A stretch of 64,000 nt of DNA from Motilimonas sp. E26 (lineage in GTDB: Bacteria; Pseudomonadota; Gammaproteobacteria; Enterobacterales; CBDFNC01): positions 94,887 to 158,886 of the forward strand of contig NZ_JAIBHJ010000003.1 in NCBI RefSeq assembly GCF_021278025.1, written 5' to 3'. Below are positions 1 through 64,000 of the stretch, one piece after another. Both the position numbers and the translations under genes were made by a program. The notes under the pieces are model-generated. The model searched no databases, had not been told where the DNA came from, and worked only from the letters and a program-made list of their open reading frames with translations. Position 1 is the stretch's first letter; each line of letters starts with the position of its first letter.

Positions 1-223
1 CTCATAGCGCGTTAGCCTGTTTGAATACCAAAGTGATGTTTGATTGCTTTGAGGTAGCGTCGGCTAACGGGCACCTTATGACCAGACCTTGTGGCCTGTG
101 ATTGGTGAGTGATGATACTTACGCAGGTATTGCTATCTCATAGCGCGTTAGCCTGTTTGAATACCAAAGTGATGTTTGATTGCTTTGAGGTAGCGTCGGC
201 TAACGGGCACCTTATGACCAGAC
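1..223. repeat. 87-bp direct repeat at the window edge
   Basis: Bases 1-87 and 137-223 are identical and lie in the same orientation, offset by 136 bp. The second copy is the 3' end of the LytTR regulator gene, covering its last 24 or so codons, the stop and 11 bases beyond. The first copy has the same end, but upstream of it (88-136, minus strand) the reading frame differs: it still encodes a similar Ile-Ile-Thr stretch, then about seven extra residues, and it meets a stop right at the copy boundary. It looks like a remnant of a second LytTR 3' end. Because it touches the window edge, an assembly artefact is also possible. Confidence 0.85.
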
Positions 224-867
224 GGCGTAATAATGTCTGCGCTGGCATTCTCGTGTAGTTGAATTTCTTTGATGGCTTGCTCGGCGATTAGGTATTGCTT
301 GTGGCAGCGTAGTAGCGCACTTTTTTCTTCTAAGGTTTTTAGAGTGAGATGAGTGTGGCTTTGTCCCGCAGCGGTAATGATGTGGATCCCGCTATGATCG
401 CTCATCACATATTCTACTTCCGACAGCTGGATCAGCTTAATGGTGTGGTGATAGTAGCAAGGTAAGACTGTTAAGTTAGGCTTGTCATCAAAAAGCATCG
501 GCTTAGGTGTGTGATCTTGTTTTAAGCGGGTCAGTGTCTGCTGTAAACGCGATACTTCAATAGGCTTTAAAATGTAGTCAAAGGCCTTTTCTTCAAACGC
601 TTTAATGGCGTATTCATCATAGGCGGTAACGAACACTATGCGTGGTAGTTGGTTGTCATCGAGCATGCTGGCGAGTTCAAGGCCGGTGATTTTTGGCATT
701 TGAATATCCAAAAAAATCAAATCGGGCTTGAGTTTATTAATTAAACTCAAGCCGGCAATAGCATTGGCTGCTTCGCCGACGAATTCAAACTCGCTTTCTT
801 GCTCAAGTAAATGCTTGAGTTCATCGCGGGCCAAGGGCTCATCATCAATGATTAAATAACGGATCAT
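148..867 (-). CDS. LytTR-family response regulator
   Basis: Two-component response regulator of the LytTR (AlgR/AgrA/LytR, BtsR/YehT-like) family, 239 aa. The receiver domain spans about residues 1-120, with acidic residues D8 and D9 and phospho-acceptor D54 in LIFLDIQMP. The LytTR DNA-binding domain spans about 133-236 and ends in SGHKVPVSRRYL, typical of the family. Its start codon overlaps the stop of the upstream LytS-type kinase by 4 bases (ATGA), so the two are translated together and are very likely cognate. In enteric bacteria such pairs sense pyruvate or peptides and control transporters; the target here is not visible. The 3' end is duplicated at the window edge. Confidence 0.9.
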   Translation of the reverse strand: MIRYLIIDDEPLARDELKHLLEQESEFEFVGEAANAIAGLSLINKLKPDLIFLDIQMPKITGLELASMLDDNQLPRIVFVTAYDEYAIKAFEEKAFDYILKPIEVSRLQQTLTRLKQDHTPKPMLFDDKPNLTVLPCYYHHTIKLIQLSEVEYVMSDHSGIHIITAAGQSHTHLTLKTLEEKSALLRCHKQYLIAEQAIKEIQLHENASADIITPSGHKVPVSRRYLKAIKHHFGIQTG

Positions 868-2558
868 GAGCGGGGCTCCTTGCTTGTATTTGTTAGGGAT
901 TTGGGTAAGTAAATATTCACTTTAGTGTAAACATTTGGCTCACATTCAATGCTTAAACCATAGTCTTGACCATAGGCATTTTTGATTCGTTTATCGACTA
1001 TGTCTAAGCCCAAACCATCACTGGTTTTGCTGCGATAAAGGCCCGCGTTATCCTGCACACAAAGGCATACTTGCTTTGGGTGTTCGTTTAAGTCAATAGT
1101 GATGCAACCTCCCTCTAGTAAGTGAGAGGTGCCGTGTTTGATGGCGTTTTCAATAATAGGTTGTAAGGTAAAGCAAGGTAAGCTCAGCGAGTAGTCATCA
1201 GGGCTGATATTGATCTTAACGTCAAGCCTGTCGCCAAAACGAGCGCGCTCTATGGCGAGGTAGGCTTCGACATGTTTAAGCTCTTCCTCTAGTCGCGTAA
1301 TGTCACAGCTGCGTTTTAAGTTTTTGCGAAAAAAGTGCGACATAGACAACAGCAGTTCGCGGGCTTTATCCGGATCGGTTCGGGTCACTGCACTGATGGT
1401 GTTGAGAGCATTAAACAAAAAATGCGGATTTACTTGGGCATGAATCAGCTTGAGTTCTGATTCAGTAAGTAAACGCTTTTGTTCTAAAAACTGGCCAAAT
1501 AGGATTTGATTGGAGAGCAATTTTGCAATCCCTTCACCTAAGGTGCGATTGATGTTAAGAAACAATTTATGTTTTGGCTCATAGAGTTTAATGGTGCCGA
1601 CGACTTCACCATCGCCAATGCGTAGCGGAATAATAATTGCTGAGCCCAATCGGCAATGTTTGTCGACACTACACTGATAAGGTAAATTCACGCCATCGGC
1701 AAACACAATTTTGTTGTCTTTGATAGCGCCTAATGTCAATGGTGAGCTGATAGCTCGACCGGGTTTATGGTGCTGATGGCCAATACCAGTGAAGGCTAAA
1801 ATGTGCTTTTTATCGGTGATCGCAACGGCACCGACCTTGGTTTCCTCTAAGATAATATTGGCGATTTGCTCGGCGCTTTGCTGGGTTAATCCCTTGGCCA
1901 TTATTCCTACTGTACGCTCGGCAATCAACATGGCTTTGGCTGAAAATGCACTGGAAAATTTATCAAACATGGCCTTTTGATCGCGGATCATATGCATAAA
2001 CAAAGCGGCGCCAAGGGCGTTGGCTATCAGCATCGGCGGGGCGATAAGGGTGACCAGTTGCCAAGCTTGGGCAAAAGGCTTCGCCACAATAAGGATGACC
2101 GCCATTTGCACTGCTTCGGCGGCTAAGGTGATGAAAAAAGCAATCAAAGGGCTAAATAGGGCTTCTATGTTACGTTTTCGCACTAAGTACAGGTGCAGTA
2201 ACCCCCCCATTAATCCTTCTAAAGTTGTGGAAATAGCGCATGCTACATCGGTAAAGCCCCCCATGGAATAACGATGTAAGCCGCCTGTTAAGCCGACAAA
2301 AAATCCCACCACGGGGCCGCCTAATAATCCGCCCAATACCGCGCCGACGGCACGGGTATTAGCAATGGCATCTTGTACTGCTAAACCAAAATAGGTTCCC
2401 ATGATACAAAAGCTACTGAACACCAAGTAAATAACCACTTTGTGAGGCAAAGACACGGAGATCGAAACCAATGGCTTAAATATTGGCGTTTTACTAAAAA
2501 GGTACGCGATCACCAAAAATACGCTGAGTTGTTGAATCAATGAAATAATAAGCGCCAT
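864..2558 (-). CDS. LytS-type sensor histidine kinase (5TMR-GAF-HisKA)
   Basis: Membrane sensor kinase of 564 aa. Residues 1-190 form the 5TMR_LYT sensor region, including the conserved GGLTGGLHRYSMGG-type loop near residues 86-101. A GAF-like domain follows at about 205-350. The His_kinase domain has the acceptor H379 within NPHFLFN, an N-box QPIIENAIKHG near 466-476, and a glycine box DGLGLDIV. The architecture matches LytS/BtsS (YehU) sensors, some of which respond to extracellular pyruvate; the ligand here is inferred only by family. It is the first gene of a two-gene operon with the LytTR regulator. Confidence 0.9.
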   Translation of the reverse strand: MALIISLIQQLSVFLVIAYLFSKTPIFKPLVSISVSLPHKVVIYLVFSSFCIMGTYFGLAVQDAIANTRAVGAVLGGLLGGPVVGFFVGLTGGLHRYSMGGFTDVACAISTTLEGLMGGLLHLYLVRKRNIEALFSPLIAFFITLAAEAVQMAVILIVAKPFAQAWQLVTLIAPPMLIANALGAALFMHMIRDQKAMFDKFSSAFSAKAMLIAERTVGIMAKGLTQQSAEQIANIILEETKVGAVAITDKKHILAFTGIGHQHHKPGRAISSPLTLGAIKDNKIVFADGVNLPYQCSVDKHCRLGSAIIIPLRIGDGEVVGTIKLYEPKHKLFLNINRTLGEGIAKLLSNQILFGQFLEQKRLLTESELKLIHAQVNPHFLFNALNTISAVTRTDPDKARELLLSMSHFFRKNLKRSCDITRLEEELKHVEAYLAIERARFGDRLDVKINISPDDYSLSLPCFTLQPIIENAIKHGTSHLLEGGCITIDLNEHPKQVCLCVQDNAGLYRSKTSDGLGLDIVDKRIKNAYGQDYGLSIECEPNVYTKVNIYLPKSLTNTSKEPRS

Positions 2559-2929
2559 AGTGCGATTTTTACCCCGTTTGAGCTTAATGCGTTGTCAACG
2601 CCAAGAAATAAATAGGAAAAGGGAAGTCATCTAGGATTACTTAATCTTACAACAGCTTTGTTTATCACTTTGTTAAATAGCCCGCATAAAACCCTATCGA
2701 TACTGAGTTTTACTGTGCCTTGTTAGTTCGAAATTTGTTCATAAAATTAATAAAAACTAAAACTGGCTTGCAAATCAGGCGCTGATTGGTATTTTGTCAT
2801 CTCGGCTTGCGCTGAATTATCTACAAATAACCAATGTCGGATTGGTTAAACGATAGGCGAGGCAAAGGAATATGTGTTTCTTTAAGGCCTCATTTTTCAA
2901 TCCTAAACAAATTTTAAGTTGGGTTTATC
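2559..2929. other. Divergent intergenic region lytS / aroF
   Basis: This 371-bp gap separates the divergent lytS-like and aroF genes, so it must hold both promoters. A 13-bp palindrome GCGTTGTCAACGC lies at 2589-2601, about 30 bases before the lytS start. I looked for TyrR boxes (TGTAAA-N6-TTTACA) and found none. A short Phe-rich open frame (2872-2949) runs into the aroF start. No RNA gene is apparent. Confidence 0.5.
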
Positions 2930-2949
2930 ATGCAAAAAGACAGTATTAA
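2872..2949 (+). CDS. Possible Phe-rich leader peptide before aroF
   Basis: A 25-codon open frame starts with ATG at 2872 and overlaps the aroF start (2930) in another frame. It opens MCFFKASFF, so four of its first nine codons are Phe, and it holds two Tyr codons and one Trp codon later. An AAAGGA sits just before the ATG, but the spacing is only about two bases, which is short. aroF itself has a poor ribosome binding site, so translation of this frame could couple to aroF. No terminator hairpin follows it, so classical attenuation is not supported. It may be chance. Confidence 0.2.
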   Translation: MCFFKASFFNPKQILSWVYHAKRQY

Positions 2950-4003
2950 TAACGTTCACATAAGTTCAGAACAAGTTCTGATCACGCCAGCAGAGTTAAA
3001 AGCGAAACTACCTGTATCAGACAAAGCGTTACAATTTGTGCAAGATGCACGTAACACCATTTCTGATATTATTCATGGTAAAGATCATCGCTTATTGATC
3101 GTCTGTGGTCCTTGTTCCGTCCATGACCTAGACGCTGCTAAAGAATATGCCTATCGTTTAAAGAAATTGCATGATGAATATAAAGACACTCTGTATATCG
3201 TAATGAGAGTGTATTTTGAGAAGCCAAGAACCACCGTTGGTTGGAAAGGCTTTATCAATGACCCACATATGGATAATTCATTTGATGTTGAAACAGGTTT
3301 GCACCTAGGTCGTGAATTATTGGCTTGGATCGCTGAATTAGAATTACCTGTAGCGACAGAAGCGTTAGACCCGATTAGCCCACAATATTTAGCTGAACTA
3401 TTCAGCTGGTCAGCCATTGGCGCGCGTACGACTGAATCACAAACCCATCGTGAAATGGCCAGCGGTCTATCAATGCCTGTCGGCTTTAAAAATGGTACCG
3501 ATGGCAGCTTAGCGACAGCCATTAATGCGGCGCAATCGGCGGCGGCGTCACACCGCTTTATGGGGATCAACCAAGAAGGTCAAGTAGCACTGCTACAAAC
3601 TCAAGGTAATCCAGATGGTCACGTTATTTTACGTGGCGGTAAGCAGCCTAACTACGATTCGGTAAATGTTGCGTTAGCTGAGCAAGAAATGGAAAAAGCG
3701 GGCTTACGTCCTGCCATTATGGTCGATTGTAGCCATGCTAACTCAAGTAAAAATCATGAGTTACAGCCTAAGGTTTGTGACAATGTGATCAGTCAAATTC
3801 AAGCGGGTAATCGCTCGATTATTGGTGTGATGATTGAAAGCCATATTAATGCAGGCAATCAAAGCGCTGATTTACCACGTGAAGAAATGAAGTATGGTGT
3901 ATCAGTGACAGATGCCTGTATCGATTGGGATACCACGGCTGAGTTGTTAAAGAAAACCAATGACAATTTGGTTGCTCCGCTAAAAGCGCGATTAGGTCAA
4001 TAA
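2930..4003 (+). CDS. aroF: DAHP synthase, tyrosine-sensitive type (class I alpha)
   Basis: 3-deoxy-7-phosphoheptulonate synthase, 357 aa, which condenses PEP and erythrose-4-phosphate in the first step of the shikimate pathway. Visible motifs are GPCSVHD, the [11 protein letters not shown] loop, [20 protein letters not shown] and the metal-site DCSHANS. The N-terminus [11 protein letters not shown] closely follows E. coli AroF, including Asn8, which is involved in tyrosine feedback. Together with tyrA immediately downstream (11 bases), this supports the Tyr-regulated isozyme. The Shine-Dalgarno is weak. The aroF-tyrA order is that of enteric bacteria. Confidence 0.95.
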
Positions 4004-4014
4004 TAGGTAAGCTT

Positions 4015-5148
4015 ATGGCGCATCCACTAGATAATTTACGCAACCAAATAGATTCTGTCGATCAGCAGTTGGTTGATTTATTGGCGCAACGGCTCGCTTT
4101 GGTTGCGCAAGTCGGTGAGGTGAAAACCGAACACGGCTTGCCAATTTATGCACCCGATCGCGAAGCGGCTATGTTAGCGAAAAGGCGTGAAGAGGCAGAT
4201 AAAAAAGGGGTACCACCTGATCTGATTGAAGATATTTTACGCCGCACCATGCGTGAATCTTATGCCAGTGAAAATGATCACGGCTTTAAGATAGTGAATC
4301 CGCAGTTGCGTAATATTGTTGTCATCGGTGGTGGCGGCCAGCTTGGTAAGTTGTTTGTTAACATGCTGCGCTTGTCTGGTTATCAAGTGGATGTGCTAGA
4401 AAAAGACGATTGGCAGCGCGCTGACGACTTACTCGGCAATGCCGGTTTGGTCTTAGTGGCGGTGCCAATTGAAATTACCCAAGAGACCATTGCGCGGTTA
4501 GGTAATTTACCCAAAGATTGTATTCTAGCGGATATTACTAGTACGAAATCAGGCCCTTTACAGGCGATGCTGGATGTACACTCTGGTCCAGTGGTTGGCT
4601 TGCACCCTATGTTTGGCCCAGATATTTCAAGTTTTGCTAAGCAAGTGATTGCTTACTGTGATGGTCGAGATGCGCAGCAATACCAGTGGTTGATTACCCA
4701 AATGCAAATTTGGGGGGCACGCTTGTATCGCACTAGTGCTCAGGCACATGATGAAGCGATGACTTTGATTCAAGCATTGCGCCATTTCACTAGTTTCGCT
4801 TACGGCGTGCACTTGGAATCGGTCAATGCTGATGTGAAGCAATTACTTGAGTTATCATCGCCAATTTATCGCTTAGAGTTAGCGATGGTTGGGCGCTTGT
4901 TCGCGCAAGATCCTGAGCTCTATGCTGATATTATTATGTCGAATCCAGACAACCTGAAGATGATCCAAGCTTATCATCATTCCCTAGGAGAGGGCGTGAA
5001 GTTACTTGAAGCGGGAGACAAAGAAGCTTTTGTCGCATCGTTTAACCGGGTAAGTGATTGGTTTGGTGATTATGCGCAAATGTTTATGAAAGAAAGTAAG
5101 GCGCTACTCCAGCAGGCTCATGATAGTCGTCACTATCAAGAGGATTAG
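4015..5148 (+). CDS. tyrA: Bifunctional chorismate mutase / prephenate dehydrogenase
   Basis: T-protein of tyrosine synthesis, 377 aa, close to the 373 aa of E. coli TyrA. The AroQ chorismate mutase domain is at about residues 1-90 ([18 protein letters not shown]). The NAD-binding prephenate dehydrogenase domain begins at about residue 100, with [12 protein letters not shown] as its nucleotide loop and GLHPMFGPD holding the catalytic His. It turns chorismate into 4-hydroxyphenylpyruvate. The start has an AGG-containing ribosome site 7 bases upstream. A strong terminator follows the gene, closing a two-gene aroF-tyrA operon. Confidence 0.96.
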
Positions 5149-5221
5149 TCAGTAACCTGTACTCTGGATAAGCATAAGAATATATTTCCCTATACGCTTT
5201 GCGCTTTCATCTCTGAAAACG

Positions 5222-5247
5222 AAAAAGGAGTCTTTGGCTCCTTTTTT
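5222..5247 (+). terminator. Rho-independent terminator of aroF-tyrA
   Basis: The arms AAAAAGGAG (5222-5230) and CTCCTTTTT (5238-5246) pair around a 7-base loop, and the run of T residues forms the tail. It lies about 75 bases after the tyrA stop. The A-rich left arm lets it also act for the convergent minus strand, although no gene ends just there. Confidence 0.85.
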
Positions 5248-5281
5248 CATTTTTATCTTTTGAAAGAGTGTCTTATTAAAG

Positions 5282-6124
5282 CTAGTGGTTGGTTTTTGTA
5301 CAGCCTAAATCAAACTTGCTTAGCTTGGCTTCGATATCAATAATCTTACGTTTGTAAGTGCCTTTCACGAATTGGTAGTCCAGCTCTGGTGCAAACCATA
5401 AATACAGCTTGCGGTCTTTCTTTTTGATTTGTTGAACTTTGATGGTGCGATAGTTTTTACCTAGTATATTAAGCTCTTCTTCACCGACAACACTGAAGTA
5501 GTAATGGCCTAATTCATCACTCTTTTGCATCAGAAAGTCGAATTCTTTCGTGTTGTTTATCAGGTTTTGACGCATTTGTGCGGAAATAGCCTCAAAGTCT
5601 AAAATGGGTTGATTGAAATCAGAGTACTCAGTTTTTTCATCATTCGCGGTGACTTTACTGACTAAGCCATTATCACTAAACCACGCACTGACTTTTGTAT
5701 CTGTTAAGCCCTTTACTTCTTGTTTAAATTCTCGGGTTAGATATTGCTGTTGTGTATTGCTCCAGTACACCTTAGATTGATGTTTACCGGTGAAGTTGAA
5801 CATTAAAAATGACACTTTACCTGAGGTTGTCATGTCAGCTTGTTGCCGCTGCCATTTTTGTTGACGATGAATATTTCCGACATGACTGTTTTTGTAAAAA
5901 AATTGATAGCTGAATGAGTTAGTACAACCTGTGCTGGTGGTACTTGACACCTCGGTTGTGGCACCAGGACTCTGTTGTTGAGTTTGGCTTGTTGTGATTG
6001 TTTCGTTGTCTGCTAATGCTGCGTTGGCTTGCATGGTCAATGTCATGCAGCAGGCTAACAGGCTTGCTTTGCTGTAACTCAATAATGGAACGAATGCGCC
6101 CTTTGAGGTGTTAAGTAACCACAT
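5282..6124 (-). CDS. DUF3108 family exported protein
   Basis: An exported protein of unknown function, 280 aa. The N-terminus has a signal-like hydrophobic stretch (about residues 12-38, ending near QANA/ALA). A Ser/Thr/Gln-rich linker follows, then a DUF3108-like beta-rich domain from about residue 70 (SYQFFYKNSHVG) to the end. This resembles the family by pattern: a YxxxYKxxxxG opening and a DYxxVKGTYKRK ending. It starts 17 bases after the pheA stop with AGGAG at a fair distance, so it is probably cotranscribed with pheA. There is no metabolic link I can name; the assignment to DUF3108 is from memory of the fold pattern. Confidence 0.7.
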   Translation of the reverse strand: MWLLNTSKGAFVPLLSYSKASLLACCMTLTMQANAALADNETITTSQTQQQSPGATTEVSSTTSTGCTNSFSYQFFYKNSHVGNIHRQQKWQRQQADMTTSGKVSFLMFNFTGKHQSKVYWSNTQQQYLTREFKQEVKGLTDTKVSAWFSDNGLVSKVTANDEKTEYSDFNQPILDFEAISAQMRQNLINNTKEFDFLMQKSDELGHYYFSVVGEEELNILGKNYRTIKVQQIKKKDRKLYLWFAPELDYQFVKGTYKRKIIDIEAKLSKFDLGCTKTNH

Positions 6125-6141
6125 AAATTTTTGGCTCCTGC

Positions 6142-8052
6142 CTATTCGTTATGCTTTTTTAGGTTGTTCACTTGCTTACTCAATGCGCCTAACCGTTGTA
6201 ATTGCGTTGACTCATTGGGCTTAGTATCAATAATAGAGCCATTTAAACCTAATGCATATAAGTCTTTATTAAATAAAAGAAACTCATTGTCGGTTATGTC
6301 GCCAAAGGCATGCACTAAAATGGGCAATGATGTATGCGCTTTTAAGCGGCAAGTTTGCATTAAATTTAGTTGGGTGTGCTCTCCTTGGTATTGGCCTTGT
6401 TCACATAGTAATACTTGTTGGTTTCCTTGCTCCATAATGGTGGTTGCACAGCTAAGCCAATTATCGTTATTGGCTGTTTTTCCTCGCACTAAAATAACAG
6501 GCCGGTGCTGACGGCCCAGTTGTTCTAACAGCTCGCTGTTATGCATTTGGTCACCCGCAACATAAAGTAAGTCGGCATATTTGGCGGCGTTATTAAGCTC
6601 ATGTAATTGGTGCACCGGTAAAATGAGTAATATGTTAAGAGCCTTTGCCCGTTGCTGGCATGCCTGCCATAGCCCTTGTTGGTTTTGGTTTGAATGGGTT
6701 GTATCTTGGTTAATTAAAATGGCCTGTGCACCGGCATTTTTCAGCTGCTGTGCTTGGTTGGCAAAATCATCTTCATTAATTACTGTGGCACATGCAATTA
6801 GGTTAAATTTTTGATTGAGTCGACTGAGTGCCGCCGAGTGCGATTCGTTATCTGGCACAGGTGTTACCAATTCGGCACTGTGATGAATTTCAGCCAGTTG
6901 GGCACCGGGCACCTGAGTCGCTTTTACTTCATTACTTGGGTAGCAGCCAAGCACTTTGAGATATTGAGTTTGTGGGGTTATCTCGGCTAATGCTTGTGAC
7001 ATGGCTGGGCTGTCTAAATTAGCCGCTAGATCAATATAAAACATTTCCTCCCAAGGATTGCCTTGGATTGGGCGTGATTCTAGCTTAGTCATGATCAGGT
7101 TATATTTTTTAAACACACTTAAAACGTTGAGTAATGCGCCAGCTGTTTGCCCCGTTGCCAGTACTAAAGTGGTTTTAGCAGGAATTTGACTGGTCACGTT
7201 AATGGCTTTGCGCGCCACCAAAATAAAGCGACTAAGGTTTTCTTGTTGGTTAGTGATATGATTTTTTATGTTAACCAATTCAGTGCAAAACTCTTCTTCA
7301 ATATTGCAAATAACCGCGGCGTGAGCGTTGTTTTTTACTTGCTCGGCGGCTTGGGCACTGGTTAGGGTATAAACAATATTTATGTTGTCTAGCTGTTGGA
7401 TGAAGTGGCTAGATTGCTGTGCTACTTGTGGCGTGCAGTACAAGGTATCAATTTGCGTTATTGGCAATTCACGGTTGGCGTACAAGGCATATTCGGTATT
7501 AACGACAATTTCACCGACGATAGATAAGCGAGTGTGTTGCAACAGATCGTAAACTTCATTAATGCTGCCTGCACTGGTATTTTCGATCGGTAAAATGGCG
7601 CAGTCAGCGCAACCTTGTTCTACTTCTTGTATGGCTTGTTGAAAATGTTTACATGGCCATTGCACTAGGGTTTTACCTTGGCGATTGATGTACTTGATAC
7701 CAGCGAATAAACTTTCAGTTTCAGCGACAAAGGCCAGCTTGATTTGTGGCAGGCTATGCTCAGGGTTAACTAATTGCTGCAGGTAAACTTGTTGAGAGCG
7801 AACCGAGTCTTCTAAAATTGTGTGATATATTTCAGTGATATAGTGTGCGTCTAAGCCAAGATCTTTACCTTGAATAATTAGCCGCTCAAGTAATGCTTGC
7901 TCACGCTCTTGGTCGCGTACTGGCCTTGGATTAGCCTGTTTGCTGCGAGCCACATCAAGGGCAATGGCTTTTCGTTTCGCTAATAAGGTTAATAAATCAC
8001 TATCGAGTTCTGTGATGGTGCGTCTAATTTCTTCTAAGTCTAAGCTAGCCAT
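6142..8052 (-). CDS. pheA: PheA chorismate mutase/prephenate dehydratase with extra C-terminal DAHPS-like domain
   Basis: P-protein of phenylalanine synthesis, 636 aa against 386 in E. coli. Domains: AroQ chorismate mutase about 1-90; prephenate dehydratase about 103-280 (PIENTSAG at 155-162, SRF at 274-276 where TRF is usual); ACT about 293-372 with GAL (305-307) and ESRP (325-328), the Phe-binding motifs. The extra part, about 412-620, aligns by eye with type I-beta DAHP synthase (ADLLYVAGDQMHN, PVILVRG, EQGNQQVLLCEQG), but the GPC, DPSH and EVHP catalytic motifs are replaced. That domain is probably non-catalytic. The gene lies downstream of raiA, with a terminator between them, and upstream of a DUF3108 gene. 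Confidence 0.93.
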   Translation of the reverse strand: MASLDLEEIRRTITELDSDLLTLLAKRKAIALDVARSKQANPRPVRDQEREQALLERLIIQGKDLGLDAHYITEIYHTILEDSVRSQQVYLQQLVNPEHSLPQIKLAFVAETESLFAGIKYINRQGKTLVQWPCKHFQQAIQEVEQGCADCAILPIENTSAGSINEVYDLLQHTRLSIVGEIVVNTEYALYANRELPITQIDTLYCTPQVAQQSSHFIQQLDNINIVYTLTSAQAAEQVKNNAHAAVICNIEEEFCTELVNIKNHITNQQENLSRFILVARKAINVTSQIPAKTTLVLATGQTAGALLNVLSVFKKYNLIMTKLESRPIQGNPWEEMFYIDLAANLDSPAMSQALAEITPQTQYLKVLGCYPSNEVKATQVPGAQLAEIHHSAELVTPVPDNESHSAALSRLNQKFNLIACATVINEDDFANQAQQLKNAGAQAILINQDTTHSNQNQQGLWQACQQRAKALNILLILPVHQLHELNNAAKYADLLYVAGDQMHNSELLEQLGRQHRPVILVRGKTANNDNWLSCATTIMEQGNQQVLLCEQGQYQGEHTQLNLMQTCRLKAHTSLPILVHAFGDITDNEFLLFNKDLYALGLNGSIIDTKPNESTQLQRLGALSKQVNNLKKHNE

Positions 8053-8067
8053 ACTGTTTCCTGAATA

Positions 8068-8093
8068 TAAAAAAACCTCCCAGAGGGAGGTTT
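8068..8093 (-). terminator. Terminator between raiA and pheA
   Basis: On the minus strand the arms AAACCTCCC and GGGAGGTTT pair around a 3-base loop, followed by seven T residues. It ends only 15 bases before the pheA start, next to AGGAAACAG, the pheA ribosome site. It may end raiA, or act as a read-through control for pheA. E. coli has the pheL attenuator at this place, but the 37 bases between the raiA stop and this hairpin have no Phe-rich leader frame. Confidence 0.85.
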
Positions 8094-8130
8094 ATTATGT
8101 CGTTTTTATTAATATTTACCAAATTGGTTT

Positions 8131-8469
8131 TTATGCGGCGGCTTCTGTCTCTTCTTCTACGACGCGCTTATGTATAGCAGTGCGTTGGGCATTCGGTTTA
8201 TCAACGTGTTTATGCAGCTGTTTTTCTAGCTTTTGCCCCAGCTTATTAATGGCACAGTACAAATCATCATGGGTAGCAGTGGCAAATAAATCTCCGTTGG
8301 GAATGCCGATAGATGCTTCAATTTTAAAGCCTTTTGGCTCTTGAGTAATGATGAAATGTGGTTTGATTAACGGTAGCTGCATTTTTTCTAATCGGTCATA
8401 ACGAGCGCTTATTTTTTCACGCATTGGGGTAGTGATAGCCATATGTTTACTAGTAATTTCTATAGTCAT
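8131..8469 (-). CDS. raiA: Ribosome-associated inhibitor / hibernation factor
   Basis: Short HPF/RaiA-family protein, 112 aa, like the 113-aa E. coli RaiA (YfiA) and not the long HPF. It binds the 30S decoding region of idle ribosomes and blocks translation in stationary phase. Typical features are the opening MTIEITSKHMAIT, IGIPNGDLFATATHDDLYCAINKLGQKLEKQL in the second half, and an acidic tail VEEETEAAA. The GGGGC-type ribosome site is good. A CRP-like palindrome lies about 78 bases upstream of the start, in line with CRP control of raiA known in E. coli. Confidence 0.93.
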   Translation of the reverse strand: MTIEITSKHMAITTPMREKISARYDRLEKMQLPLIKPHFIITQEPKGFKIEASIGIPNGDLFATATHDDLYCAINKLGQKLEKQLHKHVDKPNAQRTAIHKRVVEEETEAAA

Positions 8470-8886
8470 AAATAATGCCCCTTTTTGATAACTATTTTCT
8501 GTTGCTCCATTTCAGGTTACGACTTTATAGAAATAAAAAAGTGATCTTGATCACTCTTTGTCATTACAAAGAGAATAAAGAAATCATTTTATGATCTGGT
8601 CTTGTTTCTGCTGCAGAATATCTTTTTTGTCCTTGTTTTAAGCTAAGGGGTGTAGCAGTATCAATAAGGATAAGGTGGTGCTGCAGCAAGGCGTGCCTGT
8701 GCAATAAATCACTCTTCTGATTAAGATCGTTTTGAGATATAGCTCCTCAAAGTAGGTGAAGTGGCGATTGTTTAGTCAGTTCTTTCTCTTTCTTGCTGTA
8801 TTAATCATATTAACTACATTTTCTCACCTAATTGATGTGTGGCTAAGTTAATATAATAGTATTAAAGTTCTAAAAGCTATTGGTAT
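8470..8886. other. Divergent intergenic region raiA / GGDEF-EAL gene
   Basis: This 417-bp gap contains the raiA promoter region, including the CRP-like site at 8540-8555, and the start region of the GGDEF-EAL gene. The last 60 bases before 8887 are very AT-rich. I see no RNA gene, no convincing open frame and no terminator here. Confidence 0.5.
8540..8555. promoter_or_regulatory. CRP-like binding site upstream of raiA
   Basis: AGTGATCTTGATCACT keeps the core GTGA-N6-TCAC of the CRP consensus TGTGA-N6-TCACA as a perfect inverted repeat; only the outermost bases deviate. Its centre is about 78 bases before the raiA start codon. E. coli raiA is known to depend on cAMP-CRP, so the position makes biological sense. 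Confidence 0.6.
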
Positions 8887-11800
8887 ATGTTCAAAGGATT
8901 ATTTAACAAGAAGGCTGGCCATATTACTAGTGAAGAAAGCCATCATTTAGACTCTTCTCCCGAGCAAACTACTAGTAGCAAGTTAGTCGACTCTCGCTCA
9001 GATGCTAACCCGTACGAAGGGCAATGCGTTTTTTGGTATTGGGATTTTGCAGATGACAAGATTTATTTTCAAGGTTGCAATTCCACTAAACTGGCCAAAA
9101 TTACCGCACAATCATCCCTAAAGAGCAGTGAACTTATTGCGTTTGTTTGTCCAGAAGATAGAGCCACATTTCGCGTTTTTTTAGACGAAGCTTGGCGTGG
9201 TGAAGCGCCTGCGCCACTTGAATATCGAATGCTCAGCCCGGAAGGCGAGGAATTTTGGGTGGTGACTATGCTCAGTCAGCCCATATTTGATGGTTTAAAC
9301 AAGCCGAAAATCTTGGCGACAACAACCGAGCAAACTTTATATCGCAGTGCCAATGAATACCGTCAACAGCAAAATAACTTATTATTACATTTAGCGACCG
9401 ATCCGGCTTTACATCAAGGTGACAGTGCTAATTTTTTTGCCCACTTGGCGGAGCATTTAGAGCCTGTTTTTCAGCTGCAACACATTAGTATTTGGATTGC
9501 TAACGAGACTTTGTCTTCGCTTACTTGCGTTGAGTATTCTGGTGATGGCTTTGGCAAACTCGGCGAGGTATTACTACGTCAAGATCATCCCAGTTTTTTT
9601 AAGTCCGTTGCTGAAAACAAAACCATAGTGGCCAGCGATATGGCTTTTGCTCCCCATACCCAAAGCTTAGATGTCCCCCAACATATTAGTTCTAGTATCC
9701 AAACCAGTATTGTTTCTGAAGGTGTGGTTAAGGGGGTTATTTTATGTCAGTCCGCTGGAAAAATGCGTCAATGGAGTATTGATGAGCAAGCATTTTTAAA
9801 ATCTGTGGCGGCGTTGGCGGCGCGAGTGATGGAAATGGCGCAACGTGGACTGCAGGAAAAAGCGCGGCTACAGCGTGAAGGATTGATTGATATTATTGCC
9901 AGTGCCATTTCGGCTGAAACGGGACAGGGCTTTTTTAATGCATTGGTTAGTGAATTAGCGAAAGCATTAAAAATGCGCAGCGTGATGTTGTGCGAGATTG
10001 AATCGGAATATACCGCGCGTACGTTAGCGATGGTGGAAGATGGTGAACTGCAGCAAAGTATGATTTTTTATACCGCAGGCACCCCTTGCGAGAGAGTGGC
10101 CAGTGCGGGACCGCAGATTTTTAAAAGAGAGGTGGGAAAATACTATCCCGATTGTGGTGAATTTGTTGATTGGCCAGTAGAAGGATATGTTGCTTGGCCG
10201 TTGATTAATGGTCGCGAGCATATTATTGGTTACTTGGTATTAATGAGTGACGATGTGATTGTGGATGAAGCCAATGTAAAAGTGTTGCTGCAAACATTTT
10301 CCTTACGGGCGTCGGCAGAGCTGGTACGTAAACAAGACGAAGCACAATTAAAGCTTTCTGCAGTGGCGTTTGAAACCAACGAAGGTATCATTATCGCTGA
10401 CCCTAATGCTTTGATTTTAAGGGTTAATTATGCTTTTACGGAAATAACAGGCTATGCTGCTGATGAGGTAGCAGGGCAAGACATTAGCATCCTAAATGGT
10501 GAGCGTCGTAGCGACCAAGATATTTCTTTGTCACAGAAGTTAGATGAAGAAGGAAAATGGAGTGGTGAGTGTTGGCGGTTACGCAAAAATGGCGAGCTGT
10601 ATCCACAATGGGAAACCATTACTTCAGTGCGTGATGATGACGGCAACGTAACCCATTATGTTATTTGTTTTGAAGATATGTCAGAGCGTAAAGCTGCTGA
10701 AAAGCGTATTGAAAATCTTGCTTATTATGACGAGTTAACTGGCCTACCTAATCGACGCATGTTACTTGAAAGTTTGTCTGATGCATTTGAACATGCTCAG
10801 GCGCACAACATGATAGGTGCTTTACTGTTTATCGACTTAGATCATTTTAAAACCATTAATGATTCTTTAGGTCATGCCGCTGGCGATTGGATTTTAGAGC
10901 AAGTGGCAAGTCGATTACGTAACATGATCCGCGATGGCGACATTTTGGCCCGTTTAGGTGGTGATGAATTTGTGCTGCTGCTACCGGATTTGTCTGAAAA
11001 CCCACCTCATGCTGAGCAGCAAGCTAATATTGTGGGTGAGCGCCTCATCCAGATCGTTTCTGCGCCGTATCATTTTGGTGAGCAGATACTTCATATTGGT
11101 GCGAGTGTGGGCATCACGCTATTTCCAGGTAAAAAACAAAATGCCAGTGACTTGTTAAAGCAAGCGGATACAGCCATGTATCAAGCCAAATCAGCAGGGC
11201 GCAAAACCTTAATGTTCTTTGATATGGACATGCAAAAGCAGGCGGATAAACGCTTAACTATCCATAATGCGCTGCGCTCAGCGATTGAGAAAAATGAATT
11301 ACTGCTGCATTTCCAGCCTCAGCATATGGTTAAAACGGGCGAAATAGTTGGTGTTGAAGCCTTAGTACGCTGGCAGCCGGAAGGTAAGATGCTGATCAGT
11401 CCGGTTGAATTTATTCCCATTGCTGAAGAAAGCGACTTGATCATTGAAATTGGCTATTGGGTGTTACTAGAAGCATGTAAACAGTATATGAAGTGGGTCG
11501 AGCAGGATATTCAGTTGCCGCAAATCGCAGTGAATGTTAGTGCAAAGCAGTTTCACCATGTTGATTTTGTTGAGCAAGTAGAAGAAGCGTTGCACTTATC
11601 TGGGATGGAGCCAAGCTACCTTAACCTTGAAATTACTGAATCTGTGGTGCTTGGTCATGCCGAAGAAACTATCCGTAAAATGACGCTGTTAAAAGAAAAA
11701 GGTATTAGCTTTTCAGTGGATGATTTTGGTGCAGGTTACTCTTCTTTATCTTATTTGAAGCGCTTACCGGCTGATGAGCTTAAAATTGATCGTTCCTTTA

Positions 11801-12024
11801 TTCGTGATATTCCACGCGATGCCAGTGATATGGCCATTGTTGAGGCGGTTTTGGCCCTTGCCAAGCATATGGGGTTTAGTGTAACTGCTGAAGGTGTGGA
11901 AACTCGTCAACAGTTAGAGTTTTTACAAAAGCAGGAATGTAACTTCTACCAAGGGTATCTTGCCAGTAAGCCAATCACGGGCGATGCCATTGTCCGTTAT
12001 GTGAAACGGCTAAAAACCATCTAA
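8887..12024 (+). CDS. Cyclic-di-GMP protein with GAF, PAS, GGDEF and EAL domains
   Basis: A cytoplasmic 1045-aa protein with no membrane segment. From the N-terminus: a PAS-like segment (about 45-150, starting CVFWYWDF), two GAF-like regions (about 165-315 and 325-480), a PAS domain with PAC (about 485-605, ITGYAADEV), GGDEF (about 610-775) and EAL (about 790-1040). GGDEF is intact at 691-695 and has an I-site RxxD at 682-685, so synthesis with product inhibition is possible. EAL is intact (EAL 824-826, DDFGAGYSS, KIDRSFI), so hydrolysis is also possible. Which activity dominates cannot be read from sequence. The ribosome site is weak. It is monocistronic. Confidence 0.92.
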   Translation: MFKGLFNKKAGHITSEESHHLDSSPEQTTSSKLVDSRSDANPYEGQCVFWYWDFADDKIYFQGCNSTKLAKITAQSSLKSSELIAFVCPEDRATFRVFLDEAWRGEAPAPLEYRMLSPEGEEFWVVTMLSQPIFDGLNKPKILATTTEQTLYRSANEYRQQQNNLLLHLATDPALHQGDSANFFAHLAEHLEPVFQLQHISIWIANETLSSLTCVEYSGDGFGKLGEVLLRQDHPSFFKSVAENKTIVASDMAFAPHTQSLDVPQHISSSIQTSIVSEGVVKGVILCQSAGKMRQWSIDEQAFLKSVAALAARVMEMAQRGLQEKARLQREGLIDIIASAISAETGQGFFNALVSELAKALKMRSVMLCEIESEYTARTLAMVEDGELQQSMIFYTAGTPCERVASAGPQIFKREVGKYYPDCGEFVDWPVEGYVAWPLINGREHIIGYLVLMSDDVIVDEANVKVLLQTFSLRASAELVRKQDEAQLKLSAVAFETNEGIIIADPNALILRVNYAFTEITGYAADEVAGQDISILNGERRSDQDISLSQKLDEEGKWSGECWRLRKNGELYPQWETITSVRDDDGNVTHYVICFEDMSERKAAEKRIENLAYYDELTGLPNRRMLLESLSDAFEHAQAHNMIGALLFIDLDHFKTINDSLGHAAGDWILEQVASRLRNMIRDGDILARLGGDEFVLLLPDLSENPPHAEQQANIVGERLIQIVSAPYHFGEQILHIGASVGITLFPGKKQNASDLLKQADTAMYQAKSAGRKTLMFFDMDMQKQADKRLTIHNALRSAIEKNELLLHFQPQHMVKTGEIVGVEALVRWQPEGKMLISPVEFIPIAEESDLIIEIGYWVLLEACKQYMKWVEQDIQLPQIAVNVSAKQFHHVDFVEQVEEALHLSGMEPSYLNLEITESVVLGHAEETIRKMTLLKEKGISFSVDDFGAGYSSLSYLKRLPADELKIDRSFIRDIPRDASDMAIVEAVLALAKHMGFSVTAEGVETRQQLEFLQKQECNFYQGYLASKPITGDAIVRYVKRLKTI

Positions 12025-12229
12025 CCTCTTTCTCTCGTCATATATAGGGGATTTTAGCTTTTACGGTTAAGATCCCAGCAATCTGTTACAAGAATGCCGA
12101 TCTGGTTTCAACTTAGCGTAAAGATGATTGCATTTCACCTTTGATTAGCTATGGTTGAATGAAACATTTACAGTTGATTTAATTAACTGTTTTTATATCG
12201 TTTCAATACCTTAAGGTGTATTACTTGTG

Positions 12230-14083
12230 ATGCAAATTCGACTGACTTGGTGTTGCCTGTGGTTGGGCTTAGCCGCCCCATTTTCTTCTTTTGCAACCAC
12301 TTCTGATCTTCCTCCCCAACACGGCATTGCCATGCATGGTGACTTAAAGTATCCAGCTGGTTTTAGTCATTTTGATTATGTTAATCCCGAGGCTCCTAAA
12401 GGGGGGACGATGCGCCAAGCTGCGCGAGGAACCTTTGATTCATTTAATCCATTTATTGTCAAAGGAACCTATGAGAGTGGGCTGATCACGGCTTATGGTA
12501 ATTTTTTGATTTATGACACCTTAATGGTTCGATCTGATGATGAACCATTTTCTAAATATGGCTTGATTGCTGAAGGGATTAACGTTGCCGAGGATTTTAG
12601 TTCAACGACATTTTATTTAAATCCAAAAGCGACCTTCCATGATGGTCACCCGATTACCAGTGAAGATGTGATTTTCAGTTTTAATACCTTAATTGAGCAA
12701 GGCAACCCGCAATATAAATCCTATTACGCTGGGGTTGATCAAGTGACTGCGATAGATCCCCTTACGGTCAGGTTTGACTTTAAACCTGGCGATAATCGCG
12801 AGTTGCCACTTATCTTAGGTGAGCTGCCAATTTTACCTAAACACTACTGGCAGCAACGTGATTTTTCTCGCTCAAGCCTAGAGGTGCCCCTTGGCTCGGG
12901 GCCTTATAAAATAGCCTCGTTTGATGCCGGGCGTAAGGTGGTTTACCAGCGTGTTAAAAATTACTGGGCCGCTGATTTAAACGTTAACAAAGGACGGCAT
13001 AATTTTGATCGCTTAGTGTTTGATTATTTTCGTGATACCACGATAGCTTTCCAGGCCTTTAAGGCTGGGGTATTTGATTATCATCAAGAGTATTCTGCCA
13101 AAAACTGGGCCACGGCTTATACCGGCGAAGTGTTTGATAATAAAAAAATTATTCGTCGTTTAGTAGATGATGCCAACCCGCAAGGCATGCAAGGCTTCTT
13201 TTTTAATTTACGTCGTGACAAGTTTAAATCGCGGGAAGTGCGTCAAGCCATAGGTTTAATGTTTGATTTTGAATGGTTAAATCGGCAATTTTTCTATGGC
13301 GCTTATACCCGCAGTGACAGTTTTTTTGCCCATTCAGAACTAGCAGCAACGGGCTTACCCAGCCCTGCTGAGCTTGCTATTCTTGAGCCATATCGAAAGC
13401 ATTTACCTGAAGATGTGTTTACTCAAGTTTACCAACCACCCGCGACTCAAGGTGACGGTAACATTCGGCCACAAATGCGCCAAGCAGTGGCTTTGATGGA
13501 ACAAGCGGGTTACCAACTTAAAAACGGAAAGATGCTGGATAAGCAGGGTAATCAGCTGTTCTTTGAATTTTTGGTTTATGACAAAAGTTTCGAGCGAGTT
13601 ATCCAGCCTTATCGCCGTAACTTAAGTCGCATTGGCATTGCTAGCGAAATTCGTTTAGTTGATGTATCCCAATATATTAATAGGCTAAATAGCTTTGATT
13701 TTGATATCACCACTATACGTCAGGGGCAGTCCATTTCACCGGGAAACGAGCAACCAATCTATTGGAGCTGTGACGCGGCCAGTACGCCGGGCTCTCGCAA
13801 CTATGCCGGCTTATGTAATCCTGTTGTTGATGAATTAGTGCAACAGCTGATTCGTTCTAATACTCGTGAAGAGCTTGTGCTGCGTACTCGGGTGTTAGAT
13901 CGGGTGTTGCAGCATCTGCATTTTGTGGTGCCGCAATTCTACAGTCCCTCGGATCGAATTGCGTATTGGGATAAGTTTAGCCAGCCAAAGATAAAGCCTG
14001 CTTACGCTATTGGTTTAGATACTTGGTGGGCAAAAGAGCAGGGTGCGCTATTAAGCCATTCCAAGGAGGATGCCCATGAGTAG
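12230..14083 (+). CDS. yejA: Periplasmic oligopeptide-binding protein, YejA type
   Basis: Family 5 extracellular solute-binding protein, about 617 aa from ATG 12230; a GTG lies one codon earlier. It has a signal peptide (about residues 1-22, ending SSFA). YejA-type landmarks are [29 protein letters not shown] and [13 protein letters not shown] near the mature N-terminus. It delivers peptides to the YejBEF inner-membrane complex encoded next. In other bacteria this system takes up microcin C-like peptides and, in alphaproteobacteria, murein peptides. Its 3' end overlaps yejB by 8 bases, and the yejB ribosome site lies inside it. Confidence 0.9.
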
Positions 14084-15164
14084 TTATATTTTTCGCCGTT
14101 TATTACTGATGATCCCAACCCTCATTGGTATCATGACCATTAACTTTTTTCTTGTTCAAGTCGCGCCTGGTGGACCGGTTGAGCAAGCCATTGCGAAAGT
14201 TCAGGGAATTGGCGGCGATGCCACTAATCGCATGGGAACGGGTAATAGCAGTGAGTTGATGACCCGAAATACCCAAGCTAATGCAAGTTATCGCGGCGCC
14301 CAAGGCATCGACCCTGAATTTATAGCTCAACTTGAGCGCCAGTATGGTTTTGATAAACCGTTGCTTGAGCGTTATTTTATGATGTTATGGAATTATGCCC
14401 GCTTTGATTTTGGTGATAGTTTTTATCGCGATATTAAGGTCACTGATTTATTACTTGAAAAAATGCCGGTGTCGATTTCGTTGGGGTTATGGACTACTTT
14501 GTTGGTTTACTTAATTTCTATTCCTCTTGGTATCAAAAAAGCTTCTCGGCATAACTCCCAGTTTGATATATGGACCAGTACGCTAGTGATTACGGGTTAT
14601 GCGATTCCCGCTTTTTTGTTCGCTATCATGTTGATTGTGGTCTTTGCGGGGGGGACCTACTTTAGCTGGTTTCCCTTGCGTGGTTTAACTTCTGACAACT
14701 TTGACCAGCTTAGTTTAGTTGGCAAAATAACTGACTATTTCTGGCACCTTGCCTTGCCGGTTACTGCCTCCGTTATCGGCAGTTTTGCCGCGTTAACTAT
14801 GCTGACAAAAAATGCCTTTTTAGATGAAATTGGTAAGCAATATGTGGTGACGGCTAAGGCCAAAGGTTGCACTGAGAAACGCGTGTTGTATGGGCACATT
14901 TTTCGTAATGCCATGTTGCTGGTGATAGCGGGTATGCCAGCCGCGCTGATTGGTATTTTTCTCACCGGCTCGATGTTGATAGAAGTGATTTTCTCTCTTG
15001 ATGGATTAGGTTTATTAGGGTTTGAGTCGGTGGTGAACCGGGATTATCCAGTGATTTTTGGTTCGCTCTATATTTTTACCTTAGTGGGACTCTTGCTGAA
15101 ATTGGTCACGGATATAGCCTATACCATCATTGACCCTCGAATTAACTTTGCGGAGCGCAGCTAA
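14076..15164 (+). CDS. yejB: Peptide ABC transporter permease YejB
   Basis: Inner-membrane permease of the DppB/OppB class, about 362 aa. The N-terminal membrane helix is [22 protein letters not shown], and the EAA-like loop [31 protein letters not shown] is present. I place the start at ATG 14076, because AAGGAGG (14063-14069) is 6 bases from it and directly abuts the ATG at 14070. The long loop after the first helix, rich in Gly/Asn, is typical of YejB. The gene overlaps yejA upstream and yejE downstream. Confidence 0.92.
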
Positions 15165-16207
15165 TGATGAAGTGGTGGAGTGAAGTTAAAAGTAACCCTA
15201 TTAATCAGCGTCGTTGGCAGCAGTTTCGCGCCAATAAACGCGGTTACTATTCGTTATGGATTTTCGTGTTTTTATTTGGTCTGAGTTTATTTGCTGAAGT
15301 CATCGCGAACGATAAGCCGGTGTTAGTGTATTACCAACAGCAGCTGTTTATGCCGATTATAAGTGATCATCCTGAGACGACTTATGGTGGTGATTTTGAT
15401 ACTTGGACCGATTTTAGTGACCCTTATATTCAACAGCAGATTAATCAAGATGGATGGATGGTGTGGCCGTTAATCCCATTTTCATATGATTCTATTAATT
15501 ACGCGTTAACTGAGCCAGCCCCATCGCAACCCGATAATGTTAATTGGCTGGGCACCGATGATCAAGGTCGTGATGTGGTGGCGCGCCTGATTTATGGTTT
15601 TCGTATTTCGGTGTTATTTGCGCTTGTTTTAACCCTTTCCAGTTCGGTTATTGGCATTACGGCGGGGGCGATTCAGGGCTATTACGGTGGTTGGGTTGAT
15701 TTGCTAGGTCAGCGATTTATTGAGATTTGGGAAGGCTTACCCATGCTGTTTATGCTGATTATTTTAGCCAGTGTGGTGCAGCCTAACTTTTGGTGGTTAT
15801 TAGGGTTAATGCTGCTATTTAGTTGGTCTAGTTTAGTCAGTGTGGTACGAGCGGAATTTTTGCGCGGCCGAAATTTGGAATACATCAAGGCAGCAAAAGC
15901 GTTAGGAGTGAAAGATCGGGTGATCATGAGTAAGCATATTTTACCCAATGCGATGATCGCGACCATGACCTTTATGCCTTATGTATTTACCGGTGCGTTA
16001 ACCACCTTAACCGCATTGGACTTTCTTGGCTTTGGCTTGCCGCCGGGCTCTGCCTCACTAGGAGAAATGGTGGCTCAGGGGAAAGCTAATCTGCAAGCGC
16101 CTTGGTTAGGTATAACGGCGTTTGTTTCTTTATCGACTATTTTAGTGCTGCTGGTTTTTATTGGTGAAGCGGCTCGCGATGCCTTTGATCCGAGGAAAGC
16201 ATTATGA
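15164..16207 (+). CDS. yejE: Peptide ABC transporter permease YejE
   Basis: Second permease subunit, DppC/OppC class, 347 aa. After one N-terminal helix there is a periplasmic loop ending in NWLGTDDQGRDVVARLIYGFRIS, the OppC-type signature. The EAA loop is EFLRGRNLEYIKAAKALGVKDRVIMSKHILPNA. Its ATG overlaps the yejB stop by one base (TAATG), and its own stop overlaps the yejF start (ATGA). All spacing in this operon points to coupled translation. Confidence 0.93.
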   Translation: MMKWWSEVKSNPINQRRWQQFRANKRGYYSLWIFVFLFGLSLFAEVIANDKPVLVYYQQQLFMPIISDHPETTYGGDFDTWTDFSDPYIQQQINQDGWMVWPLIPFSYDSINYALTEPAPSQPDNVNWLGTDDQGRDVVARLIYGFRISVLFALVLTLSSSVIGITAGAIQGYYGGWVDLLGQRFIEIWEGLPMLFMLIILASVVQPNFWWLLGLMLLFSWSSLVSVVRAEFLRGRNLEYIKAAKALGVKDRVIMSKHILPNAMIATMTFMPYVFTGALTTLTALDFLGFGLPPGSASLGEMVAQGKANLQAPWLGITAFVSLSTILVLLVFIGEAARDAFDPRKAL

Positions 16208-17820
16208 ATGAGACCCCAGTGACAAAGATGACAAAGCCAGTGATGACAGATCAGCCGCTATTAATTTTAGATAAGCTTTGCGTCAATTTTGCTGATAAAG
16301 CCGTGGTGCAAGAAGTGAGTTTTAAGCTAGCTCGTGGCGAAACCCTAGCGATAGTGGGCGAGAGTGGTAGTGGAAAATCGTTAACAGCATTGTCTATTTT
16401 ACAATTACTGCCAAATGGTGCTTATCACCCGCAAGGGCGAATTCAGTTTGCCCATATTGATGTATTAGAGCAATCTGACGTGGACATGCAACAGCTACGC
16501 GGATCGCGCATCAGTATGATTTTTCAAGAGCCAATGACGTCCCTTAATCCACTGCATACTTTAGGCAAGCAATTAGCCGAGGTACTTTGGTTACATCAAG
16601 GCTTAACGTATCAGCAAGCCATGCCACGAATGCTGGAATTACTTGAGTTGGTTGGTATTCAAGATGCGCAGCGCCGTTTAGGTCATTATCCCCACGAGCT
16701 ATCTGGTGGTCAGCGCCAGCGCGTGATGATTGCGATGGCGTTAGCCAATGAGCCCGATTTATTGATTGCAGATGAGCCTACTACCGCGCTTGATGTGACG
16801 ATACAAAAGCAGATATTAGAGTTACTAAAAGACTTGCAAGCCAAGCTTGGCATGGCCATTTTATTGATTACCCATGATCTCAATATTGTGCGCCATTACG
16901 CCGAGCAGGTGGTGGTGATGTGTCAAGGTAAGGTGGTAGAGCAGGGCGCCGCACAGGGTGTGTTTAAGTCACCGCAACATGAATACACCCAATGCTTATT
17001 GTCTGCAGTGCCGACAGGAAAAATGGATGCTCTAGTGGCACCTGAGCCGATTTTATCAGCAGATGATATTAAGGTTTGGTTTCCTATTAAAAGTGGTTGG
17101 TTTGGTCGCGTTCATGACTACTTTAAGGCCGTTGATGGTATCAATTTAACTTTAAACAAAGGGGAAACCTTAGGCATTGTCGGTGAAAGTGGCTCAGGTA
17201 AGAGCACTTTGGCACAGGCCATTCTTGGATTAAATAGCAGTCAAGGTCGAGTGACTTACCTAGGCCAGAGGCTTGATGGTAAAAACTCTGCACAACTTGC
17301 TCCTTTACGTAAAGAAATACAAATCGTGTTTCAAGATCCATTTGGCAGTTTAAGCCCGCGAATGTCGGTACAACAAATTGTCAGTGAAGGTTTACTGGTA
17401 CATGAGCAGTTGAGCAACAATGAAGTGGCGGCGCGGGTGCGTGATGTGCTGTTGGAAGTGGGGTTGGATGAAAAGGCGGCGCAGCGTTATCCTCATGAAT
17501 TTTCTGGTGGCCAACGCCAACGTATCGCGATTGCAAGAGCCATCATTTTAAAACCCAAATTAATTGTGCTAGATGAGCCTACTTCAGCGTTAGATCGTAC
17601 GGTGCAAAAACAGATTATTGAATTGTTAAAAAAACTACAGCAAAAGTATCAGTTAAGTTATTTATTTATTAGTCATGATCTTGCTGTAATCCGCGCCCTA
17701 TGTCATCGTGTCATGGTGATGCAAGGAGGCAAACTAATAGAAGAGTCAGATGTAAATTCATTATTTAGTCAGCCAAAATCTGACTATACTCGCAACTTGT
17801 TATCAGCAGCATTAATTTAA
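16204..17820 (+). CDS. yejF: Peptide ABC transporter ATPase YejF (two fused ABC domains)
   Basis: Fused ATPase subunit, 538 aa, with two ABC modules. Each has a Walker A GESGSGKS, and signature motifs LSGGQRQR and FSGGQRQR with Walker [13 protein letters not shown] and [12 protein letters not shown]. Both halves appear catalytically intact. In Dpp/Opp systems the two ATPases are separate proteins, so fusion is diagnostic of YejF/GsiA-type systems. It is the last transporter gene and is followed after 26 bases by slt. Confidence 0.94.
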
Positions 17821-17846
17821 TTTTTCAGGACATTTAGGAGAGACGT

Positions 17847-19751
17847 TTGCGTATTACATTGGTCAGTATTTTATTGCTATTTACGAGTTTCAGCCAAGCT
17901 AGCTCCTTGTCTGAGCAACGTAGTTTATATAGCAAAGCGTTGGAAGCTCAAAAACAAAAAGATTGGGGCAATGCCGAGCAACTGAGAAAACAACTTGGTG
18001 ATGATTACCCACTGGCACTTTTTTTGGAATATAACGCATTAAAAAGTCAGCTTAGCTTTCTGCCGATAGAAAAGGTGCAACGTTTCAGCCAAGAAAATCA
18101 AGATTCTTACTTGGCTAACACCTTAGAGCGGCAATATTTGTTTCGCCTTGCTGCTCACGAGAAGTGGCACAGCTTTCTTAAATTACAGCCACAACAGCCA
18201 AACAACATAGCCTTACAGTGTCATTATTATAATGCCCAATTGCAAGTAGGTGATAAATCTATTGCTTGGGAGGGGGCCGAGAAGCTATGGCTGTCTGGCC
18301 AATCTCGTCCTGATGCTTGTGACCCATTGTTTGCAAGTTGGAAGCAAGCCGGAAAGCTAAGCCAGGATTTGATTTTTGAGCGTATGTTATTAGCTTTTAA
18401 GGCAAATAAGCCCAAGTTAATGGCTTATTTGCAAAAAAGTTTAACCGGTAAGCATCAAGCCTATGGTGAGCAATTAAGCAGTATTTATGCAAACCCTAAG
18501 CTGTTATTAAACGTTAATGATTATCAGCAAAAGACGTCGCCAAATGACAAAATAGTGGCAGTAGGCTTAGATCGCTTAGTTGCGAAATCTACAGCGGGGG
18601 CTTTAAAAGCGTACCGCCATTATGACAAGCAATTTAACTTCAGCCAAGAGCAGCGTAAGTCACTCGAGTTAAAGATCATTCAGTATGTGATGTACCGTGA
18701 TTTGACTAAAGCCTTTAAATGGGCTGATAAACAACTGGCTGAATGGCAAGATGCAACTGTGATTGAGCAGCGCATTCGTTATGCCCTCGCGCAGCAACAA
18801 TGGTCAACCGCGTTAAAGTGGATTGAGTTGCTACCGCCAGCAGATAAAAACCATGAACGCTGGAAATATTGGCAAGCGCGTTTAAATAAAAAAGCAGGTC
18901 GTGATAAAGCTGCCAATGTATTTTTTGCCGAAGTCGCTAAAGAGCGCAGTTATTATGGTTTTATGTCGGCTCAGCAGCTCGGGGTGCCGTATAGCTTAAA
19001 TATTGAAAAGGTTACGTTAAACAAGGCGATGTTAACGGATCAAATGCCAGTGTTAGCACGCATTAATGAGTTACTTTATCATGGCGCCGATAACATCGCT
19101 CGCACCGAATGGGGTCACTTAATTAGTCGTCAACCTAAGCCCATTGTTGATCATTTAGGGCAATATGCCCTTGAAAAAGGTTGGTTGCATTTTGCTGTGT
19201 TAGCCAGCATTGAAACAAAAAGTTGGGATTTAGTAGAGCAACGTTTCCCACAAGTGGAAGCGCCAACTTTTAATAAGTTTGCTAAAGAGCGCCAAGTAGA
19301 CAGTAGCTTCTTGTTTGCCTTGGCGCGTCAGGAAAGTGCTTTTTACGCTCAAGCAAGGTCACCCGTTGGCGCGCGTGGTTTAATGCAGTTAATGCCTGCA
19401 ACGGCGAAATATACCGCGAAGAAAATTGGCGTTAAATACGAAGGAGTGGCAAGTCTTTACGATCCCGAAGTGAATGTACGCTTAGGCAGTGCTTATATCA
19501 AAGGGTTACTGGATGATTACAATGGTAACCGTATTTTAGCCAGTGCGGCCTATAATGCGGGCCCGAATCGGGTAAAAAGATGGCGCGCCAATAGCCCAGG
19601 TTTAGCCGCGGATGTATGGGTTGAAATCATTCCGTTTAGGGAAACCCGCGGTTATGTGCAAAGTGTGCTCGCTTATAACGTGGTTTACCAACATCAACAA
19701 AATAAGCCGATGTCGATGCTGACTAAGCAAGAGTGGCAAACGCAGTTGTAA
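17847..19751 (+). CDS. slt: Soluble lytic murein transglycosylase
   Basis: Slt70-family enzyme, 634 aa, with a signal peptide (about 1-19). A long alpha-superhelical U and L region (about 20-470) is followed by the catalytic SLT domain, with catalytic Glu E496 in ALARQESAF, then GLMQLMPATA and SAAYNAGPNRVKRW. It cleaves glycan strands of peptidoglycan in the periplasm to give 1,6-anhydro-MurNAc ends. The start is TTG at 17847, chosen because AGGAGA sits 5-6 bases upstream and no ATG lies nearby. It follows yejABEF closely and probably shares its transcript. Confidence 0.95.
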   Translation: MRITLVSILLLFTSFSQASSLSEQRSLYSKALEAQKQKDWGNAEQLRKQLGDDYPLALFLEYNALKSQLSFLPIEKVQRFSQENQDSYLANTLERQYLFRLAAHEKWHSFLKLQPQQPNNIALQCHYYNAQLQVGDKSIAWEGAEKLWLSGQSRPDACDPLFASWKQAGKLSQDLIFERMLLAFKANKPKLMAYLQKSLTGKHQAYGEQLSSIYANPKLLLNVNDYQQKTSPNDKIVAVGLDRLVAKSTAGALKAYRHYDKQFNFSQEQRKSLELKIIQYVMYRDLTKAFKWADKQLAEWQDATVIEQRIRYALAQQQWSTALKWIELLPPADKNHERWKYWQARLNKKAGRDKAANVFFAEVAKERSYYGFMSAQQLGVPYSLNIEKVTLNKAMLTDQMPVLARINELLYHGADNIARTEWGHLISRQPKPIVDHLGQYALEKGWLHFAVLASIETKSWDLVEQRFPQVEAPTFNKFAKERQVDSSFLFALARQESAFYAQARSPVGARGLMQLMPATAKYTAKKIGVKYEGVASLYDPEVNVRLGSAYIKGLLDDYNGNRILASAAYNAGPNRVKRWRANSPGLAADVWVEIIPFRETRGYVQSVLAYNVVYQHQQNKPMSMLTKQEWQTQL

Positions 19752-19793
19752 ACATAGTTGTACATACAGTTGAAATGGATACTTTGTGAATAA

Positions 19794-19823
19794 TAAAAAA
19801 GGCGCTCGATGAGCGCCTTTTTT
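19794..19823. terminator. Bidirectional terminator between slt and pilE
   Basis: GGCGCTC (19801-19807) pairs with GAGCGCC (19811-19817), flanked by six A residues on the left and six T residues on the right. It can therefore serve both the plus-strand yej-slt operon and the minus-strand pilE gene. Confidence 0.9.
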
Positions 19824-19852
19824 GCAAAGTGATGATAAGTAAAAGAAGCTTA

Positions 19853-20266
19853 TTACCAACAATCCGCCGGGGTTTTCGTGTCTGACTGGTTGAGCTCTAA
19901 AGGACTACAAGTGGTCGATCCTTCTTTGTCGCTTGCCTGAGTGGAGCCAGGAACTGCTACTGCTTTTAAAGTGTATGCATGGGCTGTGGCTGATGAGGGG
20001 ACTACGCTGAAAGTATAGTAAGCACCAGAAGCGCTACTTGCGCCCATTAATGAAGTAATCGAGCTATTATAGGTTGTATTAGTAATGCGCCACGATTCCT
20101 GCTCAAGGGAGGCTTTCATTAGGAATGCTTGTGCATCCGCACGACGCGTTTTCTGTATATGGCTTTGGTACGAGGGATAGGCAATCGAAGCTAGAATACC
20201 AATAATAGCGACGACTATCATTACCTCCATCAAAGTAAAGCCTGAATGTTTATGTATTTTTGTCAT
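19853..20266 (-). CDS. pilE: Type IV minor pilin PilE
   Basis: Prepilin of 137 aa. The leader ends in a Gly just before [28 protein letters not shown], which is the class III prepilin cleavage site with Glu at +5. The C-terminal part has a pair of Cys residues near the end (CSPLE and ADCW), forming the usual D-loop. The sequence [26 protein letters not shown] is typical of PilE minor pilins of Pseudomonas and Vibrio. It is transcribed away from the fimT-pilW-pilX-pilV operon, whereas in many relatives it lies inside that operon. Confidence 0.9.
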
Positions 20267-20489
20267 TTATTTTAATCCTTGTGTTTTGCCACTGCTTTAC
20301 ATGATATGCCGTTTTTATTGTTAATAAAGTCAAATGCATAGATAAGGGCATCAGTATATGCCAATTTGGTATCTGCATCACCTATTACGACTCTCAAAGG
20401 GGCCACTGATTGTGGTCAATTTTTGTCCGTGATAAAATTCACTGGATAAAATTTCGAAGTGTGCTACATCACAATTTATGAGGTCATGG

Positions 20490-21056
20490 ATGATATCAAA
20501 GCCAGTTAAGTTTCAGGGCTTTACTTTAATGGAGCTATTGATCGCGATTGCGGTGCTCTCTATTTTGTTAAGCATTGGGGTTGGCTCTTATAGCAGCCTG
20601 TTTAAGCGTAACGAATTACGGGGGGCCAGTGAGTCGCTGTATTCTTTACTTACCTATGCCAAAAGTGAATCGATTAAGTCAAATAGCAAAATCGCGGTAA
20701 GTTTTACTGATGGCGACAATGGCGAATGGTGTGCAGGCATGACGAGTGTGACAGCAACAAAAACTTCGTGTGACTGTAGCCTAACCGATTCAAGTTTAGG
20801 AACAGCTTGTGCTATCACTTCAGGTGTTCCAGCGAATAACCGCCTAGTGGTAATTGATGGGGATGAATTCAAAAAAATATCCCTTTCCGGTGGCAGTACT
20901 ATCATATTTGATAATGTTCGAGGTTTTCCTGATAGCACGAGTAGCATGGCTCTACGTACTGATACCAACGATAAAGTTCAGGTGAAGGTAAATGTCATGG
21001 GCAATGTCTCCACTTGCACCTTGACAGGTTCATCTGATTATAGCGCTTGTAGTTAA
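20490..21056 (+). CDS. Type IV minor pilin, FimT/FimU (GspH) type
   Basis: Prepilin of about 188 aa with cleavage before FTLMELLIAIAVLSILLSIGVGSY. The GspH/FimT fold is suggested by the stretch RGASESLYSLLTYAKSESIKSNSKIAVSF. I prefer ATG 20490, because GAGG lies 6 bases upstream; an ATG at 20478 would lengthen the leader by four residues. The passenger domain has several Cys residues (WCAG, SCDCS, TACA) and a C-terminal pair. FimU/FimT proteins join the priming tip complex of the pilus; in competence systems FimT binds DNA. It is the first gene of the minor pilin operon. Confidence 0.85.
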   Translation: MISKPVKFQGFTLMELLIAIAVLSILLSIGVGSYSSLFKRNELRGASESLYSLLTYAKSESIKSNSKIAVSFTDGDNGEWCAGMTSVTATKTSCDCSLTDSSLGTACAITSGVPANNRLVVIDGDEFKKISLSGGSTIIFDNVRGFPDSTSSMALRTDTNDKVQVKVNVMGNVSTCTLTGSSDYSACS

Positions 21057-21070
21057 GAGAGTATCGCAGC

Positions 21071-21739
21071 TTGAATTTGTCAGCTTTGTTAACCACCAAA
21101 TCGAAACAACATGGTTTCTCCCTCGTTGAATTGATGATCTCTATGGTATTAGGGTTGGCGGTGGTTGGCATGATGATCTCCCTTTATACCAGCAGTATTG
21201 TTAACAATAATAAAATCATTAACCAAGGCAAGCTCAACTTGGAAATGAAAAACTTAATTGAGCTAATGTCGCGTGATATCCGCCGGGCTGGCTATTGGGG
21301 CGGGGCGACATCCAGTGCCTTGAGCAGTGATTTTAGCAGCAACTTATACAATAGTGCGTCAGCCGCGTTAGCTGTGTCACCCGACAAATCTTGTATTACT
21401 TTTGCGTATGATATGGACAGTGCTAACCCAGAGGTAACCGCTCAAGAATATATAGGTTATAAATTACAACAAGGCAGTGTTTATATTCGTTCCGGCTTAT
21501 CCCCTTGTGGTGCCGAGAGTCATTGGACGCAATTAACAAACGATGCCATATATATTGATAATCTTGCCTTTAACTTAACCAAAGTTAATGCTAAAGGCGA
21601 AATTGGCACCGTACCATCAGAGGGCCTAAATACACTGATGAGTACAGTGACGATAAACCTGAAAGCGTCGCTGAAAAGTGATCGACAAAAATCGATAACG
21701 CTGGATAAAACAGTGTTGGTGCGCAATCAAGGTTACTGA
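21071..21739 (+). CDS. pilW: Type IV minor pilin PilW
   Basis: Prepilin of 222 aa. A short basic leader ends in HG, before FSLVELMISMVLGLAVVGMMISLYTSSI, with Glu at +5. The sequence MKNLIELMSRDIRRAGYWGGA is the PilW signature. PilW belongs to the minor pilin complex that primes pilus assembly. The start is a TTG at 21071, 14 bases after the stop of the preceding gene; no ATG precedes the leader. This is the second gene in the operon. Confidence 0.88.
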   Translation: MNLSALLTTKSKQHGFSLVELMISMVLGLAVVGMMISLYTSSIVNNNKIINQGKLNLEMKNLIELMSRDIRRAGYWGGATSSALSSDFSSNLYNSASAALAVSPDKSCITFAYDMDSANPEVTAQEYIGYKLQQGSVYIRSGLSPCGAESHWTQLTNDAIYIDNLAFNLTKVNAKGEIGTVPSEGLNTLMSTVTINLKASLKSDRQKSITLDKTVLVRNQGY

Positions 21740-21825
21740 AGGTTTACTCAAATTAAGAGTTTTCAAAGAGAGACTCAGAGTAAACCCATAAATATAAGCT
21801 CATTGAGAAGTACAACGGGAGCTGT

Positions 21826-23211
21826 ATGATCAAACTATCACCCTCTGGTAAACAGGAGGGGATGGCGACCTTGCTTGTCACCATCCTACTCATGTTAAGT
21901 GCTACCGCATTTACCTTTTACACGGCTAAGAATAAGCTGTTCGAGATCCGTGCCTCGGGTAATGATTATCGATATAAAGAAGCCTACGCTAATGCTGAAC
22001 TAGGGCTAGATTATGCTGGCACTTGGTTAGCATTTGGTAAGGTCAAGGTTGGCAGCAAAGAGCAGCCTGCGGCTATGTCATTTATAAATAAAACCAGTGA
22101 TGAACCACTAAAACTTAATATTGGCTCGAGCACGGATAAAGGGACGCAAAAATTCATTGAGTTTTTTGCTTCTAATCAAGTTGAAGTAGTCGTTAAGCAG
22201 AGCCCAACTAATCCTAAATTACTGCAAGTCGTGAGTACCGGTCGCTCCCGAGATGGCCAGGCAAAAGCAGTTGTCAGTCGTGAATTCTACTTCTCAGGAA
22301 ACGCCAATAACGGCGGCAACAATATACCAATTGCGCCGATTACCACCAATACACAAACTCTTATAGAAGGCTCGGTGCAGCTGGCCAGTAACCCGACTGC
22401 ATTTGATGATCAAGAGCTGTCTTATTGGAGTAGTTACAGTGCGTTGCAGTTAGCTGGCAACTGGTTTAGCTACAGTAATGATGGCTTTGCTGATCTTTCA
22501 AAGTTTAATAATACCTTAGAAGCCGGCGATGCCACGCTAGAAAACGAATTAGGTTGGTATAGTGAAGATACTTTGGAAAGTTTTTCTGAGCTCAATTCGG
22601 AGCAAGAATCGTTCGCCAGTGATGACATTTCATTATCAGACCCTCGCTTTCCAGATAGTCTAAAAGAAGAATATTTAGGGGTAGATGAAGCTGACTTTGC
22701 CAAACTGAGAAATGAAGTTGCGAAGCAAGCTGCCGAGGGGGAAGAAGGGATTATTTTTGTTGAGCCCAATGATCTTGGTATTTGTGATATTCCTGCCGGT
22801 GGGCAAGGTGAAAAAGTCGTTTGGATTTACGGTGATTGCCCTATTCATGTTAATGGTATCGCTGGGGCAGGTTATAGCGCAGGTACACTGACTGAAGGTG
22901 TGACTGTCATTATTGATGGTAATGCAGACTTTCGTGGTGGAGCTTCTATAAACGGCCTTGTTTATGTCGTTAATAGTAATATGGAAACCCAAAACAGTGC
23001 GGCTGTTAACGCCAAGTTTGGCGGTTCAATTAGCGTAAAAGGCGCCATGATCGTCGATGGAATTTACCATGGAGTGGTATTGACCTCTGGCTCGATCGTG
23101 GTGGATTACAGCGCTGATGTATTACGGACTCTATCAGGTGTGAATGCCTCTGCGGTGGGGGGGAGTCGATTTGGCTGGGTGCCAGGTACCTGGCGAGACT
23201 TTAACGGGTAA
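21826..23211 (+). CDS. pilX: Oversized PilX-like minor pilin with a large C-terminal domain
   Basis: A 461-aa protein; usual PilX proteins have fewer than 200 residues. The N-terminus KQEGMATLLVTILLMLSATA is a PilX/GspK-type prepilin segment lacking Glu at +5, as expected for a tip subunit. The helix continues to about residue 65, and a PilX-like body runs to about 160. Then comes an acidic, Ser-rich region (about 190-300) and a Gly/Val/Ile-rich part (about 305-461) with regular short strands resembling a beta-helix, with C320 and C338 possibly paired. No PilY1 gene is near, so this extra domain may do a tip job. That last point is inference. Confidence 0.75.
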   Translation: MIKLSPSGKQEGMATLLVTILLMLSATAFTFYTAKNKLFEIRASGNDYRYKEAYANAELGLDYAGTWLAFGKVKVGSKEQPAAMSFINKTSDEPLKLNIGSSTDKGTQKFIEFFASNQVEVVVKQSPTNPKLLQVVSTGRSRDGQAKAVVSREFYFSGNANNGGNNIPIAPITTNTQTLIEGSVQLASNPTAFDDQELSYWSSYSALQLAGNWFSYSNDGFADLSKFNNTLEAGDATLENELGWYSEDTLESFSELNSEQESFASDDISLSDPRFPDSLKEEYLGVDEADFAKLRNEVAKQAAEGEEGIIFVEPNDLGICDIPAGGQGEKVVWIYGDCPIHVNGIAGAGYSAGTLTEGVTVIIDGNADFRGGASINGLVYVVNSNMETQNSAAVNAKFGGSISVKGAMIVDGIYHGVVLTSGSIVVDYSADVLRTLSGVNASAVGGSRFGWVPGTWRDFNG

Positions 23212-23231
23212 ACGGACGTAATCGTTATTTC

Positions 23232-23672
23232 ATGAAACGCAAAGAGCAAGGGTTTAGCTTAGTCGAAATATTAATCTCCGTGCTGATAATCAGCGTGGCG
23301 GTGGTGGCGACGGTTAAATTGCAAAAGCATCTTTTTCTTAAAAGCAGCCAAGCGGAAGCGCGCTTGGTTGCGCTTGAGCTCGCTCAAGCAAAGATGGAAG
23401 ATTTTAAAGACTTTTTGACCGTTGATGACTTTAATGCGATTGCAACAGGTAATGAAGTGCCGCAACACTATGGTATTTTTACCTATGAAGTGAAATGGCA
23501 AGTTGAAGAGTTAAAGCTCTTGGACGGCGTAACTAACCCGAAAAAAATCGATATTTCAGTTGCTTGGCAGGGAATAAACCAAACCTCTCATGAAGTGCAA
23601 TTAAGTGGCTTTTTAAGTCCATTGAGCCACTTCTCATCCGATAATATTTTTAAGGATTTAACTGGCAACTAG
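23232..23672 (+). CDS. pilV: Type IV minor pilin PilV
   Basis: Prepilin of 146 aa with leader MKRKEQG, then FSLVEILISVLIISVAVVATVKLQKHLFLKSSQAEAR, with Glu at +5. The AEARLVALELAQAKMEDFK stretch fits PilV/GspI. It lies 20 bases after pilX. Being last is unusual, since the common order is fimT-pilV-pilW-pilX. It probably belongs to the same pilus tip complex. Confidence 0.85.
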   Translation: MKRKEQGFSLVEILISVLIISVAVVATVKLQKHLFLKSSQAEARLVALELAQAKMEDFKDFLTVDDFNAIATGNEVPQHYGIFTYEVKWQVEELKLLDGVTNPKKIDISVAWQGINQTSHEVQLSGFLSPLSHFSSDNIFKDLTGN

Positions 23673-23744
23673 CTCCCCGTTTGTTGCATTTCCTCTGATT
23701 TTTCTGCTTAATAGTTTTTTCTCTCCGTTATTTATAGGCTCTTA

Positions 23745-24758
23745 ATGTTAGATTTTCGCAGTGATACGGTTACCCAGCCTAGTAATGCTATGCGTCAGGC
23801 TATGCTCAGTGCACCTGTTGGTGATGATGTTTATGAAGATGATCCCAGTGTTAATAAGTTACAAGAAATGGCGGCGGAAATGTCAGGGTTTGATGCCGCT
23901 TTGTTTACGCCATCAGGCACTCAAGCTAACTTAATTGCATTAATGTCTCATTGCGAAAGAGGCGATGAGTATATTTGTGGTCAACAGGCCCATAACTATA
24001 TCTATGAGGGCGGTGGCGCAGCTGTGCTAGGGTCGGTGCAAGCTCAACCAATCGAAAACTTAGCCGATGGCAGCTTAGATTTAGTTAAAATGAGAGCTGC
24101 TATAAAAAGTGATGATATTCATTTTGTAAAAACTAAACTGATTTCGTTAGAAAATACCATTAATGGCAAAGTGCTGAGCCATGATTTTATGGCGCAAGCT
24201 CAAGCCCTCGCATTTGAATATAACCTGCGTATGCATTTAGACGGCGCTCGTGCATTTAATGCTGCGGTGAAGTTAGGCGAGCCTATCAGCAGTATTACCC
24301 AATACTTTGATTCTACGTCTATTTGTTTATCTAAAGGTTTAGGCGCACCGGTTGGTTCATTACTGTTAGGTGATACGAAGTTTATTAACAAAGCGAAACG
24401 TTGGCGTAAAACCTGCGGTGGTGGCATGCGCCAAGCTGGCATGTTGGCCGCAGCGGGAATCTTTGCTTTAGAGCATAATGTTGAACGCTTAGCTGACGAT
24501 CACCTTAATGCACGCTATCTGGCTGATGCTCTTGAAAATATCAGTGAGCTAGATGTTAATCCTGCTTTAGTACAAACGAATATGGTATTTGTTAAGTCGA
24601 AACAAGTCGACTTTCATGCGTTGGCGGAATATTTAAAGTCACAAGGCATTCTAATTTCACCGGGAAAAGTGTTGCGTTTAGTAACCCATCTTAATGTCGA
24701 CAAAACCAGCATTGACAATTTAGTAGCTGGCATAAAGGATTTTATTAAGGAAAAGTAA
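23745..24758 (+). CDS. ltaE: Low-specificity L-threonine aldolase
   Basis: PLP enzyme of 337 aa that splits L-threonine or L-allo-threonine into glycine and acetaldehyde. It starts with the family hallmark MLDFRSDTVTQPSNAMR. It contains DDVYEDDPSVNKLQE, the substrate/PLP region HLDGARAFNA, and the PLP lysine K197 in CLSKGLGAPVGS. It ends only 3 bases from the stop of the convergent ATL gene, with no terminator between them, so the two transcripts must overlap. Confidence 0.95.
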   Translation: MLDFRSDTVTQPSNAMRQAMLSAPVGDDVYEDDPSVNKLQEMAAEMSGFDAALFTPSGTQANLIALMSHCERGDEYICGQQAHNYIYEGGGAAVLGSVQAQPIENLADGSLDLVKMRAAIKSDDIHFVKTKLISLENTINGKVLSHDFMAQAQALAFEYNLRMHLDGARAFNAAVKLGEPISSITQYFDSTSICLSKGLGAPVGSLLLGDTKFINKAKRWRKTCGGGMRQAGMLAAAGIFALEHNVERLADDHLNARYLADALENISELDVNPALVQTNMVFVKSKQVDFHALAEYLKSQGILISPGKVLRLVTHLNVDKTSIDNLVAGIKDFIKEK

Positions 24759-24761
24759 GTT

Positions 24762-25100
24762 TTAGTGCGTTAGCTGGGTTAGTAAGGCGAATAAATCGGG
24801 TTGCCAGTAATGAGCTGGAGAAATGCGCTCTCCTTTAAATGCGACGCCTTCAACTAACAAGCGTTGTTTTTGTTCATGGTACAAGGGGGTATTTTTTGCG
24901 ATGGCAATTTTTCCTTGGCTCGAAACCACACGATGCCATGGTAAATTCAACTCACTGGGGGCAACTTTTAGCGCTTTACTGACCAAGCGAGCATGTTTTG
25001 GTAGCCCAGCCAAATCTGCCACTTGCCCATAAAACGCAACAGATCCTTCAGGGATAAGTTGGATAACTTGATAAATTTGTTGATATTTTTGTTCTGACAT
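24762..25100 (-). CDS. atl: Alkyltransferase-like protein (ATL, MGMT family)
   Basis: A 112-aa protein with the DNA-binding domain of O6-alkylguanine-DNA alkyltransferases. The active-site motif is PWHR (LPWHRVVSS), where the catalytic enzyme has PCHR, so alkyl transfer is not expected. ATL proteins bind alkylated guanines and hand them to nucleotide excision repair. It is like E. coli YbaZ. Its start overlaps the stop of the MATE transporter gene by one base (TAATG), so the two are translated together. Confidence 0.93.
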   Translation of the reverse strand: MSEQKYQQIYQVIQLIPEGSVAFYGQVADLAGLPKHARLVSKALKVAPSELNLPWHRVVSSQGKIAIAKNTPLYHEQKQRLLVEGVAFKGERISPAHYWQPDLFALLTQLTH

Positions 25101-26473
25101 TAACTATCGGCCACTAAATTTTTTAACCATTTTTTCCGGTGAACACGAAAAATCATCAACACGGCCTTAACTAACTCTTCCGACAGTGAACATAAATAGA
25201 CTAAATAAAGTGGCCAACCCCATACGGTAGCAGCGACAAATGTGAGAGGTATACCAATGCACCACATGCAAAATAAGTCGATAAAAATACTGTAATTTAC
25301 ATCACCACCACTGCGCAGTACGCCCATGATCCCCACCATGTTGAGAACTTTTAGGCTTAAAGCCAGTGCCATGATGATTAATACTCGGATCGCGCTGTCC
25401 AGTGTATCTCCTTCAAAGCCACTAAATATGCTGGCAATTTGATCTTTAAACAGCAAAATAACCAATGTCATAAACAAGGCGAGCACAGGACTGAAAATAA
25501 TAAAAACCCAAGACTGCTGCCATGCATCTTCATATTTGTTGGCGCCAAGTTCATGGCCAAGCATGGTCGAACAGGCCACAGCAAAACCGATAAATAGAGC
25601 AAAAATACTGCCTTCGACAGAGGCGAGCATGCTCATTACGGCAAGCTCATCAACGCCGATGCGAGCAAAAATAAAGCTATAAATTAAGACCCCAAAAGCC
25701 CAAAAACCATCATGAATTAACAGCGGAACAGCGATCAACGAAAAGCGCTTAACCTCTTTTATTGTTAACGCCTGTTGAACATCCAGCCAGCCAAACACGA
25801 CCATTCGGCGTTTTTTTAGCACATACAAGATCAAAATAAGCGTTTGGAATAAGCGAGAAATAGTGGTGCCCCATGCACTGCCTTCTACACCTAATTCAGG
25901 GAAACCTAAATGACCAAAAATCAGTACCCAGTTTAAAAAAACGTTAAGCATGATGGCTAAAATACCAATATTAGTCGGGGTTTTAGCATCACCAATAGCC
26001 CGCAATGAAGCCTCAATCGGCACCACCATCGCGGTCAGTAAAATCGTTGCTCCGGTAATTTGTAAATAAGTAGAGCCAAGCTGGACTAGGTTAGTTGCAT
26101 CGCTGGCTAATGTGATAACAGATGTGGGAGCAAAGGTGTAAATAAGTGCAAACGGCAAGGAAATGGCAACTGCACAGATCACCGCTAATACTAAACAGCG
26201 CCGGACCCCAGCTACTTCACCTTTACCGAAGTATTGCGCGGCTAATACACTCACTCCGCCAGATAAACCAAAAATGATCAATAGGTTGAAAAAAAAGACT
26301 CGGTTTCCCAATCCAACCGCAGCCACTTCGGCTTCGCCAAGCTGGCCGACCATTAAAATGTCGACCAGACCCAGCAGAGAAAAAAGTAATGATTGCAAAG
26401 AAACAGGCAGTGCCAGTTGCCATAGCTTGCGCAAAAAATCTTGATTAGTTGCGGTGGCTATTTTTGCTTTCAT
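25100..26473 (-). CDS. MATE family efflux transporter
   Basis: Twelve-helix inner-membrane exporter of 457 aa, normally coupled to Na+ or H+. The N-terminal half begins LWQLALPVSLQSLLFSLLGLVDILMVGQLGEAEVAAVGLGNR, a typical MATE start, and the repeat half begins near VKRFSLIAVPLLIHDG. The substrate cannot be read from the sequence. A divergent AraC-family regulator lies 136 bases away and is a candidate regulator. The downstream ATL gene is coupled to it. Confidence 0.92.
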   Translation of the reverse strand: MKAKIATATNQDFLRKLWQLALPVSLQSLLFSLLGLVDILMVGQLGEAEVAAVGLGNRVFFFNLLIIFGLSGGVSVLAAQYFGKGEVAGVRRCLVLAVICAVAISLPFALIYTFAPTSVITLASDATNLVQLGSTYLQITGATILLTAMVVPIEASLRAIGDAKTPTNIGILAIMLNVFLNWVLIFGHLGFPELGVEGSAWGTTISRLFQTLILILYVLKKRRMVVFGWLDVQQALTIKEVKRFSLIAVPLLIHDGFWAFGVLIYSFIFARIGVDELAVMSMLASVEGSIFALFIGFAVACSTMLGHELGANKYEDAWQQSWVFIIFSPVLALFMTLVILLFKDQIASIFSGFEGDTLDSAIRVLIIMALALSLKVLNMVGIMGVLRSGGDVNYSIFIDLFCMWCIGIPLTFVAATVWGWPLYLVYLCSLSEELVKAVLMIFRVHRKKWLKNLVADS

Positions 26474-26609
26474 CGACTTTCCTCAAGGTTCAACGGGAAA
26501 CCGAAAAGATTCGATCAGGTGTTGATTTATAAGACCAGTTAACTATATCCGCTTTTGCCAATTGTTAGCATAGTGTAAACTCGCAACATGTTGTTCTAAA
26601 CTATTATTT

Positions 26610-27455
26610 GTGAATTTTATGGATTTGTGGCAAGACTGTTGTGAAGCGGCGGATGTCTGCCAAGAAGTGTTTTTTGGCCCTGAAGAAGCTATATACCTAC
26701 AAGATCAGGGGATTATATTGTGTGGTACCAGCTTAGCGCGAGAGCATTTCCTGGTTCGTCGAACTCGACCTAATTTTCATGTGTTGTTATATAGCATCAA
26801 AGGTCAAGGAAGGATGCTCACCCCGAATGCTGAAAAGGTGATTGAAGCGGATACCTTAACCTTATTGCCGGCCGGTACGATTAATGGGTTTCAATTGGAT
26901 TCAAATGAGTGGCAAGTCGCTTGGCTGATTTTAGAAAACAATGAACAATGGCAAGGTTTGGCCAATGGCGAGCCCGAGGTAAGCTATTGCGAGCATGCCC
27001 AAGCGATTTTTCACGCCATGAACATGTTTTTTTCAGAGGCTAAATTAAGTGGCAACCAATCCGGGCTAGCGGTCACTTGCTTAGATATGTTGTTACAGCT
27101 AACCCATAAGTCTTTATTTAAACAAGGGCAGCAAAGTGGCTTAGAGATAAAATTACGCCACTTATTTAACCAAGTTGAACAGCAATTACATCACCCATGG
27201 TCTGTTACTGAGCTGGCGGAAAAGCTACATTATTCAGAGCCACATTTTTTCAGGCTCTGTTTACAGCATTTAGGCATGAGCCCGAAACAGTATTTATTAC
27301 AGTTCAAAATGGCGCGCGCTAAGCATTTGTTAGTTACCCAGCGTTGGGGCGTTGGTCAAGTGGCATTGGCGCTGGGATACTCCGATGTGGCAAACTTTTC
27401 TAATCGCTTTAAAAAACACTTTGGCATGTCGCCCAGTGCAATGAGACAAAGGTAG
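26610..27455 (+). CDS. AraC-family transcriptional regulator
   Basis: A regulator of 281 aa. An N-terminal cupin-like arm (about 25-110) has HVLLYSIKGQGRML and ADTLTLLPAGTINGF, the AraC_binding pattern. The C-terminal double helix-turn-helix (about 185-281) contains WSVTELAEKLHYSEPHFFRLCLQHLGMSPKQYL and VALALGYSDVANFSNRFKKHFGMSP. The start is GTG 26610 or ATG 26619; neither has a clear ribosome site. It diverges from the MATE-ATL operon, which suggests it controls that operon. The effector is unknown. Confidence 0.9.
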   Translation: MNFMDLWQDCCEAADVCQEVFFGPEEAIYLQDQGIILCGTSLAREHFLVRRTRPNFHVLLYSIKGQGRMLTPNAEKVIEADTLTLLPAGTINGFQLDSNEWQVAWLILENNEQWQGLANGEPEVSYCEHAQAIFHAMNMFFSEAKLSGNQSGLAVTCLDMLLQLTHKSLFKQGQQSGLEIKLRHLFNQVEQQLHHPWSVTELAEKLHYSEPHFFRLCLQHLGMSPKQYLLQFKMARAKHLLVTQRWGVGQVALALGYSDVANFSNRFKKHFGMSPSAMRQR

Positions 27456-27596
27456 CACGCTAAGCTGGTAAAACTCACCGTTACAGGATTTTCCAAGAGT
27501 GATTTTATTGCACTTCATATAAGCACTTATTATGCACTCATTTCGCCAGTTGATTTATTGATTCTTTTTCTGTATCAGACTATTAGCTTTACAATG

Positions 27597-27636
27597 AACA
27601 ACGGAACAACGGAACAACGGAACAACGGAACGACGG
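27597..27636. repeat. Short tandem repeat, five 8-bp units
   Basis: Four perfect copies of AACAACGG are followed by one copy with a single change (AACGACGG). It lies between the convergent AraC gene and pntB, just before their shared terminator. The repeat is non-coding as far as I can tell and probably varies in copy number by slippage. Confidence 0.9.
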
Positions 27637-27648
27637 AGCAACCCGATC

Positions 27649-27678
27649 AAAAAAGCCAGCTCAATGAGCTGGCTTTTG
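27649..27678. terminator. Bidirectional terminator, pntAB / araC-type gene
   Basis: AGCCAGCT and AGCTGGCT pair around a 5-base loop, with six A residues on the left (the T tail for pntB on minus) and four T residues on the right. It is 23 bases or so from the pntB stop. Confidence 0.85.
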
Positions 27679-27700
27679 CTACCAATGTTATAGTGAGCGA

Positions 27701-29092
27701 TTAAAGCGCGTGTAGAATATTGTCTACCGACGCTTTAGCGTCACCAAATAGCATTGAAGAGTTCTCTTTAAAGAACAGTGGATTTTGTACGCCGGCATAA
27801 CCAGAAGCCATTGAACGTTTGAAAATGACTACGTTCGTAGCATTCCATACTTCTAGCACAGGCATACCTGCAATCGGTGAGCCAGGCTCTTTTGCTGCAG
27901 GGTTTACCGTATCGTTAGCACCAATAACAAGCACAGTATCAGTGTCTGTGAAGTCATCATTGATTTCGTCCATTTCTAATACAATGTCATAAGGCACTTT
28001 CGCTTCAGCGAGTAGTACGTTCATGTGGCCTGGTAAACGGCCCGCAACTGGGTGAATACCAAAACGTACATTAACGCCTTTATCACGCAGCTTACGTGTT
28101 AGGTCAGCGACAGGATATTGTGCTTGTGCTACCGCCATACCATAACCTGGTACAATCACCACGCTGCGGCTGTTACGTAGCATTTCTGCTACTTCGTCAG
28201 CACTTGCTTCCGTATGCTCACCGTGCTCTGCATCTGATGCAACGGCGCCGCCTTCAGCGCCAAAACCGCCTAAAATAACGCTAATGAATGAGCGGTTCAT
28301 TGCCTTACACATGATGTAAGACAGAATTGCACCACTTGAGCCGACTAATGCACCGGTGATGATCAGTAAGTCGTTTGAAAGCATAAAGCCTGTGGCCGCA
28401 GCTGCCCATCCTGAGTATGAGTTAAGCATCGAAACCACTACTGGCATATCGGCACCGCCGATAGAAGCCACTAAATGCACACCAAAAGCAAAAGCAATTA
28501 GCGTCATTAGCAGTAGGGCAAACATGCTGCCGTTTTCAGCGTTAACGAACATCATTAGCAATAGTGCACTGCTGCCCAGAGCTGCAATGTTTAACCAGTT
28601 TTTCGCTGGTAGGTTTAACGGTGCGCTGCTGAACTTACCACTTAGCTTACCGTAAGCCACGATAGAGCCTGTGAACGTCACAGCACCAATGAAAATACCT
28701 AGGAACACTTCTACTAAGTGGATCATGTGCTCGGCGTGGGCATCTGGTCCTGGGATCACTTCTGGTGGTACGATAAACGAGTTAAAGCCGATTAATACCG
28801 CAGCCATACCGACGAATGAGTGCAATATTGCAATCAGTTCAGGCATTTCTGTCATTTCAACTTTTTTCGCTTTATGTACCCCTATCGCGCCACCAATCAC
28901 CATCGCGAGGATGATCCAAGCTAGGCCGGATACGCCGTCACTGAATACGGTGGCGAAGATGGCGATAGCCATACCCACGATACCGTACAAGTTACCGCGC
29001 TTAGCGGTTTCTTGTTTACTCAAGCCATTCAGGCTGAGGATAAATAAAATAGCGGCTATGATATAAGCGGCTGTCATAATTCCTGCTGACAT
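27701..29092 (-). CDS. pntB: NAD(P) transhydrogenase, beta subunit
   Basis: Membrane subunit of proton-translocating transhydrogenase, 463 aa, with about eight helices in the N-terminal 270 residues. A C-terminal NADP(H)-binding domain III carries [47 protein letters not shown] and [14 protein letters not shown]. It reduces NADP+ with NADH at the cost of proton motive force. It lies 10 bases after pntA and forms the pntAB operon with it. Confidence 0.97.
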
Positions 29093-29102
29093 TGATTATC
29101 CC

Positions 29103-30635
29103 CTAGTCTTTAGTAAACATTTTCAGCATGCGCTGAGTTACGGTGAAACCACCGACTATGTTGATAGTTGCAATCAGTACCCCAATAAAGGCTAAGAAAC
29201 TGGCAAAGCCATTTTCACTGCCTACTTGCAGTAATGCACCGATTACGATGATGCCTGAAATTGCGTTGGTTACACTCATCAGTGGGGTATGCAGCGAGTG
29301 GCTTACATTCCACACCACGCCATAACCGACCACACAGGCAAGGACAAACACAGTAAAGTGAGATAAGAAGCTACTTGGTACACTGTCGGCGATCCAGAAA
29401 AACGCTAATGCGCCTAAACCAGCAACAATAGGTTTGATCCAAGGATTCGCCGGCTTTTCTTCCACTACGGCGGCAGGCTCAGCGGCGGCAGGTTGCGCAG
29501 GTGCTGCGCTTACTTTGATTGCTGGTGGTGGCCAGCTAATTTCGCCTTCTTTAACGACTGTGGTGCCACGTAGCACTTCGTCTTCAAAGTCGATATCGAT
29601 GTTGCCGTCTTTTTCTTTACATAGCAGCTTCATCAAGTTAACTAGGTTAGTCCCGTATAGTTGACTTGATTGTGTCGGTAAGCGGCCAGGTAGATCGCTG
29701 TAACCAACGATTTTAACGCCGTTAACTTCAACCACTTTACCGTTTTCAGTAAAGGCACAGTTACCGCCCGTTTGCGCAGCTAAATCGACGATTACGCTGC
29801 CAGTTTTCATCGACATTACCATTTCTTCGGTAATGATCAATGGTGCAGGGCGACCAGGGATAAGTGCGGTTGTAATAATGATGTCAACGTCTTTGGCTTG
29901 CTCAGCAATCATCTCCGCTTGGGCTTTCAAGTAGCCTTCACTCATCACTTTTGCATAACCATCAGTGCTTGAGCCGTCTTCTTGATAATCAGGCTTTAGG
30001 AACTCAGCACCCATTGATTCAATTTGCTCAGCTACCTCAGGACGCGTATCCGTTGCGCGCACGATTGCACCTAAGCTACCTGCTGCGCCAATGGCCGCAA
30101 GACCAGCAACGCCTGCGCCAACCACTAATACTTTCGCTGGTGGCACTTTACCTGCAGCCGTTATCTGACCAGTAAAGAAACGACCAAACTGGTTAGCTGC
30201 TTCAATTACAGCGCGGTAACCAGCAATGTTTGCCATCGAACTTAATGCGTCTAACGCTTGTGCGCGAGAAATACGAGGTACGGCATCCATGGCGAGCACG
30301 TTGATGTTTTTGCTGCTTAGCTTCTTCATCAAGTCTTCGTTCTGTGCCGGCCAAATAAAGCTGATCAAGGTGGCTCCGTCTTTGATGAGATCAATTTCAT
30401 CAAAAGTTGGCGCGTTTACCTTAAAAATAACGTCTGATTGCCAGATTGCATTGGCATCGGTCGCCAGTGTCGCGCCTGCATCAACATAATCTTGATCATT
30501 AAAGCTGGCTTTTTGGCCAGCACTGGCTTCAATAGAAACTGAAAAACCGAGTTTTAGTAGTTGCTCAACCGTTTTTGGTGTTGCAGCCACACGGGTTTCA
30601 TTTTCTAACAGCTCTTTTGGTACACCTATCTGCAT
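29103..30635 (-). CDS. pntA: NAD(P) transhydrogenase, alpha subunit
   Basis: A 510-aa subunit with the NAD(H)-binding domain I (about 1-380; [20 protein letters not shown], the [18 protein letters not shown] dinucleotide loop and the mobile loop near [15 protein letters not shown]). An Ala/Pro/Glu-rich linker (about 385-400) leads to four C-terminal membrane helices. Bacterial PntA of E. coli also has 510 residues. It works with PntB in one membrane complex. Confidence 0.97.
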
Positions 30636-30944
30636 AGTTATTCCCTGAGTTATTAAGTTTTTGCATATTTTACTGATAACAATCTAAGAAGGCTGGATCT
30701 GGATCATGATTCAGTGGCTTATCGTTATTTTCAATAAAGGTGTTATTTTACAACATTTCTTAGTCATCCTAGAGAAAATGACCGCTTCAATCCACTATTT
30801 AAGCTAAAAAAGGCTTATCTTTTTAGGATAATTACGTCATTTTTATAACTTAACGGTATAAGAAGGTTTGCCAAATTTATTTTTTAGGTATAAAAAATAG
30901 AGGCGATTCGGCCTCTATCGGTTACCTTCTTGCTGAAATGTTGG
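30636..30944. other. Intergenic region upstream of pntA
   Basis: This 309-bp gap lies between ampG (which ends at 30945) and the pntA start; both genes are on minus. Apart from the ampG terminator at 30891-30918 it is AT-rich and must contain the pntAB promoter. I saw no RNA gene or extra open frame. Confidence 0.5.
30891..30918 (-). terminator. Terminator of the yajG-ppiA-ampG operon
   Basis: The arms ATAGAGGC (30897-30904) and GCCTCTAT (30911-30918) pair around a 6-base loop. On the minus strand they are followed by six T residues. It lies 27 bases after the ampG stop. Confidence 0.9.
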
Positions 30945-32468
30945 CTATTTTAGCTCAGATGTTACTTCTGAGCCGGACGTTTCCTGATTTGGAGTGGTCG
31001 TCGCTTGTTGTAATGTTACGTAACGACTGATGAGTAAGATCAGGATCAATACTGGGATACCGATGGCCGCCGTAGCAATAAAAAAATGCACATAGCCGAA
31101 TTTATTAACGAACTGACCTGAAAATCCTGCAATAAATTTTGGTAGTAAGGTCATCACCGAGCTAAACAGGGCATATTGGGTCGCTGAAAAAGTTCGATTG
31201 GTTAAGCTAGATAGATAAGTGATAAAGGCGGAGATTGCGATCCCCCCACTTAAGTTATCCAGTGAGATAACCGCAATTAATAAATGAAAGTTAGTAACAA
31301 TAAATTCCCACGGCTCGGCGCTAAAAAGGGTTAATTGCCCTTGATAAAGCACTTCATCAACTTTGGTCATCGCTAATAAAGCAAAGGTTAAGTTGGTGGC
31401 AGCTGAGAGCAGGGCGCCGAGAAACAAAATTTTCATGGTGCCAAATTTATGGATCAAAATACCGCCGAATCCCGCCCCCACTAATGTCATGATCACGCCA
31501 AACACTTTAGTGACGGCGGCAATTTGCTCTTTAGTGAACTGCATATCAACATAAAAAGGGTTGGCCATGATCCCCATCACAATATCTGAAATACGGTAGG
31601 TGGCAACAAGGGCTAAGATCAGTAACGCTTGCCAACGATAGCGCAAGAAGAAATCCGCAAACGGCATAAAGATGGATATTTGTGCCCAAGCGATTACTCG
31701 AGCAAACACTGGGAACATGCCGTTAGCGATAAGGTTGCTTTGTATTTCAAGTTGTTCAGCGTTTGACTTTCTTAAGTCCACATCTGGCTCATGACAAAAT
31801 AAGCAAGTGATGACGCCAATCAGCATTAAACACATCATGACTAAATAGGATAGTGTCCAAGCGCTGCGATGATAGCCCTGCGCGCCATCGGCAAACAAGG
31901 CAGCTAAGGTTAATGCGCCAGCCCCAGCGGCAATCATGGCTAAACGATAACCCGTTAGATAAGACGCCGACATCGCCGCTTGATATTTTTCCGGTGCGGA
32001 CTCAATGCGATAGGCATCAATCACAATATCTTGGGTGGCCGAGGCAAAGGCCACCATCACGGCAAAAGCGACAAATAGGCCTAAGTGTTCAAGAGGATCG
32101 GTAAAGGCGATACCTGCGATAGCGGCCATGATCAACAATTGTGATAATAACAGCCAACTGCGACGACGGCCGAGTAAGTTTGATAATACAGGCAGAGAAA
32201 AGCGGTCGACCATGGGCGCCCAAACCCATTTAAAACCATAAGCAAGGCCGGCCCAGCTGGCAAAGCCAATTAAGGCGCGATCAACGCCAGCCTCTCGTAA
32301 CCAAAACGACAAGGTGCCAAACACCAGTAAAATAGGCAGGCCTGCAGAAAAACCCAGTAAAAATAAAACGGCGACACGTTTTTCAAAGTAGACGCTAATG
32401 GCTTGCCACCAGCTTGATTTAGTTATGGCTGAAATTGTCTTGGCCTCGAAACAAGAATGCTTAGGCAT
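30945..32468 (-). CDS. ampG: Muropeptide permease AmpG
   Basis: Major facilitator superfamily permease of 507 aa with 12-14 helices. It brings GlcNAc-anhydro-MurNAc peptides into the cytoplasm for peptidoglycan recycling. The AmpG signature is the segment LFLLGFSAGLPILLVFGTLSFWLREAGVDRALIGFASW and, further on, FKWVWAPMVDR with GRRRSWLL. It lies downstream of yajG and ppiA on the same strand, recalling the yajG-ampG pair of E. coli. Induction of beta-lactamase often depends on it, but no ampC or ampR is in the window. Confidence 0.9.
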   Translation of the reverse strand: MPKHSCFEAKTISAITKSSWWQAISVYFEKRVAVLFLLGFSAGLPILLVFGTLSFWLREAGVDRALIGFASWAGLAYGFKWVWAPMVDRFSLPVLSNLLGRRRSWLLLSQLLIMAAIAGIAFTDPLEHLGLFVAFAVMVAFASATQDIVIDAYRIESAPEKYQAAMSASYLTGYRLAMIAAGAGALTLAALFADGAQGYHRSAWTLSYLVMMCLMLIGVITCLFCHEPDVDLRKSNAEQLEIQSNLIANGMFPVFARVIAWAQISIFMPFADFFLRYRWQALLILALVATYRISDIVMGIMANPFYVDMQFTKEQIAAVTKVFGVIMTLVGAGFGGILIHKFGTMKILFLGALLSAATNLTFALLAMTKVDEVLYQGQLTLFSAEPWEFIVTNFHLLIAVISLDNLSGGIAISAFITYLSSLTNRTFSATQYALFSSVMTLLPKFIAGFSGQFVNKFGYVHFFIATAAIGIPVLILILLISRYVTLQQATTTPNQETSGSEVTSELK

Positions 32469-32553
32469 TCTGCGAGTCTAAGGCAACAAAATCAAGGAAT
32501 AACACGAGATAAAACGAAGTAGAAACGGTGATGGTATGGCTTAGTGGTAATAT

Positions 32554-32575
32554 GCCAGTCCAAATCAGGACTGGC
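32554..32575 (-). other. Hairpin between ppiA and ampG
   Basis: GCCAGTCC (32554-32561) and GGACTGGC (32568-32575) form an 8-bp stem with a 6-base loop. It lies 24 bases after the ppiA stop. It has no T tract on the minus strand, so it is not a good terminator. It may protect the ppiA message or trim read-through into ampG. Confidence 0.5.
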
Positions 32576-32598
32576 TAATTAAACTGAAATATCGTTAA

Positions 32599-33180
32599 TT
32601 ATTTAGCTTCAATAACTTGAATACTGTTAATCACGACTGGGTTGGTCGGTACGTCACGCGCGCCCGGCATGGCTGCAGTGGTGCCTGTTGCGACATTAGC
32701 AATGGCATCAACTACTTCAATGCCAGAAGTGACTTTACCAAACACGGCATAACCGGCGCCATAGGCTCCTTGATCTAAGTTAGTGTTGTTGGCGTGGTTA
32801 ATAAAAAATTGGCGCGTAGCGGAATCGGGAGCATTAGTGCGCGCCATCGCGATTGTGCCACGGCTGTTTGATAGGCCATTGCTGGCTTCGTTTTTAATTG
32901 GCGCATTGGTTGCTAGGCGTTGGTAATCTTGATTGAAGCCGCCCCCTTGGATCATAAAGCCTGGGATCACGCGATGAAACAAGCTATTTTTGAACTCATC
33001 TTGTTTGATATAAGCCAAAAAATTATCGACGGTGATTGGCGCTTTATCTTGATAAAGCTCTAGGACAATATCACCTTTGCTGGTTTTGATTTTTATTTCT
33101 GGGTTTGCAGCATGGGCTGTGAAGCTGAAGCCAGTTAATAACATCAACAAGAAAGCGGAGAGAAGATGGCGAAAGTTCAT
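32599..33180 (-). CDS. ppiA: Periplasmic peptidyl-prolyl cis-trans isomerase (cyclophilin)
   Basis: Cyclophilin of about 193 aa with a signal peptide (about 1-25, ending AHA). Motifs are VDNFLAYIK, FHRVIPGFMIQGGGF (catalytic Arg, Phe, Gln) and ATRQFFINHANN. It speeds folding of periplasmic proteins. ATG 33180 is chosen; a TTG one codon earlier is less likely. It directly follows yajG on the same strand. Confidence 0.93.
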   Translation of the reverse strand: MNFRHLLSAFLLMLLTGFSFTAHAANPEIKIKTSKGDIVLELYQDKAPITVDNFLAYIKQDEFKNSLFHRVIPGFMIQGGGFNQDYQRLATNAPIKNEASNGLSNSRGTIAMARTNAPDSATRQFFINHANNTNLDQGAYGAGYAVFGKVTSGIEVVDAIANVATGTTAAMPGARDVPTNPVVINSIQVIEAK

Positions 33181-33183
33181 CAA

Positions 33184-33756
33184 TTAGTCCTTTTTATTTA
33201 GTTCTTCAAAGAGTTGTTTGTCGTTCAAAATATCTGCAAGCAATGTAGTCAGTTGCTTGTTTAAGCCTTCTTCCAGCTCTGCTGCTGTCGGGCTAAACGG
33301 GCCTGTTTTCGTTGAAACGGTTTTGTATTGCTTGGTTATTTTACGCGTTGGTTTTTCTATAACCAATGTTAACTGAGTTGTGCTTTGTGCGTCAAAGCTG
33401 GTACCGTTTTTGATTATTTTGGTTTCCATTGCTACAACATCAAGGTGCAGTTTGGTACTTGAACTTCCGGTAATGGTGACCCCTTGCTCAGTTAATCCTT
33501 GGCCTAGCTTGTCTGCGAGTAAGATGCGCACTGGAACATCGTTATTGACTAAGGTAGTGGGCTTGTCATCCTCTTGAATACTAACAATATGTGGTTGTGT
33601 ACGTAAATCGCTAGAAACTAAGGCTGTAGTGGTGTTGGCGGGGTACTTTACTGTTTGCTCTGCCACTTTAGGTGATAAATGCAGGTTAAGGGGTAAAGAT
33701 GATGAGCAACCGCTTAGTAAAGCAAGGCCCAATAATGGGACGAGAAGTGATTTCAT
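33184..33756 (-). CDS. yajG: YajG family lipoprotein
   Basis: Probable outer-membrane lipoprotein of 190 aa. The signal peptide ends in lipobox LLSGC, with the lipidated Cys at residue 17 followed by SSS, which favours sorting to the outer membrane. The body fits the YajG family (about 190 aa in E. coli), whose function is unknown. The neighbourhood yajG-ppiA-ampG recalls E. coli yajG-ampG, and hints at a link with cell-wall recycling. Confidence 0.82.
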   Translation of the reverse strand: MKSLLVPLLGLALLSGCSSSLPLNLHLSPKVAEQTVKYPANTTTALVSSDLRTQPHIVSIQEDDKPTTLVNNDVPVRILLADKLGQGLTEQGVTITGSSSTKLHLDVVAMETKIIKNGTSFDAQSTTQLTLVIEKPTRKITKQYKTVSTKTGPFSPTAAELEEGLNKQLTTLLADILNDKQLFEELNKKD

Positions 33757-33868
33757 AATTGCCTTTAACTGGTAAAGAAATAGAATTCGTGATGATAGCG
33801 TATTTGTTTTGAAAATCTATCATTTGATTATTATGTCTAGGCTGATTTTTTATATTACAGAGTAAGTT

Positions 33869-34468
33869 ATGATGTTATTTAGTGGGCATCAGGGGTTGGA
33901 GCATATTCAGTTGTCTGGCGCTGACCTTTGGTATCAACCTGACTTTTATTCGCAAAGTCAGGCCGATAATCACCTATTAGCCTTGCAGCAGTTAGCGTGG
34001 CAACAGTTAAATATCCGCTTATACGGCAAGGAAGTGCTGCAACCTCGCCAGCAAGTATGGTTTGGCGACAAACCTTATACTTACTCGGGCTTAACATTAA
34101 CCCCTGAGCCTTGGACCACATTACTGAGCCAGCTTAAGGGGGATGTTGAATTGGCCAGCGGCCATTCTTTTAATACGGTTCTGGGTAATTTATATCGAAA
34201 TGGCAGTGATTATATGGGCTGGCATAGTGATGATGAAACTGAGCTGGGCCCTAATCCTGTTATCGCATCTTTAAGCTTTGGCGAAACCAGACGGTTTTTA
34301 TTAAGGCATAAAACAACGGGAGAAAAACTTGAACTCGCTTTGCCTCATGGCGCACTGTTGATCATGGGCGGTTCAACTCAGCACAATTGGCAGCACCAAG
34401 TAGCAAAAACGCAAAAGCCTTGTCGCTTACGCATCAACCTTACTTTTCGTGATGTTTGTATGGTTTAA
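33869..34468 (+). CDS. AlkB-like Fe(II)/2-oxoglutarate dioxygenase
   Basis: Dioxygenase of 199 aa in the AlkB superfamily, probably a repair enzyme that removes methyl groups from 1-methyladenine and 3-methylcytosine by oxidation. Iron ligands are H119 and D121 (GWHSDDE) and H176 (NWQHQV). The 2-oxoglutarate motif RxNxTxR is at 188-194. The family landmark NxxLxNLYRNGSDYMGWHSD is clear. It is short, like AlkB2/AlkB3-type bacterial proteins, and stands alone between yajG (divergent) and the TRAP operon. Confidence 0.9.
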   Translation: MMLFSGHQGLEHIQLSGADLWYQPDFYSQSQADNHLLALQQLAWQQLNIRLYGKEVLQPRQQVWFGDKPYTYSGLTLTPEPWTTLLSQLKGDVELASGHSFNTVLGNLYRNGSDYMGWHSDDETELGPNPVIASLSFGETRRFLLRHKTTGEKLELALPHGALLIMGGSTQHNWQHQVAKTQKPCRLRINLTFRDVCMV

Positions 34469-34561
34469 GTGTCTGTAACTGGCAATATCAGGCCGTAAAT
34501 TGATTTGCTTCATGTATTTACCTACCGCTCCTTGCTTCATAATGATTTTATATTAACATCA

Positions 34562-34601
34562 AACAATTGTTAATTTTGTTTTCAAATTGATAACAATTGT
34601 T
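34562..34601. promoter_or_regulatory. Paired palindromic operator candidate before the TRAP operon
   Basis: The 10-bp palindrome AACAATTGTT occurs at 34562-34571 and at 34592-34601, exactly 30 bases apart (about three helix turns). The flanks extend it to a 12-bp inverted repeat (AAACAATTGTTA and TAACAATTGTTT). It ends 54 bases before the start of dctQ. Two identical dyads on the same helix face suggest cooperative binding of a dimeric regulator; its identity is unknown. Confidence 0.5.
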
Positions 34602-34655
34602 TGGGTTTGGCAGAGACCAGCCCATTGCGCAGCTTTAATATGCAAGGATGAAGTC

Positions 34656-35198
34656 ATGTCCGCAGGGATGAGATGGTGTGTACAAATTATTAATCAGAGC
34701 TCTGATTGGTTAGGGCGTGCATTGGCTTGGCTGTTGCTAGTGATGGTGTTACTGGTTTTAGTCGTTGTATTACTGCGCTACGGTTTTGCATATGGCTCGA
34801 TTGGTTTGCAGGAGTCTACCTTATATCTCCATGCCATGACTTTTATGTTAGGGGCAGGCTATACCCTGAAATATGATGACCATGTGCGCGTTGACGTGTT
34901 CTATCGTAATTTCTCTCCTAAGACCAAAGCTTGGGTCGATATTATAGGTTTTACCTTTTTGTTATTACCAGTGTGTCTGTTCCTTTTTTTTAGTAGTTGG
35001 GATTACGTGATGGGCTCATGGCGCTTATTAGAGGGGAGTCCTGAGCCTGGCGGCTTACCTTTAGTTTTTATTTTAAAAACAAATTTACTGTTAATGCCTT
35101 TACTGTTGCTATTACAAGGCATCAGCCAAACGCTCATTAATGTTCTCACCTTATTAGATCAACCGATAAGCCAAGAAAAAGATGAGGTGATGATCTAA
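34656..35198 (+). CDS. dctQ: TRAP transporter small membrane subunit (DctQ)
   Basis: Four-helix TRAP subunit of about 180 aa. The start is set at ATG 34656, which has AGGA 7 bases upstream; a TTG at 34587 would add 23 unlikely residues and cover the palindrome. Typical DctQ features are the LRYGFAYGSIGLQESTLYLHAMTFMLGAGYTLKYDDHVRVDVFY segment and the final helix pair. It works with DctM to move organic acids using the Na+ gradient. Its stop overlaps the DctM start (TAATG). Confidence 0.92.
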   Translation: MSAGMRWCVQIINQSSDWLGRALAWLLLVMVLLVLVVVLLRYGFAYGSIGLQESTLYLHAMTFMLGAGYTLKYDDHVRVDVFYRNFSPKTKAWVDIIGFTFLLLPVCLFLFFSSWDYVMGSWRLLEGSPEPGGLPLVFILKTNLLLMPLLLLLQGISQTLINVLTLLDQPISQEKDEVMI

Positions 35199-36580
35199 TG
35201 GAATATTTATCGATAGTTATGTTCGTCGCCGTTTGTCTGGTGTTAATGGCTGGCTACCCTGTTGCTTACTCTCTTGCGGGCACGTCTTTGGTTTTTGCAT
35301 CTATCGGTATTGTAACAGGCCACTTTGACGGAGCTTATCTAGGCGCTTTGCCCAATCGTATTTACGGCATCATGATTAACCAAACCTTACTTGCTGTGCC
35401 ATTATTTGTCTTAATGGGAGTGATGTTAGAAAAATCGCAAGTTGCCGAAAAACTACTTACTTCCATGGGGCAAGTGATGGGGCAAGTGAAGGGCGGCCTT
35501 GCTATTGCTGTGGTCATGGTGGGAATGTTGTTGGCTGCTAGTACCGGTATTGTCGGAGCAACGGTGGTGACCATGGGGTTATTATCATTGCCGACCATGC
35601 TAAAACGCGGTTACAGTGCAAGTTTTGCCACAGGCACCATTTGCGCGACAGGCACATTAGGGCAAATTATTCCTCCTTCTATCGCCCTCGTTTTGCTCGG
35701 TGATGTGCTATCAAGTGCTTATCAGCAAGCGCAAGTTAAAATGGGTATCTTTTCGCCCGATACGGTTTCAGTTGGCGATCTTTTTGCTGGTGCAATTGTT
35801 CCCGGTTTAATTCTGGTGTCCTGTTACTTACTCTATGTCTTTTTAATGAGTTGGTTAAACCCAAATACAATTAATCAAGCCGCGGCAAATGAAGCGGCTG
35901 ATGAGGCCAGTCCACTTGCGAAAGTGGCGCTGTTACAAGCTTTAATTCCCCCTTTGATGCTAATTTTTGCCGTGCTTGGCTCTATTCTTTTGGGCTTAGC
36001 TACGCCCACTGAAGCGGCGGGGGTTGGGGCATTTGGCGCCACCTTATTGGCTTTTATCCAAGGTAAGATGAGCAAGCAAGTGATGGCTGATGTGGTTCAA
36101 ACCACTCTTAAGATCACTTGCATGGTTTTTATGATTTTGATCGGTGCATCCGTTTTCTCCTTGGTATTTCGTGGCTTTGGCGGCGAAGATCTTATTCATG
36201 AATTATTTAACAATATGCCGGGCGGCGCCTTTGGTGCCATGCTGGTGGTGATGCTAGTGGTGTTTTTACTGGGTTTTATTCTCGACTTTATTGAAATTAC
36301 CTTTGTGGTGGTGCCTATCGTTGGGCCGGTATTGCTCGCCATGGGATTTGATCCTGTGTGGCTGGGGATTATGTTTGCGGTGAACTTACAAACGTCATTT
36401 TTAACTCCACCTTTTGGCTTCGCCTTATTTTATTTACGTGGCGTAGCGCCAGAAAGTGTGGCGACAAAGGATATTTATCGCGGTGTTGCGCCGTATATCG
36501 CGATCCAGTTAGTGGTGTTAATGGCGCTGGCAATCTGGCCAAGTTTAGTCACTTGGTTACCCGATCAAATTTATAAATAG
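35198..36580 (+). CDS. dctM: TRAP transporter large membrane subunit (DctM)
   Basis: A 460-aa, about 12-helix transport subunit. DctM landmarks are GYPVAYSLAG near residue 19, NQTLLAVPLFVLMGVMLEKS, the GIVGATVVTMGLLSLPTML segment and the C-terminal NLQTSFLTPPFGFALFYLRGVAP. The large extended loop around residues 170-235 places it with the longer DctM proteins (TakM-like). The substrate is unknown; see the binding protein downstream. Confidence 0.94.
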   Translation: MEYLSIVMFVAVCLVLMAGYPVAYSLAGTSLVFASIGIVTGHFDGAYLGALPNRIYGIMINQTLLAVPLFVLMGVMLEKSQVAEKLLTSMGQVMGQVKGGLAIAVVMVGMLLAASTGIVGATVVTMGLLSLPTMLKRGYSASFATGTICATGTLGQIIPPSIALVLLGDVLSSAYQQAQVKMGIFSPDTVSVGDLFAGAIVPGLILVSCYLLYVFLMSWLNPNTINQAAANEAADEASPLAKVALLQALIPPLMLIFAVLGSILLGLATPTEAAGVGAFGATLLAFIQGKMSKQVMADVVQTTLKITCMVFMILIGASVFSLVFRGFGGEDLIHELFNNMPGGAFGAMLVVMLVVFLLGFILDFIEITFVVVPIVGPVLLAMGFDPVWLGIMFAVNLQTSFLTPPFGFALFYLRGVAPESVATKDIYRGVAPYIAIQLVVLMALAIWPSLVTWLPDQIYK

Positions 36581-36625
36581 AAGTTCGTAATTGATAATTA
36601 ACGATAGTGACTACAGGAGAGCTAA

Positions 36626-37726
36626 ATGAGAAGAATCACCAGATGGGCTTCGGCTATTTTCCTTACGGCGGCAAGTTTGTCACTAGTGGGGTGCGGAGCT
36701 GAAAAAGCGGCTGTTAAGGAGCAAGTAAAACAAGAAGCCATTAAGTGGAAATTGGTCACTTCTTGGCCTAAAAACTTCCCTGGCTTAGGTGTCGCGCCAG
36801 AACGTTTTGCTGAAAAAGTGGGAAAAATGAGCGGTGGCCGCTTAACCATTAAAGTTTATGGTGCCGGTGAATTAGTGCCCGCATTGCAAGTGTTTGATGC
36901 CGTATCAGCAGGCACCGCACAAATGGGGCACTCAGGGGCTTATTATTGGAAAGGTAAATCCCCCGCGGCGCAGTTTTTCTCTACTATGCCATTTGGTATG
37001 ACCGCGCAAGAGATGAATGCTTGGCTTCACAACGGCGGTGGCTTAGAGCTTTGGCAAGAAGTTTATGCGCCATTTGGTTTGGTTCCATTAGCGGGAGGCA
37101 ACACAGATATTCAAATGGGTGGTTGGTTTAATAAAGAAATCAATTCAGTGTCGGATTTGGAAGGCCTTAAAATGCGCTTGCCTGGTTTAGGTGGCGAGGT
37201 CTTGAAGCGAGCAGGCGGTGTACCAGTTAATATGCCAGGTGGTGAAATATTCACTTCACTACAGACTGGCGCGATTGATGCGACCGAATGGGTGGGACCA
37301 TATAATGATTTAGCATTTGGTCTTCATAAAGCGGCTAAATACTACTATTACCCAGGCTGGCATGAGCCTGGTACGACCATTGAATTTATGGCTAACAAAG
37401 CGGCTTTAGCAGCATTACCTGAAGATTTACGGATGATTGTAGAAGTGGCAGCGAAAGCGACTAACGAAGAAATGCTGGATGAATACATGGTGCAAAATGC
37501 CAAAGCACTAAAAATATTGGTTAATGAACACGGGGTTGAACTTCGTCAATTTCCACCCGAAGTAATGGTTAAATTGAAAGCGCTAACCGAAGAGGTATTG
37601 CAAGAACAGGTGGCGACCGATCCACAAATGAAAAAAGTGTACGATGCGTACATGACATTTCTCAATGATGCGAAAGAGTACAGTAAGGTTTCATCTAAAG
37701 CTTATATGGAACTACGTGATAATTAA
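36626..37726 (+). CDS. dctP: TRAP transporter substrate-binding lipoprotein (DctP, TakP-like)
   Basis: Binding protein of 366 aa. It has a lipoprotein signal with lipobox SLVGC (Cys at residue 23), whereas most DctP proteins are free in the periplasm. The body IKWKLVTSWPKNFPGLG, FSTMPFGMTAQEMNAWLHNGGG, MRLPGLGGEVLKRAGGVPVNMPGGEIFTSLQTGAIDATEWVGP and YPGWHEPGTT matches the TakP/FcbT1 group, which binds 2-oxo acids, lactate or aromatic acids. The ligand is an inference. The gene is third in the operon, with AGGAG 6 bases before the start, and is followed by a terminator. Confidence 0.9.
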   Translation: MRRITRWASAIFLTAASLSLVGCGAEKAAVKEQVKQEAIKWKLVTSWPKNFPGLGVAPERFAEKVGKMSGGRLTIKVYGAGELVPALQVFDAVSAGTAQMGHSGAYYWKGKSPAAQFFSTMPFGMTAQEMNAWLHNGGGLELWQEVYAPFGLVPLAGGNTDIQMGGWFNKEINSVSDLEGLKMRLPGLGGEVLKRAGGVPVNMPGGEIFTSLQTGAIDATEWVGPYNDLAFGLHKAAKYYYYPGWHEPGTTIEFMANKAALAALPEDLRMIVEVAAKATNEEMLDEYMVQNAKALKILVNEHGVELRQFPPEVMVKLKALTEEVLQEQVATDPQMKKVYDAYMTFLNDAKEYSKVSSKAYMELRDN

Positions 37727-37756
37727 GAAAAATTGATTTAAATCAAGTTTGTAAGG

Positions 37757-37778
37757 CGGCCCGAGAGGGCCGTTTTTG
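37757..37778 (+). terminator. Terminator of the TRAP operon
   Basis: CGGCCC (37757-37762) and GGGCCG (37767-37772) pair around GAGA, followed by five T residues. It lies about 30 bases after the dctP stop. Confidence 0.9.
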
Positions 37779-37800
37779 TATTCGACTTTAGTCGTATTTT

Positions 37801-37833
37801 TGTAACAAGCTGTAAGAAAATTTGTAACAAGCT
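37801..37833. promoter_or_regulatory. Direct repeat cluster upstream of nqrA
   Basis: TGTAACAAGC occurs at 37801 and 37823, 22 bp apart, with a third, partial copy TGTAAG at 37811. The array of TGTAA half-sites on the same helix face resembles sites of OmpR/PhoB-type regulators, but the spacing (10 and 12) does not fit the PhoB (11) or CpxR (10) consensus exactly. It lies about 100 bases upstream of the putative nqr promoter. Confidence 0.35.
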
Positions 37834-37909
37834 TGATTCAGCACTAAGGTTTTATTTGTTAATTCACCCGCGAAATTTAAAGGATGATGGTGTCAAATCG
37901 CTATTTTTT

Positions 37910-37940
37910 TTGGCGATTCTGCCATCTTTAATGCTAGAAT
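37910..37940 (+). promoter_or_regulatory. nqrAp: Candidate nqr operon promoter (extended -10)
   Basis: TGCTAGAAT (37932-37940) matches an extended -10 (TGnTATAAT) with one change. A weak -35, TTGGCG (37910-37915), lies 19 bases upstream. Transcription would start near 37947 and leave a leader of about 145 bases before nqrA. There is no regulatory RNA motif I recognise in the leader. The gap from 37727 to 38091 otherwise holds the terminator and repeat cluster described. Confidence 0.5.
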
Positions 37941-38091
37941 ACAGCGCCTGAAAATTTAGCTGGATGTTATCTTCATGTCGCAGGGGTGTTACAAAGGAAC
38001 GTAGCACTGGCGTCAGATCAGGTGTCTAGCGAATAAATAGAGTGTCTTTAGGCACAAACCCTTTCTTCCCGTTAAAGTAGTGCAAGTGAGT

Positions 38092-39429
38092 ATGATTACA
38101 ATAAAAAGAGGACTGGATCTCCCGATTCAAGGTGCTCCAGAGCAAGTAATCCATGATGGCAACGCCATCACTAAGGTAGCTACCCTGGGCGAAGACTATG
38201 TTGGCATGCGCCCTACCATGAAAATCAAGGTAGGAGATAGTGTAAAAAAAGGCCAAGTTCTTTTTGTCGATAAAAAGAACGAAGGTGTGCAATACACAGC
38301 GCCAGCATCCGGAGTAGTTGAAGAAATTAACCGTGGAGCAAAACGTGTGCTTCAGTCTGTTGTTATTGCCATAAATGGCAACGACAGTGTTTCTTTTGAG
38401 AAATACAGCGCAGCTGAATTAACGTCTCTAGGCCGAGAAAAAATCAAGCAAAATTTGGTTGAATCTGGCGCTTGGACTGCGTTACGTACGCGACCTTTTA
38501 GTAAGGTTCCGGCAATTGATGCCGCTCCTGTGGCCATTTTTGTTACCGCGATGGACACTAATCCATTAGCGGCATCTGCAGAAGTGATTATCAAAGAGCA
38601 AGAGCAAGCATACCTGAATGGTTTAGCTGTATTATCTCAGTTAACTGACGGTAAAGTGTATGTATGTCGAGGCGAAGCTGGTTTGCCAAAAGCATCTCTG
38701 TCAAATGTTGAAGAGCACGTTTTTAGCGGTCCTCATCCTGCTGGCTTAGCAGGAACTCATATTCACTTTTTAGAGCCTGCTAGTGCGACGAAACAAGTTT
38801 GGTACATTAACTACCAAGATGTGATCGCTTATGGCCATTTATTCTTGACTGGTGAGTTATATACCGACCGCGTCGTGTCATTAGCTGGTCCATCAGTAAA
38901 CAAACCGCGCTTATTACGTACACGTCTCGGTGCTTGTTTATCTGAGCTAACTCAAGGTGAGCTAAAAGCTGGTGAAAACCGTATTATTTCGGGTTCTGTT
39001 TTATACGGTACAACAGCATTAGGTCCAGTTAATTACTTAGGTCGTTACGCTAACCAAGTATCTGTACTAACTGAAGGCAGAGAAAAAGAATTTCTTGGCT
39101 GGGGTTACCCTGGCGTCAACAGATTCTCGGTAGCTAACGTGTTTGCGTCTGCATTGAGTAAAAAGTTATTTAACTTTACTACTACTACAGGTGGTAGTGA
39201 TCGTGCGATGGTGCCAATTGGCCAGTATGAGCGTGTTATGCCCCTTGATATCTTGCCAACCATGCTACTACGCGATTTGATTGCTCGTGATCTTGATAGT
39301 GCTGTAGCCCTTGGCTGTCTTGAGCTAGATGAAGAAGATTTGGCTCTATGTACTTTTGTATGTCCAGGTAAGTATGACTTTGGTCCTATTCTTCGTGACT
39401 GTTTGACCACGATTGAGAAGGAAGGCTAA
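38092..39429 (+). CDS. nqrA: Na+-translocating NADH:quinone reductase subunit A
   Basis: Peripheral cytoplasmic subunit of the Na+-NQR complex, about 445 aa. I set the start at ATG 38092 ([16 protein letters not shown]), matching the usual NqrA N-terminus; a GTG four codons earlier is possible. The gene opens a tight operon of six subunits. Na+-NQR oxidises NADH, reduces ubiquinone and pumps Na+, providing the sodium gradient that the TRAP and MATE transporters of this window could use. Confidence 0.96.
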
Positions 39430-39432
39430 AAA

Positions 39433-40638
39433 ATGTTAAAAAAATTGATTGAGGATATCGAACCTCATTTTGAACCTGGTGGCAAGCACGAAAGATGGTA
39501 TGCGCTATATGAAGCGGTTGCTACTTTTGCTTATACGCCAGGTTTTGTGAATAAAGGTCGCTCTCACGTTCGTGATAGCATCGACTTAAAACGCATCATG
39601 ATTTTTGTTTGGTTAGCCACATTCCCAGCCATGTTTTTTGGTATGTACAATGTTGGTTTTCAAGCCAACGAAGCCATTGCAATGGGGACGGGGGTCGCAT
39701 TTGATGACTGGCGTGTTGCGCTACTGCAAATGTTCGGTGTCACCATGGGTGCCGACGCGGGTGTGTTTGCCAACATGCTATTTGGCGCTATGTACTTCTT
39801 ACCTATCTATGCGGTGACATTCATCGTTGGTGGTTTCTGGGAAGTGCTGTTTGCAACCGTACGACGTCATGAAGTGAACGAAGGTTTCTTTGTTACTTCG
39901 GTACTGTTCGCATTGATCGTACCCGCTTCAATTCCCTTGTGGCAGGTGGCTCTCGGTATCACTTTTGGTGTGGTTATCGCCAAGGAAATATTCGGTGGTA
40001 CAGGTCGTAACTTCTTAAACCCAGCATTAGCGGGCCGCGCTTTCCTATTCTTCGCATACCCATCAGATATTTCTGGTGATTCAGTGTGGACGGCAGTTGA
40101 TGGCTTCTCGGGTGCAACCTCACTTAGTCTAGCCGCTAACGGTGGTATGGATGCCGTAACCGCTCAGCTTAGCTGGATGGATGCCTTTATTGGTAACATG
40201 CAAGGTTCAATTGGTGAAGTGTCAACTATCGCTATCCTAATTGGTGGTGCTTTCTTGATGATCACTAAAATTGCATCTTGGCGTATTGTTTCTGGTGTCA
40301 TGATAGGGATGGCGGTAACAGCATTCTTATTTAATGCTATCGGATCAGATACCAACCAAATGTTTGCTGTGCCATGGCACTGGCATTTAGTGATGGGTGG
40401 TTTTGCATTCGGCATGATCTTTATGGCAACTGATCCAGTATCGGCTTCATTTACCAATCGTGGTAAGTGGATGTACGGTGCGTTAATCGGTGTCATGGTG
40501 GTGTTAATTCGTGTAGTCAACCCTGCATTCCCAGAAGGCATGATGCTAGCAATTTTATTTGCTAATTTATTTGCCCCGTTATTTGACTACTTTGTGGTTC
40601 AGGCGAACGTTAAACGGAGACTTGCACGCAATGGCTAG
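39433..40638 (+). CDS. nqrB: Na+-NQR subunit B
   Basis: Membrane subunit of 401 aa with covalently bound FMN. The FMN-attachment motif is [10 protein letters not shown], where the Thr is the acceptor. About ten helices are visible, including the segment [24 protein letters not shown]. It also binds riboflavin and is the quinone site region in known structures. It lies 3 bases after nqrA and overlaps nqrC by 8 bases. Confidence 0.97.
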
Positions 40639-41428
40639 TAAAGAATCATTAGGCAAAACCCTCGGCGTTGTGGTCGGCGTTTGTCTGGTTTGTTCTATTG
40701 TGGTATCGGTTGCTGCTGTGGGTCTTCGTCCCACTCAACAAGCGAACGCATTGTTAGACAAGCAAAAAAACATTTTAGCTGTTTCAGGACTTGAAATTGG
40801 CTCGCAAAAAATGGCGGATGTGTTCGCTAAGAACATTGAACCTAGATTAGTTGACTTAAAAACAGGTGAATATGTTGATGTTAAAGACGTTGAAGGCGTT
40901 TCAGATATCAATGAGTATGACCCGCTAAAAGCAGCTAAAGAGCCAGAAAAGAGCACTAAGCTTTCACCAGAACAAGCCATTGCTGGCTTTTCTACTCGTG
41001 AAAATATTGGTCTTGTTTACTTAGTGAACAGTGATGCCGGTGAGCTTGAGCGCGTAATTGTACCGGTTCGAGGCGCAGGCCTTTGGAACATGATGTATGC
41101 GTTTGTGGCGATTCAACCGGATGGCAATACCGTTGACGGTATTACTTACTACCAGCAAGGTGAAACACCGGGCCTAGGTGGTGAAGTAGAAAACCCAATG
41201 TGGAAAGCACTGTGGCCAGGTAAGAAATTGTATGATGAGCAAGGCAACCCAGCGATTAAAATCGTTAAAGGTGGCGCTGCTGAAGGTGATGTACACGGTG
41301 TCGACGGCCTATCTGGCGCAACACTAACAGGTACGGGTATCCAACATACATTCGATTTTTGGTTAAGTACTGACGGTTACGGTTCTTACCTGAAAAAGTT
41401 AGGTAAAGGAGAGCTTAATAATGGCTAG
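40631..41428 (+). CDS. nqrC: Na+-NQR subunit C
   Basis: Subunit of 265 aa, one N-terminal helix and a periplasmic domain, with covalent FMN at the Thr of the [11 protein letters not shown] motif near residue 225. The start ATG 40631 overlaps the 3' end of nqrB and is chosen because it gives the standard N-terminus [17 protein letters not shown]. Longer frames upstream are not needed. ApbE, encoded downstream, is the enzyme that attaches FMN here and in NqrB. Confidence 0.96.
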
Positions 41429-42047
41429 TGATGCAAAGAAGGTTCTCGTTGGACCTATCATCTCTAATAACCCCATTGCACTACAAATCTTAGGTGTTTG
41501 TTCTGCATTAGCGGTGACCAGTAAGCTAGAGACGGCGGTTGTAATGACCTTAGCGGTAACGTTTGTAACTGCTTTTTCTAACTTATTTATTTCAATTATT
41601 CGTAATCACATACCAGGTAGTGTGCGAATTATTGTACAAATGGCAATTATTGCTTCTTTGGTAATCGTGGTTGACCAAGTACTTAAAGCGGTGGCATTTG
41701 AGCTATCTAAGCAACTGTCGGTTTACGTAGGCTTGATTATTACTAACTGTATTGTAATGGGTCGTGCGGAAGCTTATGCGATGAAGAGTCCACCTGGCGC
41801 AAGCTTTATGGACGGAATCGGTAATGGTTTAGGTTACGGCTTCATTCTTGTTGCAGTTGGTGGCATTCGTGAATTCTTTGGTTCTGGTGCGTTATTTGGC
41901 ATCGAAATCATGCCATTAATTTCTGCAGGTGGTTGGTACCAAAGTAACGGTTTATTACTGTTACCGCCAAGTGCTTTCTTTATCATCGGGTTATTGATCT
42001 GGGCAATCAGAACATTTAAACCTGAACAGGTTGAGGCGAAGGACTAA
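41421..42047 (+). CDS. nqrD: Na+-NQR subunit D
   Basis: Six-helix membrane subunit of 208 aa of the NqrDE/RnfAE family. It contains the [19 protein letters not shown] segment, which carries a conserved Cys and lies at the inverted repeat core. In current structures an iron-sulfur or iron site lies between NqrD and NqrE. It overlaps nqrC by 8 bases and abuts nqrE with a one-base overlap (TAATG). Confidence 0.97.
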
Positions 42048-42655
42048 TGGAACATTACTTAAGTTTATTCGTACGCTCTATTTTCATCGAAAATATGGCA
42101 TTAGCTTTCTTCCTTGGTATGTGTACCTTCCTTGCGGTATCGAAGAAAGTAAAAACAGCATTTGGCCTAGGCGTCGCTGTAATTGTGGTATTAGCTATCT
42201 CAGTACCGGTTAACCAAGTTATTTACTTTAACTTGCTAGCGCCAGGTGCATTAGAGTGGGCTGGTCTTGGTGAAGCTGATTTAAGCTTCTTAGGCTACAT
42301 CACTTTCATCGGTGTTATTGCAGCCTTAGTGCAAATATTAGAGATGGTGTTAGACAAATACTTCCCTGCGCTTTACCAAGCCTTGGGTATTTTCTTGCCA
42401 CTTATCACGGTTAACTGTGCCATTTTCGGTGGTGTGTCATTCATGGTTCAACGTGAATACAACATTGCTGAGTCGTTTGTTTATGGTGTCGGTAGTGGTG
42501 TGGGCTGGATGTTAGCCATTGTTGCGCTTGCGGGTATCCGTGAAAAAATGAAATATGCAGATGTTCCAGATGGTCTACGTGGTTTAGGTATTACCTTTAT
42601 TACTTCAGGTCTGATGGCACTAGGCTTTATGTCTTTCTCTGGTATTCAGTTGTAA
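42047..42655 (+). CDS. nqrE: Na+-NQR subunit E
   Basis: Six-helix membrane subunit of 202 aa, paralogous to NqrD. It has the conserved segment [19 protein letters not shown] with a Cys that pairs with that of NqrD around the metal centre, and the opening [35 protein letters not shown]. Just after its stop there is a hairpin before nqrF. Confidence 0.97.
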
Positions 42656-42659
42656 TCTT

Positions 42660-42678
42660 GGGGCCGTTTTTCGGTCCC
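42660..42678 (+). other. Intra-operon hairpin between nqrE and nqrF
   Basis: GGGGCCG (42660-42666) and CGGTCCC (42672-42678) form a 7-bp stem with one G-U pair and a TTTTT loop. It begins 5 bases after the nqrE stop and ends before the nqrF ribosome site. With no T tract after it, it is more likely an mRNA stability element than a terminator. Confidence 0.5.
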
Positions 42679-42697
42679 TGAAGCAAGGAAATTGTCG

Positions 42698-43921
42698 ATG
42701 GAAATCATTCTCGGCGTTGTCATGTTCACAGTGATTGTTTTAGCCTTGGTATTTATTATCTTGTCTGCTAAATCAAAGCTAGTGGCCTCTGGCGACATTA
42801 AAATCTCAGTAAACGGTGATCCTGAAAAGGCGATCACTTGTGGCGCTGGCGGTAAGCTACTTGGCGCCCTCGCGAACTCTGGTATTTTTGTATCATCAGC
42901 CTGTGGTGGCGGTGGTTCATGTGGCCAGTGTCGTGTAAAAATCAAATCAGGTGGCGGTGACATTCTGCCGACTGAACTAGACCATATCTCTAAGGGTGAA
43001 GCCCGCGAAGGTGAACGTTTAGCTTGTCAGGTAAACGTTAAGCAAGATATGGATATTGAATTACCAGAAGAAATTTTTGGTGTTAAGCGTTGGGAATGTG
43101 AAGTTATCTCTAATGATAACAAAGCAACCTTTATTAAAGAGCTTAAACTACAAATTCCTGATGGCGAATCAGTTCCGTTCCGTGCGGGTGGTTATATCCA
43201 AATTGAAGCACCTGCTCACCATGTTAAATACGCTGACTTCGATATCGAAGAGCAGTATCGTGGTGACTGGGAACACTTTGGTTTCTTCAACCTTGAATCT
43301 AAGGTAGATGAAGAAACGATTCGTGCTTATTCAATGGCTAACTACCCAGAAGAATACGGTATTATTATGCTAAACGTGCGTATTGCTACGCCGCCGCCTA
43401 ATAATATGAGCTTGCCATGCGGTAAGATGTCTTCGTACATCTTCAGTTTGAAAGCGGGTGACAAGGTAACTATTTCTGGTCCATTTGGTGAGTTCTTTGC
43501 TAAAGACACCAAAGCTGAAATGGTATTTGTTGGTGGTGGTGCTGGTATGGCGCCAATGCGCTCTCATATCTTTGACCAGTTCCGTCGCTTGCATACTGAC
43601 CGTAAAGTTAGCTTCTGGTACGGTGCGCGCTCGAAGCGTGAAATGTTCTACGTAGAAGATTTCGACTCGATTGCGGCTGAAAACGACAACTTTGAATGGC
43701 ATGTGGCGTTAAGTGATCCACAGCCTGAAGATAATTGGGATGGCTACACTGGCTTTATCCATAATGTATTATTTGAAAACTACTTGCGCGATCATGAAGC
43801 GCCAGAAGATTGTGAATACTACATGTGTGGTCCACCAGTAATGAATGCTGCAGTTATCAACATGCTGAAAGAGTTAGGTGTTGAAGACGAGAACATCTTA
43901 CTGGATGACTTTGGTGGTTAA
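42698..43921 (+). CDS. nqrF: Na+-NQR subunit F (NADH dehydrogenase, FAD and 2Fe-2S)
   Basis: Catalytic entry subunit of 407 aa. It has one N-terminal helix, a 2Fe-2S ferredoxin domain with Cys in [13 protein letters not shown] and LACQ, and a ferredoxin-NADP reductase-like domain with RAYSMANYP (FAD), [12 protein letters not shown] (NADH) and a C-terminal CGPP. It takes electrons from NADH. Start ATG 42698 has AAGGAA 7 bases upstream; a TTG two codons earlier is unlikely. Confidence 0.97.
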
Positions 43922-43927
43922 TCACTG

Positions 43928-44956
43928 ATGCCTTTATCCATAACTAAATGGCTAGCCTTGATCGGGCTAGCCTTTTTTATTACTGCTTGCAGTAAAGATC
44001 AGGTTCAGTCAGCACCTATGGTGGTGATTGAGGGTGCGACCATGGGCACGTATTACCGTGTAAAGGTAGTGACGGATAAGATAACGGATCAAGCGGCCTT
44101 TCAGGCTGAAATCGATAAACGTTTAGAATTGGTCAATGATCAAATGTCGACTTATCGCCCCAATTCAGAGCTGTCTTTATTTAACCAGGCTGAGCAATCT
44201 CATCAAGTTTCTGCTGATACAATTGCAGTTGTACAAAAAGGAATTGAGTTGGCTCAGTTAACTCAAGGTGCGTTAGATATTACGGTCGGTCCTTTAGTTA
44301 ATCTTTGGGGTTTTGGCCCAGACGCGAGGCCAACTCACTCTCCTTCGGCGGAGCAAATTGCTGAGCGAAAAGCCATTACAGGTATTGAGCACTTGAGTGT
44401 GTCTGGTTTAACCTTAAAAAAGGCTATTCCAGAGCTATATGTAGATTTATCCTCGATTGCTAAAGGCTTTGGTGTTGATCAAATTGCTGAATATATAGAG
44501 AGCCTTGGCGAGCAGCATTACCTGGTTGATATTGGTGGTGAGCTGCGCATGAAAGGCAGTAATGACAAACATCTGCCTTGGCGGATCGCAGTTGAAAAGC
44601 CTGTTACCAATGAGCGAGCGATCCAAGAGATTGTATTGCCTGGTGATAACGCTGTTGCGACTTCCGGTGATTACCGAAATTACTTCGAAGAAGACGGCGA
44701 GCGTTTTTCCCATATGATTAATCCTATCACTGGCATGCCAATCAAGCATAAGCTGGTTTCAGTGACTGTGATTGATAAATCATCAATGGTTTCCGATGGC
44801 TTGGCCACGGCAATTATGGTGATGGGGCCTAAACTAGGTTATGATTTTGCTGTCCAACAAAAGTTACCTGTTTTTATGATCACCAAAACAGAAACAGGGT
44901 TTAGTGAGCAATATACGCAGCAATTTGCACCTTATTTGCTGCAGGAGGCAAAATGA
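43928..44956 (+). CDS. apbE: FAD:protein FMN transferase
   Basis: ApbE lipoprotein of 342 aa; the lipobox is FITAC, with the Cys near residue 21. Known motifs are EGATMGTYYRV, YRPNSELSLFNQ, DLSSIAKGFGVDQIAEYI and the C-terminal ATAIMVMGP. It transfers FMN from FAD to Thr residues of NqrB and NqrC in the periplasm. It lies 6 bases after nqrF and overlaps nqrM by 4 bases, so it is part of the same operon. Confidence 0.95.
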   Translation: MPLSITKWLALIGLAFFITACSKDQVQSAPMVVIEGATMGTYYRVKVVTDKITDQAAFQAEIDKRLELVNDQMSTYRPNSELSLFNQAEQSHQVSADTIAVVQKGIELAQLTQGALDITVGPLVNLWGFGPDARPTHSPSAEQIAERKAITGIEHLSVSGLTLKKAIPELYVDLSSIAKGFGVDQIAEYIESLGEQHYLVDIGGELRMKGSNDKHLPWRIAVEKPVTNERAIQEIVLPGDNAVATSGDYRNYFEEDGERFSHMINPITGMPIKHKLVSVTVIDKSSMVSDGLATAIMVMGPKLGYDFAVQQKLPVFMITKTETGFSEQYTQQFAPYLLQEAK

Positions 44957-45177
44957 CGTACTTTCTTGCAACTTTCGTAGTATTTGTATTAGTGATCGCC
45001 GCGATGTCGGTGGGTTACATTTTTCAAAAGAAAGCCGTAAGTGGTAGTTGCGGTGGCTTAGGCAGTATCGGTATCGACAAGGAATGTGACTGTCCCGATC
45101 CTTGTGACAACCGCAAGAATAAAATGGCAAAAGAAAAAGCCAGACGTGAAATGTTGGAAAAAAACCGTATTATTTAG
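44953..45177 (+). CDS. nqrM: Na+-NQR maturation protein NqrM
   Basis: A small 74-aa membrane-anchored protein with one N-terminal helix and a short domain with four Cys residues (SCGG, ECDCPDPC). NqrM is needed in Vibrio for assembly of active Na+-NQR, probably to deliver iron to the NqrD/NqrE site. It has 4-base overlap with apbE. A terminator follows 17 bases later, ending the nqrA-F-apbE-nqrM operon. Confidence 0.95.
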   Translation: MTYFLATFVVFVLVIAAMSVGYIFQKKAVSGSCGGLGSIGIDKECDCPDPCDNRKNKMAKEKARREMLEKNRII

Positions 45178-45193
45178 CTCGTAGTTAATAGAT

Positions 45194-45219
45194 AAAAAAG
45201 ACCTGAGAGGGTCTTTTTT
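45194..45219 (+). terminator. Terminator of the nqr operon
   Basis: AAAAAAGACC (45194-45203) and GGTCTTTTTT (45210-45219) pair around a 6-base loop, with the T run as tail. Confidence 0.9.
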
Positions 45220-45255
45220 ATTAGCCAAAACTTGAGAACTGATTATTTATACATA

Positions 45256-45275
45256 TACTGTATGAATAATCAGTT
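45256..45275 (+). promoter_or_regulatory. LexA-box-like site before dinB
   Basis: TACTGTATGAATAATCAGTT matches the LexA consensus (TACTGTATATATATACAGTA) at CTGT, AT-rich centre and CAG; the right half has TCAG where ACAG is expected. It is 13 bases before the dinB start. E. coli dinB is under LexA control, so this is the expected place for SOS regulation. Confidence 0.6.
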
Positions 45276-45287
45276 TTTTGGATTGGT

Positions 45288-46355
45288 ATGATGCAAAGAA
45301 AAATTATTCATGTCGATATGGATTGTTTTTATGCCGCAGTAGAAATGCGTGATAATCCAGCGTTGAAAACTCTCCCTATCGCTATTGGTGGTGCAGCTTC
45401 ACGACGCGGTGTGCTGTCTACGTGTAATTATGTTGCGCGTAAATACGGGGTGCGCAGTGCAATGCCAACTCATAAGGCACTGCAACTCTGTCCTGAGCTG
45501 GTGTTATTACCTGGGCGAATGGATGCATACAAAGCCGCCTCGATGCATATTCAGCAAATTTTTCATCGTTATACTGACATCATTGAACCGCTGTCACTCG
45601 ACGAGGCTTATTTAGACGTCAGTGAATCGCTATTGTTTTCAGGCTCTGCCACTTACATTGCTCAAGATATTCGCCGCGCCATTGCAGAAGAAACGGGACT
45701 CACCGCATCGGCAGGTGTCGCGCCATGTAAATTTATCGCCAAAGTGGCATCCGACGAAAATAAACCTAATGGCTTATGTGTGATCACACCTGCCGAAGTA
45801 GATAGCTTTGTCGCCAGTATGCCATTAGAAAAAATCCCTGGTGTAGGTAAGGTCACTTTAGAAAAGTTACACCAACTTGGACTTCATACCTGCAAAGATG
45901 TGCAAGGCTATGCCAAAGAATCCCTTTTAACCCAATTTGGAAAGTTTGGCCGTGTATTACTCGATCGCTGTCATGGCATCGATAATCGTGAAGTTGTGGT
46001 TGATCGCGCGAGAAAATCCGTCGGCGTAGAGCGGACGCTAAGTCATAATATAAAGCAATTGGGTGAGTGCGAAGCCGTGTTAAGTGACCTATATAAAGAA
46101 TTACTACGCCGTGTTGCACGCGTGGGAGCTCATGATAAAATTCGTTCACTTGCGGTTAAAATGAAATTTGCCGATTTTCAATTACGCTCTGCCGAGCAAC
46201 GAGTGCAATATTTACACCCAAGTTGTTATCAGCCATTGTTGCATCAACTGCTGGAAAAAAGTCAGGGTCGTGGCATTAGGCTGTTGGGGTTATCAGCACA
46301 GTTGCAACAAGATGAGATGATAGATGCCGCGGCTAAGCAGCTAAAACTGATTTAG
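45288..46355 (+). CDS. dinB: DNA polymerase IV
   Basis: Y-family polymerase of 355 aa for translesion synthesis. Catalytic acidic residues are in HVDMDCFYAAVEMRDNP and in LSLDEAYLDVS. The thumb contains KIPGVGKVTLEKLHQLGL, a helix-hairpin-helix. There are two adjacent ATG codons (45288, 45291); neither has a strong ribosome site. The LexA-like box upstream suggests SOS induction. It is followed by a convergent minus-strand gene with only 4 bases between the stops. Confidence 0.95.
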   Translation: MMQRKIIHVDMDCFYAAVEMRDNPALKTLPIAIGGAASRRGVLSTCNYVARKYGVRSAMPTHKALQLCPELVLLPGRMDAYKAASMHIQQIFHRYTDIIEPLSLDEAYLDVSESLLFSGSATYIAQDIRRAIAEETGLTASAGVAPCKFIAKVASDENKPNGLCVITPAEVDSFVASMPLEKIPGVGKVTLEKLHQLGLHTCKDVQGYAKESLLTQFGKFGRVLLDRCHGIDNREVVVDRARKSVGVERTLSHNIKQLGECEAVLSDLYKELLRRVARVGAHDKIRSLAVKMKFADFQLRSAEQRVQYLHPSCYQPLLHQLLEKSQGRGIRLLGLSAQLQQDEMIDAAAKQLKLI

Positions 46356-46359
46356 TGAT

Positions 46360-46851
46360 TTATTCATCCCAGTCCATCTCTATCACTTCAATATCATATT
46401 GCTCTGCTGAATTTGCTTTTTTCGATGGCTCGCTTGGTGTTTTGGCTGATGTTTGAGAGGTTGATTTTTGCTTTACAGGGCTGTTGTTTGAGCTTTCACC
46501 AGCGATTGCGGCTTTAGTCTCTTGCCACGTTTTATCCGATGAGGACTTTAGTTTTTGCCAATAGCTACTGTTGGTATCAGTCGTTTCTGACCAAGCTTCG
46601 CTACTGTCAGTTTTGACCTCTTGCCATGTTTCACTGGTTTCTTTACTGGTCACTTCCCAAGCGTCAGCTGATGTTTCTTTTGTAGCATCCCAAACATCTC
46701 CACTCGTTTCTTTTGTTGCTTGCCAAGCATCAGAGCCAGCTTTTTTAGTACTTTCCCATGCTTCACTCCATGAGTTTGACTGAACGCTAGCGCTCATTGG
46801 TAAAGCCAATAGCGAATAAAGTAAAGGTAAGCCAAATCGAGTTAATTTCAT
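46360..46851 (-). CDS. Exported protein with eight Trp-centred 11-residue repeats
   Basis: A 163-aa protein I do not recognise. Start ATG 46851 is set by GGGAGG 6 bases upstream, although the frame is open to 46917. A signal peptide (about 1-22) is followed by a repeat tract: Trp at 32, 43, 54, 65, 76, 87, 98 and 109, exactly 11 residues apart, with a further Trp at 28. Each unit reads roughly D-A-W-x-x-T-K-E-T-S-x. Period 11 fits a hendecad amphipathic helix or coiled coil, as in LEA-type and apolipoprotein-like proteins. The tail is low complexity (Ser/Lys/Pro), then acidic (EVIEMDWDE). The gene is alone between dinB and pepD. Confidence 0.8.
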   Translation of the reverse strand: MKLTRFGLPLLYSLLALPMSASVQSNSWSEAWESTKKAGSDAWQATKETSGDVWDATKETSADAWEVTSKETSETWQEVKTDSSEAWSETTDTNSSYWQKLKSSSDKTWQETKAAIAGESSNNSPVKQKSTSQTSAKTPSEPSKKANSAEQYDIEVIEMDWDE

Positions 46852-47007
46852 CGTATCCTCCCTAATAGCAGGTACACATTCTACGCAACTTAAACTATTA
46901 ACCAAAGGTATCAACAATTAATTATTGTTTATACGTGTGTTAGTTAATGCTGATACGGTATTTGTTATCCCTACATATTGTGATTCAAGGAAAGCAGAGA
47001 TGATGCA

Positions 47008-47036
47008 AGTAGTGATGCTCTCTGAGCATCACTACT
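47008..47036 (-). terminator. Long hairpin after pepD
   Basis: AGTAGTGATGCTC and GAGCATCACTACT form a perfect 13-bp stem with a 3-base loop, starting 7 bases after the pepD stop. The T tract is weak on minus (TT) and better on plus (TTTT), so termination of pepD through it may depend on Rho or on the very stable stem. Confidence 0.65.
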
Positions 47037-47042
47037 TTTATC

Positions 47043-48503
47043 TTACTTCGTAGGGATTGCTTCGAGCACTTTGACTAGTAGCTGCCAGTATTTTGCCACA
47101 CTGCCAATATGTACTTTTTCGTCGGGTGAATGGGGGAATTTTATGGTTGGCCCAATCGATACCATGTCCCAGTCTGGATAAACCGCCTTAAATAGGCCGC
47201 ATTCTAATCCGGCATGGATCATCATTATTTTTGGTGTACTGCCAAACTCGGTTTGGTAAACTTCTCGCACCAAATCGCGCATGTCTGAATCTACCTTTGG
47301 TGCCCAACCAGGGTAAGCGCCATCAAACGCTACTTCTGCTCCTGCTAGTGTAAACACAGACGCCAGCATGTTTTGCACATCATGTCGGCTACTGTCATCC
47401 ATTGACCTGACTAGGCATTGAATATCGATGCCTAGTGCTGTGGTCTTCACCACGCCTAAGTTAGAAGATGTTTCAACTACACCCGCAAACTCGTCACTCA
47501 TTCTCAGTACGCCATTGACGCAGCCCTGTAGGGCGGCAATAAGCTGATGTTGTTCCTTTTGAGCGATGACGTGACTGACTTGCACTGGCGTTAAGCTAAG
47601 GGTTAAGTTTGGTTCAGTGTGGGCTAGGGTCGCTTTGATTTGGTTGGTGAGCTGAGTAAAAAATTGCTGGAGTGCTTGCTGCTTAGTGTCGCTGATAATG
47701 AATTGCGCACTGGCTTCACGAGGAATGGCGTTACGTAAACTACCGCCTTGAAGCTGACTGAGTGTTAAATCAAATTCAGCTTGCTGACTCAGCTCATATA
47801 AACAGCGGGCGATAATTTTATTGGCGTTACCCCGACCAAGGTGAATATCACACCCGGAATGTCCTCCCTTTAGACCCGATACACTAATTTGGTAGCCAGA
47901 TTGTGCGACTGCTAATGGTTGGGTTTGAATAGGGAAGTGCACGTTCACATTCACGCCACCGGCGCAGCCCATGTAAACTTCACCTTCTTCCTCTGAGTCG
48001 GTATTGATCAGTATTTCACCATCAAAGTAACCTGGCTCTAAGCCAAATGCCCCCGTCATGCCAGCCTCTTCATCAATGGTTAATAATACTTCAATTGGGC
48101 CGTGCGCAATGTCTTTACTGGCGAGCACTGCTAAACATGAAGCCATACCAATACCATTATCTGAGCCAAGGGTGGTATCTTTTGCTGTCACCCAATCGCC
48201 ATCGACATAGGCTTGAATCGGATCTTTGGCAAAATCATGCTCTGTATCGCTATTTTTTTGTGGCACCATATCAATGTGGGCTTGTAGGATAACGCCTTTT
48301 TTATGTTCCATACCTGCGCTGGCTGGTTTCTTGATGATTAAGTTACCTATGGTATCTTGCTGCACCGATAACCCTTCTGACTTGGCCCATTGCATGATCC
48401 AATCAGATAATGCTTGTTCATGTTTTGATGGATGTGGAATGCTGCATATTTGGCTAAAAAATTGCCATAAGGGCTGGGGAGCAAGCTGGTTTAGCTGAGT
48501 CAT
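47043..48503 (-). CDS. pepD: Cytosolic non-specific dipeptidase (aminoacyl-histidine dipeptidase)
   Basis: M20-family zinc dipeptidase of 486 aa. The N-terminus LNQLAPQPLWQFFSQICSIPHPSKHE follows E. coli PepD closely, so ATG 48503 is preferred to GTG 48515. Zinc-site motifs are LQAHIDMVPQKN, TTLGSDNGIGMA, TIDEEAGMTGAFGL and INTDSEEEGE. It cleaves many dipeptides including Xaa-His, and could use those brought in by the Yej system. Long hairpin at its end. Confidence 0.95.
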   Translation of the reverse strand: MTQLNQLAPQPLWQFFSQICSIPHPSKHEQALSDWIMQWAKSEGLSVQQDTIGNLIIKKPASAGMEHKKGVILQAHIDMVPQKNSDTEHDFAKDPIQAYVDGDWVTAKDTTLGSDNGIGMASCLAVLASKDIAHGPIEVLLTIDEEAGMTGAFGLEPGYFDGEILINTDSEEEGEVYMGCAGGVNVNVHFPIQTQPLAVAQSGYQISVSGLKGGHSGCDIHLGRGNANKIIARCLYELSQQAEFDLTLSQLQGGSLRNAIPREASAQFIISDTKQQALQQFFTQLTNQIKATLAHTEPNLTLSLTPVQVSHVIAQKEQHQLIAALQGCVNGVLRMSDEFAGVVETSSNLGVVKTTALGIDIQCLVRSMDDSSRHDVQNMLASVFTLAGAEVAFDGAYPGWAPKVDSDMRDLVREVYQTEFGSTPKIMMIHAGLECGLFKAVYPDWDMVSIGPTIKFPHSPDEKVHIGSVAKYWQLLVKVLEAIPTK

Positions 48504-48694
48504 AAGTAGGGGCACCGTTTACGAGAATGAAGGGCTATTATATGGCGGAAGAGAGCAAATAATAAAGGTTCACCTGCTTCAGAGTTAGAACTTAGCAGTG
48601 ATTATGAGCAATTTTGTCACTGGTAACAGAATATGCTGATTTATTTTTGCCAATTGAGGCGCTATTTGCCGAGAACTATATTACAAGGACTTAG

Positions 48695-49204
48695 ATGAAC
48701 AAAATAGCCATTATTGGCTCTGGCGGGGCGGGTAAGTCGACGCTAGCTGTCGCATTAGCCAAGCAGCTGGATTTACCTCTGTATCATCTTGACCGTCTCT
48801 ATTGGGGGCCTAACTGGCAGCGCGCTGAGCGGCCAGCGTGGGCCCAGTTGCAACAACAGTTATGCGGCCAACAAAGCTGGATTATTGACGGTAATTATTT
48901 CAACACGCTAGATATTCGTTTAGCCGCTTGTGATACCGTAATTTTTCTTGATGTCGACCGCTATCGCTGCATTTATCGCGCAGTGAAGCGCACTTTATTT
49001 TCCAACCATCGTCCCGATATGGCTGAAGGTTGTCATGAGCGATTTGACTGGACTTTCATTAAGTTCTTGTGGCATTACCCCACTAACATGCGACCTAGGA
49101 TCTATCAGCAATTAGCCTGCTTTCCTCATAAAGATATTGTTGTGGTGAGCTCAGGGGCACAAGCTATAGAGCAAATGAAGCAACGCCAACTTAACAAAGG
49201 TTAA
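48695..49204 (+). CDS. P-loop kinase-like protein (FlaR / topology-modulation family)
   Basis: Small P-loop NTPase of 169 aa. Walker A is GSGGAGKST near residues 8-16. The rest (HLDRLYWGPNW, WIIDGNYFNTLDIRLAACDTVIFLDVDRYRC, then RPDMAEGC) matches the adenylate-kinase-like proteins annotated as DNA topology modulation protein FlaR. The substrate is unknown, and the FlaR name is historical. The AAGGAC ribosome site is good. It stands alone between pepD and a chemoreceptor gene. Confidence 0.85.
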   Translation: MNKIAIIGSGGAGKSTLAVALAKQLDLPLYHLDRLYWGPNWQRAERPAWAQLQQQLCGQQSWIIDGNYFNTLDIRLAACDTVIFLDVDRYRCIYRAVKRTLFSNHRPDMAEGCHERFDWTFIKFLWHYPTNMRPRIYQQLACFPHKDIVVVSSGAQAIEQMKQRQLNKG

Positions 49205-49245
49205 GCTGGTATCGCTTGTGATGAGTGTGAGTTTGCGGGGGGCGA

Positions 49246-50883
49246 CTAGACTTTAAATTGTCCCATTAACTGATTCAACTCTTGCCCCACTAGTTGCAGC
49301 TGGCCACTGGCGTCACTAGTGGTTTGATTATGGGACATGGACTCACTGGCCAAATCAGAGATATTGTTTACGTTGCGATTAATCTCATCTAAGGCTTTTG
49401 ATTGCTGTTCAGCCGCGCTGGCAATTTGATGGTTCATATCGGTGATAATATCAATAGACGCGACAATTTCACTCAATGCCGTCCCAGCGGAGCCTGCTCG
49501 TGCTGCTGTTTTACTAGATTGAGCTAGGGTCTGCTCTACTGAATTTGCGACGTCATTGGTACCTTTTTGTAATTTGGCTATCATTTGCTGAATTTCATCG
49601 GTGGAGTCTTGTGTTCGCGTTGCCAAAGTGCGCACTTCATCGGCCACGACTGCAAAGCCTCGTCCCTGCTCACCCGCTCTTGCCGCTTCTATTGCTGCAT
49701 TTAAAGCCAGTAAATTAGTTTGCTCGGCAATGCTGCGGATAACATCTAATATTGAGCCTATTTGTTGGCTATCTTGTTCTAATTGTGTAACTAAGCTAAC
49801 GGTTTGCTCTAACTCTTCACCTAAGGCCGCGATAGAGCTAACCGTTTCGTCGACAGAGGCTTGGCCATGTTGCGCTCGTTGGTTTGCCTCTGCGGCAGAG
49901 TCTGCCGCGAGCTGAGCACTATTAGCGACTTCTTGTGTGGTAGCGAGCATTTCATTCATGGCCGTAGCAACACCATCGGTTTCATGATGCTGCTGTTCGG
50001 CAATGCGGTGATTAGATTGTACTGCGTGGTTCAATTGTGCAGCGGTATCTCCAATGTTGTGGCTAACAGGCTGCATTTGTCTGACTAATAAGGCTATTTT
50101 TTGAGTGAATAGATTAAAATTATTAGCCAGTTTGGTTATTTCATCTTGCCCTTTACTTTCAAGGGTAACGGTTAGGTCGCCTTCTCCTTGGGCAATATCA
50201 GACATCGCACCGGCACTTTGCTTTAATGGTTTAGTAATACTGGCAATAATAAGGGTGGAAAGTCCTAATAAAGTGACGGAAATTGCCATAAAAACGGCGC
50301 TAACTTTGTATACCATCTCAAGAAAAAGCCCTTGCACATCGTCTAAGTAAATACCGGTACCGATTACCCAACCCCATGGTTGATAACCTTTAACAAAGGA
50401 TATTTTATCAACCGGCTCTTCAAAGCCAGGTTTAGGCCATTGGTAATCAACAAAGCCTGCCCCTTGTTTTCTTACTACTTCCGTAAACGCGACAAATAAG
50501 CTTTTGCCGTTGGGATCTTTTACATTTGCAAGAGATTGGCCATCTAATTTGGGTTTAATCGGATGCATCACCATATTGGGACCCATATCATTAATCCAAA
50601 AATAGTCGGTCTTATTATAGCGAATGGCCTTAATGGCTGATATGGCATTGCGTTTTGCCGTTGCCTCGTCGTATAAACCTGTTTTTGCTTGCTGGTGAAA
50701 GTGCTCAATAAGGGAGTACACGGTATCGACTTCAAATTGTACTTGCGCTCGCTTGTCGTTAAGTAGTGCATTCTGATATTGATATAGTACTAACACCACT
50801 AAGGCAAACATGCCCATTAAAGCGAGTGCTAAGTTACTGTATAAGCGCTGCCCAATAGATAAGTGTCGTAGAGTTGTCAACAT
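49246..50883 (-). CDS. Methyl-accepting chemotaxis protein with single-Cache sensor
   Basis: Membrane chemoreceptor of 545 aa from ATG 50883; the ATG at 50892 abuts its own GAAGGA, so the second start is better. Helix 1 is at about 12-32. A periplasmic sCache_2 domain (about 35-190) has [19 protein letters not shown] and [14 protein letters not shown]. Then follow helix 2, a HAMP domain (about 215-265), and the signalling hairpin with [32 protein letters not shown]. Members often sense small organic acids; the ligand here is unknown. No CheR pentapeptide at the end. Confidence 0.93.
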
Positions 50884-51239
50884 GATAGGCATTCCTTCTA
50901 CAAGGTTAAGAAATTGATTTGTATCAATAATTAAATGTCATAAACGGGTAGTGCTTCACACTTTAGTATGATGATTGAATATTGCTGATTAAGTTGTGAT
51001 TTACATTTGATAGTTCATGGTTTTGATTGATTAATTTTATAGCCCTTACCGCGTATTTCTGATTAAAGTCATGGTTAATTGATGAGCAGGCTTTTATAAT
51101 CCGCGGCTAATTTCACCACGGACCTGCACTTTCAGTTTATAAAGTAGTCATAAAAATGGCATTCCTAGCATTATGTTAAGGAGTGTAGCTGAAGGTGGTT
51201 ATCAGTTGATAACTCGGTTAATTTAAATGGACGCTCAAG
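50884..51239. other. Intergenic region upstream of the NCS2 permease
   Basis: This 356-bp divergent gap lies between the chemoreceptor and the permease. A perfect -10-like TATAAT lies at 51095-51100, but no good -35 at the proper distance. A palindrome sits at 51198-51213 in the leader. No purine riboswitch elements could be recognised. No RNA gene is seen. Confidence 0.5.
51198..51213. promoter_or_regulatory. 16-bp palindrome in the permease leader
   Basis: GTTATCAGTTGATAAC is an inverted repeat with 7-bp arms and a GT centre. It lies 26 bases before the start codon of the purine permease gene. It could be an operator, or a hairpin near the ribosome site. It does not look like the PurR consensus (ACGCAAACGTTTTCGT type). 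Confidence 0.4.
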
Positions 51240-52532
51240 ATGTTAGAAAAATTATTTAAACTTAAAGAGCACAACACTAGTGCTCGAACGGAAATTATTG
51301 CAGGTATCACTACCTTCTTAACCATGGCTTACATTATTTTTGTTAATCCGGCTATGTTATCGGATACAGGGATGGACCGAGGAGCGGTATTTGTTGCCAC
51401 TTGCTTAGCTGCCGCAATTGGTTGTTTTATCATGGGCTTTTACGCTAACTACCCAGTGGCTTTGGCGCCTGGGATGGGGCTAAATGCGTTTTTTGCTTAT
51501 GTTGTGGTTGGTGATATGGGCTATAGCTGGGAAGTGGCTTTAGGCGCTGTCTTCTTATCGGGTTGTTGCTTTGTTTTTCTTAGCTTGTTTCGCATCCGAG
51601 AGTGGATTATTAATAGCATACCGCAAGCACTACGCACTGGTATTGCAGCGGGTATCGGTTTGTTTTTAGCCCTGATTGCGCTGAAAAATGCCGGAATTGT
51701 GGTAGGTAATCCAAATACATTAGTAAGCCTTGGTGATTTAACATCATTACATGCATTACTGGCGAGTGTTGGCTTTTTTGCCATTATCGCTTTAGTGCAC
51801 TTTCGCGTGAAAGGCGGCATCATGTATGCCGTGTTGGGTGTCACTTTTCTCGGCTGGGCATTGGGTGATGTCGCTTATGGTGGCATTGTTTCTATGCCGC
51901 CATCAGTTGCACCGACCTTTCTTGCTTTAGATATTGCTGGTGCATTTAATGTTGCGATGATCAGTGTGGTCTTTGCTTTCTTATTTGTCGATTTATTTGA
52001 TACGTCTGGCACCCTGATTGCGGTTGCGGATAAAGCTAAGTTATTGGATGAAAAGGGTAACTTACCTCGCTTGAATCGTGCTTTACTGGCGGACAGCGGC
52101 GCATCTATTTCAGGCTCATTATTAGGTACTTCAACTACAACCAGCTACATTGAAAGTGTAAGTGGTGTGGCTGAAGGTGGTAGAACGGGATTAACTGCCG
52201 TTATTGTTGGCATTTTATTCCTTTTATGTTTATTCTTTGCGCCCCTTGCTGGCATGGTGCCTGCTTATGCGACGGCGGGTGCGTTGTTTTATGTTGCCAT
52301 TCTAATGATGTCGGGTTTAACCCGCATTGATTGGCATGACATTACTGAGGCGGCACCTGTAGTTGTGGTAACACTGCTTATGCCACTCACATTCTCGATT
52401 GCCCATGGTATTGCCATTGGCTTTATTGCTTATGCTGTAATTAAACTTATTACAGGTAAAGCCATGACTGTGAGCAGTAGCGTTTGGGTACTGGCAATAC
52501 TATTTGCTGTTAAGTTTGCATTGCATTTTTAG
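51240..52532 (+). CDS. NCS2 family purine permease
   Basis: Inner-membrane permease of 430 aa in the AzgA-like branch of NCS2 (GhxP/PurP/PbuG), which imports guanine, hypoxanthine or adenine with protons. Landmarks are TEIIAGITTFLTMAYIIFVNPAMLSDTGMD, YPVALAPGMGLNAFFAY, LFVDLFDTSGTLIAVADKA and GTSTTTSYIESVSGVAEGGRTGL. It is followed 45 bases later by gpt on the same strand, so uptake and salvage of guanine/xanthine are probably one unit. Confidence 0.93.
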   Translation: MLEKLFKLKEHNTSARTEIIAGITTFLTMAYIIFVNPAMLSDTGMDRGAVFVATCLAAAIGCFIMGFYANYPVALAPGMGLNAFFAYVVVGDMGYSWEVALGAVFLSGCCFVFLSLFRIREWIINSIPQALRTGIAAGIGLFLALIALKNAGIVVGNPNTLVSLGDLTSLHALLASVGFFAIIALVHFRVKGGIMYAVLGVTFLGWALGDVAYGGIVSMPPSVAPTFLALDIAGAFNVAMISVVFAFLFVDLFDTSGTLIAVADKAKLLDEKGNLPRLNRALLADSGASISGSLLGTSTTTSYIESVSGVAEGGRTGLTAVIVGILFLLCLFFAPLAGMVPAYATAGALFYVAILMMSGLTRIDWHDITEAAPVVVVTLLMPLTFSIAHGIAIGFIAYAVIKLITGKAMTVSSSVWVLAILFAVKFALHF

Positions 52533-52577
52533 TGATCGCTTTGCGCCAACGTCAACTCGAATCATATTGAGGTAAAT

Positions 52578-53039
52578 ATGAGCAAAAAATTCTACGTCTC
52601 TTGGGAACTAGAGCAAAGAGAATCTCGCCGTTTGGCGCGTAAATTACTGCCTGCTGATCAATGGAAAGGTATTATCGCTGTGAGTCGCGGTGGCCTAGTG
52701 CCAGCGGCAATTTTAGCCCGTGAACTGGGTATTCGTCATGTTGATACTATTTGTATCGCCAGCTACACCCACGATCAGCAAAAAGAGCTGAAAGTAATTA
52801 AAGGTGTTGATCATGATGGTGACGGTTTCATTGTGGTTGACGATTTAGTTGATACCGGTGGCACGGCTAAAGTTATTCGCGAAATGTTACCAAAAGCGCG
52901 CTTTGTGACTGTGTTTGCAAAACCTGCGGGTAAGCATTTAGTCGATGACTTTATCATGGAAATTCCCCAAGACACTTGGATTGAGCAGCCATGGGATATG
53001 ACCCTTAGTTATACCAAGCCTTTGGTTGATGAAGAGTAA
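52578..53039 (+). CDS. gpt: Xanthine-guanine phosphoribosyltransferase
   Basis: Purine salvage enzyme of 153 aa, the same length as in E. coli (152). It joins guanine, xanthine or hypoxanthine to PRPP. The PRPP-binding motif is [43 protein letters not shown] is also typical. An AGGT ribosome site lies upstream. It is followed by a terminator, then frsA, as in enteric bacteria where gpt and frsA are neighbours. Confidence 0.96.
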
Positions 53040-53064
53040 GGTAGTGACTCAGTCATGAATAAAT

Positions 53065-53090
53065 AAAGCGGCATTGAGCCGCTTTTTTTT
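53065..53090 (+). terminator. Terminator after gpt
   Basis: AAAGCGGC (53065-53072) and GCCGCTTT (53078-53085) pair around ATTGA, followed by further T residues. Confidence 0.92.
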
Positions 53091-53205
53091 GCTCATTTTT
53101 TATCTGTCTTTGATCTAAGCTAATGAATAAAATCCAATTTCAGACACATTATTCTTATAAAACACGTATAATTTAATCACCAACTTCACTACATTAGTGT
53201 GTTAT

Positions 53206-54468
53206 ATGTCGAGCCAAAATCTCTCAGAAAAACTATTTAAAATTAAGTTTAATTACCCTGAAACTTCTACCATCAGTAACCCAAAGGCGAAGCAGCCATC
53301 AAATAGCCCTGTTGGTGCAATGATGGACAACGACAATACCCCTGGTTGGTATCGACTATTAAGACGTGCGCAGTGGGCGTGGCAGGGGATTGATCCAATA
53401 GAGGTTGAAGCGATTTTGGCAAAAATTGCCATGTCTAAGCAAACACGTACTCGAGATGATCTATTGGATACGGTAACCGATTATCGTAAAGGTAACTGGA
53501 CATATGAGTGGAGTCAGCCAGGAGCGGTTTGGCAGCATAAAGCCAAAGACGCACTTGCTAATGAGCAATTTGAACTGGCTCGGCATGCTTTTTATATGGC
53601 GTCTCAATATTATGCGGTATCTGGTTATCCGCATTTAAAAGGTGATGAGCTGGCGTTACAAGCACACACATTAGCTAATTTATGTTATCGAGAAATGGGG
53701 AAGTTACTCCCTAACCCATTACGCATCATTGATGTGCCTTATAAAGGTAAAACGATTCACTGTTATTTGCACTTAGCTCAAGAAGATCAAATTTCGCCTG
53801 TGGTGATAGTGTGTGGTGCAATAGACACCATGCAAATTGAATATTACAAGCTGTTTGAGCGCAATTTAGCCCCCGCGGGTTTAGCGATGTTGACCGTTGA
53901 TATGCCCGGGTTAGGCTTTGCCAGTAGCGCTAAACTTGAGCAAGATAGTACTCAAGTTTTACAAGCGGTTATCGCTCACCTGAAAAAGGTCCCTTGGGTT
54001 GATTATGACAATATTGCTTTATTAGGCGGACGCTTGGGCGCCAACCTGGTCACTCGCTTAGCGTATATTGAGCCATTTAGTATCAAAGCCGCAGTGAGTG
54101 TCGGTGGCGCGGTGGATAAATTATTTATTGAACCTGAACGGTTTAAGTTATTGCCGCAAATGATGTTAGACACCATTGCCAACCGTATGGGATTAACCAG
54201 TGAAGACCATGAGTTATTATTTCAGCGTTGCAAGGTGTTCTCTCTTTCTCGGCAAGGTTTACTTGGCCGCAGTCGCACTAAAGTACCGCTGTTGAGCATT
54301 GGTCATGCCGAAGATCTTATTTGCCCTGAAGTCGACATAAAAATGATTGCTCGTGGCAGCTTAGCTGGCGAGTCTATTATTATTAATCAGCCGCCAATTT
54401 TTAAATCTTATTATCGTGCACTCGATCAAGCTGCAGAGTGGCTTAAACAATACCTATTAGACAGATAA
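53206..54468 (+). CDS. frsA: Esterase FrsA (alpha/beta hydrolase)
   Basis: Cytoplasmic alpha/beta hydrolase of 420 aa, E. coli FrsA having 414. The N-terminal helical region has SEKLFKIKFNYPETSTISN, and a hydrolase core follows from about residue 180 (PVVIVCGAIDTMQIEYYKLF, TVDMPGLGFASSAKLEQDSTQVLQAV, ALLGGRLGANLVTRLAYIEP). The nucleophile site has Gly-Gly-Arg-Leu-Gly where many hydrolases have GxSxG, as in other FrsA proteins. It was named for a link with fermentation and IIA-Glc. Start ATG 53206 is preferred over GTG 53197. Confidence 0.9.
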   Translation: MSSQNLSEKLFKIKFNYPETSTISNPKAKQPSNSPVGAMMDNDNTPGWYRLLRRAQWAWQGIDPIEVEAILAKIAMSKQTRTRDDLLDTVTDYRKGNWTYEWSQPGAVWQHKAKDALANEQFELARHAFYMASQYYAVSGYPHLKGDELALQAHTLANLCYREMGKLLPNPLRIIDVPYKGKTIHCYLHLAQEDQISPVVIVCGAIDTMQIEYYKLFERNLAPAGLAMLTVDMPGLGFASSAKLEQDSTQVLQAVIAHLKKVPWVDYDNIALLGGRLGANLVTRLAYIEPFSIKAAVSVGGAVDKLFIEPERFKLLPQMMLDTIANRMGLTSEDHELLFQRCKVFSLSRQGLLGRSRTKVPLLSIGHAEDLICPEVDIKMIARGSLAGESIIINQPPIFKSYYRALDQAAEWLKQYLLDR

Positions 54469-54834
54469 GTATTAAGCCAAATGTTTCTGAAACGGTGTTT
54501 ATTCAGTGCTCGCCCATGAGTGTAAGAATATATCGCGAATAGCGTGACATACTCTCATACCAAACGCCGTCAAACCATCCTATGAAGCTGTTGATGGCCT
54601 AACTGCCGCTTCTTCGCGGCAGATTTCATCTCAGAAAACATCACTGATTGCTAAATAGTATTTATGTGTTTGCCTTGGGGGTTATTAGGTTACTATTTTT
54701 AGTTTAAATAGCAGACTTATTGAGTTATTAATAAATTTACGCGGGGTAGATCTAGCTCCTGACTGGTTAAAGTTGCACCAACTAAGATAATGCGATATTT
54801 GTATACTCTCTTACTCTGATGGGGACAAATAAGT
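54469..54834. other. Intergenic region frsA / crl
   Basis: A 366-bp gap. A hairpin CTGCCGC-TTCTTC-GCGGCAG lies at 54603-54622, with no real T tract (ATTTCATCT follows), perhaps a weak frsA terminator. The next 200 bases are AT-rich and should hold the crl promoter. I see no further gene. Confidence 0.5.
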
Positions 54835-55236
54835 ATGTCTGAAACGCAATTCCCGCCTCGGGGACGTATAACGAAAAAATTTACCGATATCGGTCCATAT
54901 TTCCGAGTGGGTAAAAGTGATGACGAAAATTTCTTTTTTGATTGCTTAGCTGTGTGTGTGGGAATCAACGCTGAGCCAGATAAGCGTGAGTTTTATGGCT
55001 GGTGGCTTGAGCTGAAAAAAACCGACACGGGTTTTAGCTATCACTACCAGTATGGCTTTTTTGATGTCACTGGTGAATGGCAAGAAAAAGCGATACCAAA
55101 GAAGCATCAAGCTGAGGTAACCCGCTCTTTGCAAGTGTTCTATGAAAAAATGATGGATTTAGTTGAAAACACGTTTGAATTAGATTTAGAACCCTCTTCA
55201 GCGTTAGATAGCCACCTCGTATTAACTGCGGCATAA
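54835..55236 (+). CDS. crl: Sigma factor-binding protein Crl
   Basis: Crl of 133 aa, which binds sigma S and promotes its assembly with RNA polymerase. Family sequences are RGRITKKFTDIGPYFR, FFFDCLAVCVGINAEPDKREFYGWWLEL and YGFFDVTGEW. Its place next to frsA and proB is as in E. coli. Presence of Crl implies a sigma S regulon in this organism. Confidence 0.93.
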   Translation: MSETQFPPRGRITKKFTDIGPYFRVGKSDDENFFFDCLAVCVGINAEPDKREFYGWWLELKKTDTGFSYHYQYGFFDVTGEWQEKAIPKKHQAEVTRSLQVFYEKMMDLVENTFELDLEPSSALDSHLVLTAA

Positions 55237-55245
55237 CCTTGGTTT

Positions 55246-55279
55246 CCAGCACATTAAGTGGTTGTGCTGGCTCTTTTTT
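55246..55279 (+). terminator. Terminator after crl
   Basis: CCAGCAC (55246-55252) pairs with GTGCTGG (55264-55270), followed by CTCTTTTTTA. It lies 10 bases after the crl stop. Confidence 0.85.
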
Positions 55280-55402
55280 AGTCCTATCTACTCGAATTTA
55301 ATCTCGTCGTCTTTTAGCAGGTGTGAGCATCCAATAAACTTGGTATTATTGAACAACGGTACGATTTTATTCGTTTTATTTACATAATTATTAGCTAGCC
55401 TC

Positions 55403-56506
55403 ATGTTTAAAAAAACCATAGTAGTCAAATTAGGCACCAGTGTATTAACTGGTGGTAGTGCCAAATTAGATCGCGCCCACATGGTCGAGCTTGTTCGTCA
55501 ATGTGCTAAGTTACACAATGCTGGTCATCAGGTGATTGTCGTGACTTCAGGTGCGGTTGCCGCCGGTCGTGAGCATTTAGGCATGCATGAATTACCCACC
55601 ACTGTGGCTAACAAGCAAATGTTAGCCGCAGTAGGCCAAAGTCAATTGATCTTAACTTGGGAAAACCTATTTAATATCTATGGCTTGCACGTTGGGCAAA
55701 TGTTATTAACTCGCGCCGATTTAGATGATCGTGAGCGTTTCTTAAATGCGCGCGATACCATGCGCACTTTACTTAAACATCGTATTATTCCGATCGTTAA
55801 TGAAAACGATGCCGTTGCGACGTCTGAAATTAAAGTGGGTGATAACGATAATTTATCAGCGCTCGCGGCCATTTTGGCGGATGCCGATTTACTTGTTTTG
55901 TTAACCGATCAATCGGGTTTATTTACCGCCGATCCGCGCACCAATAAAGATGCCAAGTTAATATCACAAATAACTGAGATCACGGACGAAATTCGCCATC
56001 TTGCCGGTGGTAGTGTGTCGGGGCTAGGCACAGGTGGCATGGCGACTAAGTTGCAAGCGGCTGATGTTGCTATGCGCGCAGGTATTGATGTGGTCATTGC
56101 AGCTGGCAATGAAGAGCAAGTAATAAAACGTGTGGCAGAAGGCGAATCTTTGGGCACCTTATTTCTTTCGAAGAAGTCGCCTCTAGAGCATCGTAAACAA
56201 TGGATTTTAGCAGGGCCGCCACCTGCTGGACAAATTACCATCGACACGGGGGCTGAGACGGCTGTCGTTGCGAAGGGAAGTAGTTTACTACCTAAGGGAA
56301 TCACCCATGTCGCGGGTGCTTATGGCCGCGGTGATGTTATTTTAGTGATGAGTCAAACGGGTAAGGTCATTGCTCGTGGTATTGCACGTTATTCTAGTAT
56401 CGAGCTAGAAGCGATTAAAGGCATACATTCTGAAGATATCGAAAAAACCTTAGGCTATGTTTATGGTTCGGTAGCTATCCATCGCGATGATTTAGTGGTG
56501 CTCTAG
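55403..56506 (+). CDS. proB: Glutamate 5-kinase
   Basis: First enzyme of proline synthesis, 367 aa as in E. coli. The amino acid kinase domain (about 1-255) has [44 protein letters not shown] and [19 protein letters not shown]. The C-terminal PUA domain (about 275-360) is present. It phosphorylates glutamate and is inhibited by proline in known cases. In E. coli proA follows; here a terminator follows and no proA is in the window. Confidence 0.96.
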
Positions 56507-56533
56507 CTATAGGGTAGGGCTTGAATGCTAATA

Positions 56534-56566
56534 AAAAAGCCAGTGTTAAACAGCACTGGCTTTTTT
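56534..56566. terminator. Bidirectional terminator between proB and lipA
   Basis: GCCAGTG (56539-56545) and CACTGGC (56554-56560) form a stem flanked by A residues on the left and six T residues on the right. It serves proB on plus and lipA on minus (lipA ends at 56590). Confidence 0.92.
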
Positions 56567-56589
56567 GATCTTACCTACTGCGGCTAACG

Positions 56590-57555
56590 TTAGCTAACGG
56601 CTTTACCGGCTGCTTGTAAGTCGGCGTGGTAAGAGGAGCGAACAAAAGGACCACATGCAGCATGAGTAAAACCATTTTGTTTTGCGATTTCACCCAGTTC
56701 ATCAAACTCGGCAGGGGGCACATAACGCTCTACAGCAAGATGGTTACGACTTGGCTGTAGGTATTGACCCAGTGTCAGCATCGTCACGCCGTGTGCACTT
56801 AAGTCTTTAATAACTTGCTCGATTTCTTCATTCGTTTCACCTAGGCCCATCATTACGCCTGACTTGGTCGGTATATTTGGGTGAAGCTGTTTAAAGCGTT
56901 GCAGCAAAGTGAGTGACCATTGGTAATCGGCACCAGGACGTACTTTTTTGTACAAGCGCGGCGCCGTTTCCAAGTTATGATTAAATACATCGGGTGGTGT
57001 ATCTTTCAGTATTTCTAAGGCGCGATCCATTCTGCCTTTAAAGTCTGGGACTAAAATTTCAATTTTAATCTCAGGGTTAAGTGCGCGGATCTCTCGGATG
57101 CAGTCAGCAAAGTGCTGTGCGCCGCCATCACGTAAGTCATCTCTGTCTACCGAAGTGATCACTACGTATTTAAGCTTCATGTCTTTGATGGTTTGTGCCA
57201 ATTTTGTCGGCTCTTCTGCTGCGGGTGGCAATGGGCGGCCATGGGCAACATCACAAAATGGACAACGGCGAGTACAAATGGCACCCAAGATCATAAAGGT
57301 TGCGGTGCCGTGATTGAAACATTCGGAAAGGTTGGGACAAGAAGCTTCTTCACAAACAGAGTGTAAGTTGTTTTTTCGCATTGCATCTTTAATTTCTTGA
57401 ATGCGCGCGCTTGAACTTGGAAGTTTTATCTTCATCCAATCAGGCTTTTTCAGCATGGTGGCTTTTTCACTCGGCACTACTTTTACCGGGATCAAAGATA
57501 CCTTGTCGGCATCTCTCAGTTTTACACCTGCGACGGGTTTGTTGGGTTTGCTCAT
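56590..57555 (-). CDS. lipA: Lipoyl synthase
   Basis: Radical SAM enzyme of 321 aa, equal to E. coli LipA, which inserts two sulfur atoms into octanoyl groups on protein lipoyl domains. The auxiliary cluster Cys motif is [12 protein letters not shown], and the radical SAM motif is CTRRCPFC. The C-terminal [10 protein letters not shown] ends with the conserved Ser ligand. Start ATG 57555 overlaps the lipB stop (ATGA) and gives the E. coli-like N-terminus [18 protein letters not shown]. Confidence 0.96.
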
Positions 57556-58199
57556 TGTTTTGGCCCTGTCCATTCAATCTCGCTATAAGCAAGAAGTTGG
57601 GTTAATTCATCAATTAGTTGCTGCTGAACTAAAGTAAAATCAATATCAGCTGTAAAGTCGCGCAATTGGGTCATTTCTAAACCAGCGTAACCACAAGGAT
57701 TGATTCGCTGAAATGGCATTAAGTCCATGTCTACGTTTAAGGCTAAGCCGTGAAAAGAACAGCCTTTACGGATCCTTAGCCCTAAAGAGGCTATTTTTTT
57801 GCCATCAATATATACACCCGGCGCATCGGGCTTGGCATAAGCGTTAATGTGGTAACGATTGAGTAACGCTATTAAGGCATTTTCAATATGGCTCACCAAA
57901 TCGCGTACGCCAAAGGCTTTGCGCTTAATATTGATCAGTATATAAGCCACTTGTTGACCGGGGCCATGATAGGTGACTTGGCCGCCACGGTCTGATGCGA
58001 CCACAGGAATATCACCCGGCACTAATACATGCTCAGCTTTACCTGCTTGGCCTTGTGTAAATACACTAGGGTGTTGTACTAACCAAATCTCATCACTGTC
58101 TTGCTCACCCCGTTCATCGGTAAACGTTTTCATTTGTTGCCAGACAAGACTGTATTCGCTTAAAGGATATTGTCTAACAATCAGTTTATTACTAATCAA
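57552..58199 (-). CDS. lipB: Octanoyl-[acyl-carrier protein]-protein N-octanoyltransferase
   Basis: LipB of 215 aa, which moves octanoate from ACP to lipoyl domains. Motifs are [23 protein letters not shown], the catalytic Lys in [15 protein letters not shown] and Cys in [14 protein letters not shown]. The start is TTG 58199, with AGGA 7 bases upstream and no better ATG nearby. The 3' end overlaps lipA by 4 bases, so the two enzymes of the lipoate pathway are translated together. Confidence 0.95.
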
Positions 58200-58233
58200 G
58201 GGCGTTCCTGTAGCTTATAACATTGAATGAGAT

Positions 58234-58503
58234 TTAAAGTACGGTTCTAACTATCTCTATTTTACCCAGTTCGGTATATAAGGTTTCGATATGCTCTTTG
58301 CTTTCAACTCTGACACGAACAGAAACCGTGTGGTAAGTGCCTTTGGCACTGGCACGAATTTTTGGGCTGTAATCACCCGGAGCATGTTGTTGTAAGACAT
58401 TCATGACTAAATCGGGCAGCTCTTTTTGGGCTAGACCTACCACTTTAAATAAAAAGTCGTTTGGGAATTCTAAAAACTCATCGAATCGTGTATTTAATGA
58501 CAT
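58234..58503 (-). CDS. ybeD: YbeD family (DUF493) protein
   Basis: A small protein of 89 aa in the DUF493 family, close to E. coli YbeD (87 aa), which has an ACT-like fold and a position between dacA and lipB. Typical sequences are [19 protein letters not shown] and the [28 protein letters not shown] end part. Its exact role is unknown. It lies 34 bases before lipB, and probably shares its transcript. Confidence 0.92.
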
Positions 58504-58627
58504 GGCTCACTTCACTTCAGTTGATCAATCAAATCCCATCAAATGGGATATTGTGTGCAATTTTACCTCAGCTCTAGGTTGAGGTATATCACATTTTTTG
58601 CAGGGTTTTAATGAGTTGTTCTGTAAT

Positions 58628-58649
58628 GAAAAGCGCCCCGCAGGGCGCT
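58628..58649 (-). terminator. Terminator downstream of dacA
   Basis: AGCGCCC (58632-58638) and GGGCGCT (58643-58649) form a GC-rich stem with a 4-base loop. On minus it is followed by four T residues. It probably ends dacA transcripts. Confidence 0.8.
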
Positions 58650-58650
58650 A

Positions 58651-58835
58651 ATACACAAACCACTTCAACATGCCTGTTTAGCGAAAATCGTTGCACTGTT
58701 AGGCAAGGCACTATGCGAACACGACTGCGTCAAATAAGTTTGAAAGGGCACAGCCATTAGCAAGCTTATTTTCATTGAACAGCACGCTGTTCGCATGCTG
58801 GATGTCGTATCTTGAGGTTGCTTGGGTGTAAAGTC
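58651..58835. repeat. Structured non-coding element, perhaps a dispersed repeat
   Basis: This stretch between the dacA stop and the terminator has many nested inverted repeats: ATGCGAACA (58713-58721) with TGTTCGCAT (58788-58796), AATAAG with CTTATT inside, and a tight palindrome GAACAGC-AC-GCTGTTC (58778-58793). The only open frame in it (60 codons on minus) has no recognisable family. The pattern is that of intergenic repeat units found in many copies in some marine gammaproteobacteria, but copy number cannot be checked from this window. Confidence 0.4.
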
Positions 58836-58839
58836 CCGA

Positions 58840-60012
58840 TTAACCAAACCAGCGTTTAAATAATAATTGGAAGTAATCCATTAAGCGGCTAAACCAGCTA
58901 CCTTCGTTGATATCATTCAAAGCAACGAGAGGGAATTCAGCGAGGGTTTCATTGTCAACTTCATAGAACACCTTGCCGACGACTTGGCCTTTGGCGATAG
59001 GCGCGGCGAGCTCAGTATCCAGTACAAAATTTGCTTTTAGGTTTTTAGCTGAGCCACGTGGAATAGTAATGGGCGTGCTTTCAATGACTCCCAAATCTAC
59101 ATATTCTTTGTCACCCATCCAAATACGCTCTGATGCTAGCTTATCACCCGCGTTATAAGGCGTTAAGGTTTCAAAAAAACGAAAGCCCCAGTTTAGTAGC
59201 TTTTTACTCTCTTCTTTACGAGCTTGCTCACTGCTGGTGCCCATTACTACGGCAATTAAGCGCATGCCATCTTTTGTCGCTGACGATACCAAGCTATAAC
59301 CCGCATCGCTGGTATGGCCAGTTTTTATACCATCGACATTTAGGCTCTTATCCCACAACAAGGAGTTGCGGTTGTATTGTGTAATGTTGTTAAAAGAGAA
59401 CGATTTTTCTTTGTAAATAGCATATTCTTCAGGCACATCACGGATGAGAGCTTTGGCTAAAATCGCCATATCCATAGGTGATGTGTTGTGTGTTTCGGAA
59501 TGTAATCCATGGCTATTTTCAAAATGAGAATTTGTCATTCCCAATTGTTTAGCCCAAGTATTCATTAGATCGGCAAAGGCTTCTTCACTGCCCGCAATAT
59601 GCTCAGCCATCGCGACACATGCATCGTTTCCTGATTGGATAATAATGCCGCGATTTAAATCCGCAACAGATACTGTCTTACCCACTTCTATAAACATTTT
59701 AGATGAGTCAGGGAAGTTTTTTGACCATGCTTTTTCACTGATCACTACTTGGTCATCAAGGGAAATATTACCGGCTTTGATTTCTTGACCGATAACATAA
59801 CTAGTCATCATTTTAGTTAAGCTGGCTGGTGGAATAGGGACATCTTGATCTTTTCCCGCGAGAACTTCTCCCGAATCATAATCAATCAATAGGTAGCCTT
59901 TGGCCGCTATCGTTGGAGCATTGGGAATAGCCCTAGGTGTCGCCAGTGAACTAAAGCTAACGAATAAGCAAAGGAGGGCTGTTTTTCGAGTAATTTTTGC
60001 AATAATCGACAT
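58840..60012 (-). CDS. dacA: D-alanyl-D-alanine carboxypeptidase (PBP5/6 type)
   Basis: Periplasmic penicillin-binding protein of 390 aa. The signal peptide runs from MSIIAKITRKTALLCLFVSFSSLA. Active-site motifs are SLTK, SGN (IIQSGNDACVAMAEH) and KTG (GIKTGHTSDAGYS). A PBP5_C beta domain (about 280-370) and a C-terminal amphipathic membrane anchor (SRLMDYFQLLFKRWFG) follow. It trims the terminal D-Ala from pentapeptides. I choose ATG 60012; the frame is open to 60129 but the extra residues do not look like a signal. Confidence 0.94.
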   Translation of the reverse strand: MSIIAKITRKTALLCLFVSFSSLATPRAIPNAPTIAAKGYLLIDYDSGEVLAGKDQDVPIPPASLTKMMTSYVIGQEIKAGNISLDDQVVISEKAWSKNFPDSSKMFIEVGKTVSVADLNRGIIIQSGNDACVAMAEHIAGSEEAFADLMNTWAKQLGMTNSHFENSHGLHSETHNTSPMDMAILAKALIRDVPEEYAIYKEKSFSFNNITQYNRNSLLWDKSLNVDGIKTGHTSDAGYSLVSSATKDGMRLIAVVMGTSSEQARKEESKKLLNWGFRFFETLTPYNAGDKLASERIWMGDKEYVDLGVIESTPITIPRGSAKNLKANFVLDTELAAPIAKGQVVGKVFYEVDNETLAEFPLVALNDINEGSWFSRLMDYFQLLFKRWFG

Positions 60013-60270
60013 GGAAATGCTGGTCTCTTTATTTGATAAAGCTGTCTGAAAAAAAATCCCCGAAATCGAAGTGCAGACATTTTTCGATTCACGGCTCATA
60101 TCCGATAAATTTTGGATAGAGATGAGCAAGGCTTTAATTGCTAGTTATGGCTTAATGTTGCCACAAGTAGAAATACAAGCCCTTAAAATTCCATTGTTTA
60201 TGACAATAAAGTTGCCATAGCGTTCAATTGAACTGCCATTTTTAAGTTAATATCCCTGTTAACTCTTGGT

Positions 60271-61374
60271 TTAGTTGGCTAAAAGTCGCTTATGGGTATG
60301 AACTGACATTAATATGCCAAACCCAGCCAACAACGTCACCATTGAGGTTCCGCCATAGCTTATCAGGGGCAAGGGTACACCGACAACGGGTAATAGCCCA
60401 CTAACCATACCAATGTTAACGAAAACATAAACAAAGAAAGTGAGTGTTAGCGCGCCAGCGGTTAACCGACTAAACGCACTTTGCCCTTGACTGGCGATAA
60501 ACAAACCCCGGCAAATGATAAAAATATATAAGCTTAACAACAAAGCGATGCCCACTAAGCCAAATTCTTCAGAAAAAACCGCGAATATAAAGTCGGTGTG
60601 GCGCTCAGGCAAAAAGTCGAGTTGCGATTGCGTACCTTGCATCCAACCTTTACCGAAAATACCACCGGAGCCAATCGCAATTTTTGATTGAATAATATGA
60701 TAACCAGAGCCTAGCGGATCACTTTCTGGATTTAAGAAGGTTAATACTCGCTGGCGTTGATAGTTGTGCATTAAAAAGAACCACAACACAGGGGCAAAAG
60801 CCGAGGCGCCTGCTACGGCTACGCCAATTAATTTCCAGTTTACTCCCGCTAAAAACAACGCAAAAATTCCGGATGCAGCGACTAATAAAGAAGTGCCTAA
60901 ATCGGGTTGCTTAGCGATTAATAACGTCGGCGTGAGAATGATGGCACAAGCCACAAAGGTGTGCTTTAAACTCGGCGGCAAGCTCTTGTTACCGATATAG
61001 CTGGCAACCATTAATGGCATCGCCAATTTCATTATTTCAGAAGGCTGAAACATAAAAAAGCCAAGGTTAATCCAGCGCTGTGCACCTTTGCCGACATGAC
61101 CAAATAACAACACCGCAACCAATAAGGCTACCCCGACCAGAAATACAGGCATCGCCCAGCGGGCATAAAAATTAGGGGACAATTGCGCCATAAAAATCAT
61201 GGTTGCTAAACCAAACCCTAATCGTACTATTTGCCGAAACATCAGGTCCATGTCTTGGCCACCTGCTGAATACAGCACGATTAAACTAATGCACATCAAA
61301 CCTAAAATGCCCAACAATAAGGGCAGGTCGATATGTAGTTTGTACCAAATGGTATTTTCTTGATGGCGCTCCAT
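60271..61374 (-). CDS. rodA: Rod-shape glycosyltransferase RodA
   Basis: SEDS-family peptidoglycan glycosyltransferase of 367 aa with ten helices. The typical segments are [34 protein letters not shown] and [32 protein letters not shown]. It works with PBP2, encoded upstream, in the elongasome. Its ATG overlaps the mrdA stop by one base (TAATG). Confidence 0.96.
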
Positions 61375-63329
61375 TATTGCGCTCCTGCTTCTGTTGGGGC
61401 TAATAAGTTAGCATTATCAATCGACTGAGGAGCAACTAGCGGTAAGTTAAATAGCTTCGCTTCATCGGCAGCCTTCTTCCCGGCAAAGTAAGCATCGAAC
61501 ATGGCTCTGGCAACCGGGGCAGCGTGAGAGCTACCACCGCCGGCGTTTTCGACAACAACAGAGGTAACCACTTCAGGGTTTTCAAAGGGGGCATAGGCAA
61601 CAAACATGGCATTATCTCGATGGTGTTCAGCCAATTTATCGGCATCGTAAACTTCATCTTCTTTCATATTGACCACTTGAGCAGTACCTGACTTACCGGC
61701 CGCCTTATATTCAGTATCAGCAAAAGCTTTTCTGGCGGTACCGGTTTTCTTATTGACTACGCCATACATGCCATCTAATGCCACTTGCCAATAGCTTTCA
61801 TTGTTTAACACAATCGGTGCTTTACGATCGGGTGGGACTTCAAACGAGCCATTGCCAGTGCGAATAGATTTCAATAAACGGGGCACTATCACTTCACCTC
61901 GTCGTGCTAAATTTGCAGTTGCTTGGGCTAATTGTATTGGCGTCGCTGTCCAATACCCTTGGCCAATACCAATTGAAATAGTGTCACCTTGATACCAAGG
62001 CTGATTAAATCGAGCGCGCTTCCAACCACGGGATGGCATCACAGCGGTTGTTTCTTCTGCTATGTCAATTCCGGTGTAATCACCAAAGCCGAACTGTTTC
62101 ATAAAGGCGCTGGTTTTATCAATCCCCACTTGGTAGATCAAGTCATAAAAAAAAGTATCGCAGCTTTGCTCAATGGCGTGATATACATCGACCCAGCCGT
62201 GTCCCCAACGTTTCCAATCACGAAAACGCTTAGATGTGTTGGGAATTTGCCATGAGCCGGGATCCCAAATTTTGGTTTGTGGTGTGATGGTGCCTTCATT
62301 TAAACCCAACAATGACATTTGCATTTTGATGGTCGAGGCAGGTGGGTAGCGACCTTGAGTGGCGCGATTAATTAATGGCCGGCTAAAAGAATGCAGCAGT
62401 TCATTATAGTTTTTACTGCTGATACCATGTACAAATAAATTGGGGTCATAACTTGGGCTTGATACCATGGCGAGCACGCCACCATCTTTAGCGTCGATCA
62501 TCACCACTGAGCCGCGACGACCATCAAGCAGTTTTTGTGCTTTGCGCTGCATGGCCAAATCAATATTAAGATAAATATCTTTGCCCGGCTCTGGTGGCAC
62601 AAATTTCAACACGCGGATGATTTTGCCGCGGTTATTCACTTCCACTTCTTGATAACCCGGCACGCCATGAAGCATTTCTTCATAGTAACGCTCTACGCCT
62701 TGTTTTCCTATGTCTCTGGTTGCTGCATAGGTTGCTGTTTTTCCTTCTTTTTCTAGGCGGATTACGTCTTTATCATTGATCTTTCCAACGTAACCTAAGG
62801 TGTGTGTCAAAGTATCGCCGTGAGGGTAGTAACGCTTTAAGTAAGCTTCAATATTGACGCCATGATATTTATGCTGATTGACACTGAACAAAGCAGCTTG
62901 CTCGGTGGTTAGACGGTTCACCAATGCGACCGGCTTGAAGCGGCGTTGGCGTTTTTTTTGTTTGTAAAAATTATCAATATCATCCTGATCTAGCCCGAGT
63001 AGTTCAGCGAGTTCAGTGACGGTTTTATCCAGGTCATCTATTTTTTCGATGGTAATTTCTAAACTGAAGATCGGCCGATTTTCTGCTAATAAGACGCCAT
63101 TTCGATCGTATATCAGACCACGGTTTGGCGCGACAGGCAGTACATTAATGCGGTTATCATTAGAGCGAGTTTTATAAACCTGAAATGATTCTACTTGTAA
63201 GTAATAAAGGTTTAGAAAAAGAACTGAAATCAATGCCAACACAAATACAATACTGACCACAACGCGACGGACAAATAGAGCTGATTCGGCACTATGATCT
63301 CGCATCGCTATGTTGGATTGATTCATCAA
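61374..63329 (-). CDS. mrdA: Penicillin-binding protein 2
   Basis: Class B PBP of 651 aa, the elongasome transpeptidase. After a cytoplasmic tail and one helix (about 22-50) follows the pedestal domain ([17 protein letters not shown]). The transpeptidase domain has SxxK in PPASTIKMQ, SxN-type SCD in [11 protein letters not shown], and KSGTAQV. It gives rod shape with RodA. Upstream rlmH ends 0 bases before its start, so the two are tightly coupled. Confidence 0.96.
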
Positions 63330-63800
63330 TTACTCTCTATGGTAGGGATGGTTAGTCGTCACGCTCCAAGCACGGTATAAAGACTCTGCAACGACCACCC
63401 TAACTAATGGGTGAGGGAGAGTTAATGGAGAAAGTGACCATTTTTGTTCGGAGGCGGCAATACAAGCTGGTGCAAGCCCTTCTGGCCCACCGATTAATAA
63501 GCTGACATCCCTGCCATCATGTTTCCATACTTCTAGTTGTTTGGCCAACATTGGGGTATCCCAAGGTTTGCCGGTTACTTCTAAAGTAACAATGCGATTG
63601 CTTTTGGGAATTGCGGCTAAAGTGAGCTCGCCCTCTTTATGTAAAATGCGCTTAATGTCGGCATTTTTACCTCTTTTCCCAGCGGCAATTTCAATCAGCT
63701 CTAGTGGCATATCATGAGGGAAACGGCGGGCATATTCTTGATAACCGCGTTCAACCCAGTCTGGCATTTTACTGCCTACGGCCACTAATTGGATTTTCAT
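63330..63800 (-). CDS. rlmH: 23S rRNA pseudouridine-1915 N3-methyltransferase
   Basis: SPOUT-family methyltransferase of 156 aa, like E. coli RlmH (155). It methylates pseudouridine 1915 in helix 69 of 23S rRNA. The knot region is [13 protein letters not shown] and [31 protein letters not shown]. Start ATG 63800 ([20 protein letters not shown]) overlaps the rsfS stop in the ATGA manner; a longer frame upstream lies within rsfS. Confidence 0.96.
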
Positions 63801-64000
63801 TCGTTGCTTTCGCTCGCTTCGCTCCACAGCTTTTCAAGCTGATAGAAATCACGGGTTTCATCTTGCATGACATGGACTACGATATCACCTAGGTCAACCA
63901 ACACCCACTCACCGGTATCTTGGCCTTCCATACCTAATGGCTTGTTGCCAGCACGTTTTGCTTCGGTATATAGATTTTCCGCAATCGAAATAACATGGCG
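63797..64000 (-). CDS. rsfS: Ribosome silencing factor RsfS, 3' part
   Basis: The last 67 residues of RsfS are encoded, the 5' part being cut off by the window end. The sequence [41 protein letters not shown] is the hallmark C-terminal region of the RsfS/Iojap family, which binds ribosomal protein L14 and keeps subunits apart. It overlaps rlmH by 4 bases. The frame has no start within the window. Confidence 0.95.

Follow-up and report, generated by a model that had tools for sequence, protein, structure and literature searches.

A decayed type I-beta DAHP synthase domain on the P-protein of Motilimonas sp. E26 and its probable descent from a trifunctional enzyme

The PheA protein (P-protein) of E. 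coli is a textbook bifunctional, allosteric enzyme. A longer version has been described in Shewanella, where Song et al. 2005 (PMC1173090) noted a decayed C-terminal tail that they called 'bizarre', considered to be of unknown origin and designated an 'aroA I-beta pseudogene'. The decayed fusion itself is thus already known, as an earlier note on the present DNA had anticipated in remarking that the fusion need not be new. The open-access literature yielded no reports of a DAHP synthase pseudoenzyme or of a trifunctional chorismate mutase/prephenate dehydratase/DAHP synthase (CM/PDT/DAHPS), and no experimental report on intact CM-PDT-ACT-DAHPS-beta proteins. As far as this literature was searched, four elements are new: trifunctional relatives that are still intact, a single origin of the fusion, E. 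coli PheA as its probable descendant and a doubly eroded P-protein.

The window analyzed here is the whole stretch of 64,000 nucleotides from Motilimonas sp. E26, and its pheA gene (6142..8052, minus strand) encodes a 636-aa protein in which CM, PDT and ACT domains are followed by a type I-beta DAHP synthase-like tail. The CM domain occupies residues 1-95 (7768..8052, minus strand; CM_2 E=9e-20), the eroded PDT domain residues 100-285 (7198..7755, minus strand) and the phenylalanine-binding ACT domain, with an intact ESRP motif, residues 290-378 (6919..7185, minus strand). A fast-evolving linker of low AF2 confidence (residues 379-411; 6820..6918, minus strand) leads to the tail. Besides the CM_2, PDT and ACT order, the gene shares its neighborhood with E. 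coli pheA: comparison with the E. coli locus revealed the same neighbors, raiA and tyrA (4015..5148, plus strand), the latter encoding a chorismate mutase-prephenate dehydrogenase. The match to PRK10622, the bifunctional CM-PDT P-protein, reaches 406 bits, under the curated cut-off of 577 bits. In the full-length AF2 model (pLDDT 80), the CM helices, PDT and ACT domains are followed by a disordered linker (383-411) and then by a barrel, and the best structural matches for the PDT and ACT part are PDT folds. The window PheA and the E. coli P-protein are orthologues that occupy the same locus. Between tyrA and pheA, in a slot that is empty in E. coli, lies a gene for a DUF3108-like protein (5282-6124, minus strand; E=3e-5, below the cut-off). 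A third chorismate mutase domain, in addition to those of PheA and TyrA, is encoded by a 141-aa ORF (G000:C56:187345-187578).

The tail comprises residues 412-636 (6145..6819, minus strand), and the earlier note, working from the letters alone, had aligned residues 412-620 (6193-6819) with type I-beta DAHP synthases. Profile searches bore out this resemblance, as the tail matches TIGR01361 DAHP_synth_Bsub (E=7e-22; its 78 bits fall far under the curated cut-off of 267.75 bits), PRK08673 (E=9e-21) and PF00793 (E=3e-13, exceeding the gathering score). The top phmmer matches in the PDB are exclusively type I-beta DAHP synthases (5j6f with E=1e-13, 4c1k, 1zco, 4grs). An AF2 model of residues 386-636, built with 53 relatives in the alignment (pLDDT 85.6, pTM 0.85), has eight strands alternating with helices. 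The best PDB folds found for it by Foldseek are the DAHP synthases of P. furiosus, T. maritima and A. pernix and CM-fused enzymes of Geobacillus and others (TM 0.70-0.75, E about 1e-12 to 1e-14; 1zco E=4e-14). Residues ~412-620 of PheA are thus a type I-beta DAHP synthase barrel.

We scored 16 active-site positions in 152 DAHP synthase domains, including 79 stand-alone enzymes, 48 fusions from the order of the window and 25 fusions from outside it. The window tail keeps 3 of the 16 positions and has lost 13, compared with 15-16 kept in the stand-alone type I-beta enzymes (one truncated fragment excepted). All four metal ligands are gone, Cys having become T (A in an alternative alignment), His G, Glu D and Asp R, and the Lys of KPRT, the Lys of LKRG, the Arg of CERG, DPSH and EVHP are missing as well. 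These residues support catalytic death of the tail as a DAHP synthase, in agreement with the earlier note, which had considered the catalytic residues replaced or lost; neither outcome that the note had named as refuting its reading, a fold search lacking DAHP synthase or TIM-barrel similarity or full conservation of the catalytic residues, was obtained. Among the 48 scored fusions of the order, 45 keep 0-12 positions and three (L038, L040, L045) keep all 16; at least four further fusions of the order are known by ORF length only and stand outside this count. The cell does not depend on the tail for DAHP synthesis, since the genome encodes three DAHP synthases, all of type I-alpha, and in this lineage it is these separate enzymes that would make DAHP. 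One of them is the intact AroF (2930..4003, plus strand), by contact with which, as the earlier note suggested, a pseudoenzyme might link phenylalanine synthesis to shikimate entry. Control of shikimate entry by a pseudoenzyme that binds the DAHP synthases of the cell would fit the location of aroF 2 kb away and has a parallel in the non-covalent CM-DAHPS complexes known in Mycobacterium (PMC4281200). However, the DAHP synthases of the genome belong to the other subtype, and the tail is missing from many relatives, including E. coli, with at least eight deletions among them, leaving the proposed link unsupported and, in our estimate, very improbable.

Although dead, the tail evolves under purifying selection. 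Between the window and its congener G037, dN/dS is 0.011 for CM, 0.030 for PDT, 0.013 for ACT, 0.36 for the linker and 0.077 (~0.08) for the tail, which is the fastest-evolving folded domain of the protein. Decayed tails of other families have values of 0.06 (f6), 0.005-0.04 (f10) and 0.19-0.24 (f25), giving a range of 0.005-0.24 for pairs from four families. The residues that decayed tails retain (G441, G513, P518, G543, N544, Q546, P577, G605) sit in the AF2 model just before strands 2, 5, 6, 7 and 8, on the barrel face opposite the active site; most of them are also conserved in active enzymes and so may be mere fold markers. Gln546, located in a GNQQ turn preceding strand 6 (residues 543-546; 6415..6426, minus strand), is shared by 47/47 of the decayed tails, by 19/23 of the intact fusions and by 14/79 stand-alone enzymes, suggesting that a structural or inter-domain role has been retained. 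The tail could instead be a non-functional leftover drifting to deletion, its low dN/dS reflecting only the avoidance of misfolding of the useful N-terminal half. Its rapid evolution relative to the other folded domains, the at least eight independent deletions and the barely recognizable tail of the congener G057 (17% identity to that of the window) fit such slow disposal and count against a scaffold. However, none of the fused copies examined is interrupted, dN/dS is 0.04-0.08 in three families and a Gln specific to the fusions has been kept by all 47 decayed tails, and we consider a mere leftover rather unlikely. The dead barrel would most likely be a structural or oligomeric scaffold on which the mutase-ACT unit still depends.

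In each of the four genomes of the window's genus, the P-protein is accompanied by a second PDT protein, a stand-alone PDT of 282-298 aa. As a reference, we used 53 PDT columns that are near-invariant across 44 other fused PheAs. The P-proteins of the genus have lost 16-22 of these columns (16 in the window), compared with 3/29 in CM and 2-3/29 in ACT, where nearly all losses are conservative. The Gly-Gly-x-Ser-Tyr (LGxxGSYS) loop and the His of HPQ are lost in all four species, the His being replaced by Thr in the window, whereas the loop Gly and Tyr and this His occur in 44/44 other fused PheAs. The Asn of PIEN is lost in two species. Identity between the window and G012 is 95% for CM, 60% for PDT, 93% for ACT and 61% for the tail; the corresponding values for G057 are 76%, 35%, 70% and 17%. 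Judged against 946 reference pairs, the PDT identity residual has z = -5.7 to -8.0 in the five divergent pairs. We dropped the TRF-to-SRF change as a PDT defect, as SRF also occurs in relatives with an otherwise intact PDT.

From its residues, this second enzyme domain of PheA also looks dead in the genus, suggesting the loss of dehydratase activity. It might instead be divergent yet active, with the stand-alone PDT serving another role: PIEN and SRF remain in both the window and G037, so that some activity would be possible, and dN/dS is 0.03 in the closest pair. Against this stand the absence from all four species of the GSYS loop and of the His of HPQ, the loss of PIEN in two, the restriction of erosion to the PDT domain and the tail, and the conservation of the stand-alone copy, which is 72-93% identical within the genus with all motifs present, while the P-protein PDT falls to 35%. 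We regard an active P-protein dehydratase as unlikely; its activity would have shifted to the stand-alone enzyme, after which the PDT domain of the P-protein would also have decayed. A stand-alone prephenate dehydratase gene (L086; G000:C44:5897-6436) adjoins a sigma-factor (rpoH-like) gene, and its product shares 51-57% identity with the one dehydratase detected in family f12, where no P-protein turned up.

Unlike PDT and the tail, the CM and ACT domains are strictly conserved in the genus. Alignment to 1ecm showed that the CM catalytic residues R10, R27, K38, D47, R50, E51, S83 and Q87 are present in the window, including the equivalents of E. coli Arg11, Arg28, Lys39, Arg51, Glu52 and Gln88; Lys39, which is reported to be essential in E. 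coli CM (PMC10520331), corresponds to Lys38. The CM activity of E. coli PheA is inhibited 55% by phenylalanine (cited in PMC10520331), and therefore ACT control of CM alone is plausible, by analogy, in the window PheA. What remains of the protein would be a chorismate mutase linked to an ACT domain that senses phenylalanine, along with two enzyme domains that are dead. The pheL leader peptide, present in many relatives, is absent upstream of the window pheA, and an Rfam scan of window positions 1-20000 gave no matches, thus no curated Phe leader; Phe attenuation of the gene may have been lost. Directly upstream of pheA there is a hairpin followed by a T-run (8071..8093, minus strand). This terminator-like element persists 20 nt before the ATG despite the missing pheL and is immediately preceded by a promoter-like TTGGTA-17-CATAAT (both within 8050-8132, minus strand), and the two elements are conserved in the congeners G037 and G012.

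When 84,980 genomes were scanned with four fused proteins as queries, single ORFs with PDT-ACT-DAHPS, mostly also with CM, turned up in Ignavibacteriota, Acidobacteriota, Planctomycetota, Myxococcota, Krumholzibacteriota, KSB1, an actinomycete MAG and others. Pfam confirmed CM_2, PDT and DAHP_synth_1 (the latter with E about 1e-76 to 1e-80) in three of these, and 23/25 fusions from outside the order of the window keep all 16 DAHPS residues. No fusion was found elsewhere in the Gammaproteobacteria among 42 strong I-beta matches in 274 genomes. Most fusions from other phyla are MAG sequences. Whole ORFs of apparently intact CM-PDT-ACT-DAHPS-beta proteins (L090-L106) come from Ignavibacteriota, Acidobacteriota, Planctomycetota, Myxococcota and others. 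Two MAGs, one from Planctomycetota and one from Myxococcota (L108 and L111), also carry a PheA with a decayed I-beta tail and, unless misbinned, represent decay outside the Gammaproteobacteria.

In the DAHPS tree, the trifunctional tails (27 rows) form one side of a branch with support 100/99, recovered in 100% of bootstrap trees, and the same result was obtained with a larger tree containing the window tail, which lies on the fused side (100). The window PheA is thus a four-domain single chain with its tail inside the fusion-specific DAHPS clade. Since the tails form one clade, these computations show that the CM-PDT-ACT-DAHPS-beta fusion arose once. PDT-ACT-DAHPS-beta chains without CM from Calditrichota and Gemmatimonadales MAG(s) (L107:4971-6686, L112, L113:2369-4189) are independent, convergent fusions, their DAHPS grouping in the stand-alone clade.

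The tree of the CM-PDT-ACT part, with SH-aLRT supports only (inner ones moderate, several under 90), a distant outgroup and a taxon set whose unfused CM-PDT proteins are all gammaproteobacterial, has a long branch (100) parting upper-gamma PheA from the trifunctional proteins and lower-gamma PheA. The trifunctional side holds lower-gamma PheA both fused and unfused, including that of E. coli itself, and the two kinds interleave by family. The AU test rejects a topology that holds all unfused PheAs together and so implies a single tail loss (p-AU 0.0002). When the tree is rooted on upper-gamma PheA, the tail must have been lost at least eight times and activity at least nine times. This interleaving and the rejection of a single loss are therefore most simply explained by the E. 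coli P-protein being a truncated trifunctional enzyme, and it is probably such a descendant. Several fusion origins, with an E. coli-type PheA that never had a tail, would be in line with the convergent chains without CM, but the single clade of all CM-PDT-ACT-DAHPS tails and the interleaving of PheAs with and without a tail make them quite improbable.

Descent from one trifunctional fusion is thus the scenario that we favor. Its ancestor would have been a CM-PDT-ACT-DAHPS enzyme with a type I-beta barrel, whose catalytic face was lost while fold and purifying selection persisted. We consider it somewhat more probable than its negation that the E. coli-type P-protein came from this enzyme, its DAHPS domain first dying and then being repeatedly deleted, and that the genus of the window is an intermediate with a dead dehydratase as well, a Phe-sensing CM scaffolded by two pseudoenzymes. 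The explanation of the window protein as a whole, a Phe-responsive CM with two pseudoenzyme domains, descended from a trifunctional enzyme and keeping the dead barrel as a scaffold, receives our modest preference, a shade firmer. If E. coli PheA is indeed a truncated trifunctional enzyme, its ancestor carried out the first and the late committed steps of phenylalanine synthesis on a single chain, and living intact relatives make it possible to test how the domain logic and Phe control of E. coli PheA came about. In the order of the window, one enzyme domain on the same fusion partner can be followed through intact, half-eroded, dead and deleted states, a natural series useful for asking why a pseudoenzyme is kept, and the 'bizarre pseudogene' of 2005 becomes a tractable question.

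Among known systems, the aroQ-pheA of Shewanella oneidensis (PMC1173090) has the same domain order and degenerate I-beta DAHPS tail as the window. It was described as a pseudogene of unknown origin in Shewanella, whereas here the tail is found in several families, under purifying selection and with intact homologues; the dehydratase domain is additionally eroded in the genus of the window. The E. coli P-protein (386 aa) shares the raiA-pheA-tyrA locus and the CM-PDT-ACT core, but has no tail, an intact dehydratase and a pheL leader, in contrast to the tail, eroded PDT and missing pheL of the window. Type I-beta DAHP synthases (TIGR01361; T. maritima, P. furiosus, CM-fused Geobacillus) have the same TIM-barrel fold and resemble the window tail in sequence over ~200 residues, but the tail lacks all metal and most PEP/substrate residues and scores 78 against 268 bits. 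Finally, Bacillus AroA(Q) likewise combines CM and I-beta DAHPS in one chain; however, its CM is directly N-terminal to an active DAHPS with neither PDT nor ACT, an architecture different from that of the window PheA.
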